Shown here: positions 1 to 64,000 of the stretch, in pieces
Layout of the letters: every line of letters starts with the position of its first letter
Position numbering within the stretch: the stretch's first letter is position 1
Assembly: GCA_029582265.1 (NCBI GenBank)
Contig: CM055830.1
Coordinates: 36,264,718-36,328,717 of the forward strand
Direction of reading: 5' to 3'
Source: Zoroaster sp. YZ-2022
Taxonomy: Eukaryota > Echinodermata > Asteroidea > Forcipulatida > Zoroasteridae
DNA length: 64,000 nt
Notes under the pieces: generated by a model
Databases searched by the model: none
Told to the model about the DNA's origin: nothing
The model's input: the letters and a program-made list of their open reading frames with translations, nothing else
Made by a program: the position numbers and the translations under genes

Positions 1-380
1 TCTCAATATTGGGAGACGATATTTTGCTGCAAATCGTTACACAGGGTGAATGGCAGCCAAACTGCTAGAATCTGCTATCAACATCTAATGGTGAAGTTAG
101 GGGTCCTTCAATACCCACAATTGAGCCGACGTTAGTTACCTTTTGCAATTTTATATGCGTACAAACTAGGTACATATGTCTGCCTCCGAACAAGGATGGA
201 CCAATCATACCTTCATTGGAGGTTTGGCTGAGGTCTGAAGATAGGTTCGCAGACAAAAATGTCAAAATGCACCTTGTAATGGATGGTTGACCAGGTGGGC
301 CACTACCTATGTAACTGTTACATCTTAAAATATTATATCCTATCCAAGTATGTAAGAAAATTCAGTTTTTGGTATATGGA
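1..380. other. Intergenic, no gene seen
   Basis: No coding pattern, repeat or RNA gene could be supported here. The short minus-strand reading frame in this stretch has no recognisable domain. Confidence 0.4.
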
Positions 381-716
381 GTGTCGTGGCCGAACGGTCT
401 AGCTTACTGACTCAAGTTCTGGTGTTAGCAGTAGAATGTGGGTTCGAATCCTGGCCGTGACACTTGTGGCCTTGAGCAAGACACTTAACCATAATTGCTT
501 CTCCACCCAGGGGTTAAATGGGTACCTGTGAGGGCAGAGTTGGTTGATTAGCCCTATGTGCGCTGTAATGGCAGCAATTGAGTTGTATACTCCCCAGGGA
601 GCAGAGATGGTTTCAGGAATGATTTATGAGCCTTATGAGCCTTATGAGCAGGGTACGATGATATAATGCGCCTTGAGCACCACTTAGTTGGTGGATACGT
701 GCGCTATATAAGTCCA
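381..716 (+). mobile_element. tRNA-derived SINE
   Basis: The first about 85 bases look like a tRNA: a near A box (TGGCCGAACGG), a perfect B box (GGTTCGAATCC at about 442) and self-pairing ends GTGTC.../...GACAC. A body follows that contains ccttgagcaagacactt, the signature of marine deuterostome SINEs. The 3' part (about 664-708, gcgccttgagcac...ggtggatacgtgcgc) resembles the 3' end of the LINE at 2.9-3.9 kb, which would fit mobilisation by that LINE. An RNA polymerase III transcript is inferred. Confidence 0.75.
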
Positions 717-784
717 CGTATACAATGTACAATGTATAGTGTGCTGTATGGATGTACAAGTATGCATGCCCCAAACACTTATGA

Positions 785-2850
785 TTTTTTAAAGTATGTA
801 CACCATCAAATCATCTTTATCAATGTATCCAAAAAGGGGACCATGGCCCCCCTCAAACTTTTTTGAAAAAGGAGGAGGAGGGGAGAACCGTGGACCCGTT
901 GCCCACCCTAAACCCCTTATTATGATTTGTTAAAGTATGTATACCATCATATCATCTTAATCAATGTATCCAAAAAGGGACCCGTTGCCCACCCTAAACC
1001 CCTTATTATGATTTGTTACAGTATGTATACCATCATATCATCTTAATCAATGTATCCAAAAAAGGGACCCGTTGCCCACCCCAAACCCCTTTATTACGAT
1101 TTGTTAAAGTATGTACCATCATCTTTAATCAATGTATCCAAAAAGGGACCTGTTGCCCACCCTAAACCCCTTATTATGATTTGTTAAAGTATGTATACCA
1201 TCATATCATCTTAATCAATGTATCCAAAAGGGCGTTGCCCACCTCAAACCCCTTATTATGATTTGTTAAAGTATGTATACCATCATATCATCTTAATCAA
1301 TGTATCCAAAAAGGGACCCGTTGCCCACCCCAAACCCCTTATTATGATTTGTTAAAGTATGTATACCATCATATCATCTTAATCAATGTGAACGAAAATG
1401 CAACCGTTGCCCAACCTAATCCCATTATTATGATTTGTTATAGTATGTATATACCATCATATCATCTTAATCAATGTATCCAAAAAAGGACCCAAGTTGC
1501 TCCACCCCAAACCCTTATTATGATTTGTTGAAGTATGTATACCATCATATCATCTTAATCAATCGTATCCAAAAAGGGACCCGTTGCCCACCCCAAACCC
1601 CTTATTATGATTTGTTAAAGTATGTATACCATCATATCATCTTAATCTATTTTTGGATCTTGGGATCCGTTGCCCACCCCAAACCCCTTATTATGATTTG
1701 GTAGCAGTATGTATACCATCATATCATCTTAATCAATGTATCCCAAAAAAGGGACCCGTTGCCCACCCCAAACCCCTTATTATGATTGGTTAAAGTGTAT
1801 ACCATCATATCATCTTAATGTATCCAAAAAGGGACCCGTTGCCCACCCCAAAACCCCTTATTATGATTTGTTACAGTATGTATACCATCATATCATCTTA
1901 ATCAATGTATCCAAAAGGGACCCGTTGCCCACCCCAAACCCCTTATTATGATTTGTTAAAGTATGTATACCATCATATCATCTTAATCAATCGTATCCAA
2001 AAAGGGACCCGTTGCCCAACCCCAAACCCCTTATTATGATTTGTTAAAGTATGTATACCATCATATCATCTTAATCAATGTATCCAAAAGGGACCCTGTT
2101 GCCCACCCCAAACCCCTTATTATGATTTGTTAAAGTATGTATACCATGATATCATCTTAATCAATGTAGCCAGAAGGGGAGCCGTTGCTCCACCCAAAAC
2201 CCCTTATTATGATTTGTTAAAGTATGTATACCATCATATCATCTTAATCGATGTATCCAAAAGGGACCCGTTGCCCACCCCAAACCCCCTTATTATGATT
2301 TGTTGAAGTATGTATACCATCATATCATCTTAATCAATGTATCCAAAAGGGACCCGTTGCCCACCTCAAACCCCCTTATTATGATTTGTTAAAGTATGTA
2401 TACCATCATATCATCTTAATCAATGTATCCAAAAAGGGACCCGTTGCCCACCCTAAACCCCTTATTATGATTTGTTGAAGTATGTATACCATCATATCAT
2501 CTTAATCAATGTATCCAAAAAGGGACCCGTTGCCCACCCCAAACCCTTTATTATGATTTGTTAAAGTATGTATACCATCATATCATCTTAATCAATGTAT
2601 CCAAAAAGGGACCCGTTGCCCACCCCAAACCCCTTATTATGATTTGTTAAAGTATGTATACCATCATATCATCTTAATCAATGTATCCAAAAAGGGACCC
2701 GTTGCCCACCTCAAACCCCTTATTATGATTTGTTAAAGTATGTATACCATCATATCATCTTAATCAATGTATCCAAAAAGGGACCCGTTGCCCACCCTAA
2801 ACCCCTTATTATGATTTGTTGAAGTATGTATACCATCATATCATTTTCAT
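785..2850. repeat. 86-bp satellite array, about 24 copies
   Basis: A unit containing 'ttatgatttgttaaagtatg', 'taccatcatatcatcttaat' and 'gggacccgttgcccacc' recurs every 86 bases from about 785 to 2850. Copies differ by small indels and substitutions, with more divergent ones near 780-900, 1090-1130 and 1390-1430. Reading frames across it are by-products of the repeat. The array starts just after the SINE and ends next to the LINE tail. Confidence 0.95.
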
Positions 2851-2934
2851 AAATTGCAATTGAAACTTTCATATCTAAAATATTGTACCCTACTACATGT
2901 ATGTACTGTACATGCATGCCCCAAAACATTTGTT

Positions 2935-3980
2935 CCGGACCCCAACTAAACCTACAATAATAATAATATAATAAGAATAAGAATAATAAACAGATTTGTA
3001 GCACGCACATATCCACCCTACTGGGCGCTCAAGGCGCGGAAACAACATGAATGCAAACAATATATACAATGATAGCATAGAAAAAACTACGTACCGAGAT
3101 ACATGTACAATGCAATTACAAATATACATCATCTTTGAAGAATTGTGACATAAGATGAGTTTTAAGCAGCGACTTAAATCTAGTTATACTATGACAAGGT
3201 TTGAGTTTACTTGGAAGATGATTCCAGTGTCTCGGAGCCGCGACAGAAAAAGACCTATCACCCCAGTTCCGTTTTGAAGTTGGTTCCTCTAGGAGTGACA
3301 TGTTGCTGGAGAGCAAATTGCATGATGGAGTGTATACATTCATCAGTTCAGAAATATAAATTTGATCAATGTTATTAAAATATTTATTAACAATTAGCAT
3401 AATTATCTGTGAAACATGAAGCCAGTGCAGTTCTTTTCAAGATTGATATGGCATGACTTTCTGGACAAAGTTACAACATCGAGCTGCTGTGTTTTGTATG
3501 TGCTGAAGACGAGATATTTGATTCTGCGGGAGACCGTAAAGGAGAGCATTCCCGTTATCGAGCCTTGATGTGACAAACGCATGTATAATTTGCTCAGCAG
3601 CACTTTGATTCAAGTATTTCCTAATTCAGCCAATATTTCTGATATGAAATAACGGTACACGAACGATGAGGTTTTAAATTCATTGTCGAGTCAAATATAA
3701 CACCCAAATTCCGTGCTTGTGACGAGTGGGTAATCTATGAGGCACCAATTGTAATAAACTTGATAATTGATGACGCGATCCAAATAGAAGAAACTCTGTT
3801 TTTCATTGTTCAATTTCAAGAAGTTTTGTCTCATCCAACTACGAATCTCTTGAATACATTTCTCCAGCGTTGTAATACACGAATCGGCAGGTTCTTGAGA
3901 ATATTTGAAAGTAATGTAAAGCTGCGTGTCATCAGCGTAGACATGGTAATTTAAATTATACTTCAAAATGATATCATGAA
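2935..3980 (-). mobile_element. 5'-truncated CR1/L2-like LINE
   Basis: Read on the minus strand, this holds the end of a non-LTR reverse transcriptase. The 3' end is formed by gcgccttgagcgccc...ggtggatatgtgcg (complement of about 2995-3045) and a short-tandem tail rich in TTATTATTC (2950-2995). A microsatellite tail rather than poly(A) is typical of CR1/L2-type elements. The copy is truncated at the 5' side and its coding part is broken in several frames. Confidence 0.75.
3119..3966 (-). pseudogene. LINE reverse transcriptase, C-terminal fragment
   Basis: Three reading frames on the minus strand cover one decayed protein. The first (3966-3691) contains HVYADDTQLY, where YADD is the catalytic motif of the reverse transcriptase palm, followed by a helix-rich stretch with LEKCIQEIRSWM and NFLKLNNEKQ. 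Around 3603-3410 the thumb region is recognisable only after allowing frame changes. The last frame (3400-3116) carries GDRSFSVAAPRHWNHLP...FKSLLKTHL, the usual C-terminal signature of CR1/L2-type ORF2 proteins. It lacks the endonuclease and the start of the transcriptase, so it cannot move by itself. Confidence 0.75.
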
Positions 3981-6289
3981 CCGGAAAGGTATAAACATAA
4001 TTATTTACTGCTTTTATTTGTTTACTTTAAATTTGTATTTGTAGATTGGTATAACTTTTAATGTTTTAATACAGAGCCCTCAAAGAACGCAGTTCTTTAA
4101 CTGAGGAGGCTACCCTGTTAAAATAAAACGGCAAATAAATAAAAGAATTATATAAAGTGCAGGACAAAATACAATTATTTTCATAAAGTGTCCGAATCTT
4201 TTCGAAAAAGGTACAAAGACTTGATGTAAAAATATGGCAGAATGTTTTCGCAAGTCGAAAATACAATTTTTTTAGGGGGTTGGGCTGATGAATTCATCGC
4301 TCACCCTTTAAGATTATTAGAGGTATAAAAGCTCCTGCTTCCTATTTCTCCGAGATTTGAGATCCTGAACAAAACTACAAAATCCAAAACAAAATAAAAA
4401 CCAATCAAAATCCAGATAGGTACAAACAAACCCTTTACAGTAAAATGAAACGGAAAACAAATAATATAACAATGGACTTAAAATTATATATGAACACAAA
4501 CTGATTGTTTACCTTTTTAAATGTTCAAATGACTCTAAGACTTAATGTAAAAAAAGCAAAACAAAACACTGAATTAACTATAAAATTCCATCAAATATTT
4601 AACCGGATTAGGTGAATGTACAGCCAACATCAGGCCATAGTCTTGGCATGTATTTGATTGAAATCATCTTCAAAGCTCAAGAGTTCAAACTGTTGAGGTT
4701 TTTTCACTCATTCAGATTGTTTTTTTTTAAATTAGGTTAGATCGTCCAACTACTTCACAATGGATATTCCTATGGCTGGATTATGGAGTCTGAACTCCTC
4801 CCTACGTTTCCTATTATTATGTTAATGTCATTATAAAAGACAGAACATGATTTTACATGTTACATTAATTATTGAAACAAATAATAAAACTCAGACATAA
4901 CAATTTCAAGGAAAATTCGATACCATTAACCTTACAAAGTAAGTTTATGTGAAAAGGTAAATTATTCATTATTTAAAATTGGTAATTGTTTTAATTTTAG
5001 ATAATACCTAAAAGTGTAGAGAATTATACTGCATTCATGCCTTTAAACTCATCTTGGTTCATTCCAGTCTGTCTATGTAACATCATAGGCTACTGCAGCA
5101 AGGCACACAATTTAATAATCAATAAGAACCTCGAAGCAAGTCATTCAAGTGGGAAATAAATCTTTTCATAAGCTTCTGCTTATCGTTCTTAGCCATATAC
5201 GCAATAACGATAATTGATATTGCACATTCTATTGTGTTTGTGAGAGGTACGATGCTTGTGCAGTGTAAACTGCGTAACATACCTTGTCAAAAACAGAAAC
5301 TTTCTCAACTCATATATACCAAGGACGAGTCGACTGTGGAAACTCCTTCAGCGTCTGCTTTCCTACCTCTCCGAGATGTGTCTGTTTTTAAGACAAATGA
5401 ACACCTTCCTCATGGATCAGATGTCCTAAATCATTTCAATCTCAATCGGGTTTACTGTTTCAACCGGTGGTTATGGAGTAGTGTAGGCTAGGTTAATGCC
5501 TGACCTAGGAGATGGTGACCTGCGAATTGACAGCCTACGGGCCCGGGCCCATAAGTGTGGGTGATCGGCACGCCTAGTCAGGTGGTAGGGCTCTGGTAGG
5601 GTAGTTTTAGGTTTCCTGACACCATGACCACCAGTCACATGATAAACCAAGATTTTACGTTGTTGTTACTTATGATTCATTTTATATTTTGTCTTATTGC
5701 AACTTATTTGCTATGGACCACTTTCTTCATCTTTATTGATGTTTTCACCAGGTCCCTGAATTCAAGTTTAAAAAAAAAACATGACTACTGTCAGAGAACT
5801 ACTTCCTCTCCTTCTCTATTGTCTATAATGGCCTTCTATCTGCCCACGTATCTCTTCACGTGACTGTACATGTACTTGACTCTTAAAGTTAGTATGTAAA
5901 CACTAAGTTTGAGAGAGATTCTCCCTTCACACTTTGTTGTCTTATTTGTTGTCTTATTTGTCGTCTTCTATTGGTCATATTTCTTGTTACGATGGGTAAG
6001 AGGCAAACTATTAACCTCTCCCATCAACCGCCCATCAAACCCCACAACCCTCAAACTTATCTTTGCAAATAAAAAAAAATACCAAAAATAATATATTTAT
6101 GAATTTGGAGGCGTTTTGTTTCAAATTAGGTTTCGTGCTGGGCTGCTGTAGTTGAAGACCTAGGCCTATGGGAAAGGAAGATTCATTAAAAATAAATAAA
6201 AATAAATAAATAATGTCTAAATACGCCAATGGGTGCCTGTTATGGAAAATACAACGGAATACTGAACTTATGGGAGATCAGTAAACTTG
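3981..6289. other. AT-rich non-coding stretch
   Basis: No gene supported. It is AT-rich with scattered A and T runs. A short GC-rich patch at about 5495-5640 contains a gggcccgggccc palindrome (near 5539) and may be a fragment of a repeat that I do not recognise. Confidence 0.4.
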
Positions 6290-6437
6290 TAGATTTGCAT
6301 GGTGAGGAGGATGAGTAAGACTAATTGCGGTGACACCATGTGAAATTCTCAATTTGAGTAGTAATTAGTTCTGAAAAGAACTGGAGGTAATAATCCTCGA
6401 CGTTTCGATCAGTGTGCTCTGATCGTCCTCAGGAGAA
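6290..6437 (-). mobile_element. Penelope-like element terminal fragment
   Basis: The segment matches the pieces at 50130-50235 and (opposite orientation) 10965-11050, sharing 'agactaattgcggtgacacc' and 'tagtaattagttctgaaaag'. The minus strand contains CTGAGGAC, a 6-bp stem GATCAG/CTGATC and GAAACGTCGAG. The same layout occurs in the fuller Penelope-like copy at 49373-49412. It is a fragment with no coding capacity. Confidence 0.55.
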
Positions 6438-7480
6438 CATTTATGGAGATCTGAATAAGTTTTAGTGGCAACATTTATTGGGTGACGTCGCCAAACCGCT
6501 CATAAATATTGGGATGTCCACCTTTAAAGTCCCTGCCTCACCCCTCCCCCTGCCGGAATCGCCGACCATGCAGTTGGCGGATTGTGTATACGCATCTGTG
6601 TAGTTGTGTTTGTTTGCACAAAATATTCACGAAACAGTCGTTTGAAATAACTTCTTTTCTGCTGTATTTCTTATTTTTATTAATTTTTGCAAACAATTAT
6701 TAATGTAACAGTCGTTGGAACAGAGCATCATTCCACGTCATGTTTGTTTATGCCTGTCTTTCTTGTTTCTGTCCTTATGTCCTTTTATCGGACTTACTGT
6801 GTATTCACCTTTTGAGAGTGTTTCTTTGGTTGTCTGTAGGTTGGATTAGTGTTGGGTGTTGGTCTGTTTGTCAATTTGTTGACGTAATTATGATTTTGTT
6901 GTTGTTTTTTTGTGTTATTTATGATTATCACAACAACAAAGCTCAGGCTTCCAATCAGCAATGAGGCGGAGCGCAAATATAGCGCACCGAAACAGTCATG
7001 CACATTGTATCATCAGCATGTCACTTTCAAATTGGCTGACGTAGCCATGGGCATACCTTTCTTTGAAGGAAATTTCTTTCCTTGGGAAATAAACAAGAAT
7101 TTCTTTTCGGATGATTTTGTGTTTTGTAAAACTATTTAGATAATCATAATTATTATGAACCGTGTCAAAAGTAGGATGAGGCAAATTATTTGAGTTTTGA
7201 CTGTTACATTTTAGCCGTTGATCCTGTACAGTGGCGGACCGGGAATGGCAAAGCGCAAAGTGGAGAACACACACATGTGTTAGGTAAATTGGCATACTTT
7301 GCAGTCGCGTAACTTATATGGTTGTTTAATATGTGGGCAAGAATTGGAGAGAACCAGGATTTTCAGGTGGGGGGAGGGGGGGGGTTGCTGGATATACAAG
7401 TCCTTTTGTTTACTTGGTTTATGGATGCAATAACTTTACAGTGACCATATAGAAGTATTACATTCAACACAGTGATGTGG
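6438..7480. other. Non-coding, no gene seen
   Basis: Short open frames here have no recognisable domain. A G-run (about 7366-7384) is the only notable compositional feature. Confidence 0.35.
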
Positions 7481-7810
7481 GGTGCCATGGTCGAGCGGTT
7501 TAGTGCATAGGGGTTTGTGTTCTGATGGCCACTGGTCAATGATGGCTGAGTCGTCAGAGTGTGTGGGTTCGAAGCTCGTTGCTGCGACCATGGTGCTTGT
7601 GTCCTTGAGCAAGACACTTTACCATAAGTGCTGCGAGGGCCGAATTGAACCCAGCCACTGGGGATGTACAAGCCAGTGCATGCTTAGTGCCGGTCCCAAG
7701 CCTGGATAAATGGGAGGGTTGCGTCAGGAAGGGCATCCGGCGTAAACCTATGCTAAATCATATGTGCGGATCATGATCCGCTGTGGCGAAAGAGGACAAC
7801 AACATTCAGC
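7481..7810 (+). mobile_element. tRNA-derived SINE
   Basis: The head has an A box (TGGTCGAGCGG at about 7490) and a degenerate B box (gggttcgaagctcg at about 7564), followed by gtgtccttgagcaagacacttt. It then continues with 'gggagggttgcgtcaggaag' and ggcatccggcgtaaa, a body seen in many echinoderm and hemichordate SINEs. It belongs to the same superfamily as the copies at 381 and 33285 but has a different 3' half. Confidence 0.75.
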
Positions 7811-8754
7811 ACAGTGATGCCTTAACTGAGACCAACTCACTGGATTTCTTCTAAACCCAGTCTAAATAGCAACTATACATCTCATTAAAAAAAGAACTAT
7901 TGGCACATCTCATAACAAATCAATTATAACAGTTTTTACTTTAAAACACAGTGTATAAATTCCAAGAAAATATCTGTCTCAGGTCGTTTTACTAAAATTT
8001 AGTACAATTTTTGTAAAATTTTGTAAAATTTTACTAAAATTTTTAGTAAAAGTTTAGTAAAATCTAGTTAAATGTTTAAGTAATAATGTAGTGAAATTAT
8101 TACCAAAATTAATTTGTCATACAAAGACAGAAATTCAATGAACGAATACGAAAAACCTGAATGCATTCTCACTCATTTCTCGACGACACAATGAAATAAG
8201 CTGAGACATTATCAGATTGGTTTTTATACATAATTATATCTTAGTAAATTAGTATAGATGCATTTACATACATTTTACAACAAGTGTATATTAGCTTTAA
8301 TATAATTATTATAACTTAGAACAAGTATGGGGTTTGCTATTTTTTCTACTGTAGTATGTATGCTGCTATGTTGATTTTAACGACCCTCTGGGTAAACTAT
8401 TGCCATTTATATTATAATGTTTCAACCATAGGTAGGTGGAGCGCACATGCGTATTATATGCCAATAGGAAGGACCAATTATAAAGCTATATATGTACATC
8501 ATATCCACATGCCGGCCTCTGATTAGCTGCCACATCTTGAAAATACTGGTATCATCAAGCTTGCGGGCGCGATTATTTTAATGAGCGAGAGATGAGCGGT
8601 TTCAGTTAGATTGGACCAGCGCGGCACGGAAAGGAGACGCAAACCTGGAGTTCCAGAAAGCTGTCTTTCATCGTGGATAGAGTTGTTCCTTCACATTTCC
8701 TGAGGAGATTGCATTTAGTTTCATCGGTTGACGGGACACCGCATTATTGACGAG
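7811..8754 (+). promoter_or_regulatory. Upstream region and 5' UTR of the EGF/fibrinogen-domain gene
   Basis: This stretch precedes the signal-peptide exon. The last about 170 bases (about 8590-8754) are more GC-balanced than the surroundings and fit a 5' UTR. No clear TATA box was found. Local composition shifts to CG-containing sequence near 8560-8640. The transcription start is not determined. Confidence 0.4.
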
Positions 8755-8800
8755 ATGACCACTTTGCAATGGATGAGATTCTTGGTCGTTGTGCTGTGGG
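8755..8800 (+). CDS. Exon 1, signal peptide of secreted EGF/fibrinogen-domain protein
   Basis: The ATG at 8755 opens 15 codons (MTTLQWMRFLVVVLW) plus one base, followed by a strong donor (G|GTAAGT at 8801). A basic residue before FLVVVLW fits the n- and h-regions of a secretory signal. The exon ends in phase 1, the phase at which all the EGF-like exons from 48441 begin, so the join is frame-compatible. The intron that follows would be 39.6 kb. Start choice rests on the short leader-like peptide and the donor. No transcript is available to confirm it. Confidence 0.6.
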
Positions 8801-9099
8801 GTAAGTAACATTTGTGAACGGATCCTACAAAAAGAGTCTTTTTTTAGTTCAGTAAAACAAGCACAATATATTGTAAATTAAGATTGTTATTGGAAGAGAT
8901 ACATTGATTCGGTTTATGAAAAGGCAGTTTGGCTACTTCAGACTCATTTTGTAAGATTATATCACATTTTTCCCCTTTTCGGTCGTTTAATCAGTGAAAA
9001 GTCTGAGATTCATTCGTATACAAAACAATAAAATAAAAAAACTGACAGCAGCAAACAATAATGTCCATTGATCGAACGACCGAAATCTGTTATTGTTTT
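8801..9099. other. Start of intron 1, no feature
   Basis: AT-rich intronic DNA directly after the GTAAGT donor. Nothing else recognised. Confidence 0.4.
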
Positions 9100-9545
9100 A
9101 GCAGTGTACCCTAATTTTAAGCAGTGTACCCGCTTTTCACAACATCCAGTTTTGTGTTCCTCTTTCTCTGCAATGTACCCTTTTTAAGAAGTGTGCCCCT
9201 TTTACAATGTTCTCTGTTTGGTAGATTGTCTCCTCTCTAACAATGTACTTTTTGTTTTAGCAGGTTACCCCTATTTAAAATGTACCTTTTTTAGGCAGTG
9301 TGCCCCCTATTTAACATGTACCCCTACTTACCGTGTACACACATTTGCAATATAACCCTTATTTGCTGTGATCCCCTTTTCACAGTATAAACCTTTGACA
9401 GTACGACTCTTTTTTGTAACATATACCGTTTTATCAGCATGCCTCTGTTTTACAATTGTATTCCTTTTTGCAGTGTGACACCTTTTCACAATGTACCCCC
9501 ATTTTACCAGCGCACCCTCTTTTCATAATGTAGCCCTTTTGCCAC
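9100..9545. repeat. Degenerate short repeat (gtaccc / tttt)
   Basis: The motif (g)cagtgtaccc...ttttt recurs with spacing of roughly 20-40 bases about 15 times (9105, 9121, 9173, 9300, 9480 and so on). The copies are strongly diverged and period and consensus are loose. It looks like an old, decayed minisatellite. Confidence 0.6.
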
Positions 9546-10140
9546 ACTGGATACGCAGAGAGAACCAAAATAAGCAAACATATAGCATAATAAATGAGTT
9601 CACTACCCTCTTCATTTCAATTGTACGCCTTGACAATGTATAAACTATATAAATAATGTATAACTAGAAATTATTCGTCGATATTGTTTTTATCCCTCAT
9701 ACAATTCATTATACAATTCAACAATTCAATAAAACCAACATTGAAATGTACTATTTATAAAAGTTTAATAAAACATACATAATAATTGTCAGTGTGTTTC
9801 GCCGGCAATTTTATTGATAATCGATTCACTTCTTTTTTTAAGGGGAAAAAATACTTTCAATATACATTTGATCAGAGCATTGTTAAACTGATGACAATCC
9901 AATCACGCGGCGGTATACATTTATTGTCTTTACTTAATTACTCTTTATCCATGTTCCGGTTAATTATTTGTTATCAAATTCAACAAATACTTAAGTGAAA
10001 GTAATGAAATCTGCTATACTACAACATTAATAATAGACACATGATGAGACAAGGAGGATTCACTCAAAATATATATCTTAAAGTAAGAAACTTCCCGTCT
10101 CTTTATTTCTCCAGTGAATATAACATTTATTGATTGTATT
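9546..10140. other. AT-rich intronic DNA
   Basis: No gene, RNA or clear repeat seen. Confidence 0.4.
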
Positions 10141-10377
10141 ATTAAAGGGACAGTATCGTCACGATCAACAGGGCATGGAATCGGAGTGCTAGTTTTAGAT
10201 TAACTATGTGACTGAAAATAATACCCCACATAATAAGGTCATATTACCATTGCTGCTGCATAAATGAGCCAGAAATGTTCAGTCACTGTGTTCATCTTAA
10301 ACTAGGACACCGATTCCTTGCCTTTGTTGACAGTCTGTTCTGGATCGTGACGATATTTTCCCTTTAATAGACCTAGG
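10141..10377. mobile_element. Palindromic MITE, TTAA-flanked family
   Basis: The ends are inverted copies: 'aaagggacagtatcgtcacg' at the left and the complement cgtgacgatattttcccttt at the right (about 10145-10375), with tta/taa outside both. Nearly the whole 235 bp folds on itself. A second full copy lies at 51693-51930 and a left half at 53583-53670. TTAA target sites point to a piggyBac-type relationship, which is an inference. Confidence 0.75.
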
Positions 10378-10964
10378 TAGACTTGTAAATCAGACACAAA
10401 CTCTACAGGAAAATGCAATAATTATCTCAATTTGGATTTTAGAATCTCTCCATTCTACGTGTACCCATTCGCTTAAGTTAAATCCAACTCCAACTGTGAA
10501 ATAATATAGATTATAAAACAAGAAGAGATTAAACAACCGAAAACCTATTCCACATGGTTTGCTATTTTACTGGCATTGTTGTTTTTAATCCAAACACTTT
10601 TTACATTCCTCGTACAAATGAGATAATTTTCAAAACGATTGACTGAAGCATGTTTAACAACCCTTGGATACCATTAAAACACCGGTTATGAATTTATCAC
10701 GCTACGTCATCAATTAATTTATTCACTTAAAGACAGTGACGTAGCCAGGATTTTTAGATTGGGGGAACATTTTTGAGGGTAAATTTACAACTCACAACTC
10801 AAATGAACAGACAAATAATGTCAAAATACAGACTAAATTGCCAACGTTCAGAAGATCAGAAATACAAACCAGTTTGTGACTGCAAGGGAAGGTACAGCAC
10901 TAGTAATGTTAGCTACTATACTACATTTAAAAATAAACAGTAAATATAAACAGAAAATACATTC
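10378..10964. other. Intronic DNA, no gene seen
   Basis: Nothing supported. A phrase near 10735 (gacagtgacgtagccagga) is typical of repeat debris in animal genomes but is too short to classify. Confidence 0.3.
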
Positions 10965-11050
10965 TTTTCTTTTCAGAACTAATTACTACTCAATTGAGAT
11001 TCCACATGGTGTCTCAGCAATTAGTCTTACTTATCATCCTCACCATGCAA
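10965..11050 (+). mobile_element. Penelope-like terminal fragment
   Basis: This is the reverse complement of the piece at 6300-6385 and of 50130-50190 ('cttttcagaactaattacta', cacatggtgtc). It is short and non-coding. Confidence 0.5.
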
Positions 11051-11957
11051 AGCTACAAGTTTTACCTAGAAAATACATTCAGATATTCTCTATACATTCT
11101 AACGCGAAATTTGTAAGAAAGAGTATTCAGTCCTAAATTCAGTCTTAAAAGTGACATCACCCCAGACAAACTTATTTTCTTAGGAAGGTTGATACCGTCA
11201 TCCTCTTTAAACCAACTAAGTTTCACATTTTAATTCGAAAATCTTGTTTTTTTAAGGGAAGGTACAATGTTGGCAATATTGGCAAACCTGCTTCTGTATA
11301 CGAGTATGCTTATACACTCTTTGAAACATGACATACATTAATTAACCCGTAACAATTTCAGCTTATTATGTTTGTGTCATTAACCGTATTACTCCGGCTG
11401 CTAAGGATTCTATGGGGGACACATTACACACTTTTTGGTAAAAGCATGATATATTGCATCGGGGTTCAGAAAGGGCCAATATCCTTTGATACCTTGGACC
11501 TATCTTGGGTCCAACATTGAGGGCGGGTTTTGAAAAGTGGAAGAAGCCCCAAAACGAGCCTTCCGACGTCATGAAGTTTAACTTTGCATCGTTTGTTTGC
11601 CTGATTAGATAATGGCATACATGTTCGGGTGGAGATCGAACGTTTTTGAAAAGTTTGGATGGGAGGGACGCAAAATACCAAATCTGACCCTAGTAGTCTC
11701 AACTTTGTGTAACTATTTATCTGAAACTGACAATTATAGCCCGCGTTGTATATGCATACCACTGTCATTCCCAGTTTGTGGGTTATTTTTTTCTTTATTA
11801 TGAAGTTTTAATATATTTCAAAGTCACGCCAACCCATCAGACCCTCTCCCGCCCCTTTTCTCACCCCTCTCTTCTCCTCCACACCCTCCTATACCCGCTC
11901 AATTCTCTTCTGCTTATTTCTTTACAGATTGAGTAAGGTTGTTTTCAAGTTTTTGTT
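11051..11957. other. Intronic DNA, no gene seen
   Basis: No supported feature. Small open frames overlap each other on both strands without domain signatures. Confidence 0.35.
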
Positions 11958-12192
11958 AGCACACTATTAAAATAAAATGTTGAATCAACCATATAAGAGT
12001 TTGTTCAGTGACAACACTTTATGCAGTTAAATTTAACTCAAAGAAAGTGTTTAATTATGGTAACACGGAGTCAAGTTGAGTCTAACTTTAATAATGTTAA
12101 TTCAATACATTTAATAGCTGAATTCAACTTTATAAAGAATTGTCACTGACAGAAGTAATGTTGATTCAAAACACTTTAGTTTTTAGAGTGCA
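11958..12192. mobile_element. MITE with imperfect inverted ends
   Basis: The left end (cactattaaaataaaatgttgaatcaac) and right end (gttgattcaaaacactttagtttttagagtg) are imperfect inverted copies. The interior contains further inverted pairs around ttcaactt and aagttga. About 235 bp with no coding capacity. Confidence 0.55.
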
Positions 12193-14154
12193 GTGATCGA
12201 TTACATATATGAATATATTCCGCATCCCACCCCTACTCACACCCTTCCCACATCCTCCCCAGTCCTTCCTACCATACCTTCGCCTATAAGATGATTGTTT
12301 CATCATTAAAGTTTACTCTAAACGTTCCCCACCCTAACCTTGCCTTTATGATGATTCGTTCTAGAAATATAAACAGCTGGTTATCCTAAATATTAAAGTT
12401 TGTGAGTGGATATGGCTTTGATTCACTGTACAAAATGTTTATATTGATAAATATTGATAAATTCAAAATCATCGATGATTCTCACACACCAAAACCTTCC
12501 CCGTCGTTAAGAATAGAAAAATGAAAATTTAGTTATTCTAAATATTAAAGTTTGTGAGTTTCTGTAGCTTTGATTCACAAAACTTCATATATTGATAAAT
12601 ATCGATAAATGATCTATATTTCAAAATGCTCAATGATGATAAGGAATCTGCAAGGATTGATGACAAGGAATCTGCAATGATGACAAGGAATCTGCAAAAA
12701 AACATGTTGTTCATCTCCCCACAACATGGTCCATCCTAACTTCTGCTGGATTAATATATTGTTTTTGAAACAAAATACAAACAAGTTATAAACTGTGCTC
12801 TTCTTGGTACCATCCTTAGCCTCCTATAATATTTTAATTCTATAGTTTAGCATGCTATAACAAGAATCGGTTATTTTCTAAAACTATTTGAAATTATTCC
12901 CAAATGTGGTTTATGCGATTTGAAATTTGGGTTTTTATCATTTTTATTAAAGGTTTTCGGCCAATTTCAAAACTTTGTTCATTTTCGTTAAACAACATTC
13001 AAATTCACATCGTTTTCACTGATCCGATCAAATTTGTTTTTATATTAATGCGTTCAAATTTATTTCCGAGCAGTCAGTAGTTCGTTCCTGTCATTCACAA
13101 CTGCGTTTAGTTAGTTCTATTTCGGCATACATGACTTCAATTAACTCATCCTGAAATTAGATATTTAGCATCTTTTCGCGATTGATGCAGTCAAATTAAC
13201 AATCATTGATGTGCAAAGGATTTCGAAGAAGTTTTTATTTTCGCTTTCGTTTATGGGCAATCAAGTTCATCTTAAGAGTATTAAAATGCGCCCTTGGCAA
13301 GTTTAGCAAAGTCACTAAGGCCTATCTTTTTAAACTTCTTTTGTATCGCTATCAAGATTCCCTGATTTTTATTCCAATGTCAAACATTTGAAAATATCAA
13401 ACAAGAACCGGGGTCATCTTGTATAACAGATTTGTTCCTCTTTGCAATATTACCACGTCATTCTTTCACCTTATATTTTATTTTTTTTAATTTAGTTTTT
13501 GATTTTTATATTTATTTATTTATTAGTTAATTATTTATTTATTCAGTTTGCCTTTGAGAAAGAACCTGCTAGGTTGAAGACGTAAGGCAAATAACAATTA
13601 TTGTTGCATTTCCTTTAGGTTAGTAAGCGATTTGCAACAGCTAATTCTCTATTTATTTATTTTTATTTATTTATTTATCATTTTTTATTAATTAATTTAT
13701 TTGTTTATTTATATTTATTTATTCATTTATTTATTTATTATTATTATTTATTTTTTAAATCTTTCTTTGGACTGCTTGCAATATTCTAGGCAAATAAGAG
13801 AAATATCTCATACCCATGGCTTAAGAACTTAAGTAAAATGTGACAAATGAATGTCAATTGATAAAATTGAATTCTTGATCAACCGCTTGCGACTGGTTCT
13901 GATGAAATTGAATGAACTTAGCAACACGTTCCTGATGTACGTACTTATTTTGCCGAGTTGGGTATGAAAATGAATGAAAAGGTTTTAAAAACACACTATT
14001 GGAAGACCAAGGTCCAAGAACCAATAAGTGTTTTAGTTTTCAGATTCAGTGCCCCCCACACATCTGTGGTGAAAATACAAGTACGATAAACGAAGAAAAA
14101 ATTTCCATTTATGACAACAATTACAGTTTTCTTTTCTAAGGAAGTTTAAATCTA
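12193..14154. other. AT-rich DNA with simple repeats
   Basis: Two related copies of a ctaaatattaaagtttgtgag stretch occur (about 12385 and 12538). A short tandem 'tgatgacaaggaatctgcaa' repeats three times near 12630-12700. A TTTA-rich microsatellite lies at 13490-13570 and 13650-13760. No gene supported. Confidence 0.5.
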
Positions 14155-16254
14155 ACACCTGTTCACAACGACTGAATCTCAATTAAAATATTGACATGTC
14201 AGTGCAAATATCTTTGTTTATTTAAATCATCTATTGTTATTTACACATTTAGAAACACAAGAAGCATAACCAAAAAAAAGAAGACAGTACTTGTATTTTA
14301 TATATAAATTACTTGTATATCATATAGAGATGCTAATCCTGACCTTGATAACAGAACAGTAAACCTAGTCTGAATTTACTGATCTCAGTCTTGAACTTAC
14401 TGACCCTGTTCTTATACATACTGGGTTGCCTGGCGCAGTGACCCACACATTCCCCGTGACCCTAAATTCAATTTTAAAATGAAAGCCTAACAACAAACAA
14501 ACGGAAATAATAAGGGAATAAAGGTTTGTCGGGCGGTCTTTACCGAAGGATAATGGGTGATTTTAGGCGTGGTCATGGGTGATTTTGGGCGTGGTCACGG
14601 TTGATACAGGTCGTTAACCTGCGATAAAGACCAAACGTCAAACTGTTTAGTCCCATTCATAAATGCTTTATCGATTTCGTTTTCAAAGTGTCAACAAATT
14701 GTAATATAATTATGTTGAATATAAAAATGGGCAAATTCACATGTTGAGGACACACGAAATACTTTAGTATTTTAGTCGGCGTAATACCAAACAATCTTTG
14801 TCACGCTGTTGCTTCAAGTCCGCACTGTGCATCGCACGCCGGCTAAATAAAACAGCTGGCGAACAGCTGGCACGTACCATCGACAACATACGCCCTGTTC
14901 TGATTTTGATAAGCGATGATTTACCATCTGTTAATACATGCACCCCTACCAGTGATTACGTTTTGTCCAATCAGATTGTCTTATCACCCGACGTAAGATT
15001 TCCATCAATCTACAGATTGTCTGAACTGTCTTGGGCATTTATGAATAAGGTTTCATTCCCAATGCGCCCAATGCGCCCAATGCGCCCACCCTCCGTGTTT
15101 TCTGTATTCAACAGCCGATGTTCGGTTTGACGCAATCTATCGAAAAACTTTATAGGTCACCGTTAGGGTGGCGCTGTACCCATTTTTCAGTCATTTTCCT
15201 CATTTTTGGTCAACAAATAATATTTTTCCAATAACTTCCTTTATTTTTTTGTCCGTTGGCCATGACATTTTTGGAACCGGATACCCGAAATCAGGAAACT
15301 TCGGTTACCCGGATACCCGTTTTCATTTTTGTTAAAAACATGCCTCCGGTGGTGTACAAATTCATGTACTGTAAATGGTAACAAATTGACTTTTACAATA
15401 CAGAGGATACCATACTTCAATCGATCTTTTCTTTATTGGAGTGCAATCTCTTTAATTTAAAAGATAATTGTTCGTAAAAGTGTAAACATGACATTGTTCA
15501 AGGGTCACAGTTTTTTTTAAGTCTGAATTTTTAAAAGTCGTTTACGGTAATTGGAACCGAAAAATGCAACCGGGTAATGATCAGCCATTGGGTATCCGGA
15601 TACCCGGATACCCGGCACAGCCCACAATAAAGGCAGATATAATAACATCCATGGTATTACTGATGACATAAATTTATACATTGAGCAAAAATTAATTGAA
15701 CAAAACTTAAAAATCAGGTTTTTGAGACAAAATATAAGTTATTGCATTTAAACGTAATGGCGGCCATATTGGATTCCCAGAATGCATTGAAAGTGGTCAC
15801 AGGACTCAATGTCCAGTTCAGAGTTTAAAAGTTGACAACAAACACAAAAACCCATATTGAATATTTAACAGTATCAAAAATCTAGTATTTTTTAACAAAA
15901 AGTGGAAATTCAATTGGACCTGTTCAAAATAAACGGTTGCCATTATCATTGATTTTTGCGTGAGGGAGTGTCCCAAAGAATAGTTAGGAAAAGTCAGAAA
16001 ATTTCAGTGTGATCGGATGAAGCGTTCTGGAGATATTATAAAAAATGTCATGGGGTGGAACATTGTTCCCCCCCCCCCCCAGGCTTGATAGGGTTAACCC
16101 AATCCTGCCTCTGCCCCCTGCCCACCCCCATGATGAACATTTTGCACAATGATTGTTACCTCATTGATTAGGCATATAATGGATTTGAAAAACTTGACAA
16201 AAACTCAAAAACTGTACAATAAGCAGATACAAAGTTCTTTCGTTTCACGCTAGA
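14155..16254. repeat. Segmental duplication, copy A
   Basis: 14158-15060 and 16085-16254 align with 16977-17876 at high identity, with runs such as 'tgttcacaacgactgaatct' and 'gatgaacattttgcacaatg'. Between the two homologous blocks, copy A carries about 1 kb (15061-16084) absent from copy B. That extra kilobase includes a dispersed repeat (15280-15620) and a C-run at about 16070-16081. Confidence 0.8.
15280..15620. mobile_element. Dispersed repeat with gggtatccggatacc motif
   Basis: A second copy lies at 63360-63570. They share 'ctttattggagtg.aatctc', gtaaaagtgtaaacat.acattgttcaa, 'tggaaccgaaaaatg.aacc' and tatccggata palindromes. Class unknown, no coding capacity. Confidence 0.6.
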
Positions 16255-16975
16255 CCCTGAATCACAATATCAGTAAAAACATGATGACTGGTGATGTGCT
16301 TATGGCAAATGGAACAGTGTGAATTATGGGCTATGCTTGTAAGGTACATCTGTGTCATTGCACTCGCGACTATCTTACATCTTGTGGAACCCATTGTGCA
16401 CAGTGTATGTTGTGTCAAACATAGGTGTATATCCCATGACAATGGGTGTATATCCCATGACAATGGGGGTATCCCCCCCCCCCCCACACACACACACACG
16501 TTGTCCAGGGTGATGGTCAAAATGATTATACAACCTCCCCATACCCGTTGGGTTCTGTCAGGAGACCACGACTGTACTCTTATGTTTTTCTTTATATTTC
16601 TCTACGGATTTGGAAGAGCATTTTTATTGCGTACCGCATTTAGGTACATCAATTGTTATGGTATCACTTTTCTGTGAAATCATGTGAAATCATGCAGGAT
16701 CTGTGAATCTGTGAAACCAGCTCTGTGAATCATGCAGGAAACCCGAATGTGAGGAACAAAGACAAAATAAAACAGTTGAATTATTTTACGATTTGATTTT
16801 CATGACAATTTTCTTTTTTAATTTCTTACCATACTTGCTTAATTGAAAACCCCAAGATCATCCTCAAAAATACTTAGTATCAAGTTGAATACTACATTGT
16901 GTATTACGTTTGGATAGAGTGTTGTTATTATAAAACATTGAGTGCGGGTTTGGGGCCATACCCCATTGTCATGTT
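16255..16975. other. DNA between the duplicate copies
   Basis: It contains a doubled 'gtgtatatcccatgacaatg' phrase (16424-16465), then a C-run and CA repeat at about 16470-16500. No gene supported. Confidence 0.4.
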
Positions 16976-17876
16976 CACCTGTTCACAACGACTGAATCTA
17001 AATTAAAATATTGACATATTGACAGTGCAAATATCTTTGTTTATTTAAATCATCCATTGTTATTTTACACACTTAGAAACACAAGAAGCATGACAAAAAA
17101 AGAAGACAGTACTTGTGTTTTATATATAAATTACTTGTATATCATATAGAGATGCTAATCCTGACCTTCATAACAGCACAGTAAACCTCGTCTGAATTTA
17201 CTGATCTCAGTCTCGAGACGAGTTGAGCTTACTGACCCTGCTCTTATACATACTGGGATGCCTGGCGCAGTGACCCATACATTCACCGTGACCCCAAATT
17301 CAAATTTAAGATGAAAACCCAACAAAAAACAAACGGAAATAATAAGGGAATAGAGGTTTGTCGGGCGGTCTTTACCGAAGGATAATGGGTGATTTTGGGC
17401 ATGGTCATGGGCGATAAGGACCGTGCGGAAGCTGATGTCCTTATCGCTCGTGACCCACGCACAAAACAAGTCATTAACCTGCCGTAAAGACAAAGCGTCA
17501 AATTGAAATTGTTCATTCCATTCATAAAAATTAATGACTGTATAGATTTCGATAGAAATTGTAATTTATGTTGAATCATGGTTGAATATAGCTCAATAGA
17601 AATGGGCAAATTCACATGTTGAGGACACAACATTTCCATCAATCTACAGATTGTCTGAACTGTCTTTGGAATTTACGAATAAGGTTTAATTCCATTGGAG
17701 TGTTGCTGAAGAGCACCTCTTAACCCAATCCCTGGCCCTGCCCACCCCCACCCCCATGATGAACATTTTACCTCAGCACATTGATTGTTACCTCATTGAT
17801 TAGGCATATAATGGATTTGAAAAACTTGACAAAAACTGTACAATAAGCAGATACAAAGTTTGTTCGTTTCACGCTA
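16976..17876. repeat. Segmental duplication, copy B
   Basis: Homologous to 14158-15060 plus 16085-16254. Homology with copy A stops sharply after ttcgtttcacgctag (17876 here, 16253 in copy A). Sequence beyond this point has the composition of the viral element, so this is a useful marker for its left edge. Confidence 0.8.
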
Positions 17877-18118
17877 GTAGTATGTCAGATGGGGGTTCTA
17901 GCGCATGTACTTAAAAAATCATTTTTTTAAATGATTTTCAAAAAGTGGTTGTGGTTGCGTCGTCATAAAAAGATGATGACGTCGCACTAATAAGCATGAA
18001 ATGTGTTTTACGCGTATTAGTAGTAGAGTTTAAAAAAAATATTATCTAAAAAGTAAGTTTAAAAAATGAGAAATCAAAATGAGAAAAACAAAAAATATTA
18101 TCTCGTTCAATAGTAAAG

Positions 18119-18436
18119 ATGAGTATGAATACTACCTTGAGAAGAGGAAAAGTAGTTCCTTGCGAATGGCTTTTAGTTGGCAAAACGGTCAAGTGTTGTA
18201 TACTTAGCTCACCTAATGCGGTATATTGTGGCTTACATAAATGGAAACTTAGTTGTGGAAAAAGTATACCCGTTGCGTGTCGTAGATGTAAAGTTGGTAC
18301 AAAATCAACGATATGTTTGTGTACGAAATGCGCAAAGATATTAAATGTAGCAAGTTACAAGCGAGCGAGAGGAAAAGCTATACGCTCGTTCAATAGCGTG
18401 ATGAACGAGTTGCTAGAGACAACTATACGTTTATAG
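18119..18436 (+). CDS. Small zinc-ribbon-like protein
   Basis: An intact 105-residue basic protein. It contains a C-x(n)-CC...YCGLH pattern (residues about 19-42) followed by ACRRC and CLCTKC (about residues 58-78), ten or more cysteines that could hold two zinc ions. The C-terminus is helical and basic. It is the first gene from the left edge of the viral element and points right while the next genes point left. Small zinc-binding proteins of viruses often bind nucleic acid or regulate late transcription, but no specific family is recognised. The start at 18119 is preceded by the AT-rich leader usual for this element; an in-frame ATG two codons further on is an alternative. Confidence 0.65.
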   Translation: MSMNTTLRRGKVVPCEWLLVGKTVKCCILSSPNAVYCGLHKWKLSCGKSIPVACRRCKVGTKSTICLCTKCAKILNVASYKRARGKAIRSFNSVMNELLETTIRL

Positions 18437-18568
18437 CGACTTGTATTAAAAATTAAAATTGCGGCGTTTACATCGCTGGGGCGTACGGGGGAGGTCTACA
18501 CGTTTTTACTCGCTCCGCTACTCGCGAAGCGGGTTTTTGATTATAATACAATTTATGTACGGTTAACT
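18437..18568. terminator. Convergent gap with GC hairpin
   Basis: Between the convergent genes at 18436 and 18569 lies cgctccgctactcgcgaagcgg (about 18510-18532) followed by tttttg, a stem-loop plus T-run. It is placed where a transcription end signal would be expected for both genes. Function is inferred only from position and shape. Confidence 0.3.
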
Positions 18569-19183
18569 TTACTTTAAACTTAAAAGTTTTTCTATAAGAA
18601 TTTTTCTTTCTGCATTTAAGTTTTCATCGACGGGTTTGTCGATCGTTTTAGGTTAAGCCATATCTTTAACCGGTTTATTACGGATTTTTTCTTTCATCGC
18701 ATAGTACTTTTCTCGCTCTTTAATGATTAAATTAAATTCTTCTTGGCTTATAACATTATCTTCAATCGCTTTTGAAACGAGACTATCGATGGTGTTGAGT
18801 TTACTTGGCTAAAACTCGTATCTCATCATGTTTTTTAGCTTTTTAGATAATTTATTTTTTACGTATGAGAGCAAGCGCCGAGACGCCCAACCCAAAAGCT
18901 AAACCTTCTAAACCAAACCCTACGGGGGCCGCTACAACGCTGGCGATACTCGCGGTTCCGACGGCCCCTGCTCCCATACAATCCAATTCAGCGAGAGTTT
19001 CTACGATACTACAAGCGTTAATGATTCTATTATATTTTTATAGACGGTTTTACGATGATTTATTTCGATTAGTAATTCTTTTTGAACATCGTCGATTTTT
19101 TGCAATTGAAATGATTTAGCATCATCCGTCATAACCGGTAAATTTGGATAAAGCACATTCGTTGATTCTATAGGCACGCTCAT
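18569..19183 (-). pseudogene. Membrane/helical virion-type protein, broken
   Basis: Read from the ATG at 19183, the N-terminal part carries LPVMTDDAKSFQLQKIDDVQ and a helical stretch ending HRKTVYKNIIESL. The frame changes near 19000. The second part is glycine/alanine-rich and hydrophobic (membrane-like, about 18885-19000), then a soluble helical domain containing SLVSKAIEDN and a YYAMKEKIRNK segment. Besides the frameshift there are in-frame stops near 18810 (TAG) and near 18653 (TAA). The frame finally ends at 18569. The layout (helix, glycine-rich membrane hairpin, EF-hand-like helical tail) matches uncharacterised proteins I recall from similar elements in cnidarian and mollusc genomes; that recollection is not checked. 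Confidence 0.6.
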
Positions 19184-19225
19184 TGTTTTTATTAATAGAA
19201 AAAAGATTAAAAAAATTTAAACTTT

Positions 19226-19694
19226 TTAATCTAGCGGCCAAGTAACAAATTTTATCTCGTAACAGATTCCAGTATCTAGAGTGCCAAATTTTTTTAGATT
19301 TACGTATAGTTTGATATTATGGTCGCCAATATTTTTAACGCAGCATAATTTACATTCTAAATATTGTGGTTCATTCGTAAAATAAAATTTGTCTCCTTTG
19401 GGGAAATATAAAAACATTGGTACACCAGCATTTTCACTTTTAACTACGGTATAAGTATCTTCACTACTATTCTTTTTAGCATATATATGAATATGAGGTA
19501 ATATCATCGATGAAAAAATGTAATTGATTTGAATTGCTAGTCCAATTTAATTTAAATCCACTACCTATAGGAAAAATAAATAAATCTCGTGAAAGTTGAC
19601 TCGGTGTAAGGTGTCCAACGTTTTCAATGGTGGTTGAATTGGATTTTTGACTACTCTTGTCGCTCGTTCGACTAGGTCCGTAAATACTCGCCAT
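19226..19694 (-). pseudogene. MASIYGPSRTS protein, frameshifted paralogue
   Basis: The start at 19694 gives MASIYGPSRTS, the same 11 residues that begin the neighbouring gene at 20217. One frame runs to 19476; the homologous remainder continues in another frame to 19226, so a single frameshift near 19500 splits it. The second part contains FYFTNEPQYLECKLCCVKN and ends near the same point as the neighbour's C-terminal domain, so these are tandem paralogues. A TATACTATAAATATG box abuts the start. A structural role such as a spike or minor capsid protein is only a guess. Confidence 0.6.
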
Positions 19695-19716
19695 ATTTAT
19701 AGTATAAAATTAAAAT

Positions 19717-20217
19717 TTAATTTAACGCTAAAGTTTTATTTTTTATATTGAAGCAGATTTTAGAATTTAGCGCGCCGAAAAAGGTTGCTTCTACAAAAAC
19801 TTTTTGAACGCCTCGCATTTTAAAACACATTTCGTATCTTAAATGCGACATTGCATCATCGATAAAATAAAATGTATTATTATTTAGCGTTGGAGAAGGA
19901 ATATAATAAACGTCAACTTCATAACCGCGCGTCGTTGAAAACGAAGTAAAAACATTAGCTTTTATAAAATGTACAAAAAGACTGCAGTACGACGGCGCTA
20001 CGTTAAACATGAAAAAGGGTAGTTTACTCATAGCCCACCATCCGAGTTCGACGTTGTATTTTTCGACTAGAGGTACCGTTTGTAAAATTTCATCTCTATT
20101 GATGTATCCGAAATGTTCATAAATTTCGCTAGGCGATGTTCTTACAATTTCGTTTCTAGCGTAGTCGGCAGCAACAACAGCACCGCTCGTTCGACTAGGT
20201 CCGTAAATACTCGCCAT
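19717..20217 (-). CDS. MASIYGPSRTS protein, intact paralogue
   Basis: An intact 166-residue protein. After the shared MASIYGPSRTS start comes a region with EIYEHFGYINRDEILQTVP, then beta-rich sequence with FYFIDDAMSHLRYEMCFKM near the C-terminus, aligned by eye with the downstream paralogue. It is followed after 22 bases by that paralogue and lies 4 bases downstream of the stop of the gene starting at 20899, so the three form one leftward cluster. The start is supported by the conserved N-terminus in the paralogue and by an upstream TATATAAATAAATG. No family was recognised. The conserved short N-terminus could be a sorting, cleavage or capsid-binding signal. Confidence 0.7.
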   Translation of the reverse strand: MASIYGPSRTSGAVVAADYARNEIVRTSPSEIYEHFGYINRDEILQTVPLVEKYNVELGWWAMSKLPFFMFNVAPSYCSLFVHFIKANVFTSFSTTRGYEVDVYYIPSPTLNNNTFYFIDDAMSHLRYEMCFKMRGVQKVFVEATFFGALNSKICFNIKNKTLALN

Positions 20218-20221
20218 TTAT

Positions 20222-20899
20222 TTATATAATTTCAAGATTTAAAATAACGGGGAAACCGTGATTATTTATGTCTTTACCCTTTGAATCTTTAATTTGAAAG
20301 CTCAACGCGTTAAAAGTACCGACTTTTAATTTTTTCATTAATGGATTTTTATATTCCATCCACATACTTGATCCAAACGATTTACCTTGCAAAGGAAAAG
20401 CGTTTAAAATGGTACAAGGTTTACCGTTAAAATAATTATCGGTTGTAGAAATTTGATCGCAATGAATGTATAACATTTTAAAAAGTTGTACGTCAATCTT
20501 TTTATTATATTCTCCCGTAGTTAGAAATTCATTGTGAAGCCCGAGTAAATTAGCTAACCCAGATGTAAATTTAACAGATTTGTTTGGTTGAGTTAAATTT
20601 AGCAAAATGACGCCCGTTGTTTTATCAATCGTAAACGTTATCCAAGGCGTATATTTTACTATAATATCGATAATTTCGTTAATGTTGTAAAGCCCCCCTT
20701 CAACAAACTTTACAACATCTGGCTCACCCGTTGTACGATAGATTATTCTTTCTTTTTTACGCACGTTGTAATACCCTACCCAAATGTTTGCGCTATGTAA
20801 TATAATCGCGAGATTATTATTATTACGATTATCGATAACGTCGTTTAATTGAATCAACCCACCATTTCTTTCAATTTCGATTTCAAAGGTATGATACAT
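20222..20899 (-). CDS. Candidate minor capsid or penton-like protein
   Basis: An intact 225-residue protein rich in beta-strand-type sequence. Seen features are NIWVGYYNVRKKERIIYRT, a 'FVEGGLYNINEIIDIIVKY' segment, FTSGLANLLGLHNEF in the middle, QLFKMLYIHCDQI, and a C-terminus of the type KNPLMKKL...FQIKDSKGKDI. I recall this overall pattern from uncharacterised proteins in cnidarian, insect and other invertebrate assemblies that lie next to capsid genes. A single jelly-roll (penton-type) fold is inferred from length and strand pattern, not shown. It diverges from the gene at 20936 across only 36 bases of AT-rich DNA. Confidence 0.6.
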   Translation of the reverse strand: MYHTFEIEIERNGGLIQLNDVIDNRNNNNLAIILHSANIWVGYYNVRKKERIIYRTTGEPDVVKFVEGGLYNINEIIDIIVKYTPWITFTIDKTTGVILLNLTQPNKSVKFTSGLANLLGLHNEFLTTGEYNKKIDVQLFKMLYIHCDQISTTDNYFNGKPCTILNAFPLQGKSFGSSMWMEYKNPLMKKLKVGTFNALSFQIKDSKGKDINNHGFPVILNLEII

Positions 20900-20935
20900 T
20901 TTATTATTTAAAGTTTATAATTTTATTATAGTAAA
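20900..20935. promoter_or_regulatory. 36-bp divergent promoter
   Basis: The whole gap between the divergent starts at 20899 (-) and 20936 (+) is A/T except three bases. It reads TTTATTATTTAAAG toward the left gene and ATTTTATTATAGTAAAATG toward the right one. Transcription of both genes must start within it or inside the genes, so leaders must be extremely short. Confidence 0.5.
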
Positions 20936-22321
20936 ATGACGTTTCCATTAGCGTTCAAGAGTAATTCTACATTTTCTTATAAACAATCTGGAAATTTTAA
21001 AGCTCTTCTGAATTTTAACGCTAGCGATTTAACGAGTCTAAAAATTTACGTCAACAAAACAGAGTTTTTTAACGCGCAATTCGATAATGTTTTTAGCAAC
21101 TACAAGTTACCTCACGTTGATAGCGATAACGTCGTTGATGATTGGAATTCAAATCCGCTAAAATGTTATCAAAATCAAATAAATTTTACAACGTATTGCG
21201 CTACAACGAGATGCGGCGTGAGTTATCAACATTTAAATCATACGAATATGATGATTCGTAGTTTTTTTTGATTTCACGTATATTATCAAATTCGACGATT
21301 GCTAAAAGAAATGAGCTGTCCTACGTCTTTTCAAAATTATTTTAGCGCGTTCGAAAACAATATAGACGTCAGCGCGTATAAAAGACTATGTAAAGACTTT
21401 CACCTTTCGCAAGTTTCCAATTGGAAACAACGAGTTGATTTAAATTCAAACGGATTAGGAACTGCTTATTATTACGATAACGGCTACAAACCTGTGCCTG
21501 GAAACGACTACGATAAAAGTAGTTTGAACGTCATCTCTACCGAGGTGAGTGATTACGATTATTACAAAACTGCGACGAGAATGAGTTTTGGAGATCATCC
21601 CTCAACCTATACGATCGGATACATTTTACAATCTCCATCTACGGAGCTCGCTTGAACAAAATTTATAATCAGTGACTCTAGAGGTGTTACGGATGTCGGT
21701 ACACAACGCATAAACGACTCTATAAGAACCTACGTTTACGCGATTTTGGGAGCTCAAGCGCGAGTTAAAAGTGGATTTCTAGCGCCTGGCGTTGGTTTAG
21801 ACGCTCAGCGTGAATTTATAAATATAGTAAATGCCGAGATTGATTCGCCGGTCGATTTAACATCTAGTATTCAACGATATCAAGATCTTTTACAATACGC
21901 TCGTACTCAATTAAACTTTTGTATCGGAGAAAATTTATACATGATGCCGAGCGATATGAATTTACGAATAAGCACGTACGCGGGTTACAACAATAATATA
22001 TTAATCGCGACGAGTGAATTCTCGTTGGGTTCAAATTTAGATACAAATTCAACGCCCGTTGTTCCTCCTATTTTACCTTTACAATCACCATCGTTGATCG
22101 CCAAGCACGCTGACTCTGACGAGAAGCGCGATAGCGAAGACAGCCATACTGAAGCTGCGCAAGAATCTTTTTCTACAACAATACAAAACTCTTTTAAAGA
22201 TACGATAAAAGAAGACCCTTTAGAAGACAGCGATAACCACGAAGAAGAAAAAAATGCTTTAATTATTGGTTTTGCGGTTTTAACCGGACTCGGCGTTATA
22301 ATTTACGAATTGGTATTTTAG
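20936..22321 (+). pseudogene. Large membrane-anchored virion-type protein, two in-frame TGA
   Basis: One + strand frame stays open from 20936 to 22321 except for TGA at 21269 and 21653. It starts MTFPLAFKSNSTFSYKQSG, contains aromatic-rich, beta-type sequence (TAYYYDNGYKPVPGNDYD), then an acidic low-complexity stretch (EDSHTEAAQES...EEEK), and ends in a hydrophobic helix, ALIIGFAVLTGLGVIIYEL. A tail-anchored or single-pass membrane protein of about 460 residues fits, possibly a surface protein. Both interruptions are TGA and the frame is otherwise intact. Loss by point mutation (CGA or TGG to TGA) is the simple explanation. Family unknown. Confidence 0.6.
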
Positions 22322-22687
22322 AGTTTTCTGCGCGTAAGTTAAAATTAAAACACCAACCCCCGTCAAAGCTAGCCATAAATGTTCCGCCGCATACGATACT
22401 ACTTTTGAAGCTGTTTTAAATAACCAATTTATTACTGATCCGATAATAACCGGTAAAGCGGCTAAAGCTTTTGCTCCTAGTTTAGCTAATACATTCGCTA
22501 GATTTTTTAATGTTTTTTGTATCCACTCTTTTACACCACCGCTAGGTGTTGGTTTAGGTGTTGGTGTGGGTTTTGGGGGTATAGGTTTGGGTGTGGGTTC
22601 TGGTGGTATAGGTTTAGGTGGTATAGGTTTTGGTATAACTGAATTTACAGCACCAACCATCGATTCAACGATAACAGCGACGGTCAT
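22280..22687 (-). CDS. Proline-rich membrane protein
   Basis: An intact 135-residue protein: an N-terminal hydrophobic segment (MTVAVIVESMVGAVNSV), a proline repeat (KPIPPKPIPPEPTPKPIPP, residues about 20-48), then GGVKEWIQKTLKNLANVLAK, an amphipathic/hydrophobic run (ALAALPVIIGSVINWLF), and a final hydrophobic helix (LWLALTGVGVLILTY). The pattern GGVKEW...LAKLG.KALAALP..IGS..NWL is one I recall from similar elements in cnidarians. A membrane-active role is inferred from the helices. Its 3' end overlaps the convergent gene ending at 22321 by 42 bases. Confidence 0.65.
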   Translation of the reverse strand: MTVAVIVESMVGAVNSVIPKPIPPKPIPPEPTPKPIPPKPTPTPKPTPSGGVKEWIQKTLKNLANVLAKLGAKALAALPVIIGSVINWLFKTASKVVSYAAEHLWLALTGVGVLILTYAQKTLKYQFVNYNAESG

Positions 22688-22741
22688 ACTAAAAGCCGTT
22701 AATATACTAACGATCGTTATACCTTGTTCTCTAAATAAAGT

Positions 22742-23122
22742 TTAAATTTTTTCTCCTAACGTAACGTCTCTTTCTAACATTTTTTGAAACGTTTCTTTAA
22801 TTCTACTGATTTGACTACGAAGATTGAGCTCATTTTCACTCGCGGCTTCTAATCTCAATCGTCTTTCTTCTTGTTTATCTCGCAGTTGTTTACTAGTTTT
22901 TTCAGTTAATTCATTAAATCCACGCTGTTTACCGTCAAAAATTTATTCTTGTAGATTAGAAATTTCTTTGTCAACTTGGCTCAATGTGGCTAAATTTAAT
23001 TCAAGATGGCCTCTAGTCGTTTGTAAGGAACTATTGAGCCCCGAGATTTCTCGCCATGGAATGTCCAATTCTGTTGGAATGTTTAATTTTGTTTGAATTT
23101 CTTTATCTCTCTTGAGAGTCAT
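22742..23122 (-). pseudogene. Coiled-coil protein with one in-frame stop
   Basis: From an ATG at 23122, which overlaps the end of the upstream gene by 20 bases, the frame runs 126 codons to TAA at 22742, with a single TAA at 22943 in the middle. The sequence before and after is charged and heptad-like: LELNLATLSQVDKEISNLQE before the stop, and a KQLRDKQEERRLRLEASENE stretch after it. It is therefore best read as one coiled-coil gene interrupted by one mutation. Neither half appears as a long open frame, so it is easily missed. The overlap (atgactctcaagagagataa) suggests coupled or overlapping translation with the 23103-23666 gene. Confidence 0.55.
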
Positions 23123-23666
23123 AACGCCATTTCGACAGCTTCTTCCACTTTTTTTTAGATTTTTCTACCTGTTGCATCGGTATAGGTGGTAACCTTCTAC
23201 CACTACTTGTTTTAGCGGCTGGCTCTTCCACCGGTTTTTCCGCTTCTTTTATAACATCGTTTATAGCTTTTTTACTATATTTACCAAATGGTAATAAATC
23301 ATATGAATTTAAACCGCTTATACCGCTTAACTTCAAAAAGGTACCCTCTTTTCCTTTTCCTAGATTCGTTAGTCGTATTTCTTTACCACCTTTTATAAAA
23401 TAGAGTATACTTCTATCTTTTTCATCTAATTTCTCTATAAACTTATTATAGTCTTTAAAAGCGTTTTCATGGCCTATACTTGCATAAAAATCATTAACTG
23501 TTGTTCTAAGTGCTATAGATTTTAAAGATAAATCTTTTTCAGTTGGAAGATTACCCAAGTTGATAATTTCATCATCTCCATCAAACATATCATCTACGTT
23601 TACATCATCTTCAGGGTGATTATACGCTGGGTCCATCGGTAAAAGATCATAACCTCCTTTTGCCAT
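23103..23666 (-). CDS. Acidic N-terminus, basic C-terminus protein
   Basis: An intact 187-residue protein. Residues 1-40 are acidic (HPEDDVNVDDMFDGDDEII). The middle holds a compact region with KDYNKFIEKLDEKDRSILYF and a SGISGLNSYDLLPFGKYSKK segment. The end is basic (VEKSKKKWKKLSKWRY). Opposite charge at the two ends suggests a scaffold or genome-associated virion protein, but this is a guess. It starts 44 bases after the annotated stop of the gene at 23711, directly behind a TTATAAAATGG box, and its 3' end overlaps the coiled-coil gene by 20 bases. Confidence 0.65.
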   Translation of the reverse strand: MAKGGYDLLPMDPAYNHPEDDVNVDDMFDGDDEIINLGNLPTEKDLSLKSIALRTTVNDFYASIGHENAFKDYNKFIEKLDEKDRSILYFIKGGKEIRLTNLGKGKEGTFLKLSGISGLNSYDLLPFGKYSKKAINDVIKEAEKPVEEPAAKTSSGRRLPPIPMQQVEKSKKKWKKLSKWRYDSQER

Positions 23667-23710
23667 TTTATAATTACTTTTTATCTTTTTTCAACAATTT
23701 ATAACTCGCG

Positions 23711-24085
23711 TTACCTACAACGCGTTTTTTGATCTTGGCTAGGAACGTAAAAATCTTTTAGTTGCGGTTCGTCGTATAAATCTTGCGGTAAATTTATTCG
23801 TTTGTTCGTAACTCGCGAATATTCATTCATCGCTTCGTCAATGTTGTCGAACGTTCTTACGGCGCTCGATTCTTTTTGTATTTTCTCGTTCAAATAATCT
23901 AGATATTTTAAACGCTTTTTACTAAATTCGTCTCTAGCTTTCGAAAGTTGTTCTAACGCTAAATCATGCCTTTTGCGTTCTTGTTCGGCGTCGTTACTTC
24001 GTAAACTGCTAAATAAAAAATTGCTACCGGTAAATGCTAACGCGTTGACTATTGCGCCTCCAATCATCATCGCTATAGATACCAT
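23711..24085 (-). CDS. N-terminal membrane hairpin plus coiled-coil protein
   Basis: A 124-residue protein. MVSIAMMIGGAIVNALAFTG is hydrophobic and could insert in a membrane. It is followed by a charged coiled-coil region (EQERKRHDLALEQLSKARDE) and a C-terminal part with TFDNIDEAMNEYSRVTNKRI and LKDFYVPSQDQK. The frame stops at 23711 after an A-run (aaaaaa at about 23727). A different frame stays open from the A-run to 23674, right before the next gene, so the real C-terminus may have been lost through a one-base slip in that run. I recall similar proteins from invertebrate elements of this type. It diverges from the capsid gene at 24130. Confidence 0.6.
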   Translation of the reverse strand: MVSIAMMIGGAIVNALAFTGSNFLFSSLRSNDAEQERKRHDLALEQLSKARDEFSKKRLKYLDYLNEKIQKESSAVRTFDNIDEAMNEYSRVTNKRINLPQDLYDEPQLKDFYVPSQDQKTRCR

Positions 24086-24129
24086 TTTATTTATAATTTT
24101 TAAAAAATTATATTTAACGAGTATAAAAT
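24086..24129. promoter_or_regulatory. 44-bp divergent promoter of capsid gene
   Basis: An AT-rich gap between divergent starts. The right half, attatatttaacgagtataaaatATG, is nearly repeated at 27575-27600. The left half reads ATTATAAATAAAATG toward the other gene. The TATAAAAT box ends only one base before or at the capsid start codon. Confidence 0.6.
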
Positions 24130-25409
24130 ATGGCTAATAATACGTACGGAGATGCGCTCGATCCATACAGAAGAATAAGAGAAACTCGAGGTATAAAAGG
24201 ACTGCGACAAAAAGTTGTCATTACAAACAATCCGAGTACCATTACCGAAAATCAATTGTTGACAGTTCGTTTTCCAAATTTAGGAATGAACGACGTTATC
24301 GTTCCAAATACCGCTAGATTAGCTTTTAATATACAACTTGTTTGTACGGATGATGATACTCGAACGTTGGTACAAAACATTGGTAGAGCGATCGTAAAAC
24401 ATATAATTATTAAAATGGAAGGAAATGAAATATTTTCATTAGACGATGCGGATGTTTTCAATTGTTATAAAGACGAATGGTTAACACTTAGATCAACGCG
24501 ATAATTTAACGTATCAAGGAATCGAAACTGTAAACGTAACTAAATTTAGAATAAACGCTAGCGATAAGGTTCCCGCGGGTAACGGAGGAAAAGATAAAGC
24601 TATCGCGGATACGTATAAAAATAGATATTACATTCCGCTTGATTTTGAATTGTTGACCGATCATCAGCCCTACTACCAATCGGGGATCGGAGATCGATTG
24701 ACTTACGAACTCGTGTTTAATAAATTTTCGAGCGTGATTAAAAACACCGACGATAATGCGAAATATACTATAAGCGGGATTTCTTTAGAATTTGAAGTCG
24801 TTCATATGCCGGAACTCGCTCGAACGATTACAAATCAATACAGTAACCGGTTGAGTATATTGTTTGATCGCGTACTAAGACAGAGCGTAACGCCGTTAAA
24901 CAAAAAAGACACGACGTGGAATATAAATTTAAATACCCCCGCAAAAAGTATGAAAGGAATATTGTTTTTATTCAAAGAACCCAACGTGCAAGAAAGCAAC
25001 AAGTTTTATAAATCCAAAAATCGATAAAGTTTCAATTACCATCGAAGGCGTTCCTAATCAACTCTACGCGCACGGAATGCAAAGGTATCAACATTGGGAA
25101 GAGATTTCTAAATATTTCGGTGATTCGAAACAACAACACGCTATTCGAATCGTTAAAGCTTTAAATTTATCCAACGTTAAACAAGCCGATTATTTACTAA
25201 ATCGATACGGTTTATTTATAGATTTGAGAACTAGCGCCGATAGTAAATTACACGGAAGCGGAAGACGACTACAAAACTTATCCGAAGGAATTACCATTCA
25301 AATTGATAAAGAAGCGGAAGCCGCGGGTGAACTAAACATGTATACATTTATTATTATGGACGCGCAACTCGTTATAAGAAATGGGCGTTTTGAATCCGTC
25401 GATTATTAA
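24130..25409 (+). pseudogene. Candidate double-jelly-roll major capsid protein, two frameshifts
   Basis: Three consecutive open frames (24130-24504, 24650-25027, 25077-25409) form one protein of about 425 residues split by frameshifts near 24490 and near 25015. Seen motifs are RFPNLGMNDVIVPNTARLAF, NIGRAIVKHIIIKMEGNEIF and DDADVFNCYKDEW in the first part; YTISGISLEFEVVHMPELAR in the second; and LFIDLRTSADSKLHGSGRRL plus YTFIIMDAQLVIRNGRFES in the third. Length, beta-rich pattern and position directly before the packaging ATPase fit the major capsid protein of polinton-like viruses. I recall this family in cnidarian, mollusc and placozoan assemblies as uncharacterised proteins. The capsid call is an inference from context and pattern; a structure prediction would decide it. 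Confidence 0.6.
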
Positions 25410-25427
25410 CGCCTAATATTAAAAGGG

Positions 25428-26006
25428 ATGTTACCTAAATATCCACACGCCGCGTTAATTTGCGGTCAAACCGGATGCGGAAAAACTGAATTTATTTAAA
25501 ATTTATTAGAAAAAGAATATTTTAAACATTTTGAAAATATCGTTATATTATGCCCCACCATCTTTGACAACGATACTTATAAAAATAGAAAATGGATTCA
25601 AAACGATGGTAATGTACACGTTGACGAGTTAAACAATATTTCGTTAAACCGAGCTATACAAATGTATAGCGATATATTTAAAAGAGAGGAAACGTTGTTT
25701 ATTATCGATGATTGTAGCGCGAATAAAGGATTACATTATAAAAAATACGACCGGAATAATAAATGTATGATTACCCAATTGGCTTTTAGAGGTAGACACG
25801 TTAAACATAGTTTTAGAGAGCAACTCAAATGGGTGTGTTTATTTTATTGTAAAGATAGAGACTCGTTTGAGAATTGTCTTCGAGAAAATGATGTTATACC
25901 GACGGCCGAGTTACGAGAGCGAGTGCGTGAGAAATTAAAACGAGCTAAACATCGCAAATTGATTTTAAAAACGGATCAACCTACCGGTTATGCGATACTC
26001 GACTAA
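25428..26006 (+). pseudogene. A32/FtsK-HerA-like genome packaging ATPase, one in-frame stop
   Basis: Starting at ATG 25428, 18 bases after the capsid gene stop, the frame encodes a 192-residue P-loop ATPase interrupted by a single TAA at 25497. The Walker A motif is GQTGCGKTE (residues 13-21), immediately before the stop. The Walker B motif is TLFIIDDCS (about residues 84-92), preceded by a beta strand with IVILCPTIFDN. Downstream, QLAFRGRHVKHSF fits the sensor/arginine region of viral DNA-packaging ATPases. Such enzymes pump DNA into the capsid. Length is at the short end for the family. Because the stop follows the P-loop, no functional enzyme is expected without readthrough. Confidence 0.7.
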
Positions 26007-26019
26007 GTTGTTGTCGGTG

Positions 26020-26305
26020 TAGTACAATTACCTATAGGTCGTTGGTAGTTACTAGTAGGTTAGTTGGTAATTACCTATAGGTAGTTGGTAGTTACTAGTA
26101 GGTTAGTTGGTAATTACCTATAGGTCGTTGGTAGTTACTAGTAGGTTAGTTGGTAATTACCTATAGGTAGTTCGTAGTTACTAGTAGGTTAGTTGGTAAT
26201 TACCTATAGGTCGTTGGTAGTTACTAGTAGGTTAGTTGGTAATTACCTATAGGTAGTTGGTAATTACCTATAGGTAGTTGGTAGTTACTAGTAGGTTAGT
26301 GTTTT
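26020..26305. repeat. 43-bp tandem repeat with tacctataggta palindrome
   Basis: Six to seven units read ggt(c/a)gttggtagttactag, taggttagttggtaattacctata, with period 43. Alternating units differ mainly at one base (ggtcg/ggtag), giving a higher-order 86-bp pattern. Each unit holds tacctataggta, a perfect 12-bp palindrome, and actagt. It lies between the packaging ATPase and the rightward small genes. Confidence 0.9.
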
Positions 26306-26340
26306 TTATTTTTTAAATATCATAGGATATATATATAAAT
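26306..26340 (+). promoter_or_regulatory. TATA-type leader of small gene
   Basis: aggatatatatataaatATGG directly abuts the start at 26341, the same start-proximal TATA layout as the other genes of the element. Confidence 0.45.
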
Positions 26341-26499
26341 ATGGATACTGAAAAAATAAACAATTTGGTATATAATCTTACGCAACTTTTAACTACCGAA
26401 AAAGGAAAATGTTTACTAGTTTTTCTTTTGTTCTATATCGATGATGAACAATTTATAAAAGAACTAGTTTTATTTTCAAACGATGTTAAATTAAAATAA
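26341..26499 (+). CDS. Small hypothetical protein
   Basis: A 52-residue frame starting MDTEKINNLVYNLTQLLTTE and continuing through a hydrophobic segment (CLLVFLLFYIDD) to FIKELVLFSNDVKLK. A TATA box abuts the start. The stretch taaaagaactagttttattt at its end is repeated at about 26507-26530 (taaaagaactcgttttattt), where a second frame encodes KELVLFLNDNK and runs to about 26600. The gene may therefore have been partly duplicated or elongated and then broken. Not recognised. Confidence 0.45.
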   Translation: MDTEKINNLVYNLTQLLTTEKGKCLLVFLLFYIDDEQFIKELVLFSNDVKLK

Positions 26500-26606
26500 A
26501 ACTAGCTATAAAAGAACTCGTTTTATTTTTAAATGATAATAAAATGTACAAGTTGTTGGCTTTTTTTGAAAAATTAAAAAATATAATAAAAGCTGTTTAA
26601 TAATAA

Positions 26607-27216
26607 ATGGAAGAAGTTGCTAAACTATTGTCAGAAAATCCACCCGTGTCAAGTTTGCCGTCTACCGATAGTAATATAAACGACGACGCGCTACTATTAA
26701 AGCAAAAACTACGAGATAAACGACTTTTGGCGGTTGTGTCGGGAGGAGATTCCAAACAAATTTCGGTAAAGAGTATTGTATCAACGATATTGAAGCACTG
26801 AGTACGGAAGAGCGAGATGTATTACTCACGCAATACGAAACTAAATTAGGTCGTGATATAACGCAGTCTTTAGGTAGCGCCATTCTAACGCTATACGCTA
26901 AACTATTAGGATTTAGTTTAAATCGTATTGATTTATACGGTCATCAATTTCAAATTGACGATGAAGGTAAATTAATTTCGGATTTAGAAAAAGATCCATT
27001 CATTTTAGCATGCTTTCTACCGTAGCGTGTGAAATATACTACAAGTACGGAATGTTGATCGCGCCGCTCAGTGCAACGCTAATTACGGCAAAACATTTAA
27101 AAAGAAAAGAAGAATCTTGTATAGATAATAAAAGCGATGGAGACGAACGAGTTGGAGAATACGCAAACGCAACCGCAAGCTGTAAAAACGCCGTCGACTG
27201 TAACGAAACCGACTAA
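26607..27216 (+). pseudogene. Helical virion-type protein, two frameshifts
   Basis: The first frame starts at 26607 (MEEVAKLLSENPPVSSLPST) and covers a disordered, charged N-terminus. Around 26785 the homologous sequence moves to another frame containing LLTQYETKLGRDITQSLGSA and a FSLNRIDLYGHQFQIDDE segment. Around 27010 it moves again, to the part beginning MLSTVACEIYYKYGMLIAPL and ending at 27216. The three parts line up in order with a family I recall from cnidarian elements (a helical domain, then CELYYRYGM..APL). Two indels have destroyed it here. Function unknown; a virion component is likely from context. Confidence 0.55.
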
Positions 27217-27558
27217 AAAAGAAAAATCCCAAACAGAGTCGCGGCTGGGAAAAAACTCGCCGAACTTAATAAAAAGAAAAAAATACAACTCGCTAAAGAC
27301 GCGAGTAAAACTCGTTACACGACGGTGCAAGAGTCAACGAGTTACGTTCAAAAAGAAGAAAACAACTCGTCAAACTACTACTATTATATCGCTATTGGTT
27401 TAGCCGTTGGAGGTCTCGTTTATTTCCTTTTTAGTGAAAAAGGGCCAGCATCGATAAACGAACCGGTAAAACCCGCGCAAGCGCCACCTTTATCAAAACC
27501 AACGAGCTACGCCGCGCAAGCGCCAACGAGACAACAACATGTTTTTGAAATGGAATAA
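27137..27558 (+). pseudogene. Basic, single-pass membrane protein, frameshifted
   Basis: The start at 27137 overlaps the end of the previous gene by 80 bases. The first frame gives METNELENTQTQPQAVKTPS with a lysine-rich follow-up. Near 27230 the better continuation is in another frame, which carries RVAAGKKLAELNKKKKIQL and reaches the intact C-terminal part (27325-27558). That part has a tyrosine-rich patch, a membrane helix (YIAIGLAVGGLVYFLF) and a proline-rich tail. One frameshift therefore separates the basic N-terminus from the membrane anchor. A packaging or membrane role is plausible but unproved. Confidence 0.5.
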
Positions 27559-27570
27559 AAGTATTTTTTT

Positions 27571-27600
27571 TAAATAATTATATTGACGAGTATAAAATAT
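27571..27600 (+). promoter_or_regulatory. Second copy of the capsid-type promoter
   Basis: aataattatattgacgagtataaaatATG matches the capsid gene leader at 24104-24129 over about 25 bases, with identical acgagtataaaatATG. It suggests both genes belong to the same expression class. Confidence 0.6.
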
Positions 27601-27666
27601 GATGGATACGAAAACATTGGGTGACGCATACATTATGAACATACGTGCTGCTTTAATGGTTTGATT
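27601..27666 (+). pseudogene. Truncated first codons of a viral gene
   Basis: ATGATGGATACG opens 21 codons (MMDTKTLGDAYIMNIRAAL...) and then stops. It is preceded by the duplicated capsid-type promoter. The initial part, D-(K)-TLGDAYIMNIRAAL, looks like the opening of a real gene whose body is missing, replaced by host repeat from about 27670. This marks the likely right break of the element. Confidence 0.4.
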
Positions 27667-27689
27667 TGGTGTTTTATTTGCCGACTGAA

Positions 27690-27805
27690 TATATAGATAA
27701 TTGGCATAAGTGGACCGCCCACCAACATAGGGGCTGGTTAGCTCAGTTGGTAGAGCGCTCGTACGGTAATCGAGAGGTCGCGGGTTAGAGTCCGGCATCA
27801 GCCAA
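27690..27805 (+). mobile_element. tRNA-like SINE head
   Basis: GGCTGGTTAGCTCAGTTGGTAGAGC (about 27731) has a canonical A box and D arm. The acceptor ends pair (GGCTGGT with ATCAGCC), and a T-run follows at 27805. The anticodon stem has one mismatch, the T arm does not pair well and the B box is altered (GGTTAGAGTCC), so this is a tRNA-derived repeat, not a working tRNA. The preceding 40 bases, attggcataagtggaccgcc, recur at 28020-28062. Confidence 0.6.
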
Positions 27806-28557
27806 TTTTTCTTTGCTCGCTACCCGTTTATAATATTTCAGGTCAGTTTATCCATATAAATCTACTTTGTGTACAACCACATAAAAGGCTTGTGTCCCGT
27901 TAATTGTGTGATCCACGCTACTGCCGTTACCCGGGTTGTTTGCATCTGACCGGGGCTTGATCCCTGGCTACTTGGCAGATATGGTTTGGCCTCTGACCTG
28001 GCCCCATAGAGCAATAGATGATTGGCATAAGTGGACCGCCCACCAACATAGGGGCTGGTAGTCTATTTCGTCACTTTATAGACTTTCTGCACAGTGATTG
28101 GCAAACTACAAAATCAAAACGGCGTTGTCAAAAATATGAAATAAAATATTTTTTGTTTTTAACATTATCATTATCCAATATTGTCGATTACATGTGCTAA
28201 GTCAATGACAGGAAATGAAATCACAAACATGCATGTACGATAAGACCATAGATGGTAAGGCGTTACATTGTGCTTGTACATTTACAATAGGCCTACATAC
28301 ACGTTCTCCCGCTGGGTCGCACAAAGGTATACCGCGGTGGAGCATGAGTGCGACGAATACGTGCACGGCGAGAGGTCGTCTGCTGACGCGGTCGATAGTG
28401 CATGGTACTGAAAATTAGCAAAGCACCATTCTCCACATGTACAATCTTTGTTCGTCTGAAAAGTAATGTATGACTTTGATTGAATCTGTCTTCATATGTT
28501 GAGCACAGCGTTAACATAAATAAAGAACAAATGTAAACATGTATAAGAATAATGACC
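27806..28557. other. Repeat debris, no gene seen
   Basis: A second copy of the attggcataagtggaccgcc segment lies at 28020-28062. No coding region supported. Confidence 0.4.
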
Positions 28558-28962
28558 ACGCTTTACACGCTTGTTGATGTTGTCTACAGTTTCCTTATTG
28601 CTATGACGTATGGACAACTGAAACAGCCGTGACATTGGCTTTACGCGCATGTTGATGTTGTCTACAGTTTCCTTATTGCTCTAGTAGCTATGACGTATGA
28701 ACGACAACTGAAACAGCCGTGACATTGGCTTTACACGCATGTTGATGTTGTCTACAGTTTCCTCATTGCTCTAGTAGCTGTGACGTATGAACGACAACTG
28801 AAACAGCCGTGACATTGGCTTTACACGCATGTTGATGTTGTCTACAGTTTCCTCATTGCTCTAGTAGCTATGCCATATGAACGACAACTGAAACAGCCGT
28901 AACATTGGCTTTACACGCATGTTGATGTTGTCTACAGTTTCCTTATTGCTCTCATAGCTATT
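28558..28962. repeat. 90-bp tandem repeat, about 4.5 copies
   Basis: The unit contains 'gttgatgttgtctacagttt' and 'gacaactgaaacagccgtga' and recurs at 90-bp spacing, with the first unit slightly shorter. Confidence 0.9.
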
Positions 28963-30174
28963 TCTGGGTCAAGGTTTTTTTTATTTATTTTTTATATACG
29001 CATGCTTATATATTTACTGTGTTTTTGTTACAATCAACCGCAATTGCAATGCAAACAGAATAAGCTCGTCCTGAGCGAGTTTTGTCTGAACGTTCATATT
29101 TCATATTTGTAATAAAATATTATTTCATTTAAAACTTTCGCTGGAAATTCGACATTTAAAGGAATGGATAAAATACAAACATTTGAAAATAAAAAGCTTC
29201 AAAAATGATTTTCATTTAATACGGATAAAATGATTTCACATTGACATTTGTTAATCACACAACATGCCTGAATGAGCAATCCAGGGTGAAAATGGATCGA
29301 CAGAAAAATAAAAATTAATACTTAGACATTTATAATATTCTAGAAAGTACTTCATACAGAGATAATGATAGTCAGGGTTGGAAAGATAACAGAAAGAAAC
29401 AACAACAATAAATATTTAAGCACGAAACAAAAATGAATACAAAATAGACAGACAACAAGCAGTGAGGTTTACAGTTGGCCAAAACATTCCTACTTTTCTA
29501 ATCACTTAATCTCCCATCTTCAAAGTAAACCTGGAATTGACGGAGAGCAAGATGATGGTTCGTCACTTTGGTCCCCCGCCGTATATGGGTCCTGGACCAC
29601 ACGGTAAATACGACTGGGTGATAAAAGTCATGCAAAGCATACCGAACAGATGCCCGAATGCCCGAACAGGTGAGAAAACTACAGATATAAAGTGATCGTT
29701 TACTCGTACTAAGCTCGGGTCCATTATTATCCGTGGCCACGCCCCCATGGGGATTTATCCAGTAGTAAAGATCAAGCAACAATTCCTTATTGAAACAGTT
29801 TGATTTGATTTTAAGGGGAACTTTTCATAAAAGTAAATTTGGTGAAGTAAATCAGAAGGTCGTTTTCGACCAGGTCATGTGTTTGTAATATCTATAATTG
29901 ATTTCTACACACATTCATGATCCGCATAAAGTATGATTAGTAACAATATGAAGAAATCTCCAAAAATGTTGGATCAAATATCATTAGCGGCTTCGATCGC
30001 CAAATATGAACACCATAGAAGAATCAAGTTGACATTACTGTTGTTATATTCTAACAAACCAGTCAACATTTGGTAATTCTTGTAACGTTACAACTATTAC
30101 CAAAACTATTAACTGAAAATCAACCTGATAAATTACTCCTCTGGAAGTGCTTTCATTTTACACACATTTTACAC
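28963..30174. other. Intronic DNA with relics of the EGF-exon intron module
   Basis: Pieces such as tatgaacaccatagaagaat (about 30004) and cacacattcatgatcc (about 29908) also occur in the introns behind the EGF exons at 48.6, 49.8, 51.4 and 51.6 kb. No exon was found beside them. The interval otherwise shows no gene. Confidence 0.45.
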
Positions 30175-31075
30175 ACATTGCCCACTATCCAATGACAATG
30201 GATGCAGCCTAATACTAGACCTGCGTAGGTCCTATACTGTATTATACACATTGCCCACTATCCAATGACAATGGATGCAGCCTAATACTAGACCTGCGTA
30301 GGTCCTATACTGTATTATACACACTGCCCACTATCCAATGACAATGGATGCAGCCTAATACTAGACCTGCGTAGCTCCTATACTGTATTATACACATTGC
30401 CCACTATCCAATGACGATGGATGCATCCTAATACTAGACCTGCGTAGGTCCTATACTGTATGATACACACTGCCCACTATCCAATGACAATGGATGCAGC
30501 CTAATACTAGACCTGCGTAGCTCCTATACTGTATTATACACATTGCCCACTATCCAATGACGATGGATGCAGCCTAATACTAGACCTGCGTAGGTCCTAT
30601 ACTGTATCATACACACTGCCCACTATCCAATGACAATGGGTGCAGCATAATACTGGACCTGCGTAGCTCCTATACTGTATTATACACATTGCCCACTATC
30701 CAATGACAATGGATGCAGCCTAATACTCGACCTGCGTAGCTCCTATACTGTATTATACACATTGCCCACTATCCAATGACAATGGATGCAGCCTAATACT
30801 GGACCTGCGTAGGTCCTATACTGTATTCTACACATTGCCCACTATCCAATGACAATGGATGCAGCCTAATACTACAACCTGCGTAGCTCCTATACTGTAT
30901 TATACACATTGCCCACTATCCAATGACAATGGATGCAGCCTAATACTAGACCTGCGTAGGTCCTATACTGTATTATACACATTGCCCACTATCCAATGAC
31001 AATGGATGCAGCCTAATACTAGACCTGCGTAGCTCCTATACTGTATTATACACATTACCCACTATCCATACTAGA
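30175..31075. repeat. 73-bp minisatellite, about 12 copies
   Basis: The unit contains 'cacattgcccactatccaat' and 'gcctaatactagacctgcgt', period 73. Variants alternate (cacatt/cacact, taggtcc/tagctcc), so pairs of units were amplified together. A single-copy relative is split by a MITE in the intron at 52310-52570. Confidence 0.93.
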
Positions 31076-31835
31076 AACGTACGACCCGTTTCACTGAGTG
31101 AAACAACATAATAATTAAACATTTATTTCGGAATTTACGAAGTTCTTGTAAAGATTTAATTTGAGCTATGAAAAAACAACTGAACTTTAAGCTGATGGTG
31201 GGAATAACATTATGTAAACTAAACGGTGCAGCCGCCATGGCACGCTGCTAGATGCTTATGGCCCTGTCACACTGTTGCGTATCGTACTAGCGTATGCCAG
31301 CGTATGAAAATTATCACTCATACGCTGGTATACGCTGACATACGCTAGGGGTACGTTAGGCATAGGTTGTATACGTTTCAAGCACGGTGGCATACGCTGG
31401 CATACGCTGGCATACGCTGAGGCAGAAATAAATTTTTAAGCATGCTTAAAAATTTTGTGCGTATGCGGACGTATGGTTAATACGCTAAGCATACGCTAGG
31501 CATACGCTGAATACCCTAGAGGTACGATATAGGTACGTTACTCATAGGTCGAGTACGCTGGACATAAGTTGCCATACGTTGGCATGAAGGTGTACCGTAC
31601 AGCTAGCGTATTGATAGCGCATTGATAGCGCATGAGTAACGTACTTCTAAAGTGTGTCTGACGTATCTGCAACGTATATAGACATCTTGGCGTATGCCTG
31701 ACGATTGAGTAACGTATTTAACGTATTTAACGATGATTGCTTCTTGGGAGGCATGATCGAGAGAGATGTCGACAGAGATGCTGATAGCCCGCCGTCTACT
31801 GCAATAATGCAGCAATGTGGAAAGGCCGCCGATTA

Positions 31836-32610
31836 GGCCAAAAAAAAAAATTTGTTGAGTTGCCCTCCAGTGAAAATATTTGAAGGGGTCGGTCGGTCGG
31901 GATTTTTTTTTTTTTCTCCTTGACTGTCATTTTAAGATTGAAATGCATTGGAACTGAAACCACATACCATGTTTTTCATTTGTATACCTATCAGCAAGGA
32001 ATTTTGCTTCAGAATAAAAGTATCCCAAGCATTTTTGTTGTACTTTTCGCCGTGATTGACACAGCAAATTCATCCATATTGCGTGCAATGCTCAACATGC
32101 AACATGTGAGTGGCCATTCGATTTGAAAACGTGTAGATCGAGTCGCAATCGTTGACACACGTACAGTGCAGGGAGCCAGTGCACAACTTGTGAGGGTCAT
32201 TTGATTTGAAAACGTGTAGATTGAGTCGCAATCATTAACATACAAAACAGTGCGCGAAGCCAGGGGGAAAACATGTGAGGGGCCTTTCGATTGGAAAACA
32301 TGTAGATTTGAGTTGCAATCGTTGGCACACAGTGTGTGCGAAGACAGTGCACCATGTGTGAGGGCCGGGGCCATTCGATTTGAAAACATGTAGATTGAGT
32401 CTTGGGTACCGGTAAATTTACCGGTAAAAAAAGTGGAAAATTTCACAAATCAAACGTATTATGTTTTATATAAAGAAAATTGGTAAGTTTCATTAATAAA
32501 TAGGCCTATGAATGACGGGAAAAAAAAAAGAAAAAAAAAAACCCGACCCGAGATTTCAGCACTTTTGGGTCGGTCGGTGGAGGGCAACTCAACATCTTTT
32601 TTTTTTGGCC
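31836..32610. mobile_element. Nested element inserted in the transposon
   Basis: The ends are inverted copies (ggccaaaaaaaaaa...tgttgagttgccctcca, and tggagggcaactcaac...ttttttttggcc) flanked by TTA at 31833-31835 and 32611-32613. Inside the ends, ggtcggtcggt and its inverse occur. The interior consists mainly of the tandem repeat at 32085-32410. No coding capacity. Confidence 0.75.
32085..32410. repeat. Tandem repeat of about 80-85 bp inside nested element
   Basis: 'gatttgaaaacgtgtagat', 'gagtcgcaatcgttgacaca' and 'agccagtgcacaacttgtga' recur about four times, with indels. Confidence 0.7.
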
Positions 32611-32943
32611 TTATATAGGCACTTTGTCACGTGATAGGCGGATAGGCGGTACGCTGGGCATGCGCAGTTCATACGATACTCATACGCTAGCCATACGCAG
32701 AGTACGCTGGCCATACGCTGGTCATACGCTGTTCATACGCTGACATTTGCTGACGTTCGCTGTCCATACGCTGTCAATACGCTTGCCATACGCTACTCAT
32801 ACGCTACTCATAGGTTCAATACGGTAAGTATACGCACAATTCTGTATTTTCAAGGGCTTTTTGTGCGTATGAAAATTATATTGTGAATTTTCATACGCAA
32901 CTCTTACGTTTCTCTCATACGCAACAGTGTGACAGGGCCTTTA

Positions 32944-33284
32944 TCAGTCTACTTTGGCAGAAAGTATTCAGATTGTTAATAAAATCCACAATATCCTCAC
33001 CCCCTGAAAATGATAATATTTTGATGAATAAACAAATAAATAATCTACATTTTGATCTACATTTTGATAATCAAAAAACACTTTAGAGTATACACCTTTC
33101 CAATAATTACTGCTGTGATTCATTTCAAATGTGTAAGACATTTTTCATTTTATCAAAACAATTCCCAGTTTGTTTGGTACATCATCAACTTCACAGTAAG
33201 TTTTTTAGATTGTAATGTATTAACTTTGTAATTAGATGATTACCAAATGTATATCCTGTTAATAATAATGGAAGCAATGTTAAA
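32944..33284. other. AT-rich DNA, no gene seen
   Basis: Nothing supported between the transposon end and the SINE. Confidence 0.35.
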
Positions 33285-33580
33285 GCGCGCTTACCCCTGC
33301 TCATTAGGCTCATAAATCATTCCCGAAACCATCTCAGCTCCCTGGGGAGTATAAAGCTCAATTGCTGCCATTTCAGCGCATATAGGGCTAATCAAACACA
33401 ACAACCAACTCTGCCCTCACAGGTACAACATTTACTCCTGGGTGGAGAGAAGCAATTATGGTAATGTGTCTTGCTCAAGGACACAAGTACCACGGTCGCA
33501 GTTGGGATTCGAACCCACATTCTGACGACTCAGCCATCAGAACACAAATCCGATGCACTAAACCGCTCGACCATGGCAAT
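33285..33580 (-). mobile_element. tRNA-derived SINE, minus orientation
   Basis: On the complement it carries an A box (TGGTCGAGCGG near 33575), a B box (gggttcgaatccc near 33505), gtgtccttgagcaagacaca and the ccaggagt...acctgtgagggcagagttg body shared with the copy at 381-655. Its 5' head (33548-33580) is also the first part of the 99-bp array unit that follows. Confidence 0.8.
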
Positions 33581-36500
33581 CCAGGACATTGATCATGAAG
33601 AATCATGTTAATTGGAAGCTACATCATTGGTATATGGAACCTTACATCCGATGCACTAAACCGCTCGACCATGGCAATCCAGGACATTGATCATGAAGAA
33701 TCATGTTAATTGGAAGCTACATCATTGGTATATGGAACCTTACATCCGATGCACTAAACCGCTCGACCATGGCAATCCAGGACATTGATCATGAAGAATC
33801 ATGTTAAATGGAAGCTACATCATTGGTATATGGAACCTTACATCCGATGCACTAAACCGCTCGACCATGGCAATCCAGGACATTGATCATGAAGAATCAT
33901 GTTAATTGGAAGCTACATCATTGGTATATGGAACCTTACATCCGATGCACTAAACCGCTCGACCATGGCAATCCAGGACATTGATCATGAAGAATCATGT
34001 TAATTGGAAGCTACATCATTGGTATATGGAACCTTACATCCGATGCACTAAACCGCTCGACCATGGCAATCCAGGACATTGATCATGAAGAATCATGTTA
34101 ATTGGAAACTACATCATTGGTATATGGAACCTTACATCCGATGCACTAAACCGCTCGACCATGGCAATCCAGGACATTGATCATGAAGAATCATGTTAAT
34201 TGGAAACTACATCATTGGTATATGGAACCTTACATCCGATGCACTAAACCGCTCGACCATGGCAATCCAGGACATTGATCATGAAGAATCATGTTAATTG
34301 GAAGCTACATCATTGGTATATGGAACCTTACATCCGATGCACTAAACCGCTCGACCATGGCAATCCAGGACATTGATCATGAAGAATCATGTTAATTGGA
34401 AGCTACATCATTGGTATATGGAACCTTACATCCGATGCACTAAACCGCTCGACCATGGCAATCCAGGACATTGATCATGAAGAATCATGTTAATTGGAAG
34501 CTACATCATTGGTATATGGAACCTTACATCCGATGCACTAAACCGCTCGACCATGGCAATCCAGGACATTGATCATGAAGAATCATGTTAATTGGAAGCT
34601 ACATCATTGGTATATGGAACCTTACATCCGATGCACTAAACCGCTCGACCATGGCAATCACGGACATTGATCATGAAGAATCATGTTAATTGGAAGCTAC
34701 ATCATTGGTATATGGAACCTTACATCCGATGCACTAAACCGCTCGACCATGGCAATCCAGGACATTGATCATGAAGAATCATGTTAATTGGAAGCTACAT
34801 CATTGGTATATGGAACCTTACATCCGATGCACTAAACCGCTCGACCATGGCAATCCAGGACATTGATCATGAAGAATCATGTTAATTGGAAGCTACATCA
34901 TTGGTATATGGAACCTTACATCCGATGCACTAAACCGCTCGACCATGGCAATCCAGGACATTGATCATGAAGAATCATGTTAATTGGAAGCTACATCATT
35001 GGTATATGGAACCTTACATCCGATGCACTAAACCGCTCGACCATGGCAATCCAGGACATTGATCATGAAGAATCATGTTAATTGGAAGCTACATCATTGG
35101 TATATGGAACCTTACATCCGATGCACTAAACCGCTCGACCATGGCAATCCAGGACATTGATCATGAAGAATCATGTTAATTGGAAGCTACATCATTGGTA
35201 TATGGAACCTTACATCCGATGCACTAAACCGCTCGACCATGGCAATCCAGGACATTGATCATGAAGAATCATGTTAATTGGAAGCTACATCATTGGTATA
35301 TGGAACCTTACATCCGATGCACTAAACCGCTCGACCATGGCAATCCAGGACATTGATCATGAAGAATCATGTTAATTGGAAGCTACATCATTGGTATATG
35401 GAACCTTACATCCGATGCACTAAACCGCTCGACCATGGCAATCCAGGACATTGATCATGAAGAATCATGTTAATTGGAAGCTACATCATTGGTATATGGA
35501 AACTTACATCCGATGCACTAAACCGCTCGACCATGGCAATCCAGGACATTGATCATGAAGAATCATGTTAATTGTAAGCTACATCATTGGTATATGGAAC
35601 CTTACATCCGATGCACTAAACCGCTCGACCATGGCAATCCAGGACATTGATCATGAAGAATCATGTTAATTGGAAGCTACATCATTGGTATATGGAACCT
35701 TACATCCGATGCACTAAACCGCTCGACCATGGCAATCCAGGACATTGATCATGAAGAATCATGTTAATTGGAAGCTACATCATTGGTATATGGAACCTTA
35801 CATCCGATGCACTAAACCGCTCGACCATGGCAATCCAGGACATTGATCATGAAGAATCATGTTAATTGGAAGCTACATCATTGGTATATGGAACCTTACA
35901 TCCGATGCACTAAACCGCTCGACCATGGCAATCCAGGACATTGATCATGAAGAATCATGTTAATTGGAAGCTACATCATTGGTATATGGAACCTTACATC
36001 CGATGCACTAAACCGCTCGACCATGGCAATCCAGGACATTGATCATGAAGAATCATGTTAATTGGAAGCTACATCATTGGTATATGGAACCTTACATCCG
36101 ATGCACTAAACCGCTCGACCATGGCAATCCAGGACATTGATCATGAAGAATCATGTTAATTGGAAGCTACATCATTGGTATATGGAACCTTACATCCGAT
36201 GCACTAAACCGCTCGACCATGGCAATCCAGGACATTGATCATGAAGAATCATGTTAATTGGAAGCTACATCATTGGTATATGGAACCTTACATCCGATGC
36301 ACTAAACCGCTCGACCATGGCAATCCAGGACATTGATCATGAAGAATCATGTTAATTGGAAGCTACATCATTGGTATATGGAACCTTACATCCGATGCAC
36401 TAAACCGCTCGACCATGGCAATCCAGGACATTGATCATGAAGAATCATGTTAATTGGAAGCTACATCATTGGTATATGGAACCTTACATCCGATGCACTA

Positions 36501-39500
36501 AACCGCTCGACCATGGCAATCCAGGACATTGATCATGAAGAATCATGTTAATTGGAAGCTACATCATTGGTATATGGAACCTTACATCCGATGCACTAAA
36601 CCGCTCGACCATGGCAATCCAGGACATTGATCATGAAGAATCATGTTAATTGGAAGCTACATCATTGGTATATGGAACCTTACATCCGATGCACTAAACC
36701 GCTCGACCATGGCAATCCAGGACATTGATCATGAAGAATCATGTTAATTGAAGCTACATCATTGGTATATGGAACCTTACATCCGATGCACTAAACCGCT
36801 CGACCATGGCAATCCAGGACATTGATCATGAAGAATCATGTTAATTGGAAGCTACATCATTGGTATATGGAACCTTACATCCGATGCACTAAACCGCTCG
36901 ACCATGGCAATCCAGGACATTGATCATGAAGAATCATGTTAATTGGAAGCTACATCATTGGTATATGGAACCTTACATCCGATGCACTAAACCGCTCGAC
37001 CATGGCAATCCAGGACATTGATCATGAAGAATCATGTTAATTGGAAGCTACATCATTGGTATATGGAACCTTACATCCGATGCACTAAACCGCTCGACCA
37101 TGGCAATCCAGGACATTGATCATGAAGAATCATGTTAATTGGAAGCTACATCATTGGTATATGGAACCTTACATCCGATGCACTAAACCGCTCGACCATG
37201 GCAATCCAGGACATTGATCATGAAGAATCATGTTAATTGGAAGCTACATCATTGGTATATGGAACCTTACATCCGATGCACTAAACCGCTCGACCATGGC
37301 AATCCAGGACATTGATCATGAAGAATCATGTTAATTGGAAGCTACATCATTGGTATATGGAACCTTACATCCGATGCACTAAACCGCTCGACCATGGCAA
37401 TCCAGGACATTGATCATGAAGAATCATGTTAATTGGAAGCTACATCATTGGTATATGGAACCTTACATCCGATGCACTAAACCGCTCGACCATGGCAATC
37501 CAGGACATTGATCATGAAGAATAATGGGGAGTGGTAGCTACATCATTGGTATATGGAACCTTACATCCGATGCACTAAACCGCTCGACCATGGCAATCCA
37601 GGACATTGATCATGAAGAATCATGTTAATTGGAAGCTACATCATTGGTATATGGAACCTTACATCCGATGCACTAAACCGCTCGACCATGGCAATCCAGG
37701 ACATTGATCATGAAGAATCATGTTAATTGGAAGCTACATCATTGGTATATGGAACCTTACATCCGATGCACTAAACCGCTCGACCATGGCAATCCAGGAC
37801 ATTGATCATGAAGAATCATGTTAATTGGAAGCTACATCATTGGTATATGGAACCTTACATCCGATGCACTAAACCGCTCGACCATGGCAATCCAGGACAT
37901 TGATCATGAAGAATCATGTTAATTGGAAGCTACATCATTGGTATATGGAACCTTACATCCGATGCACTAAACCGCTCGACCATGGCAATCCAGGACATTG
38001 ATCATGAAGAATCATGTTAATTGGAAGCTACATCATTGGTATATGGAACCTTACATCCGATGCACTAAACCGCTCGACCATGGCAATCCAGGACATTGAT
38101 CATGAAGAATCATGTTAATTGGAAGCTACATCATTGGTATATGGAACCTTACATCCGATGCACTAAACCGCTCGACCATGGCAATCCAGGACATTGATCA
38201 TGAAGAATCATGTTAAATGGAAGCTACATCATTGGTATATGGAACCTTACATCCGATGCACTAAACCGCTCGACCATGGCAATCCAGGACATTGATCATG
38301 AAGAATCATGTTAATTGGAAGCTACATCATTGGTATATGGAACTTACATCCGATGCACTAAACCGCTCGACCATGGCAATCAGGACATTGATCATGAAGA
38401 ATCATGTTAATTGGAAGCTACATCATTGGTATATGGAACCTTACATCCGATGCACTAAACCGCTCGACCATGGCAATCCAGGACATTGATCATGAAGAAT
38501 CATGTTAATTGGAAGCTACATCATTGGTATATGGAACCTTACATCCGATGCACTAAACCGCTCGACCATGGCAATCCAGGACATTGATCATGAAGAATCA
38601 TGTTAATTGGAAGCTACATCATTGGTATATGGAACCTTACATCCGATGCACTAAACCGCTCGACCATGGCAATCCAGGACATTGATCATGAAGAATCATG
38701 TTAATTGGAAGCTACATCATTGGTATATGGAACCTTACATCCGATGCACTAAACCGCTCGACCATGGCAATCCAGGACATTGATCATGAAGAATCATGTT
38801 AATTGGAAGCTACATCATTGGTATATGGAACCTTACATCCGATGCACTAAACCGCTCGACCATGGCAATCCAGGACATTGATCATGAAGAATCATGTTAA
38901 TTGGAAGCTACATCATTGGTATATGGAACCTTACATCCGATGCACTAAACCGCTCGACCATGGCAATCCAGGACATTGATCATGAAGAATCATGTTAATT
39001 GGAAGCTACATCATTGGTATATGGAACCTTACATCCGATGCACTAAACCGCTCGACCATGGCAATCCAGGACATTGATCATGAAGAATCATGTTAATTGG
39101 AAGCTACATCATTGGTATATGGAACCTTACATCCGATGCACTAAACCGCTCGACCATGGCAATCCAGGACATTGATCATGAAGAATCATGTTAATTGGAA
39201 GCTACATCATTGGTATATGGAACCTTACATCCGATGCACTAAACCGCTCGACCATGGCAATCCAGGACATTGATCATGAAGAATCATGTTAATTGGAAGC
39301 TACATCATTGGTATATGGAACCTTACATCCGATGCACTAAACCGCTCGACCATGGCAATCCAGGACATTGATCATGAAGAATCATGTTAATTGGAAGCTA
39401 CATCATTGGTATATGGAACCTTACATCCGATGCACTAAACCGCTCGACCATGGCAATCCAGGACATTGATCATGAAGAATCATTTAAATTGGAAGCTACA

Positions 39501-42500
39501 TCATTGGTATATGGAACCTTACATCCGATGCACTAAACCGCTCGACCATGGCAATCCAGGACATTGATCATGAAGAATCATGTTAATTGGAAGCTACATC
39601 ATTGGTATATGGAACCTTACATCCGATGCACTAAACCGCTCGACCATGGCAATCCAGGACATTGATCATGAAGAATCATGTTAATTGGAAGCTACATCAT
39701 TGGTATATGGAACCTTACATCCGATGCACTAAACCGCTCGACCATGGCAATCCAGGACATTGATCATGAAGAATCATGTTAATTGGAAGCTACATCATTG
39801 GTATATGGAACCTTACATCCGATGCACTAAACCGCTCGACCATGGCAATCCAGGACATTGATCATGAAGAATCATGTTAATTGGAAGCTACATCATTGGT
39901 ATATGGAACCTTACATCCGATGCACTAAACCGCTCGACCATGGCAATCCAGGACATTGATCATGAAGAATCATGTTAATTGGAAGCTACATCATTGGTAT
40001 ATGGAACCTTACATCCGATGCACTAAACCGCTCGACCATGGCAATCCAGGACATTGATCATGAAGAATCATGTTAATTGGAAGCTACATCATTGGTATAT
40101 GGAACCTTACATCCGATGCACTAAACCGCTCGACCATGGCAATCCAGGACATTGATCATGAAGAATCATGTTAATTGGAAGCTACATCATTGGTATATGG
40201 AACCTTACATCCGATGCACTAAACCGCTCGACCATGGCAATCCAGGACATTGATCATGAAGAATCATGTTAATTGGAAGCTACATCATTGGTATATGGAA
40301 CCTTACATCCGATGCACTAAACCGCTCGACCATGGCAATCCAGGACATTGATCATGAAGAATCATGTTAATTGGAAGCTACATCATTGGTATATGGAACC
40401 TTACATCCGATGCACTAAACCGCTCGACCATGGCAATCCAGGACATTGATCATGAAGAATCATGTTAATTGGAAGCTACATCATTGGTATATGGAACCTT
40501 ACATCCGATGCACTAAACCGCTCGACCATGGCAATCCAGGACATTGATCATGAAGAATCATATTAATTGGAAATACATCATTGGTATATGGAACCTTACA
40601 TCCGATGCACTAAACCGCTCGACCATGGCAATCCAGGACATTGATCATGAAGAATCATGTTAATTGGAAGCTACATCATTGGTATATGGAACCTTACATC
40701 CGATGCACTAAACCGCTCGACCATGGCAATCCAGGACATTGATCATGAAGAATCATGTTAATTGGAAGCTACATCATTGGTATATGGAACCTTACATCCG
40801 ATGCACTAAACCGCTCGACCATGGCAATCCAGGACATTGATCATGAAGAATCATGTTAATTGGAAGCTACATCATTGGTATATGGAACCTTACATCCGAT
40901 GCACTAAACCGCTCGACCATGGCAATCCAGGACATTGATCATGAAGAATCATGTTAATTGGAAGCTACATCATTGGTATATGGAACCTTACATCCGATGC
41001 ACTAAACCGCTCGACCATGGCAATCCAGGACATTGATCATGAAGAATCATGTTAATTGGAAGCTACATCATTGGTATATGGAACCTTACATCCGATGCAC
41101 TAAACCGCTCGACCATGGCAATCCAGGACATTGATCATGAAGAATCATGTTAATTGGAAGCTACATCATTGGTATATGGAACCTTACATCCGATGCACTA
41201 AACCGCTCGACCATGGCAATCCAGGACATTGATCATGAAGAATCATGTTAATTGGAAGCTACATCATTGGTATATGGAACCTTACATCCGATGCACTAAA
41301 CCGCTCGACCATGGCAATCCAGGACATTGATCATGAAGAATCATGTTAATTGGAAGCTACATCATTGGTATATGGAACCTTACATCCGATGCACTAAACC
41401 GCTCGACCATGGCAATCCAGGACATTGATCATGAAGAATCATGTTAATTGGAAGCTACATCATTGGTATATGGAACCTTACATCCGATGCACTAAACCGC
41501 TCGACCATGGCAATCCAGGACATTGATCATGAAGAATCATGTTAATTGGAAGCTACATCATTGGTATATGGAACCTTACATCCGATGCACTAAACCGCTC
41601 GACCATGGCAATCCAGGACATTGATCATGAAGAATCATGTTAATTGGAAACTACATCATTGGTATATGGAACCTTACATCCGATGCACTAAACCGCTCGA
41701 CCATGGCAATCCAGGACATTGATCATGAAGAATCATGTTAATTGGAAGCTACATCATTGGTATATGGAACCTTACATCCGATGCACTAAACCGCTCGACC
41801 ATGGCAATCCAGGACATTGATCATGAAGAATCATGTTAATTGGGCTACATCATTGGTATATGGAACCTTACATCCGATGCACTAAACCGCTCGACATTGG
41901 CAATCCAGGACATTGATCATGAAGAATCATGTTAATTGGAAGCTACATCATTGGTATATGGAACCTTACATCCGATGCACTAAACCGCTCGACCATGGCA
42001 ATCCAGGACATTGATCATGAAGAATCATGTTAATTGGAAGCTACATCATTGGTATATGGAACCTTACATCCGATGCACTAAACCGCTCGACCATGGCAAT
42101 CCAGGACATTGATCATGAAGAATCATGTTAATTGGAAGCTACATCATTGGTATATGGAACATCCGATGCACTAAACCGCTCGACCATGGCAATCCAGGAC
42201 ATTGATCATGAAGAATCATGTTAATTGGAAGCTACATCATTGGTATATGGAACCTTACATCCGATGCACTAAACCGCTCGACCATGGCAATCCAGGACAT
42301 TGATCATGAAGAATCATGTTAATTGGAAGCTACATCATTGGTATATGGAACCTTACATCCGATGCACTAAACCGCTCGACCATGGCAATCCAGGACATTG
42401 ATCATGAAGAATCATGTTAATTGGAAGCTACATCATTGGTATATGGAACTTACATCCGATGCACTAAACCGCTCGACCATGGCAATCCAGGACATTGATC

Positions 42501-45500
42501 ATGAAGAATCATGTTAATTGGAAACTACATCATTGGTATATGGAACCTTACATCCGATGCACTAAACCGCTCGACCATGGCAATCCAGGACATTGATCAT
42601 GAAGAATCATGTTAATTGAAACTACATCATTGGTATATGGAACCTTACATCCGATGCACTAAACCGCTCGACCATGGCAATCCAGGACATTGATCATGAA
42701 GAATCATGTTAATTGGAAGCTACATCATTGGTATATGGAACCTTACATCCGATGCACTAAACCGCTCGACCATGGCAATCCAGGACATTGATCATGAAGA
42801 ATCATGTTAATTGGAAGCTACATCATTGGTATATGGAACCTTACATCCGATGCACTAAACCGCTCGACCATGGCAATCCAGGACATTGATCATGAAGAAT
42901 CATGTTAATTGGAAGCTACATCATTGGTATATGGAACCTTACATCCGATGCACTAAACCGCTCGACCATGGCAATCCAGGACATTGATCATGAAGAATCA
43001 TGTTAATTGGAAGCTACATCATTGGTATATGGAACCTTACATCCGATGCACTAAACCGCTCGACCATGGCAATCCAGGACATTGATCATGAAGAATCATG
43101 TTAATTGGAAGCTACATCATTGGTATATGGAACCTTACATCCGATGCACTAAACCGCTCGACCATGGCAATCCAGGACATTGATCATGAAGAATCATGTT
43201 AATTGGAAGCTACATCATTGGTATATGGATCATTACATCCGATGCACTAAACCGCTCGACCATGGCAATCCAGGACATTGATCATGAAGAATCATGTTAA
43301 TTGGAAGCTACATCATTGGTATAAGAAACCAATAGACCGATGGACTAAACCGCTCGACCATGGCAATCCAGGACATTGATCATGAAGAATCATGTTAATT
43401 GGAAGCTACATCATTGGTATATGGAACCTTACATCCGATGCACTAAACCGCTCGACCATGGCAATCCAGGACATTGATCATGAAGAATCATGTTAATTGG
43501 AAGCTACATCATTGGTATATGGAACCTTACATCCGATGCACTAAACCGCTCGACCATGGCAATCCAGGACATTGATCATGAAGAATCATGTTAATTGGAA
43601 GCTACATCATTGGTATGAGGACCATTACATCCGATGCACTAAACCGCTCGACCATGGCAATCCAGGACATTGATCATGAAGAATCATGTTAATTGGAAGC
43701 TACATCATTGGTATATGGAACCTTACATCCGATGCACTAAACCGCTCGACCATGGCAATCCAGGACATTGATCATGAAGAATCATGTTAATTGGAAGCTA
43801 CATCATTGGTATATGGAACCTTACATCCGATGCACTAAACCGCTCGACCATGGCAATCCAGGACATTGATCATGAAGAATCATGTTAATTGGAAGCTACA
43901 TCATTGGTATATGGAACCTTACATCCGATGCACTAAACCGCTCGACCATGGCAATCCAGGACATTGATCATGAAGAATCATGTTAATTGGAAGCTACATC
44001 ATTGGTATATGGAACCTTACATCCGATGCACTAAACCGCTCGACCATGGCAATCCAGGACATTGATCATGAAGAATCATGTTAATTGGAAGCTACATCAT
44101 TGGTATATGGAACCTTACATCCGATGCACTAAACCGCTCGACCATGGCAATCCAGGACATTGATCATGAAGAATCATGTTGGAAGCTACATCATTGGTAT
44201 ATGGAACCTTACATCCGATGCACTAAACCGCTCGACCATGGCAATCCAGGACATTGATCATGAAGAATCATGTTAATTGGAAGCTACATCATTGGTATAT
44301 GGAACCTTACATCCGATGCACTAAACCGCTCGACCATGGCAATCCAGGACATTGATCATGAAGAATCATGTTAATATGAAGCTACATCATTGGTATATGG
44401 AACCTTACATCCGATGCACTAAACCGCTCGACCATGGCAATCCAGGACATTGATCATGAAGAATCATGTTAATTGGAAGCTACATCATTGGTATATGGAA
44501 CCTTACATCCGATGCACTAAACCGCTCGACCATGGCAATCCAGGACATTGATCATGAAGAATCATGTTAATGGACGCTACATCATTGGTATATGGAACCT
44601 TACATCCGATGCACTAAACCGCTCGACCATGGCAATCCAGGACATTGATCATGAAGAATCATGTTAATTGGAAGCTACATCATTGGTATATGGAACCTTA
44701 CATCCGATGCACTAAACCGCTCGACCATGGCAATCCAGGACATTGATCATGAAGAATCATGTTAATTGGAAGCTACATCATTGGTATATGGAACCTTACA
44801 TCCGATGCACTAAACCGCTCGACCATGGCAATCCAGGACATTGATCATGAAGAATCATGTTAATTGGAAGCTACATCATTGGTATATGGACACTTACATC
44901 CGATGCACTAAACCGCTCGACCATGGCAATCCAGGACATTGATCATGAAGAATCATGTTAATTGGAAGCTACATCATTGGTATATGGAACCTTACATCCG
45001 ATGCACTAAACCGCTCGACCATGGCAATCCAGGACATTGATCATGAAGAATCATGTTAATTGGAAACTACATCATTGGTATATGGAACCTTACATCCGAT
45101 GCACTAAACCGCTCGACCATGGCAATCCAGGACATTGATCATGAAGAATCATGTTAATTGGAAGCTACATCATTGGTATATGGAACCTTACATCCGATGC
45201 ACTAAACCGCTCGACCATGGCAATCCAGGACATTGATCATGAAGAATCATGTTAATTGGAAGCTACATCATTGGTATATGGAACCTTACATCCGATGCAG
45301 TAAACCGCTCGACCATGGCAATCCAGGACATTGATCATGAAGAATCATGTTAATTGGAAGCTACATCATTGGTATATGGAACCTTACATCCGATGCACTA
45401 AACCGCTCGACCATGGCAATCCAGGACATTGATCATGAAGAATCATGTTAATTGGAAGCTACATCATTGGTATATGGAACCTTACATCCGATGCACTAAA

Positions 45501-47221
45501 CCGCTCGACCATGGCAATCCAGGACATTGATCATGAAGAATCATGTTAATTGGAAGCTACATCATTGGTATATGGAACCTTACATCCGATGCACTAAACC
45601 GCTCGACCATGGCAATCCAGGACATTGATCATGAAGAATCATGTTAATTGGAAACTACATCATTGGTATATGGAACCTTACATCCGATGCACTAAACCGC
45701 TCGACCATGGCAATCCAGGACATTGATCATGAAGAATCATGTTAATTGGAAGCTACATCATTGGTATATGGAACCTTACATCCGATGCACTAAACCGCTC
45801 GACCATGGCAATCCAGGACATTGATCATGAAGAATCATGTTAATTGGAAGCTACATCATTGGTATATGGAACCTTACATCCGATGCACTAAACCGCTCGA
45901 CCATGGCAATCCAGGACATTGATCATGAAGAATCATGTTAATTGGAAGCTACATCATTGGTATATGGAACCTTACATCCGATGCACTAAACCGCTCGACC
46001 ATGGCAATCCAGGACATTGATCATGAAGAATCATGTTAATTGGAAGCTACATCATTGGTATATGGAACCTTACATCCGATGCACTAAACCGCTCGACCAT
46101 GGCAATCCAGGACATTGATCATGAAGAATCATGTTAATTGGAAGCTACATCATTGGTATATGGAACCCACATCCGATGCACTAAACCGCTCGACCATGGC
46201 AATCCAGGACATTGATCATGAAGAATCATGTTAATTGGAAACTACATCATTGGTATATGGAACCTTACATCCGATGCACTAAACCGCTCGACCATGGCAA
46301 TCCAGGACATTGATCATGAAGAATCATGTTAATTGGAAGCTACATCATTGGTATATGGAACCTTACATCCGATGCACTAAACCGCTCGACCATGGCAATC
46401 CAGGACATTGATCATGAAGAATCATGTTAATTGGAAGCTACATCATTGGTATATGGAACCTTACATCCGATGCACTAAACCGCTCGACCATGGCAATCCA
46501 GGACATTGATCATGAAGAATCATGTTAATTGGAAGCTACATCATTGGTATATGGAACCTTACATCCGATGCACTAAACCGCTCGACCATGGCAATCCAGG
46601 ACATTGATCATGAAGAATCATGTTAATTGGAAGCTACATCATTGGTATATGGAACCTTACATCCGATGCACTAAACCGCTCGACCATGGCAATCCAGGAC
46701 ATTGATCATGAAGAATCATGTTAATTGGAAACTACATCATTGGTATATGGAACCTTACATCCGATGCACTAAACCGCTCGACCATGGCAATCCAGGACAT
46801 TGATCATGAAGAATCATGTTAATTGGAAGCTACATCATTGGTATATGGAACCTTACATCCGATGCACTAAACCGCTCGACCATGGCAATCCAGGACATTG
46901 ATCATGAAGAATCATGTTAATTGGAAGCTACATCATTGGTATATGGAACCTTACATCCGATGCACTAAACCGCTCGACCATGGCAATCCAGGACATTGAT
47001 CATGAAGAATCATGTTAATTGGAAGCTACATCATTGGTATATGGAACCTTACATCCGATGCACTAAACCGCTCGAGCATGGCAATCCAGGACATTGATCA
47101 TGAAGAATCATGTTAATTGGAAGCTACATCATTGGTATATGGAACCTTACATCCGATGCACTAAACCGCTCGACCATGGCAATCCAGGACATTGATCATG
47201 AAGAATCATGTTAATTGGAAA
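33545..47221. repeat. 13.7-kb satellite array of a 99-bp unit, about 138 copies
   Basis: The unit runs catccgatgcactaaaccgc, tcgaccatggcaatccagga, cattgatcatgaagaatcat, gttaattggaagctacatca, ttggtatatggaaccttac: 99 bases. Copies are almost identical. Rare variants include g-to-a at 'ggaaactac', one-base deletions, and more diverged copies near 37520, 43220-43340 and 43610. The first about 30 bases equal the tRNA-derived head of the adjacent SINE (complement), so each unit carries an A-box-like TGGTCGAGCGG on the minus strand but no B box. The length is a multiple of three, yet all frames meet a stop, so no protein is encoded. Confidence 0.97.
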
Positions 47222-48440
47222 CTACAGTGAAAGTTTCATCACAATGTTTTTAAGAAACAACGGAAATGTTTGTTTGCTAAAAAAGTTGCAGGATGGAACC
47301 TTTTTGAAATTCAACATAACAATTCTAATTTCTCTAAGATGAAAACATTTTAGACAGATTAATTTTGTTGATGTTTTTCCTACAGTTTCCTTGCTCGTGA
47401 GACCTGCACTGGTTATGTACAATTTATGGGATATGTATGTGTGCAAACAATTCACCTCACTTAAATGCAGGCGATTACCAAGATTATATAAACAAAAATC
47501 ATCATGTAAAATTATTCAGTCGGAAGTGCTTTCATATTAGACAATACTGGAAAAATTTTAATAAAATATTCTTGAACATTTTGTCGAACATTTCCCGCTT
47601 CCCAATTTCAGAAGTGTCAACCCAAAAATTGAGATGAAATATTAAATTTTAATTAAATATCGTCTAACATTTTGTCAACCCAAAAATTAGCTGAAATATT
47701 AATATCATTCTACACATATTTCATGATTGATCTTGTGTACCGAATGCATTATAAAGTGACGAAATCTCCACACATACAACAAACTAATCATTTTGTAAAA
47801 ATGTTTGGTGAACTTGCAAATAATTATTGCAAACTCAACATGAGTGAACTATATGCAATAAAAGCACTAATACGGCAACGATTTTGCGGAAGAGACGTGC
47901 TAAAATGCAATAAGAAATTGGTCTTAATGGGGTCCGTCAATTAAACGTGTGTAGCCTAATTACTTGACATGAAGCGTTGGCCATAGACGCTATATATTGC
48001 ATTAACAAATTATCTCATACAGTACACTTGGTCACACGATACAAAATACATTAATATTATATTATAATGTACACTTTTTAATGAGTTGTGATTTACTGAA
48101 CTAAATTATCCATCCTTTACAATGTCGCATTATGTACGTCCTAGTGATACCCAGACTGCAGCTTCCATTCAGGTTTGGCATCGTAACATTGGGCGTGAAC
48201 CCTGACTCCCTAACATGCATTTTGGCTGCGAATTTCGATTTTTCGAATAGCAAATAACTAATTAAATACTGAACACTTTTTAGTTAAAATTAATATCAAG
48301 GAACTTTGTACCATCTTCAATGGAACAATGCGCTTCGTGTTTTTGTTTCCGCAAATGATAAGCATGTCAATGCAATTGATAATAATCTTATATATCATTT
48401 AAACAAATAATATTTTTCAACCCCTGCCTTTATTTTCCAG
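47222..48440. other. Intron 1, right part; intron module copy
   Basis: Blocks such as 'gagtgaactatatgcaataa' (47843), ggaagagacgtgctaaaa (47889) and tagcctaattacttgacatg (47953) recur at 49920-50060 and in weaker form at 52205-52320. This DNA is part of a duplicated module that carries an EGF exon. It ends with the splice acceptor ttattttccag at 48440. Confidence 0.55.
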
Positions 48441-48533
48441 AGTGTACGCTGTCCTGTGAGCATGGTCAGCTCAATGATCAGACATGTCAGTGTGAATGTG
48501 ACGAAGCCTGGATTGGCAATTTATGCTCAATAG
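48441..48533 (+). CDS. EGF-like exon 1 of the EGF/fibrinogen-domain gene
   Basis: A 93-base exon between acceptor ttattttccag and donor GTACGT, with phase 1 at both ends. It encodes CTLSCEHGQLNDQTCQCECD followed by EAWIGNLCSI, six cysteines in the C-x3-C-x8-C-x-C-x-C-x8-C order of a compact EGF-like unit of the tenascin type. It can join in frame to the signal-peptide exon at 8800 (first codon completed as GAG, Glu). Symmetrical phase-1 exons of this kind are easily duplicated, and three related ones follow. Confidence 0.75.
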   Translation, partial: SVRCPVSMVSSMIRHVSVNVTKPGLAIYAQ

Positions 48534-48747
48534 GTACGTACAAACTATGGGATGTGCATTGCAAAAACTGACGTGTTCAAAACTATATGGTGTTCATGTT
48601 GGGCAGTTCGCTCAATATGAACACCATGGAAGAATAAAGTTGACATCACTGGTGTTATTTGAATAAGGGACATTTAAATTATATCACATTTACATTTCAC
48701 ATTAAAGTCAAAGTACACAAATTGCTTTACATAATTACCAAATTATT
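48534..48747. other. Intron with module sequence
   Basis: It starts gtacgtacaaact and contains 'cagttcgctcaatatgaaca', shared with the introns after the exons at 51234 and 51487. The target duplication taccaaattatt lies at 48736-48747. Confidence 0.6.
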
Positions 48748-48969
48748 TATATCGTTTCGGTTTGCGGTAACACCATGTGTTTATCTCAACTAACGTGAAG
48801 CTGAGATACAGGTTCTGAAAAGAACCGTATCGCACAACTCGTATCTCAACCTTCGTTAAGTGAGAAAGGTTCAAGGGAGAACCAATTTCGGGCAACTCGT
48901 TTTCTCTACTGTCGCTAAGTGAGAAATATGGTTCAGGGAGAACCACGGCCGCAGAGGGGAATGTGACAA

Positions 48970-49387
48970 ATCTGCGATCATCAAACACTCCACCGATTTG
49001 GACCATATAATTGACTGGCAGAATGCAAAGATCATAGCCCCGGAAAAGCACTGGTACACCCGTCGTATCAGAGAGGCTATTGAGATTCATAAACATGACA
49101 CTGTCCCCCAGGACATCGGCTATTTCATCAGCAACATTTGGCATTCAATCCTACCATCCACCAACACCCACACCCCACTGTCAACTGATACGCCTCAGCG
49201 AGCAGGCAACTCACACACAGCAGGCGGAAACACACACAACAAGAACAATGCCACGGTGGCAACCAATCACAACACATCACACAACAGTAGCACCAATCGG
49301 AACACTTCCCATTCTACACATAATCCCAGCAAATACTACTTAAGGAGTTGCATCGGCAAACCTCTTCATTCTCCTGAAGAAGATTAG
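48970..49387 (+). pseudogene. C-terminal remnant of Penelope-like protein
   Basis: The frame at 48998-49387 begins MDHIIDWQNAKIIAPEKHWY and continues with TRRIREAIEIHKHDTVPQDI and GYFISNIWHSIL. This is the stretch that follows the GIY-YIG endonuclease in Penelope-like proteins (H..DW..AKI...E..W..R...EAI.I). A low-complexity Thr/Asn/His/Ser-rich tail ends at 49387. The reverse transcriptase and the GIY-YIG core are missing. Confidence 0.6.
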
Positions 49388-49412
49388 AGCAGGCTAATCG
49401 AAACGTTGAGAA
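49373..49412 (+). ncRNA. Hammerhead-like core in Penelope-like element
   Basis: CTGAAGAAGATTAGAGCAGG is followed by CTAATCGAAAC: a CTGANGA box, a 6-bp stem (GATTAG/CTAATC) with a 6-base loop, then GAAAC, in the order of a hammerhead ribozyme's stem II side. One extra A precedes the stem, and stems I and III and the cleavage site were not found. Hammerhead ribozymes are known in Penelope-like elements, so this is a candidate remnant only. Confidence 0.25.
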
Positions 49413-50129
49413 TAACCCGTGAAGTCCCTATGGTTCTCCCTGAACCATATTAACCCGTGAAGTCCCCGTGGTTCTCCCTGAACCATATTTCTCACTTAGC
49501 GACAGTAGAGAAAACGAGTTGCCCGAAATTGGTTCTCCCTTGAACCTTTCTCACTTAACGAAGGTTGAGATACGAGTTGTGCGATACGGTTCTTTTCAGA
49601 ACCTGTATCTCAGCTTCACGTTAGTTGAGATAAACACATGGTGTTACCGCAAACCGAAACGATATCGATATTCCACCATGCAAAGCCTCAAAACTTATAC
49701 CAAATTATTGTCTAACAATCACCCTGACAAATTATTCCTAATTTTAAAATCTATCAATCAAATTATTTGAAACAATAGTTGATTTCTGCACACATTTCAT
49801 GATCCTCATAAAGAATATTGATTGCATAATAATATAAAGAAATCTCTGGAAAAATATTTAACTAATTATGTTGTAAAAATGTTTGGTGAACTTCCAAATA
49901 ATTATTGCAAACTCACCTTGAGTGAACTATACGGAAAATACTAATATTTTGAATGTGGTAACGCTTTTGCGGAAAAGACGTGCCCAAAATACAAATAAAT
50001 TACAATGAGATATTGGTCTTTATGGTAAGAGGTACAGCCTAATACTTGACATGCAGGGTTGGCCATATACGCTACAAAATGCATTAATAGATTATCTCAT
50101 AATGTAAACTTTGTGATGAGACTGTGTGA

Positions 50130-50240
50130 TTTAAGTAAGACTAATTGCGGTGACACCATGTGGAATCTCAATTGAGTAGTAATTAGTTCTGAAAAGAACC
50201 GGAGGTACAACTCGACGTTTCGATCAGTGTGCTCTGACTG
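50130..50240 (-). mobile_element. Penelope-like terminal fragment
   Basis: 'agactaattgcggtgacacc' and 'ctcgacgtttcgatcagtgt' match 6310-6420. The stem-GAAAC layout is present on the minus strand but the CTGANGA box is lost. Confidence 0.5.
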
Positions 50241-50344
50241 TGTGATTTACCAAACTAAATGATCTCATCCATGCTTGTGATGAAATTGCATCCTGTCCTA
50301 GTGATCCCCGGACTGCCACTTCCCTAAACGGGTTAAACGTATGG

Positions 50345-50643
50345 GTTAAATGACTTATGACTAGCACCCGCCAATATAGGGCTAGATTGCTCAGCTGTTA
50401 GAGCAATGGTACGGTCATCCAGAGGCCAGCGCAGGTCAGTGTAGATGCCAGGATTTGAAAATAGGGCGTCCAAGTTTGTTATTATTTGAAAAACAGTGTC
50501 CAAGTGTTTAACTTCCAATACTTTTTGCATGTGTTTTACAAACAAAACAGGGTGTCCATTTAGCAAACAGGGTGTCCAAAAGACACCCAAAAGCTATTGC
50601 TGGCTCATACTATTGGCGTAGGTTCAAATCCTGCTGCAGTCAA
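50345..50643 (+). mobile_element. tRNA-like SINE interrupted by other sequence
   Basis: ggctagattgctcagctgttagagc at about 50379 resembles the A-box half of the 27731 element, and aggttcaaatcctgctgcag (50621) resembles the B-box half. About 150 bases between them (50450-50600), with tandem-like gtgtccaa phrases, look inserted. Confidence 0.45.
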
Positions 50644-50954
50644 ATTTCATTGTTTACATTTAACATGTTCTAGTTTTCATTATTGGTTTTCGTTTTGGCA
50701 TGTTATCATAAAGGATCCTATTCTTAAACCACAGTTATCGGCAAAGACATAAGTAGTTTCGATAACGACATCTAATTGTTTCATCGAACAATTATTTATG
50801 TCACTGAGCCTTTGGAAAATGGTAAACAGAAACACTAAAATGGAGGCACGCTGGACAGTGGTCATTTTTGAGACCCGAACTGAAATGGCAATGTACCAGA
50901 AAGTGACCTAATTACGTAATTAAGTACATCTTGACATTTATTCAGAGACATAAT

Positions 50955-51035
50955 ATTTCAATAATAATAATAACTATCACTTATACAGCGCCTTTTCCAA
51001 AGAGTATATTGCGCTCAGAATTGCATGAATCAATT
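50955..51035 (-). mobile_element. LINE/SINE 3' tail fragment
   Basis: aataataataataactatcacttatacagcgcc...gcgctcag resembles the complement of a CR1/L2-type 3' end with a TATTATT tail. Confidence 0.4.
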
Positions 51036-51233
51036 CAATGACAAATCTACAGCATTTTCTCTATGTAGCCAAATGGAGTATAAAGGACACAGCTTTTATA
51101 GTTCAATGTTTAAGGGAACAATGCACTTTGAGCTGAGATTATTTTTTAATGTTTCCGTAGATAATAAAGTTGTAAATACAATCGAATAGAATTTAATCAA
51201 TATTATAATGTACAACCCTGACTTTACTTCCAG

Positions 51234-51323
51234 AGTGTGCGCTGTCCTGTGTGAATGGTGAGCTCAATGATCAGAAATGTCAGTGTGATTGTTATGGCGG
51301 CTGGAGTGGTAATTTATGCTCAG
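51234..51323 (+). CDS. EGF-like exon 2
   Basis: A 90-base, phase 1-1 exon between tttacttccag and GTACGT. It encodes CALSCVNGELNDQKCQCDCY then GGWSGNLCSG, six cysteines. DNA identity with exons at 48441 and 51487 is high, including the first bases of the following introns, so these arose by recent tandem duplication. It would add one more EGF-like unit to the stalk of the secreted protein. Confidence 0.75.
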
Positions 51324-51486
51324 GTACGTACAAACTGTGAATATACACTGCAAAAACTGGGAGAGTTAAAACCACCCAAGTAGTGTAGGCAGTTCGCTCA
51401 ATATGAACACCGTGGAAGAATAACGTTGATATCACTAAAATGGAATGTCATGCTAATAATGTACCACACCCTGACTTTACTTCCAG
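51324..51486. other. Short intron (163 bp)
   Basis: gtacgtacaaact at the start, 'cgctcaatatgaacaccgtg' in the middle and the acceptor tgactttacttccag at the end. Confidence 0.7.
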
Positions 51487-51579
51487 AGTGTGAGCTATCC
51501 TGTGATAATAATGGTGTGCTCAATGGTCAGACATGTCAGTGTGAATGTCTTGGAGACTGGAGCGGCGATTTATGCGCAG
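51487..51579 (+). CDS. EGF-like exon 3
   Basis: A 93-base, phase 1-1 exon encoding CELSCDNNGVLNGQTCQCEC then LGDWSGDLCAG, again six cysteines. The donor is G|GTACGT. It lies only 163 bases behind exon 2, the tightest spacing in the gene, consistent with recent duplication of an exon plus its flanking intron ends. Confidence 0.75.
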
Positions 51580-51692
51580 GTACGTACAAACTTTACAGTA
51601 TGCATTGCACAAACTGGGAGAGACACCAGTTCGCTCAATATGAACACCACTGAATACCGTTAACATGCATCACTGGTGTTATTTGACCAAGG

Positions 51693-51930
51693 AACATTTA
51701 AAGGGACAATATCGTCACGATCAAAACGGACATTCCACAGGGCATGGAATCGGTGTCCTAGTTTAAGATGAAGACTGACTGAAAATTACTGGCTCATTTA
51801 TGCAGCAGCGACGATAATATGACCTTATCATATGAGGTATTATTTTCAGTCATTGAGTTAATCTAAAACTCGTACTCCGATTCCATGCCCTGTTGATCGT
51901 GACGATCCTCTTAAACTGTCACATTTACAT
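51693..51930. mobile_element. Palindromic MITE, second copy
   Basis: The left end 'tttaaagggacaatatcgtc' and right end 'gatcgtgacgatcctcttaa' are inverted copies. The sequence is the same family as 10141-10377, with 'cagggcatggaatcggtgtc' inside. Confidence 0.75.
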
Positions 51931-52330
51931 TTCACATTAAAACCAAAGAACACCAATTGTTTTCTATATTGTCTAAATGTTACCCTGACAAATTATTCCT
52001 CCTAAAGTGCTTTCATTTTTGAGAAAATTTCTAAAATCGCCACTGTGTCCAACAGTCATGCCAATCAAATGAGCTGAAACAATAAATATTTTTTCACACA
52101 TTTCATGATCCTCAATGTATGATTCTATGATAATCAAAATCATGAATTTATCATTTGATAAATCAAAATTTTATTTGGTGAACTTGCAAAGAATGTTCAC
52201 ATACTCACTCAGAGTAAACTGCACACACAAACAAATAAATATTTCAAATCAACAAATATTTGACGGAAAGACATGTTCAAAATAGATGTAATAGATGTAG
52301 CATAATACTTAACATGAGTAGGTCCTATAC

Positions 52331-52536
52331 ACTGATCTCTATACTAACTGGATAGGAGATTGCGCCGATTGGCTGAAGCTCGTTGTTTGCCATCTTTGTT
52401 CCCCAGAAGAATGAAGGCGCATGCGTGATGGCCGGACAGGTTTACTGCTACCTGACCTTTTGGGGGAACTAACATGGCGGCCGGTTGCTTCAACTTGTTA
52501 TAGGCCAATCAGTTTGTATAGAGAGTGTTCTATACT
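52331..52536. mobile_element. MITE with ctctatac inverted ends
   Basis: ctctatactaactgg (52337) and the complement of ccaatcagtttgtatagag (to 52524) are inverted ends. It interrupts a single copy of the sequence that forms the 73-bp minisatellite at 30.2 kb. Confidence 0.55.
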
Positions 52537-53091
52537 GATTATACACAATGTTCAATATCTAATGAAAATGGAGGCTTTCGAGATAGCTACATATGGTCAC
52601 TGATCAAAATAGAAAGGCATGGCCTGTTTCACTGAGTGACAAAAATGGTTACACATTCATAACAGAAGTAATACGAGTCTAAATTTCATCAAATTAAGTG
52701 ACTCGTATTGTCAAAGGAAAAATCACATCGTTTTCACAACATAATTCATGAAGGATAATGTTAAGGGATAAGGTACATCATTGAGAAATACGTTTTTAAG
52801 AAATAATAATTACATTTTTAAGAAGAAATTATTAATGTGTTTTTAATGGTAACTTTTTGAAAATCGACAGAATAATTCTAATTTCAGTATGATAGAAGCA
52901 ATCTGGACGGAATCTTTTCTCAGAATGATTGATGACTGTATCAACTTAACACCAAGTATGCTTTAGATAATAATTTGTTAAGTTGATAATCTGGTCATTA
53001 CCAATGTTGTACCTTCCCTTTAAGTCTCAATACAATATTGTCGAGCTTATTGTATAATGACTTATGGGGTATTATTTACTGTATTTTTCAG

Positions 53092-53178
53092 ATTGTGAAC
53101 TAGAATGCGACAGTACTCGTTTTCTCCACGGGTCTGATTGTGAGTGTACACTTTGCAGGAAAAATAAACAGTGTTCAG
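53092..53178 (+). CDS. EGF-like exon 4, diverged
   Basis: An 87-base, phase 1-1 exon between acceptor tgtatttttcag and donor G|GTAGGT. It encodes CELECDSTRFLHGSDCECTL then CRKNKQCSG, six cysteines but with a shorter, basic last loop and none of the W-x-G typical of the first three. It is an older member of the series. Confidence 0.65.
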
Positions 53179-53582
53179 GTAGGTCAAAACATGCTAATGG
53201 TTTTCACTATTTTTAAAACTTATTCTTTCTCGAATACTGTGTGGACGCGTCCCAATACGGTATGCATTACCCCGTATGACGACAATGAAAGATCGTGAAT
53301 TGCTTGTTAATTAAAAAGGACTGATAGCCGAGGAAGGAAAAATAAATAATTTAATTTTAAAAAAAACAATAAAATGTATTAAACATTGCATTGCTATCCT
53401 ACGAAAAAAAGTTACATGCAGTTTACCTCAACGAGAATGTGAGAACGAGTTTTATCCTTTGCAAAAACTGAGAGTCGGCAGAGAGTAATCCAAACTTGTA
53501 ACATAGGACTCTTTGAATAGTGCCCACTCATAATTGTCCATTGACAAACTGCACATTAAATATAACGTGAAGCTTTATTTGC

Positions 53583-53670
53583 AGTTAAACGGACAACATC
53601 GTCACGATCAAAGCAAACTTTCAACAGGGCATGGAATCGGTGTCCTAGATTAAGATGACCACAGAAATTT
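53583..53670. mobile_element. Partial MITE, third copy
   Basis: 'acatcgtcacgatcaaagca' and 'cagggcatggaatcggtgtc' match the left half of the copies at 10141 and 51693. The right half is absent. Confidence 0.6.
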
Positions 53671-53879
53671 GTTTTTGTCCGAGATGCGGTCACCTTCTGG
53701 CAAATAATTTCCTGTTTTGAGAAAAAAGTACTCTTTCCTAAATTTCGTATTAGAATGAATACGAACAATCTCAATGCATGTTCAATATTTTCTCGTTGAA
53801 GACAAAACGTAATAAGCTGAAACTTTCACTGATTGGTTGACTGATAGATATCTTGATTCAAAGAGAACAAGAATACTCA

Positions 53880-55110
53880 TAGAAGAATGTTCACAATATT
53901 ATTATCCAATGTTGAGCCTTCCTTTTAATTCGCATATTACTATTATTGTTGATCCCTTCCCCCTGCAGCGTCCTATATCTACCATGTATGAGTATTGTCA
54001 TATATGAATTGTTCTAATCCATACATTGAGACAAACACAAAGTGACAATCCCTATGAGGGTAAACAATAACAAAGATTGTCTGCAAATGTCATGTTATTG
54101 AAATGTCATATTATCGAAATACTTACCCTTAGGTTTCAATAGTTTGTCCAAATCCCCAGGTCTGACCTTGGGCGACGTGGGGGCAGATTTTATATCTGAC
54201 TGACATTAGGTCACCACAACTCGCCTCGGTATCCACATTAAATCGTTTAAATTAAATTTCAAATTCTGATTACCCCCAAATTGGTAAAAAATTTAATCAT
54301 TCTTTAACATAGAAATGGACAACTCATGAAATTACAAAAACGCAATTTAATAACTTAATTATACCCCAAGCCATTCGCATAACAAAATATGTGAAAAATC
54401 TATCACCGACCATTTAAAGCAGATATGATATACAGAAACAATTGTGTGGAATGACTCGAAGAAACTTGTCTCATGCCTGCAATAACTCAAGTGTGTCATG
54501 AACCTTCCCTTTAATGTATATCTTGAATCAAAGAGAGTAAGCATACTCATAAAAGCATTTTATCAATATTATCAAGGTTGAATGAATATTCCCGTTAATC
54601 CTTCCCATATCAATATTATTGTTGACTCTACCCCCACTGCACTGTCCTATATCTACCATGTATGGGTATTCTCAAATATGAATTGTTCTAATTCCTGCAA
54701 TGGGACATATACAAAGTGACAATTCCCATGCTGACAAACAATAACAGAGATTGGGCATCAATCATTTGTCCAAATCCTCAGGTCTGGCCTTGTGCGACGT
54801 GGGGATGGGATTTAATATCTAACTGACATTAGGGCACCAAAACCCAGTTCTGTATCCACATCAAAATCTTTTAAAGTAAATTTTTCGATTTTGTTTACCC
54901 CAAATTTGTTTACCCCAAAATTAAATCAGTCTTTAACATGAAAATGGACAACACATGAAATTACAAAAACGCAATTTAATACGTTAATTATACCCCAAGC
55001 ACTTAACATACATTTAAAAAAAGCTGTCACTGACCATTTATAGCAGAAATATAGTGTGGAATTACTCTAAGAAACTTGTTTCACGCCCGCAATAACTCAA
55101 GATACGTATA
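53880..55110. repeat. Local tandem duplication, period about 650 bp
   Basis: Blocks such as 'tcctatatctaccatgtatg' (53970 and 54645), 'acaaagtgacaatccctatg' (54038) versus acaaagtgacaattcccatg (54712), and 'acgcaatttaata' (54342 and 54970) occur in the same order twice with moderate divergence. Confidence 0.75.
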
Positions 55111-55907
55111 CGTTCGTCCTGGCCCTAATAGTATACAAATAATGAATGTTTATGAGTGCAATGGTGAGAATATTTTCATGAGTTGAATGGAACATCATTC
55201 CATCTTCCCAAGTAGATCTTTGTCATTTGATTTGAGATAAAACTATAAGAATAAACAAAATATACAAGATTGTATTCTGGCATCTGCTACTTTATTTTTC
55301 GGCTGATGACACACGGTTTACTCGAATGGTTGTGTCTTGTCAAAAGAGGGCGTTTTGTACTGCTGAGTACATAACACGCGATGTGGTCTAGCGTGCAATA
55401 GATCAAATGGGATGGAACAAAAATGCACGGTGAATGGAACCAAAATGCACGGTTGATGACGTAGGCCATGTATCCTCCAATCAAATGAAAATGATCTACT
55501 TGGGTGTTGTATAATCCACATTATTTCAGGACAATGGAAGAGTTTATTATTTTACCAAGGTAAACTTGGCCGAACTAGACTTTATTTGTTGTTGTTATTT
55601 TATCATTTTGATATGAATAAAAACAATTGTAAGTTTGTTTTGTGTCTTGAGTAGATTTTTTTATTTTAATTAAATTAAAACAAAATTGTTCCAAATTTTG
55701 CACGACGCGAGAAGGCGCTGACGTACACCTGGGCAGGGAACCTTACCCTGGCGGCATGGTCTGGTGCCCAGAGGCGGTACGGGTACCAGTCTAACCATGA
55801 GTGCGTGGAGTCGTCACATGTGCTGTACATAATATACAATCACTTCCAACTAGATTAACGAGAGAACACAGCAAGCAAAGGTTTTCATTGTTTGCTAGTA
55901 TACCCTT

Positions 55908-56111
55908 TTAACCCATTATTTATAGTTTGATGAAATTCTTGCGTCGGGTGATAAACAATTGATTTAATTTTGCCCTAAGCAGGAGGTCGTGGGTTCGAAT
56001 CCCGCCCGAGTCGCCTGTGAAGTTTTTCCCACAGACACTCAGAAAGCACTGATTATACAGTGCTATACACACGTCGGTGTAGGGCAAAATTAAATCAATT
56101 AACCCATTATT
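55908..56111. mobile_element. Hairpin element containing a tRNA B box
   Basis: A perfect 20-bp inverted repeat (aattgatttaattttgccct, 55957-55976 and 56081-56100) encloses gtcgtgggttcgaatcccgc (about 55986-56005), a perfect Pol III B box. A 13-bp direct repeat, ttaacccattatt, lies outside (55908-55920 and 56099-56111) and may be a target duplication. Confidence 0.5.
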
Positions 56112-56967
56112 GTTGGCCATTATTCATTGTTGCTACTAAAACAGTCATAAACTGCTAGCAACGTGTGTACGCATGACTTATGTAATAAACAAGTCATGCA
56201 CATGCAAGCACCGATCACCACCAGCTCGGCCACGCCGCTGCTTGGCCGGGCTGGTACCGTGCGCCGGTGGTACCGTGCAACGTAGCGCACGCCTCCATTG
56301 AATCGGAACATACCAACGGATAACTGCAGGGGTTATTTGTGACAGGGGTTATTTGTGCAGGGGTTATTTGTGACGGTATTTAGAACAAAAAAAGAGACTG
56401 TTAAAAAGAGACATTAAAACTTCGTGAAACACAATAAAGCATGACACCGAGTGCCACGTTAACACGGGCTAGTGCTAAAATCTCCCAGGTGTACGTCACA
56501 GATTTTATGTAAATAAGAAGGAATGGGAGAGCGCGGCGTCCCTCTAAAATTTTGAATTTAATTATTTTTAGTTGCACAAACGGACGCAGAAAAAAAATGG
56601 AAAACGGGAAAATATATTCTCCAATAGGCATACTTTATTGTTTACACTGTTAAAACGGTCTATTTCATAGACCCTTTAAAGTACTTTTTATTTCCTCAAG
56701 TAAATTAGACATTTTCCGATTACAAAGAAAAATGTAGAAAAAATGCCGAATAGATAAGGGAAAACGGCGGATAAATGTTTAACCACTTAGTCTTGTAGTA
56801 GGATTGTGGAAAGTAAAATCATAGAATGTTGCTGTATCGGGACCAATCATGGTGCGGTAATTACAATGTTTACAACATGTTTAATTCTCTTCACCATCTG
56901 AGTCCCTATATCCATTCATCAATAAATGCACTTACTAGTAATACATCTTATTATTATCTGTCATTAG

Positions 56968-57107
56968 ATTACAGATATGAAGACTGTCAGTCCTACCATG
57001 ATGCTGGTAACGACGTGGATGGTGTTTACACCATCTATCCTCAACCTGACGTGTATCCAGACGGCTTGAAGGTCTACTGTTATATGTCATCGTCCCGTGG
57101 CTATATC
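56968..57107 (+). CDS. Fibrinogen-related domain, exon 1
   Basis: The acceptor tctgtcattag gives an exon starting in phase 1, matching EGF exon 4. It encodes DYRYEDCQSYHDAGNDVDGV then YTIYPQPDVYPDGLKVYCYM and SSSRGYI, and ends in phase 0 before gtaagt. This is the beginning of a fibrinogen C-terminal-like (FReD) fold: the first disulphide cysteine, the (S/N)G...DGVY.IYP motif and the KVYC.M strand. A second possible acceptor (acag, 56974) breaks the frame and is less likely. Confidence 0.75.
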
Positions 57108-58770
57108 GTAAGTTCACTTTTGTCTACCATTATCACATGCAGATTGAATCCCAACATGGGACTAGTGAATTCAAAGGGGGTGGAGGTGGAGAAGGTGAAT
57201 GAGAATAAGGAGCGATGAGTGGACTCAATAAAACCTTATATTATTGCCCGGTCCCAATGATCTTAAAATGTTGCTGTATTCATAACCCCAGATTAATATG
57301 TAATTTAAACAATGTTGGTCGGATAATCATATTTTGGAATAAAAACATTTTACGTCTTCGATTTGAATATTTGAATGAATGTATAATACAAGTTGATCTG
57401 AGAGATGGAGACCATTATAATGCTTCTGATATGACGTCATCTCATCGGTAAAAATTATGATTAAATTGTGTGCACTTTGTATGCAGCGTTTGTGACGTCA
57501 CAAGCGTTTCATGCTTTTGAAGCAGTGGGGTTTACACTAAATGCAATACGACCGAATTCTGTCGACGACGTGCACAACTAATTCTTGCTGTTGAAAACCC
57601 ACCAAAACAATCAGCATTTTCTCTCATTAAGAATATGTTTTTGAGAAACAAAATACCAAGATGAGTGTTTCAACATCTTAATTATCAATCTACCACAATA
57701 AGATTTGTATTTCAGCAAACTTCATGGGATTCCTAACCTACTTGACATTGTTTTTATCATGGCACCCATGAGGGTGTCTTTGTTTATTCAAATCTGGGCG
57801 CGGTCATGCCACTACGGGTTAGTCAGCGCTGTGATTACAGTGATTATATACAGACAAGATGATTATATTAAATTATATGATTATATAAAATTGAAAAAAT
57901 GGATCCATGTATCAACAATACATTGTTCACTGCCGATCAGTAATATAAGAGTACCTTAATTCCCAATAAAAAATTACTTGCTGTCGATGAAGTATACAAC
58001 TTTTGCTGGTGGAAAAACAGCGAAAGAATCACCTTTTCTCCATTTACAAATATAGCCTATTTGGAAGAAATACAAAATGCAAATGCAAAAATGCAAAAAT
58101 GTTCTTATCATGGCACCCATGAGGGCGTGTTTGTTTATTCAAATCTGGATGCGGTCATGCCACTATGGGTTAGTCGGCATCTCGGTGAAGTGATTGTTAT
58201 GATTCTACGGAGAAGGAAATGGTACGATATCAAAAATAATATACCAAAACAAAACACGACAAAGAAAGAAAACAAATAAGGATCAGACGAGTGATCGTTC
58301 GTCTTACTTGAATTGTTGACACTTCTAAATCTAAAAAGCTATTCCATTAAATAAAACATTCAAATTCAATTTCACTACTATCAATGATGTAAAATTATGT
58401 TTACAACAACATATCAAATAAAAGCAATAATGTATACTTAACTTATAAGACTATGTAAACAATGTAAAGACAATAAATATGAAAGACTTTAATTTAATCC
58501 CCACCACTTATAATAAGCCTATACAAAGTGGCATAGTATGTACGCATTGGAGTACAAAGTTTGAAGGCAAACCAGGGGAATTCCTCCGCGTGCAAACAAT
58601 ATAGTGATCTCAACATTGCCTTATCACTGGAATAAAAATCTGCCTATTGATGATTATAAATCATGGCTTTGTAAGATGAACAATAAAATAAGTGAAGCCA
58701 CGTAAGTTAACTTGTTCATCCTTGAACTTCCAAGCAAAATTTGAACTAAGAAAAGCCAGCAAGTCAGTGC
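57108..58770. other. Intron between fibrinogen exons, left part
   Basis: A block of about 85 bases (57757-57835, 'atcatggcacccatgagggt') is repeated at 58107-58190. No exon seen. Confidence 0.45.
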
Positions 58771-58774
58771 CAGG

Positions 58775-59160
58775 GACGTGCCCAGGGTATCGAAAAGGCA
58801 AAATGGATGGGGAGGTACACTGACAAGGGGAACACGGCAAAAGGGGTGGGGAGGTACACTGACAAGGGTAAACACGGCAAAATGGGTGGGGAGGTACACT
58901 GACAAGGGGAACACGGCAAAAGGGGTGGGGAGGTACACTGACAAGGGAAACACGGCAAAAGTGGTGGGGAGGTACACTGATAAGGGGAAACACGGCAAAA
59001 GGCGTGGGTAGGTACACTGACAAGGGAGGAACACGGCAAAAGAGGCGGGGAAGTACAATGACAAGGGGAATACGGCAAAAGGGGTGGGGAGGTACACTGA
59101 CAAGGAGGCACACGGCAAAAGGGGTGGGGAAGTACTCTGACATTCTGACAAGGGGACACG
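58775..59160. repeat. 39-bp tandem repeat, about 9 copies
   Basis: The unit 'ggtggggaggtacactgaca' plus aggggaacacggcaaaa recurs every 39-40 bases. The long frames on both strands (for example the minus strand proline/cysteine-rich one) are by-products of the repeat. Confidence 0.92.
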
Positions 59161-59765
59161 AAAAAGCGTATGGTAAATGTACATGTACATGCACGGACAA
59201 AAAGGGGACACGCCCCTCTTTGACACCCCTGGATTTGTCAATGGTTTGGGCAATAATACACCCATCTCGTTTTATCTGACAATATAAAGTTACACCAGTA
59301 AATTTAAGAAGTATTGAACATAATTCTGGGTTATAATCATAACATATAATCGTAGATGATAAGGCAAGTTATTTTAAATTGATAATAACGTATTTATTTA
59401 TCTACACGAAGCACACCATTTGCAATCCGTCTTTGCTCAGGAAGCACAAATACAATCTGAATAGTTTTATAAGAACATGTAAATGTTAATTAATGAACAC
59501 ATTAAATAAATACAAATAGATACTGCTAATGTCACTACACAAACAGCCAGTGGGGGCGCACTTGAATCCTCTACAAAAGTCACATTTTGTAAATTTTTAT
59601 GAAAAAATATATTTTTTAGAAATGAGTTTCAGGAAAATGTTGGAACATTTTGGGGCCAGTTTAGGATGAATTTCTGCAATTGGGAAATTTTGAGAAAACT
59701 GTTCTAAAACCACAACCATCTAAAACCACAACGCATTTTTCAAACGTAACAAAATGTGTTTTGGA
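59161..59765. other. Intronic DNA, no feature
   Basis: Nothing supported. Confidence 0.35.
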
Positions 59766-59767
59766 GG

Positions 59768-60375
59768 AGTTTGTTTTACTATGAATGTAAATTATGTTGG
59801 ATGATCGTATGGACCATCTCCCCGGACTACAGTGGGTTTGTTTTACTATGAATGTAAATTATGTTGGATGATCGTATGGACCATCTTCCTGGACTACAGT
59901 GGGTTTGTTTTACTATGAATGTAAATTATGTTGGATGATCGTATGGACCATCTTCCTGGACTACAGTGGGTTTGTTTTACTATGAATGTAAATTATGTTG
60001 GGTGATCGTATGGACCATCTCCCTGGACTACAGTGGGTTTGTTTTACTATGTAAGTAAATTATGTTGGATGATCGTATGAACCATCTCCCTGGACTACAG
60101 TGGGTTTGTTTTACTATGAATGTAAATTATGTTGGATGATCGTATGGACCATCTCCCTGGACTACAGTGGGTTTGTTTTACTATGTAAGTAAATTATGTT
60201 GGATGATCGTATGGACCATCTCATTGGACTACAGTGGGTTTGTTTTACTATGAATGTAAATTATGTTGGATGATCGTATGAACCATCTCCCTGGACTACA
60301 GTGGGTTTGTTTTACTATGAATGTAAATTATGTTGGATGATCGTATGGACCATCTCCCTGGACTACAGTGGGAGT
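59768..60375. repeat. 67-bp tandem repeat, about 9 copies
   Basis: The unit 'gtttgttttactatgaatgt' ... 'ggaccatctccctggactac' has a 67-bp period. Variants (gaatg/gtaag) alternate in some copies. Confidence 0.93.
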
Positions 60376-61727
60376 ACATATACCCTGATCCCACGGGATT
60401 AACGCACATAGTCTTGTTCGTGAAATTGTTAGAAAAAAAGCTACGTCACAATAATTCATTAAGTCAAGTGGATATTATATTAAATAAAATAGTTAAGATT
60501 CGGTTTTCGATTGTTATGACAGATACTCGGCCCTATTTTGGTAAAACGATGTAAGTGAATTTTTTGAGATTTTGAGATAAAGCCATTCCCACTCAGGCGA
60601 GGGCGCTATTTACGATTCTGAAACTCTCAACATCAGGAAATTAATCGTTTGGAAGATACACTCTGTATGTTAACCTAAAAAATACAAAGTTTGTGACTGT
60701 AATTTACAAAAATGGTGTATGTCACACTTACATTGATTGGGAAAGCTGGAAATAAGGTTAAGTGTTGTATCCCTGACATACACCACTACAGCAAATTAAT
60801 CAAAAGTAAAAAACAGATAAATTCATGATACCATTTATTCCAAAATAAAATGGCAGTTATTCAAACTTTAAACCCATTTTTCGCGAAATGGCCTTTTTGA
60901 GATAATTATATCATTTTACCAAAATAAGGCCGTACTGCTTTTATAATAATACTTTATGGGTGGAAGTAGGTTTGGGTAAATTTGAGATATCGAGTGAATC
61001 GCATCTTACAATAAGGCAATGTTCATCGTCTCGAAACCTCTTCATTTATAAAAGTCCATTGGCTATACAGAGAAGTAATCATAAAAAAAGGGGAACGTCA
61101 TCCATCATATAGTTTGAAACATTCGGATTGTAGAATAAATTATGAAATAATTCTTACAACATTTCAAAATATTTGTTAAATGTTGTGCAATATTTTGGAT
61201 TTTTTTCTCGGAAATTGAAAATTTTGGGAGAAAGTATTTGAACTTTTAAAAACATGGTAGTCAAAACGTAAACAAAGTGCTATATTGAAGTTTATTAAAT
61301 GACATTAATGTTTGGGGGAGGGGGAATGGAGGGGTCTAACGGACCATCCACCTGGTCTAACAGTTGGAGTATACCAAGTATTTACGTCAGAGTTCACTGG
61401 GCAATATTAGTGGACGGGGCGGAAAAGACGTCCCGTACAATAAGCCAAAAAGGGGGAAATTAATTGACATAAAAACTTCACACTTTCTCAAATTAAAATC
61501 TATAAGTTATCACTTAAGCAGTATCTGAACACTTAATACAATCCAGGGGTGTTATGTATTAAGGATATTTTTGGGGTGAATCCTCAAATAAGACCACTGC
61601 ATATTTTGATAACGAATTTAAGATATAATTTACTATATTTTATTTGCTTGTAAATTCATTTGATTTGACTAATCCTTCTAAATGACAAGTCCAATACACA
61701 TTACAGTGAATGGTGTCATTTTGGAAA
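60376..61727. other. Intronic DNA, no gene seen
   Basis: No exon or repeat family recognised. A G-run stretch near 61314-61330 (tttgggggagggggaatgga) is the only notable feature. Confidence 0.35.
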
Positions 61728-61731
61728 ATAT

Positions 61732-62570
61732 TGTGGCGCAAATTACTCAACAATAGAGGGCGCGCGAGCAGCGGCGGGCTCCTATATAAAGGGCCGTGGA
61801 CGCAGCATGCGGCAGTTCAGTTCAGTAGTTCAGTTTAGTTCAGTTTAGTTCAGTTTAGTTCAGTTTAGTTCAGTTCAGTTCAGTTCAGTTCCCTAGTTCT
61901 CTAGTCTGGTAGCGTGTGATCGTCTCACAGGACAGGAGCGAAATCTACGGTAGGCACGAGCAGGGCTGACGGCGTGCTGGACGGACGGTGGAGTTTGGCT
62001 GGGGTCAGGTCGCAGGGACCGCGGAGGCTACCGGAGGCGTGACGACGCACGGCACTCAGCCGACGTAGCAGGACGGAGCCAGGGAGCGCGCGCTCCATAA
62101 GGCCGCCTCAAGGAAGGAGACTCTCGGAGATCTCAGGACTCTGGAGGCGGGAATCTTGGAGGCGGAATACGCGCAACGCGAGAGGCGTACGGCTCCACGG
62201 ATACCCTGAGACAGCCCCCGGCCGGGCACTACCGCGCTGCCCAGCACTGCTTTTAGCGCATGGTGCGAGGCTACCCTGTAGGCTATCCTGTAGGCTATTT
62301 TTAGTAACCACTTGTAAAAAGAGGCTAATCAACACTGGGTCCAATACGTGTATTTAATTCACCAAAATAAATCAAAGAGCAACGGAGGTTATTGTTTCCT
62401 GTGTAATTTAATAATTGTCTGTCCAAGTCAGCCCTGGAAGGAGGCGTGGGTGATGTCACTACGCGTAGAGGGCGGTATACCTCCATCCAAACGAACCTGC
62501 ATTCCCGGCTGCTGGGAACTGATCCGCAGAGGGGTGTAGTGAATTACGGATCGGGAATAGTCCCGCCACA
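61732..62570 (+). mobile_element. Solo LTR of an LTR retrotransposon
   Basis: It starts TGTGGCG and ends CGCCACA, with 4-bp direct repeats ATAT outside (61728-61731 and 62571-62574). It contains a promoter (TATATAA at about 61783) followed by an initiator-like, ten-base repeated cagttcagtttagtt tract (61813-61890), and a possible polyadenylation signal AATAAA at about 62366. The 839-bp length fits a Gypsy- or BEL-type LTR. No internal region is attached, so recombination between two LTRs is the likely origin. Confidence 0.8.
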
Positions 62571-62574
62571 ATAT

Positions 62575-63359
62575 GTAGTATGCTACCCATTCATAACTTC
62601 TTGTCTGAATTTAAGGACCATTTGGTCAGTGGTTTTTCAAAATATTGGGCTTTGGACATCAGATATAATTAAAATCGTTGTCACTGTAGAGAAGTCCAAA
62701 TAAAAGGTGTTGGAACTGTATCTGTATAAACTGTAAGACTAAATGATCTGACAGAAGAAGAAAAAATAAATAGGTAGTCTGAAATAAGCTTTTGGAACAG
62801 TGGGCTGTTGGACTTGTGTAATAACCTACATGCAGTAGTGTTTGACAAATTATTTATTTCGACAATTGTCAGACCATAACGGGCACGATAAAACTATCGA
62901 CTATAAACACTATACAATTTCCAATAATTATAAGGCTTTGGGTCACATGCTAATCAGAGGGGGTAGGGCGTGTTGTGGAGCGAACACAGAGGGAACTTGT
63001 TTGTGACGTCAAAAGTTCTTGACCAGAAACATGTGCAGAAACATGACATTTACAATGCCAAATGTAACTTACTCGTGAGTAGTAAACTATAAATAGCTTG
63101 TACAAACAATCATTCAATCATTTTTGAACAAAATGTTTTTACTTTTTATAATTCACCATCATGAAACCAATCATAACCTAGCAGGAAGTCAGATCAAGCT
63201 TGCTCGAAACAGTCACGTGACTATAACACATCTTAACTCGTGAAAACATTAAATACACTCAACCAATGATCAAAGTCAAAACTTGTTTCTGGTCGTGATC
63301 GCGAAACAATGTATCACAAACAGTTGGAGAACAGTGTATGGAAAATGTCCATAAAATAC
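62575..63359. other. Intronic DNA, no gene seen
   Basis: Nothing supported. Confidence 0.35.
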
Positions 63360-63570
63360 TACAAAGGCTTTATTGGAGTGTAATCTCTTGAATTTAAAGA
63401 TAATTGTCTGTAAAAGTGTAAACATTACATTGTTCAAGACAGATTTATGTTCACTCCGCTCAAATGTTAAGTCCGAATTTTTAAAAGTCGTTTACGGGTA
63501 ATTGGAACCGAAAAATGGAACCGGGTAATGACAGTTTCGGTCGGGTATCCGGATACACAGCCCTACCCCT
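63360..63570. mobile_element. Dispersed repeat, second copy of the 15280-15620 family
   Basis: See the copy at 15280. 'tggaaccgaaaaatggaacc' and gggtatccggatac are present here. Confidence 0.6.
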
Positions 63571-63684
63571 GACCACCATTATGGATCTGTCGCTGATTAA
63601 TAATATTGATGTGATAAAGTGGCTCAAATACATTGAGTTCTCTATTGACAGTTTGTTTAATATCACTGACTTGTAATACTCTAG

Positions 63685-63958
63685 GTGATTCAGAGGCGCG
63701 AAGATGGGTCTGAGAATTTCACTCGAAGCTGGAACGAGTACAAGGACGGATTCGGCTCATTGATGTCAGACCACTGGATTGGAAACGAGGTACTCCATCA
63801 TCTGACAAGAGAGGGAGAGTGGATGATACGTGTGGAACTGACGGATACAGATGGCTCTGATGGTAGAGTGTATATTAAGCCTTTCAGCATAATGTCCTCC
63901 AACGACAATTACGAACTGAGTATTGGGACAGAAAGCACATCCCGTGGCAGCGACATTG
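63685..63958 (+). CDS. Fibrinogen-related domain, exon 2
   Basis: The acceptor is ttgtaatactctag and the exon starts in phase 0, matching the exon ending at 57107. It encodes VIQRREDGSENFTRSWNEYK, then DGFGSLMSDHWIGNEVLHHL and TREGEWMIRVELTDTDGS, and ends in phase 1 before GTATGC. The VIQRR.DGS..F.R.W..YK.GFG....HW.GNE..H.LT signature is diagnostic of fibrinogen-related domains. The rest of the domain, including the calcium site and the polymerisation pocket, lies beyond the window edge. Confidence 0.9.
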
Positions 63959-64000
63959 GTATGCAACAAATTTACTTTTCAAGAATGATCAGGCACATAC

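Follow-up and report, generated by a model that had tools for sequence, protein, structure and literature searches.

Polintons, or Mavericks, make up the class Polintoviricetes and are largely synonymous with the adintoviruses. Vertebrate Mavericks carry (AGT)2//(ACT)2 ends, are flanked by 6-bp duplications, and measure 12.7 to 24.6 kb (from a passage of PMC8097293), and duplications of 5 to 6 bp are given for mavirus and Maverick/Polinton elements in part of another paper (PMC8547959). In sections of a 2014 report, the Polinton proteins PY and PX were described as, respectively, a VP54-like capsid protein and a penton, and PRO, an adenovirus-like protease of the Ulp1 type, could be recognized in 74% of the published Polintons (PMC4028283). 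In PLVs, pPolB and the rve integrase are mostly absent, according to an excerpt of PMC11071308, and Meld23486 is described in a portion of PMC11071296 as having poxvirus-like capsid genes alongside a polymerase and an integrase of the Polinton type. In the relevant part of a network study, the capsids of cnidarian Polintons lay outside the main cluster (PMC10120064). Mavericks were reported from all genomes of one mollusc survey (a passage of PMC10294476), and a table in PMC8905726 lists 7091 Maverick copies, or 1.69%, for the hard clam.

The window analyzed here is a stretch of 64 kb (C15:36264718-36328717) of a 1.0-Gb assembly of 616 contigs, which was also the genome searched. Between 17876 and about 27620 it holds a compact ORF cluster with genes on both strands (Table 1), very probably a defunct copy, truncated on the right, of a Polinton/Maverick present in high copy number. 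The element belongs to a known kind, of which it is an ordinary representative, and is not a new virus type. When the 21 ORF pieces were compared with ORFs 80 aa or longer from 22 fetched loci, 20 had relatives at E ≤ 1e-6; the 21st, the 225-aa ORF at 20225-20899, had at least 150 scored matches in the genome, its own locus included, from 3061 first-look candidates. Since the ORF pieces have relatives at other loci, they are not chance ORFs but real genes of a repeated element. This result upholds the compact gene cluster of an earlier sequence-only reading and clears one of the two refuting conditions named there, the absence of any other locus with the same genes. Copies of the 225-aa protein were 75 to 91% identical to it, the window's own locus excepted, and the median dN/dS of the gene was 0.20 (190 pairs from 20 copies), with dN biased downwards because the copies were the best protein matches. 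A duplication on C1 was also noted.

Table 1. Features of the window (positions in window coordinates)
Feature	Position	Strand	Basis or remark
Left half of the expected 5-bp target-site duplication	17871..17875	.	Host DNA adjoining the terminus; right partner lost
Left terminus (5'-AGTAGTATG) and left inverted-repeat zone	17876..18110	+	Terminus common to other copies; right end missing
Small conserved ORF, 105 aa	18119..18436	+	5 loci with relatives (45-90% identical)
Row of related small ORFs	19226-19507, 19476-19694, 19717-20217	-	Two start with the same peptide (repeat D12)
Probable penton (minor capsid) protein, 225 aa	20222..20899	-	Open in the window copy
Fragments of one or two genes	20936-21271, 21299-21655, 21746-22321	+	Relatives in sister copies
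Pieces of a protein of ~464 aa, span 22280..23666	22280-22687, 22943-23122, 23103-23666	-	All on one ORF, L037:7181-8572
Conserved ORF, 124 aa here	23711..24085	-	6 loci with relatives (75-88% identical)
Major capsid protein gene, broken, three ORF pieces	24130..25409	+	Alignment to L039 ORF; relatives; fold
Packaging ATPase gene, broken	25428..26006	+	Open piece 25662-26006; left limit read from the sequence
43-bp tandem repeat array, 6.3 units	26026..26296	.	Also in sister copies
Three small conserved genes, span 26341..27558	26341-26499; 26607-27213 (two pieces); 27137-27558 (two pieces)	+	Sister-copy relatives
Right breakpoint	27601..27624	.	Integrase and polymerase-like genes beyond this point in sister copies
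Fibrinogen_C exon	56817-57215	+	E 0.007, below cutoff
Fibrinogen_C exon	63685-63999	+	E 3e-21

The three capsid pieces aligned to residues 1-119, 174-296, and 316-425 of an open 425-aa ORF in L039. The capsid protein had 864 public relatives; a weak Capsid_N match was present in 49 of the 50 that were aligned, and relative P0006 showed a double jelly-roll fold, as is required of a Polinton/Maverick major capsid protein. The capsid candidate of the sequence-only reading, for which a jelly-roll structure had been the proposed check, was thereby confirmed. Its packaging ATPase also stood, for the open piece of this gene aligned to residues 79-206 of ORFs from L038 and L040 that are 206 aa long, and the L038 ORF matched Pox_A32 (E = 6.6e-12; 45.9 bits against a cutoff of 22.8), which is a genome-packaging ATPase of the A32/FtsK-HerA type found in Polintons/Mavericks. 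In the window, the latter part alone of the ATPase lies in one open piece. Both the capsid and ATPase genes are broken here, and the window copy is pseudogenised.

The fold of the 225-aa protein was predicted from six sequences (pLDDT 77.6, pTM 0.70), and its BFVD matches included a putative MELD-virus penton, giant-virus minor capsid proteins, and adomavirus LO5. The VIA-align scores were moderate: a PBCV-1 capsid chain scored 8.9, the mavirus penton 8.3, and adenovirus penton bases about 7, while picornavirus capsids and nucleophosmin scored 6 to 6.5. The predicted fold suggests that this protein is probably the penton, which in Polintons/Mavericks is a single jelly-roll protein. It had no relative in phage records by tblastn, and IMG/VR scans with this protein and with the capsid alignment returned none. 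Searches of single window pieces against Pfam and PHROGs gave nothing useful, and sequence searches of the PDB gave no convincing relative (best E 0.024). Among the other genes, relatives of the pieces between 20936 and 22321 measured 341 to 375 aa in L033, L034, and L040 and 362 aa in L031, and there was no Pfam match above cutoff. The three small genes at the right had sister-copy relatives of 84 aa, up to 209 aa, and 133 to 153 aa, and the 43-bp array gave repeated matches in L033, L034, L035, and L037. The name F54H12.2 is used for similar invertebrate proteins, and no paper was found under it. In the host DNA, Fibrinogen_C exons lie on the plus strand 29 to 36 kb to the right of the element, and none of the five ORFs scanned to its left contained Fibrinogen_C. 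The intron of an immune-type gene in which the sequence-only reading placed the element is thus a putative setting.

The window copy begins with AGTAGT at 17876. A like terminus beside different outside host sequence was found in five other copies (L021, L022, L023, L027, and L028), and in L023 it was present twice with the same flank. A 235-bp query from the left end gave 68 genome matches, many of which covered inner parts only and not all of which reached the terminus, and several were arranged as inverted pairs. Seven pairs picked by eye were tested as two-ended copies, and further possible pairs were left aside. All seven had AGTAGT//ACTACT ends, which are of the (AGT)2//(ACT)2 type of Polintons/Mavericks, and inverted repeats that were 88 to 99% alike. 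A 5-bp target duplication was present in 7/7 of these pairs versus 0/42 mismatched left-right combinations; this length is within the 5 to 6 bp of Polintons/Mavericks, and the 6-bp duplication of the vertebrate type fitted none of the seven. Two-ended copies with inverted repeats are present in the same genome, in which the sequence-only reading had proposed to look for full-length ones. The seven intervals differ widely in length, from 3.3 kb up to about 42 kb, so some of them have probably lost internal sequence or been interrupted. The two-ended copy at C4:19557803-19572328, of 14.5 kb, contains both penton-type and integrase matches, and, among the matches scored, a penton-type match lies inside C5:15399193-15420982 and an integrase match inside C4:57872965-57897107.

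On the right, 7 of the 10 fetched flanks (L032, L033, L034, L035, L037, L038, and L039) stopped matching the window at the breakpoint, and the other three (L031, L036, and L040) stopped or were rearranged before 27600. The seven flanks continued to match each other, most of them for 2 to 3 kb, to or near the end of the fetched stretch, and the window copy was therefore cut on its right side. In L038, the one flank of the seven covered by the Pfam integrase search, the next gene past the breakpoint encodes a 341-aa integrase (PF00665, E = 2.4e-8, above the Pfam cutoff). Genome-wide, at least 118 integrase copies were scored among 4384 candidates. In all 26 penton-integrase pairs within 20 kb, the integrase lay on the expected side and on the opposite strand, compared with an average of 0.23 expected pairs after positions were shifted; as both lists consist of best-scoring matches, 26 is a lower bound. 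Further to the right, minus-strand ORFs related to each other were found in L032, L034, L035, L037, L038, and L039, and likewise in L031. The scan of this region covered 14 ORF pieces from eight loci (L031, L032, L034, L035, L037, L038, L039, and L041, which adjoins L038); two matched PF03175 DNA_pol_B_2 (E = 9e-5 and 4e-4, both below the curated cutoff), and one matched Endonuclease_7 under its cutoff. The two PF03175 matches weakly suggest that the ORFs encode the polymerase. The part of the stretch beyond L039 (L042) that was compared had no similarity to L041, and the far right part is therefore known from a single copy. L041 has, near position 2700, a motif that resembles a degenerate right terminus and is a candidate for one.

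Seven pieces from sister copies were compared with the whole window by tblastn, and neither an integrase nor a polymerase was detected (best E 0.77), in agreement with the sequence-only reading. Both genes are missing because the copy is truncated on the right. No match to an adenovirus-like protease was found in the ORFs scanned; a genome search with PF00770 likewise gave no match, and none of its 14 controls matched either, so that this search was without a positive control.

A special form of the Polinton interpretation is that the family is a chimera of the meldvirus type, in which Polinton polymerase and integrase genes are joined to a capsid module nearer to those of poxviruses and giant viruses. 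Like Meld23486, with which it was compared by description, the family combines Polinton-type integrase and polymerase-like genes with capsid proteins resembling those of larger DNA viruses. However, a VP54-like capsid is already known from a Hydra Polinton, as stated in a section of PMC4028283, and a giant-virus-like capsid therefore does not separate a chimera from Polintons. Fold scores carry no phylogeny, and the family was compared with named Polintons and meldviruses by description. We consider the chimera unlikely. A far weaker alternative is the one favored by the sequence-only reading, a separate animal lineage of polinton-like viruses truly without polymerase and integrase. The window itself would fit it, having neither gene and no protease among the ORFs scanned, but sister copies carry the rve integrase and polymerase-B-like ORFs past the window's breakpoint, and the fixed orientation of all 26 penton-integrase pairs also speaks against it. 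A family lacking integrase is refuted by these pairs together with the PF00665 match in L038 and the 118 or more scored integrase copies, which makes this lineage highly improbable. The part of that proposal which holds is that the element is an endogenous virus from the Polinton world that encodes a double jelly-roll capsid protein and a packaging ATPase. A host gene cluster or an unrelated transposon, with which multiple copies and inverted repeats would agree as in transposons generally, is excluded for practical purposes by the double jelly-roll capsid fold, the penton-like protein, and the A32-type ATPase. Separately, equal record sizes (10091 and 6359 bases) were considered as a sign that capsid and integrase co-occur in other genomes and were rejected as likely due to chance, with 120 entries in each list.

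For the truncated Polinton/Maverick, the results establish the capsid fold, the ATPase, the integrase, the gene order, the termini with their duplications, and the truncation, and they establish the penton and the polymerase in part. The cycle of intact relatives would be as follows. Their DNA would be copied by a protein-primed family-B polymerase. If virions form at all, the A32-like ATPase would then pump this DNA into a shell built from double jelly-roll capsomers and single jelly-roll pentons. The retrovirus-type integrase would insert the DNA and leave the 5-bp target duplications. With the missing genes accounted for by truncation, the claim of a new virus type is removed. The family keeps its value as an animal Polinton family with many members, among them two-ended copies whose inverted repeats are closely similar, and it is useful for asking whether capsid maturation can proceed without an adenovirus-like protease and how giant-virus-like capsid proteins are distributed in Polintons. 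Tentatively, and with some doubt on our part, the family may represent a distinct invertebrate subgroup of Polintons, with a giant-virus-type capsid protein of ~425 aa, no adenovirus-type maturation protease, a penton gene apart from the capsid gene, strict 5-bp duplications, and an expansion to at least 150, perhaps thousands of, copies in this genome.

Compared with known systems, the family shares jelly-roll capsid genes, an ATPase, and inverted repeats with PLVs. In contrast to PLVs, which mostly lack pPolB and rve integrase in the cited part of PMC11071308, an integrase is present in its sister copies, so that the absence expected of PLVs does not hold across the family. It departs from Polintons/Mavericks in that an adenovirus-like protease was not found (by a search without a positive control), that the penton gene lies several genes away from the capsid gene, and that the window copy lacks its right third; its 5-bp duplications also differ from the 6-bp duplications of vertebrate Mavericks (the same passage of PMC8097293). 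In the remaining respects, the family resembles Polintons/Mavericks: it has an rve integrase, polymerase-B-like ORFs, a packaging ATPase, a double jelly-roll capsid, and a penton-like protein, its copies end in AGTAGT//ACTACT termini with inverted repeats and a 5-bp target duplication, and one two-ended copy of 14.5 kb holds both penton and integrase matches.

The locus of the element, a right-truncated Polinton/Maverick copy, was compared with a second locus of the same genome, L055 (contig C1, 6074400-6075700). L055 matched window 17153-18454 over 1302 bp at 98.7% identity, and the match takes in about 720 bp of the host DNA left of the element. Because this flanking host DNA lies within the match, the element locus was probably copied as a segment. 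L056, the expected site of the right break if the two loci are colinear, did not match the window at that break. A host repeat left of the element is present in two copies (window 16121-16253 and 17747-17877), and the element adjoins the end of the second.

A tRNA-Thr-like sequence occupies window 27732-27804, immediately right of the breakpoint that truncates the element. The two copies of a 46-bp direct repeat (98%) lie there as well, at 27693-27738 and at 28014-28059. The stretch 27693-28059 may be a tRNA-derived insertion. The other features of the window are listed in the table. The reverse-transcriptase fragment left of the element matched RVT_1 with an E value of 3.6e-8, and the Fibrinogen_C exons are likely what the sequence-only reading had called an immune-type gene.

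Tandem arrays and fibrinogen-domain exons in the window
Feature	Window position	Strand	Remarks
86-bp tandem array and reverse-transcriptase fragment	892-2844, 3694-4026		Left of element
43-bp tandem array	26026-26296		Within element; repeated matches in sister copies too
98-bp satellite array	33548-47226		~140 units, 99% match, length 13.7 kb
Fibrinogen_C exon	56817-57215	+	Below cut-off
Fibrinogen_C exon	63685-63999	+	

Among the other genomic copies, the 3.3-kb interval L053/L054 (contig C22, 11383397-11386652) has the same termini as the Polinton family. Its inverted repeats agree at 97.7%, and a duplication of 5 bp is present. This interval is probably a short non-autonomous family member. 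Inside the polymerase-like ORF of another copy (L031, 4711-6330), a weak Endonuclease_7 match fell below the cut-off (E value, 2.3e-4).

Public database relatives of the capsid protein and of the integrase (P0025 and P0209) are filed under metagenome-assembled genomes of the clam symbionts Candidatus Thiodiazotropha and Candidatus Sedimenticola endophacoides, where they perhaps represent contamination by host DNA.
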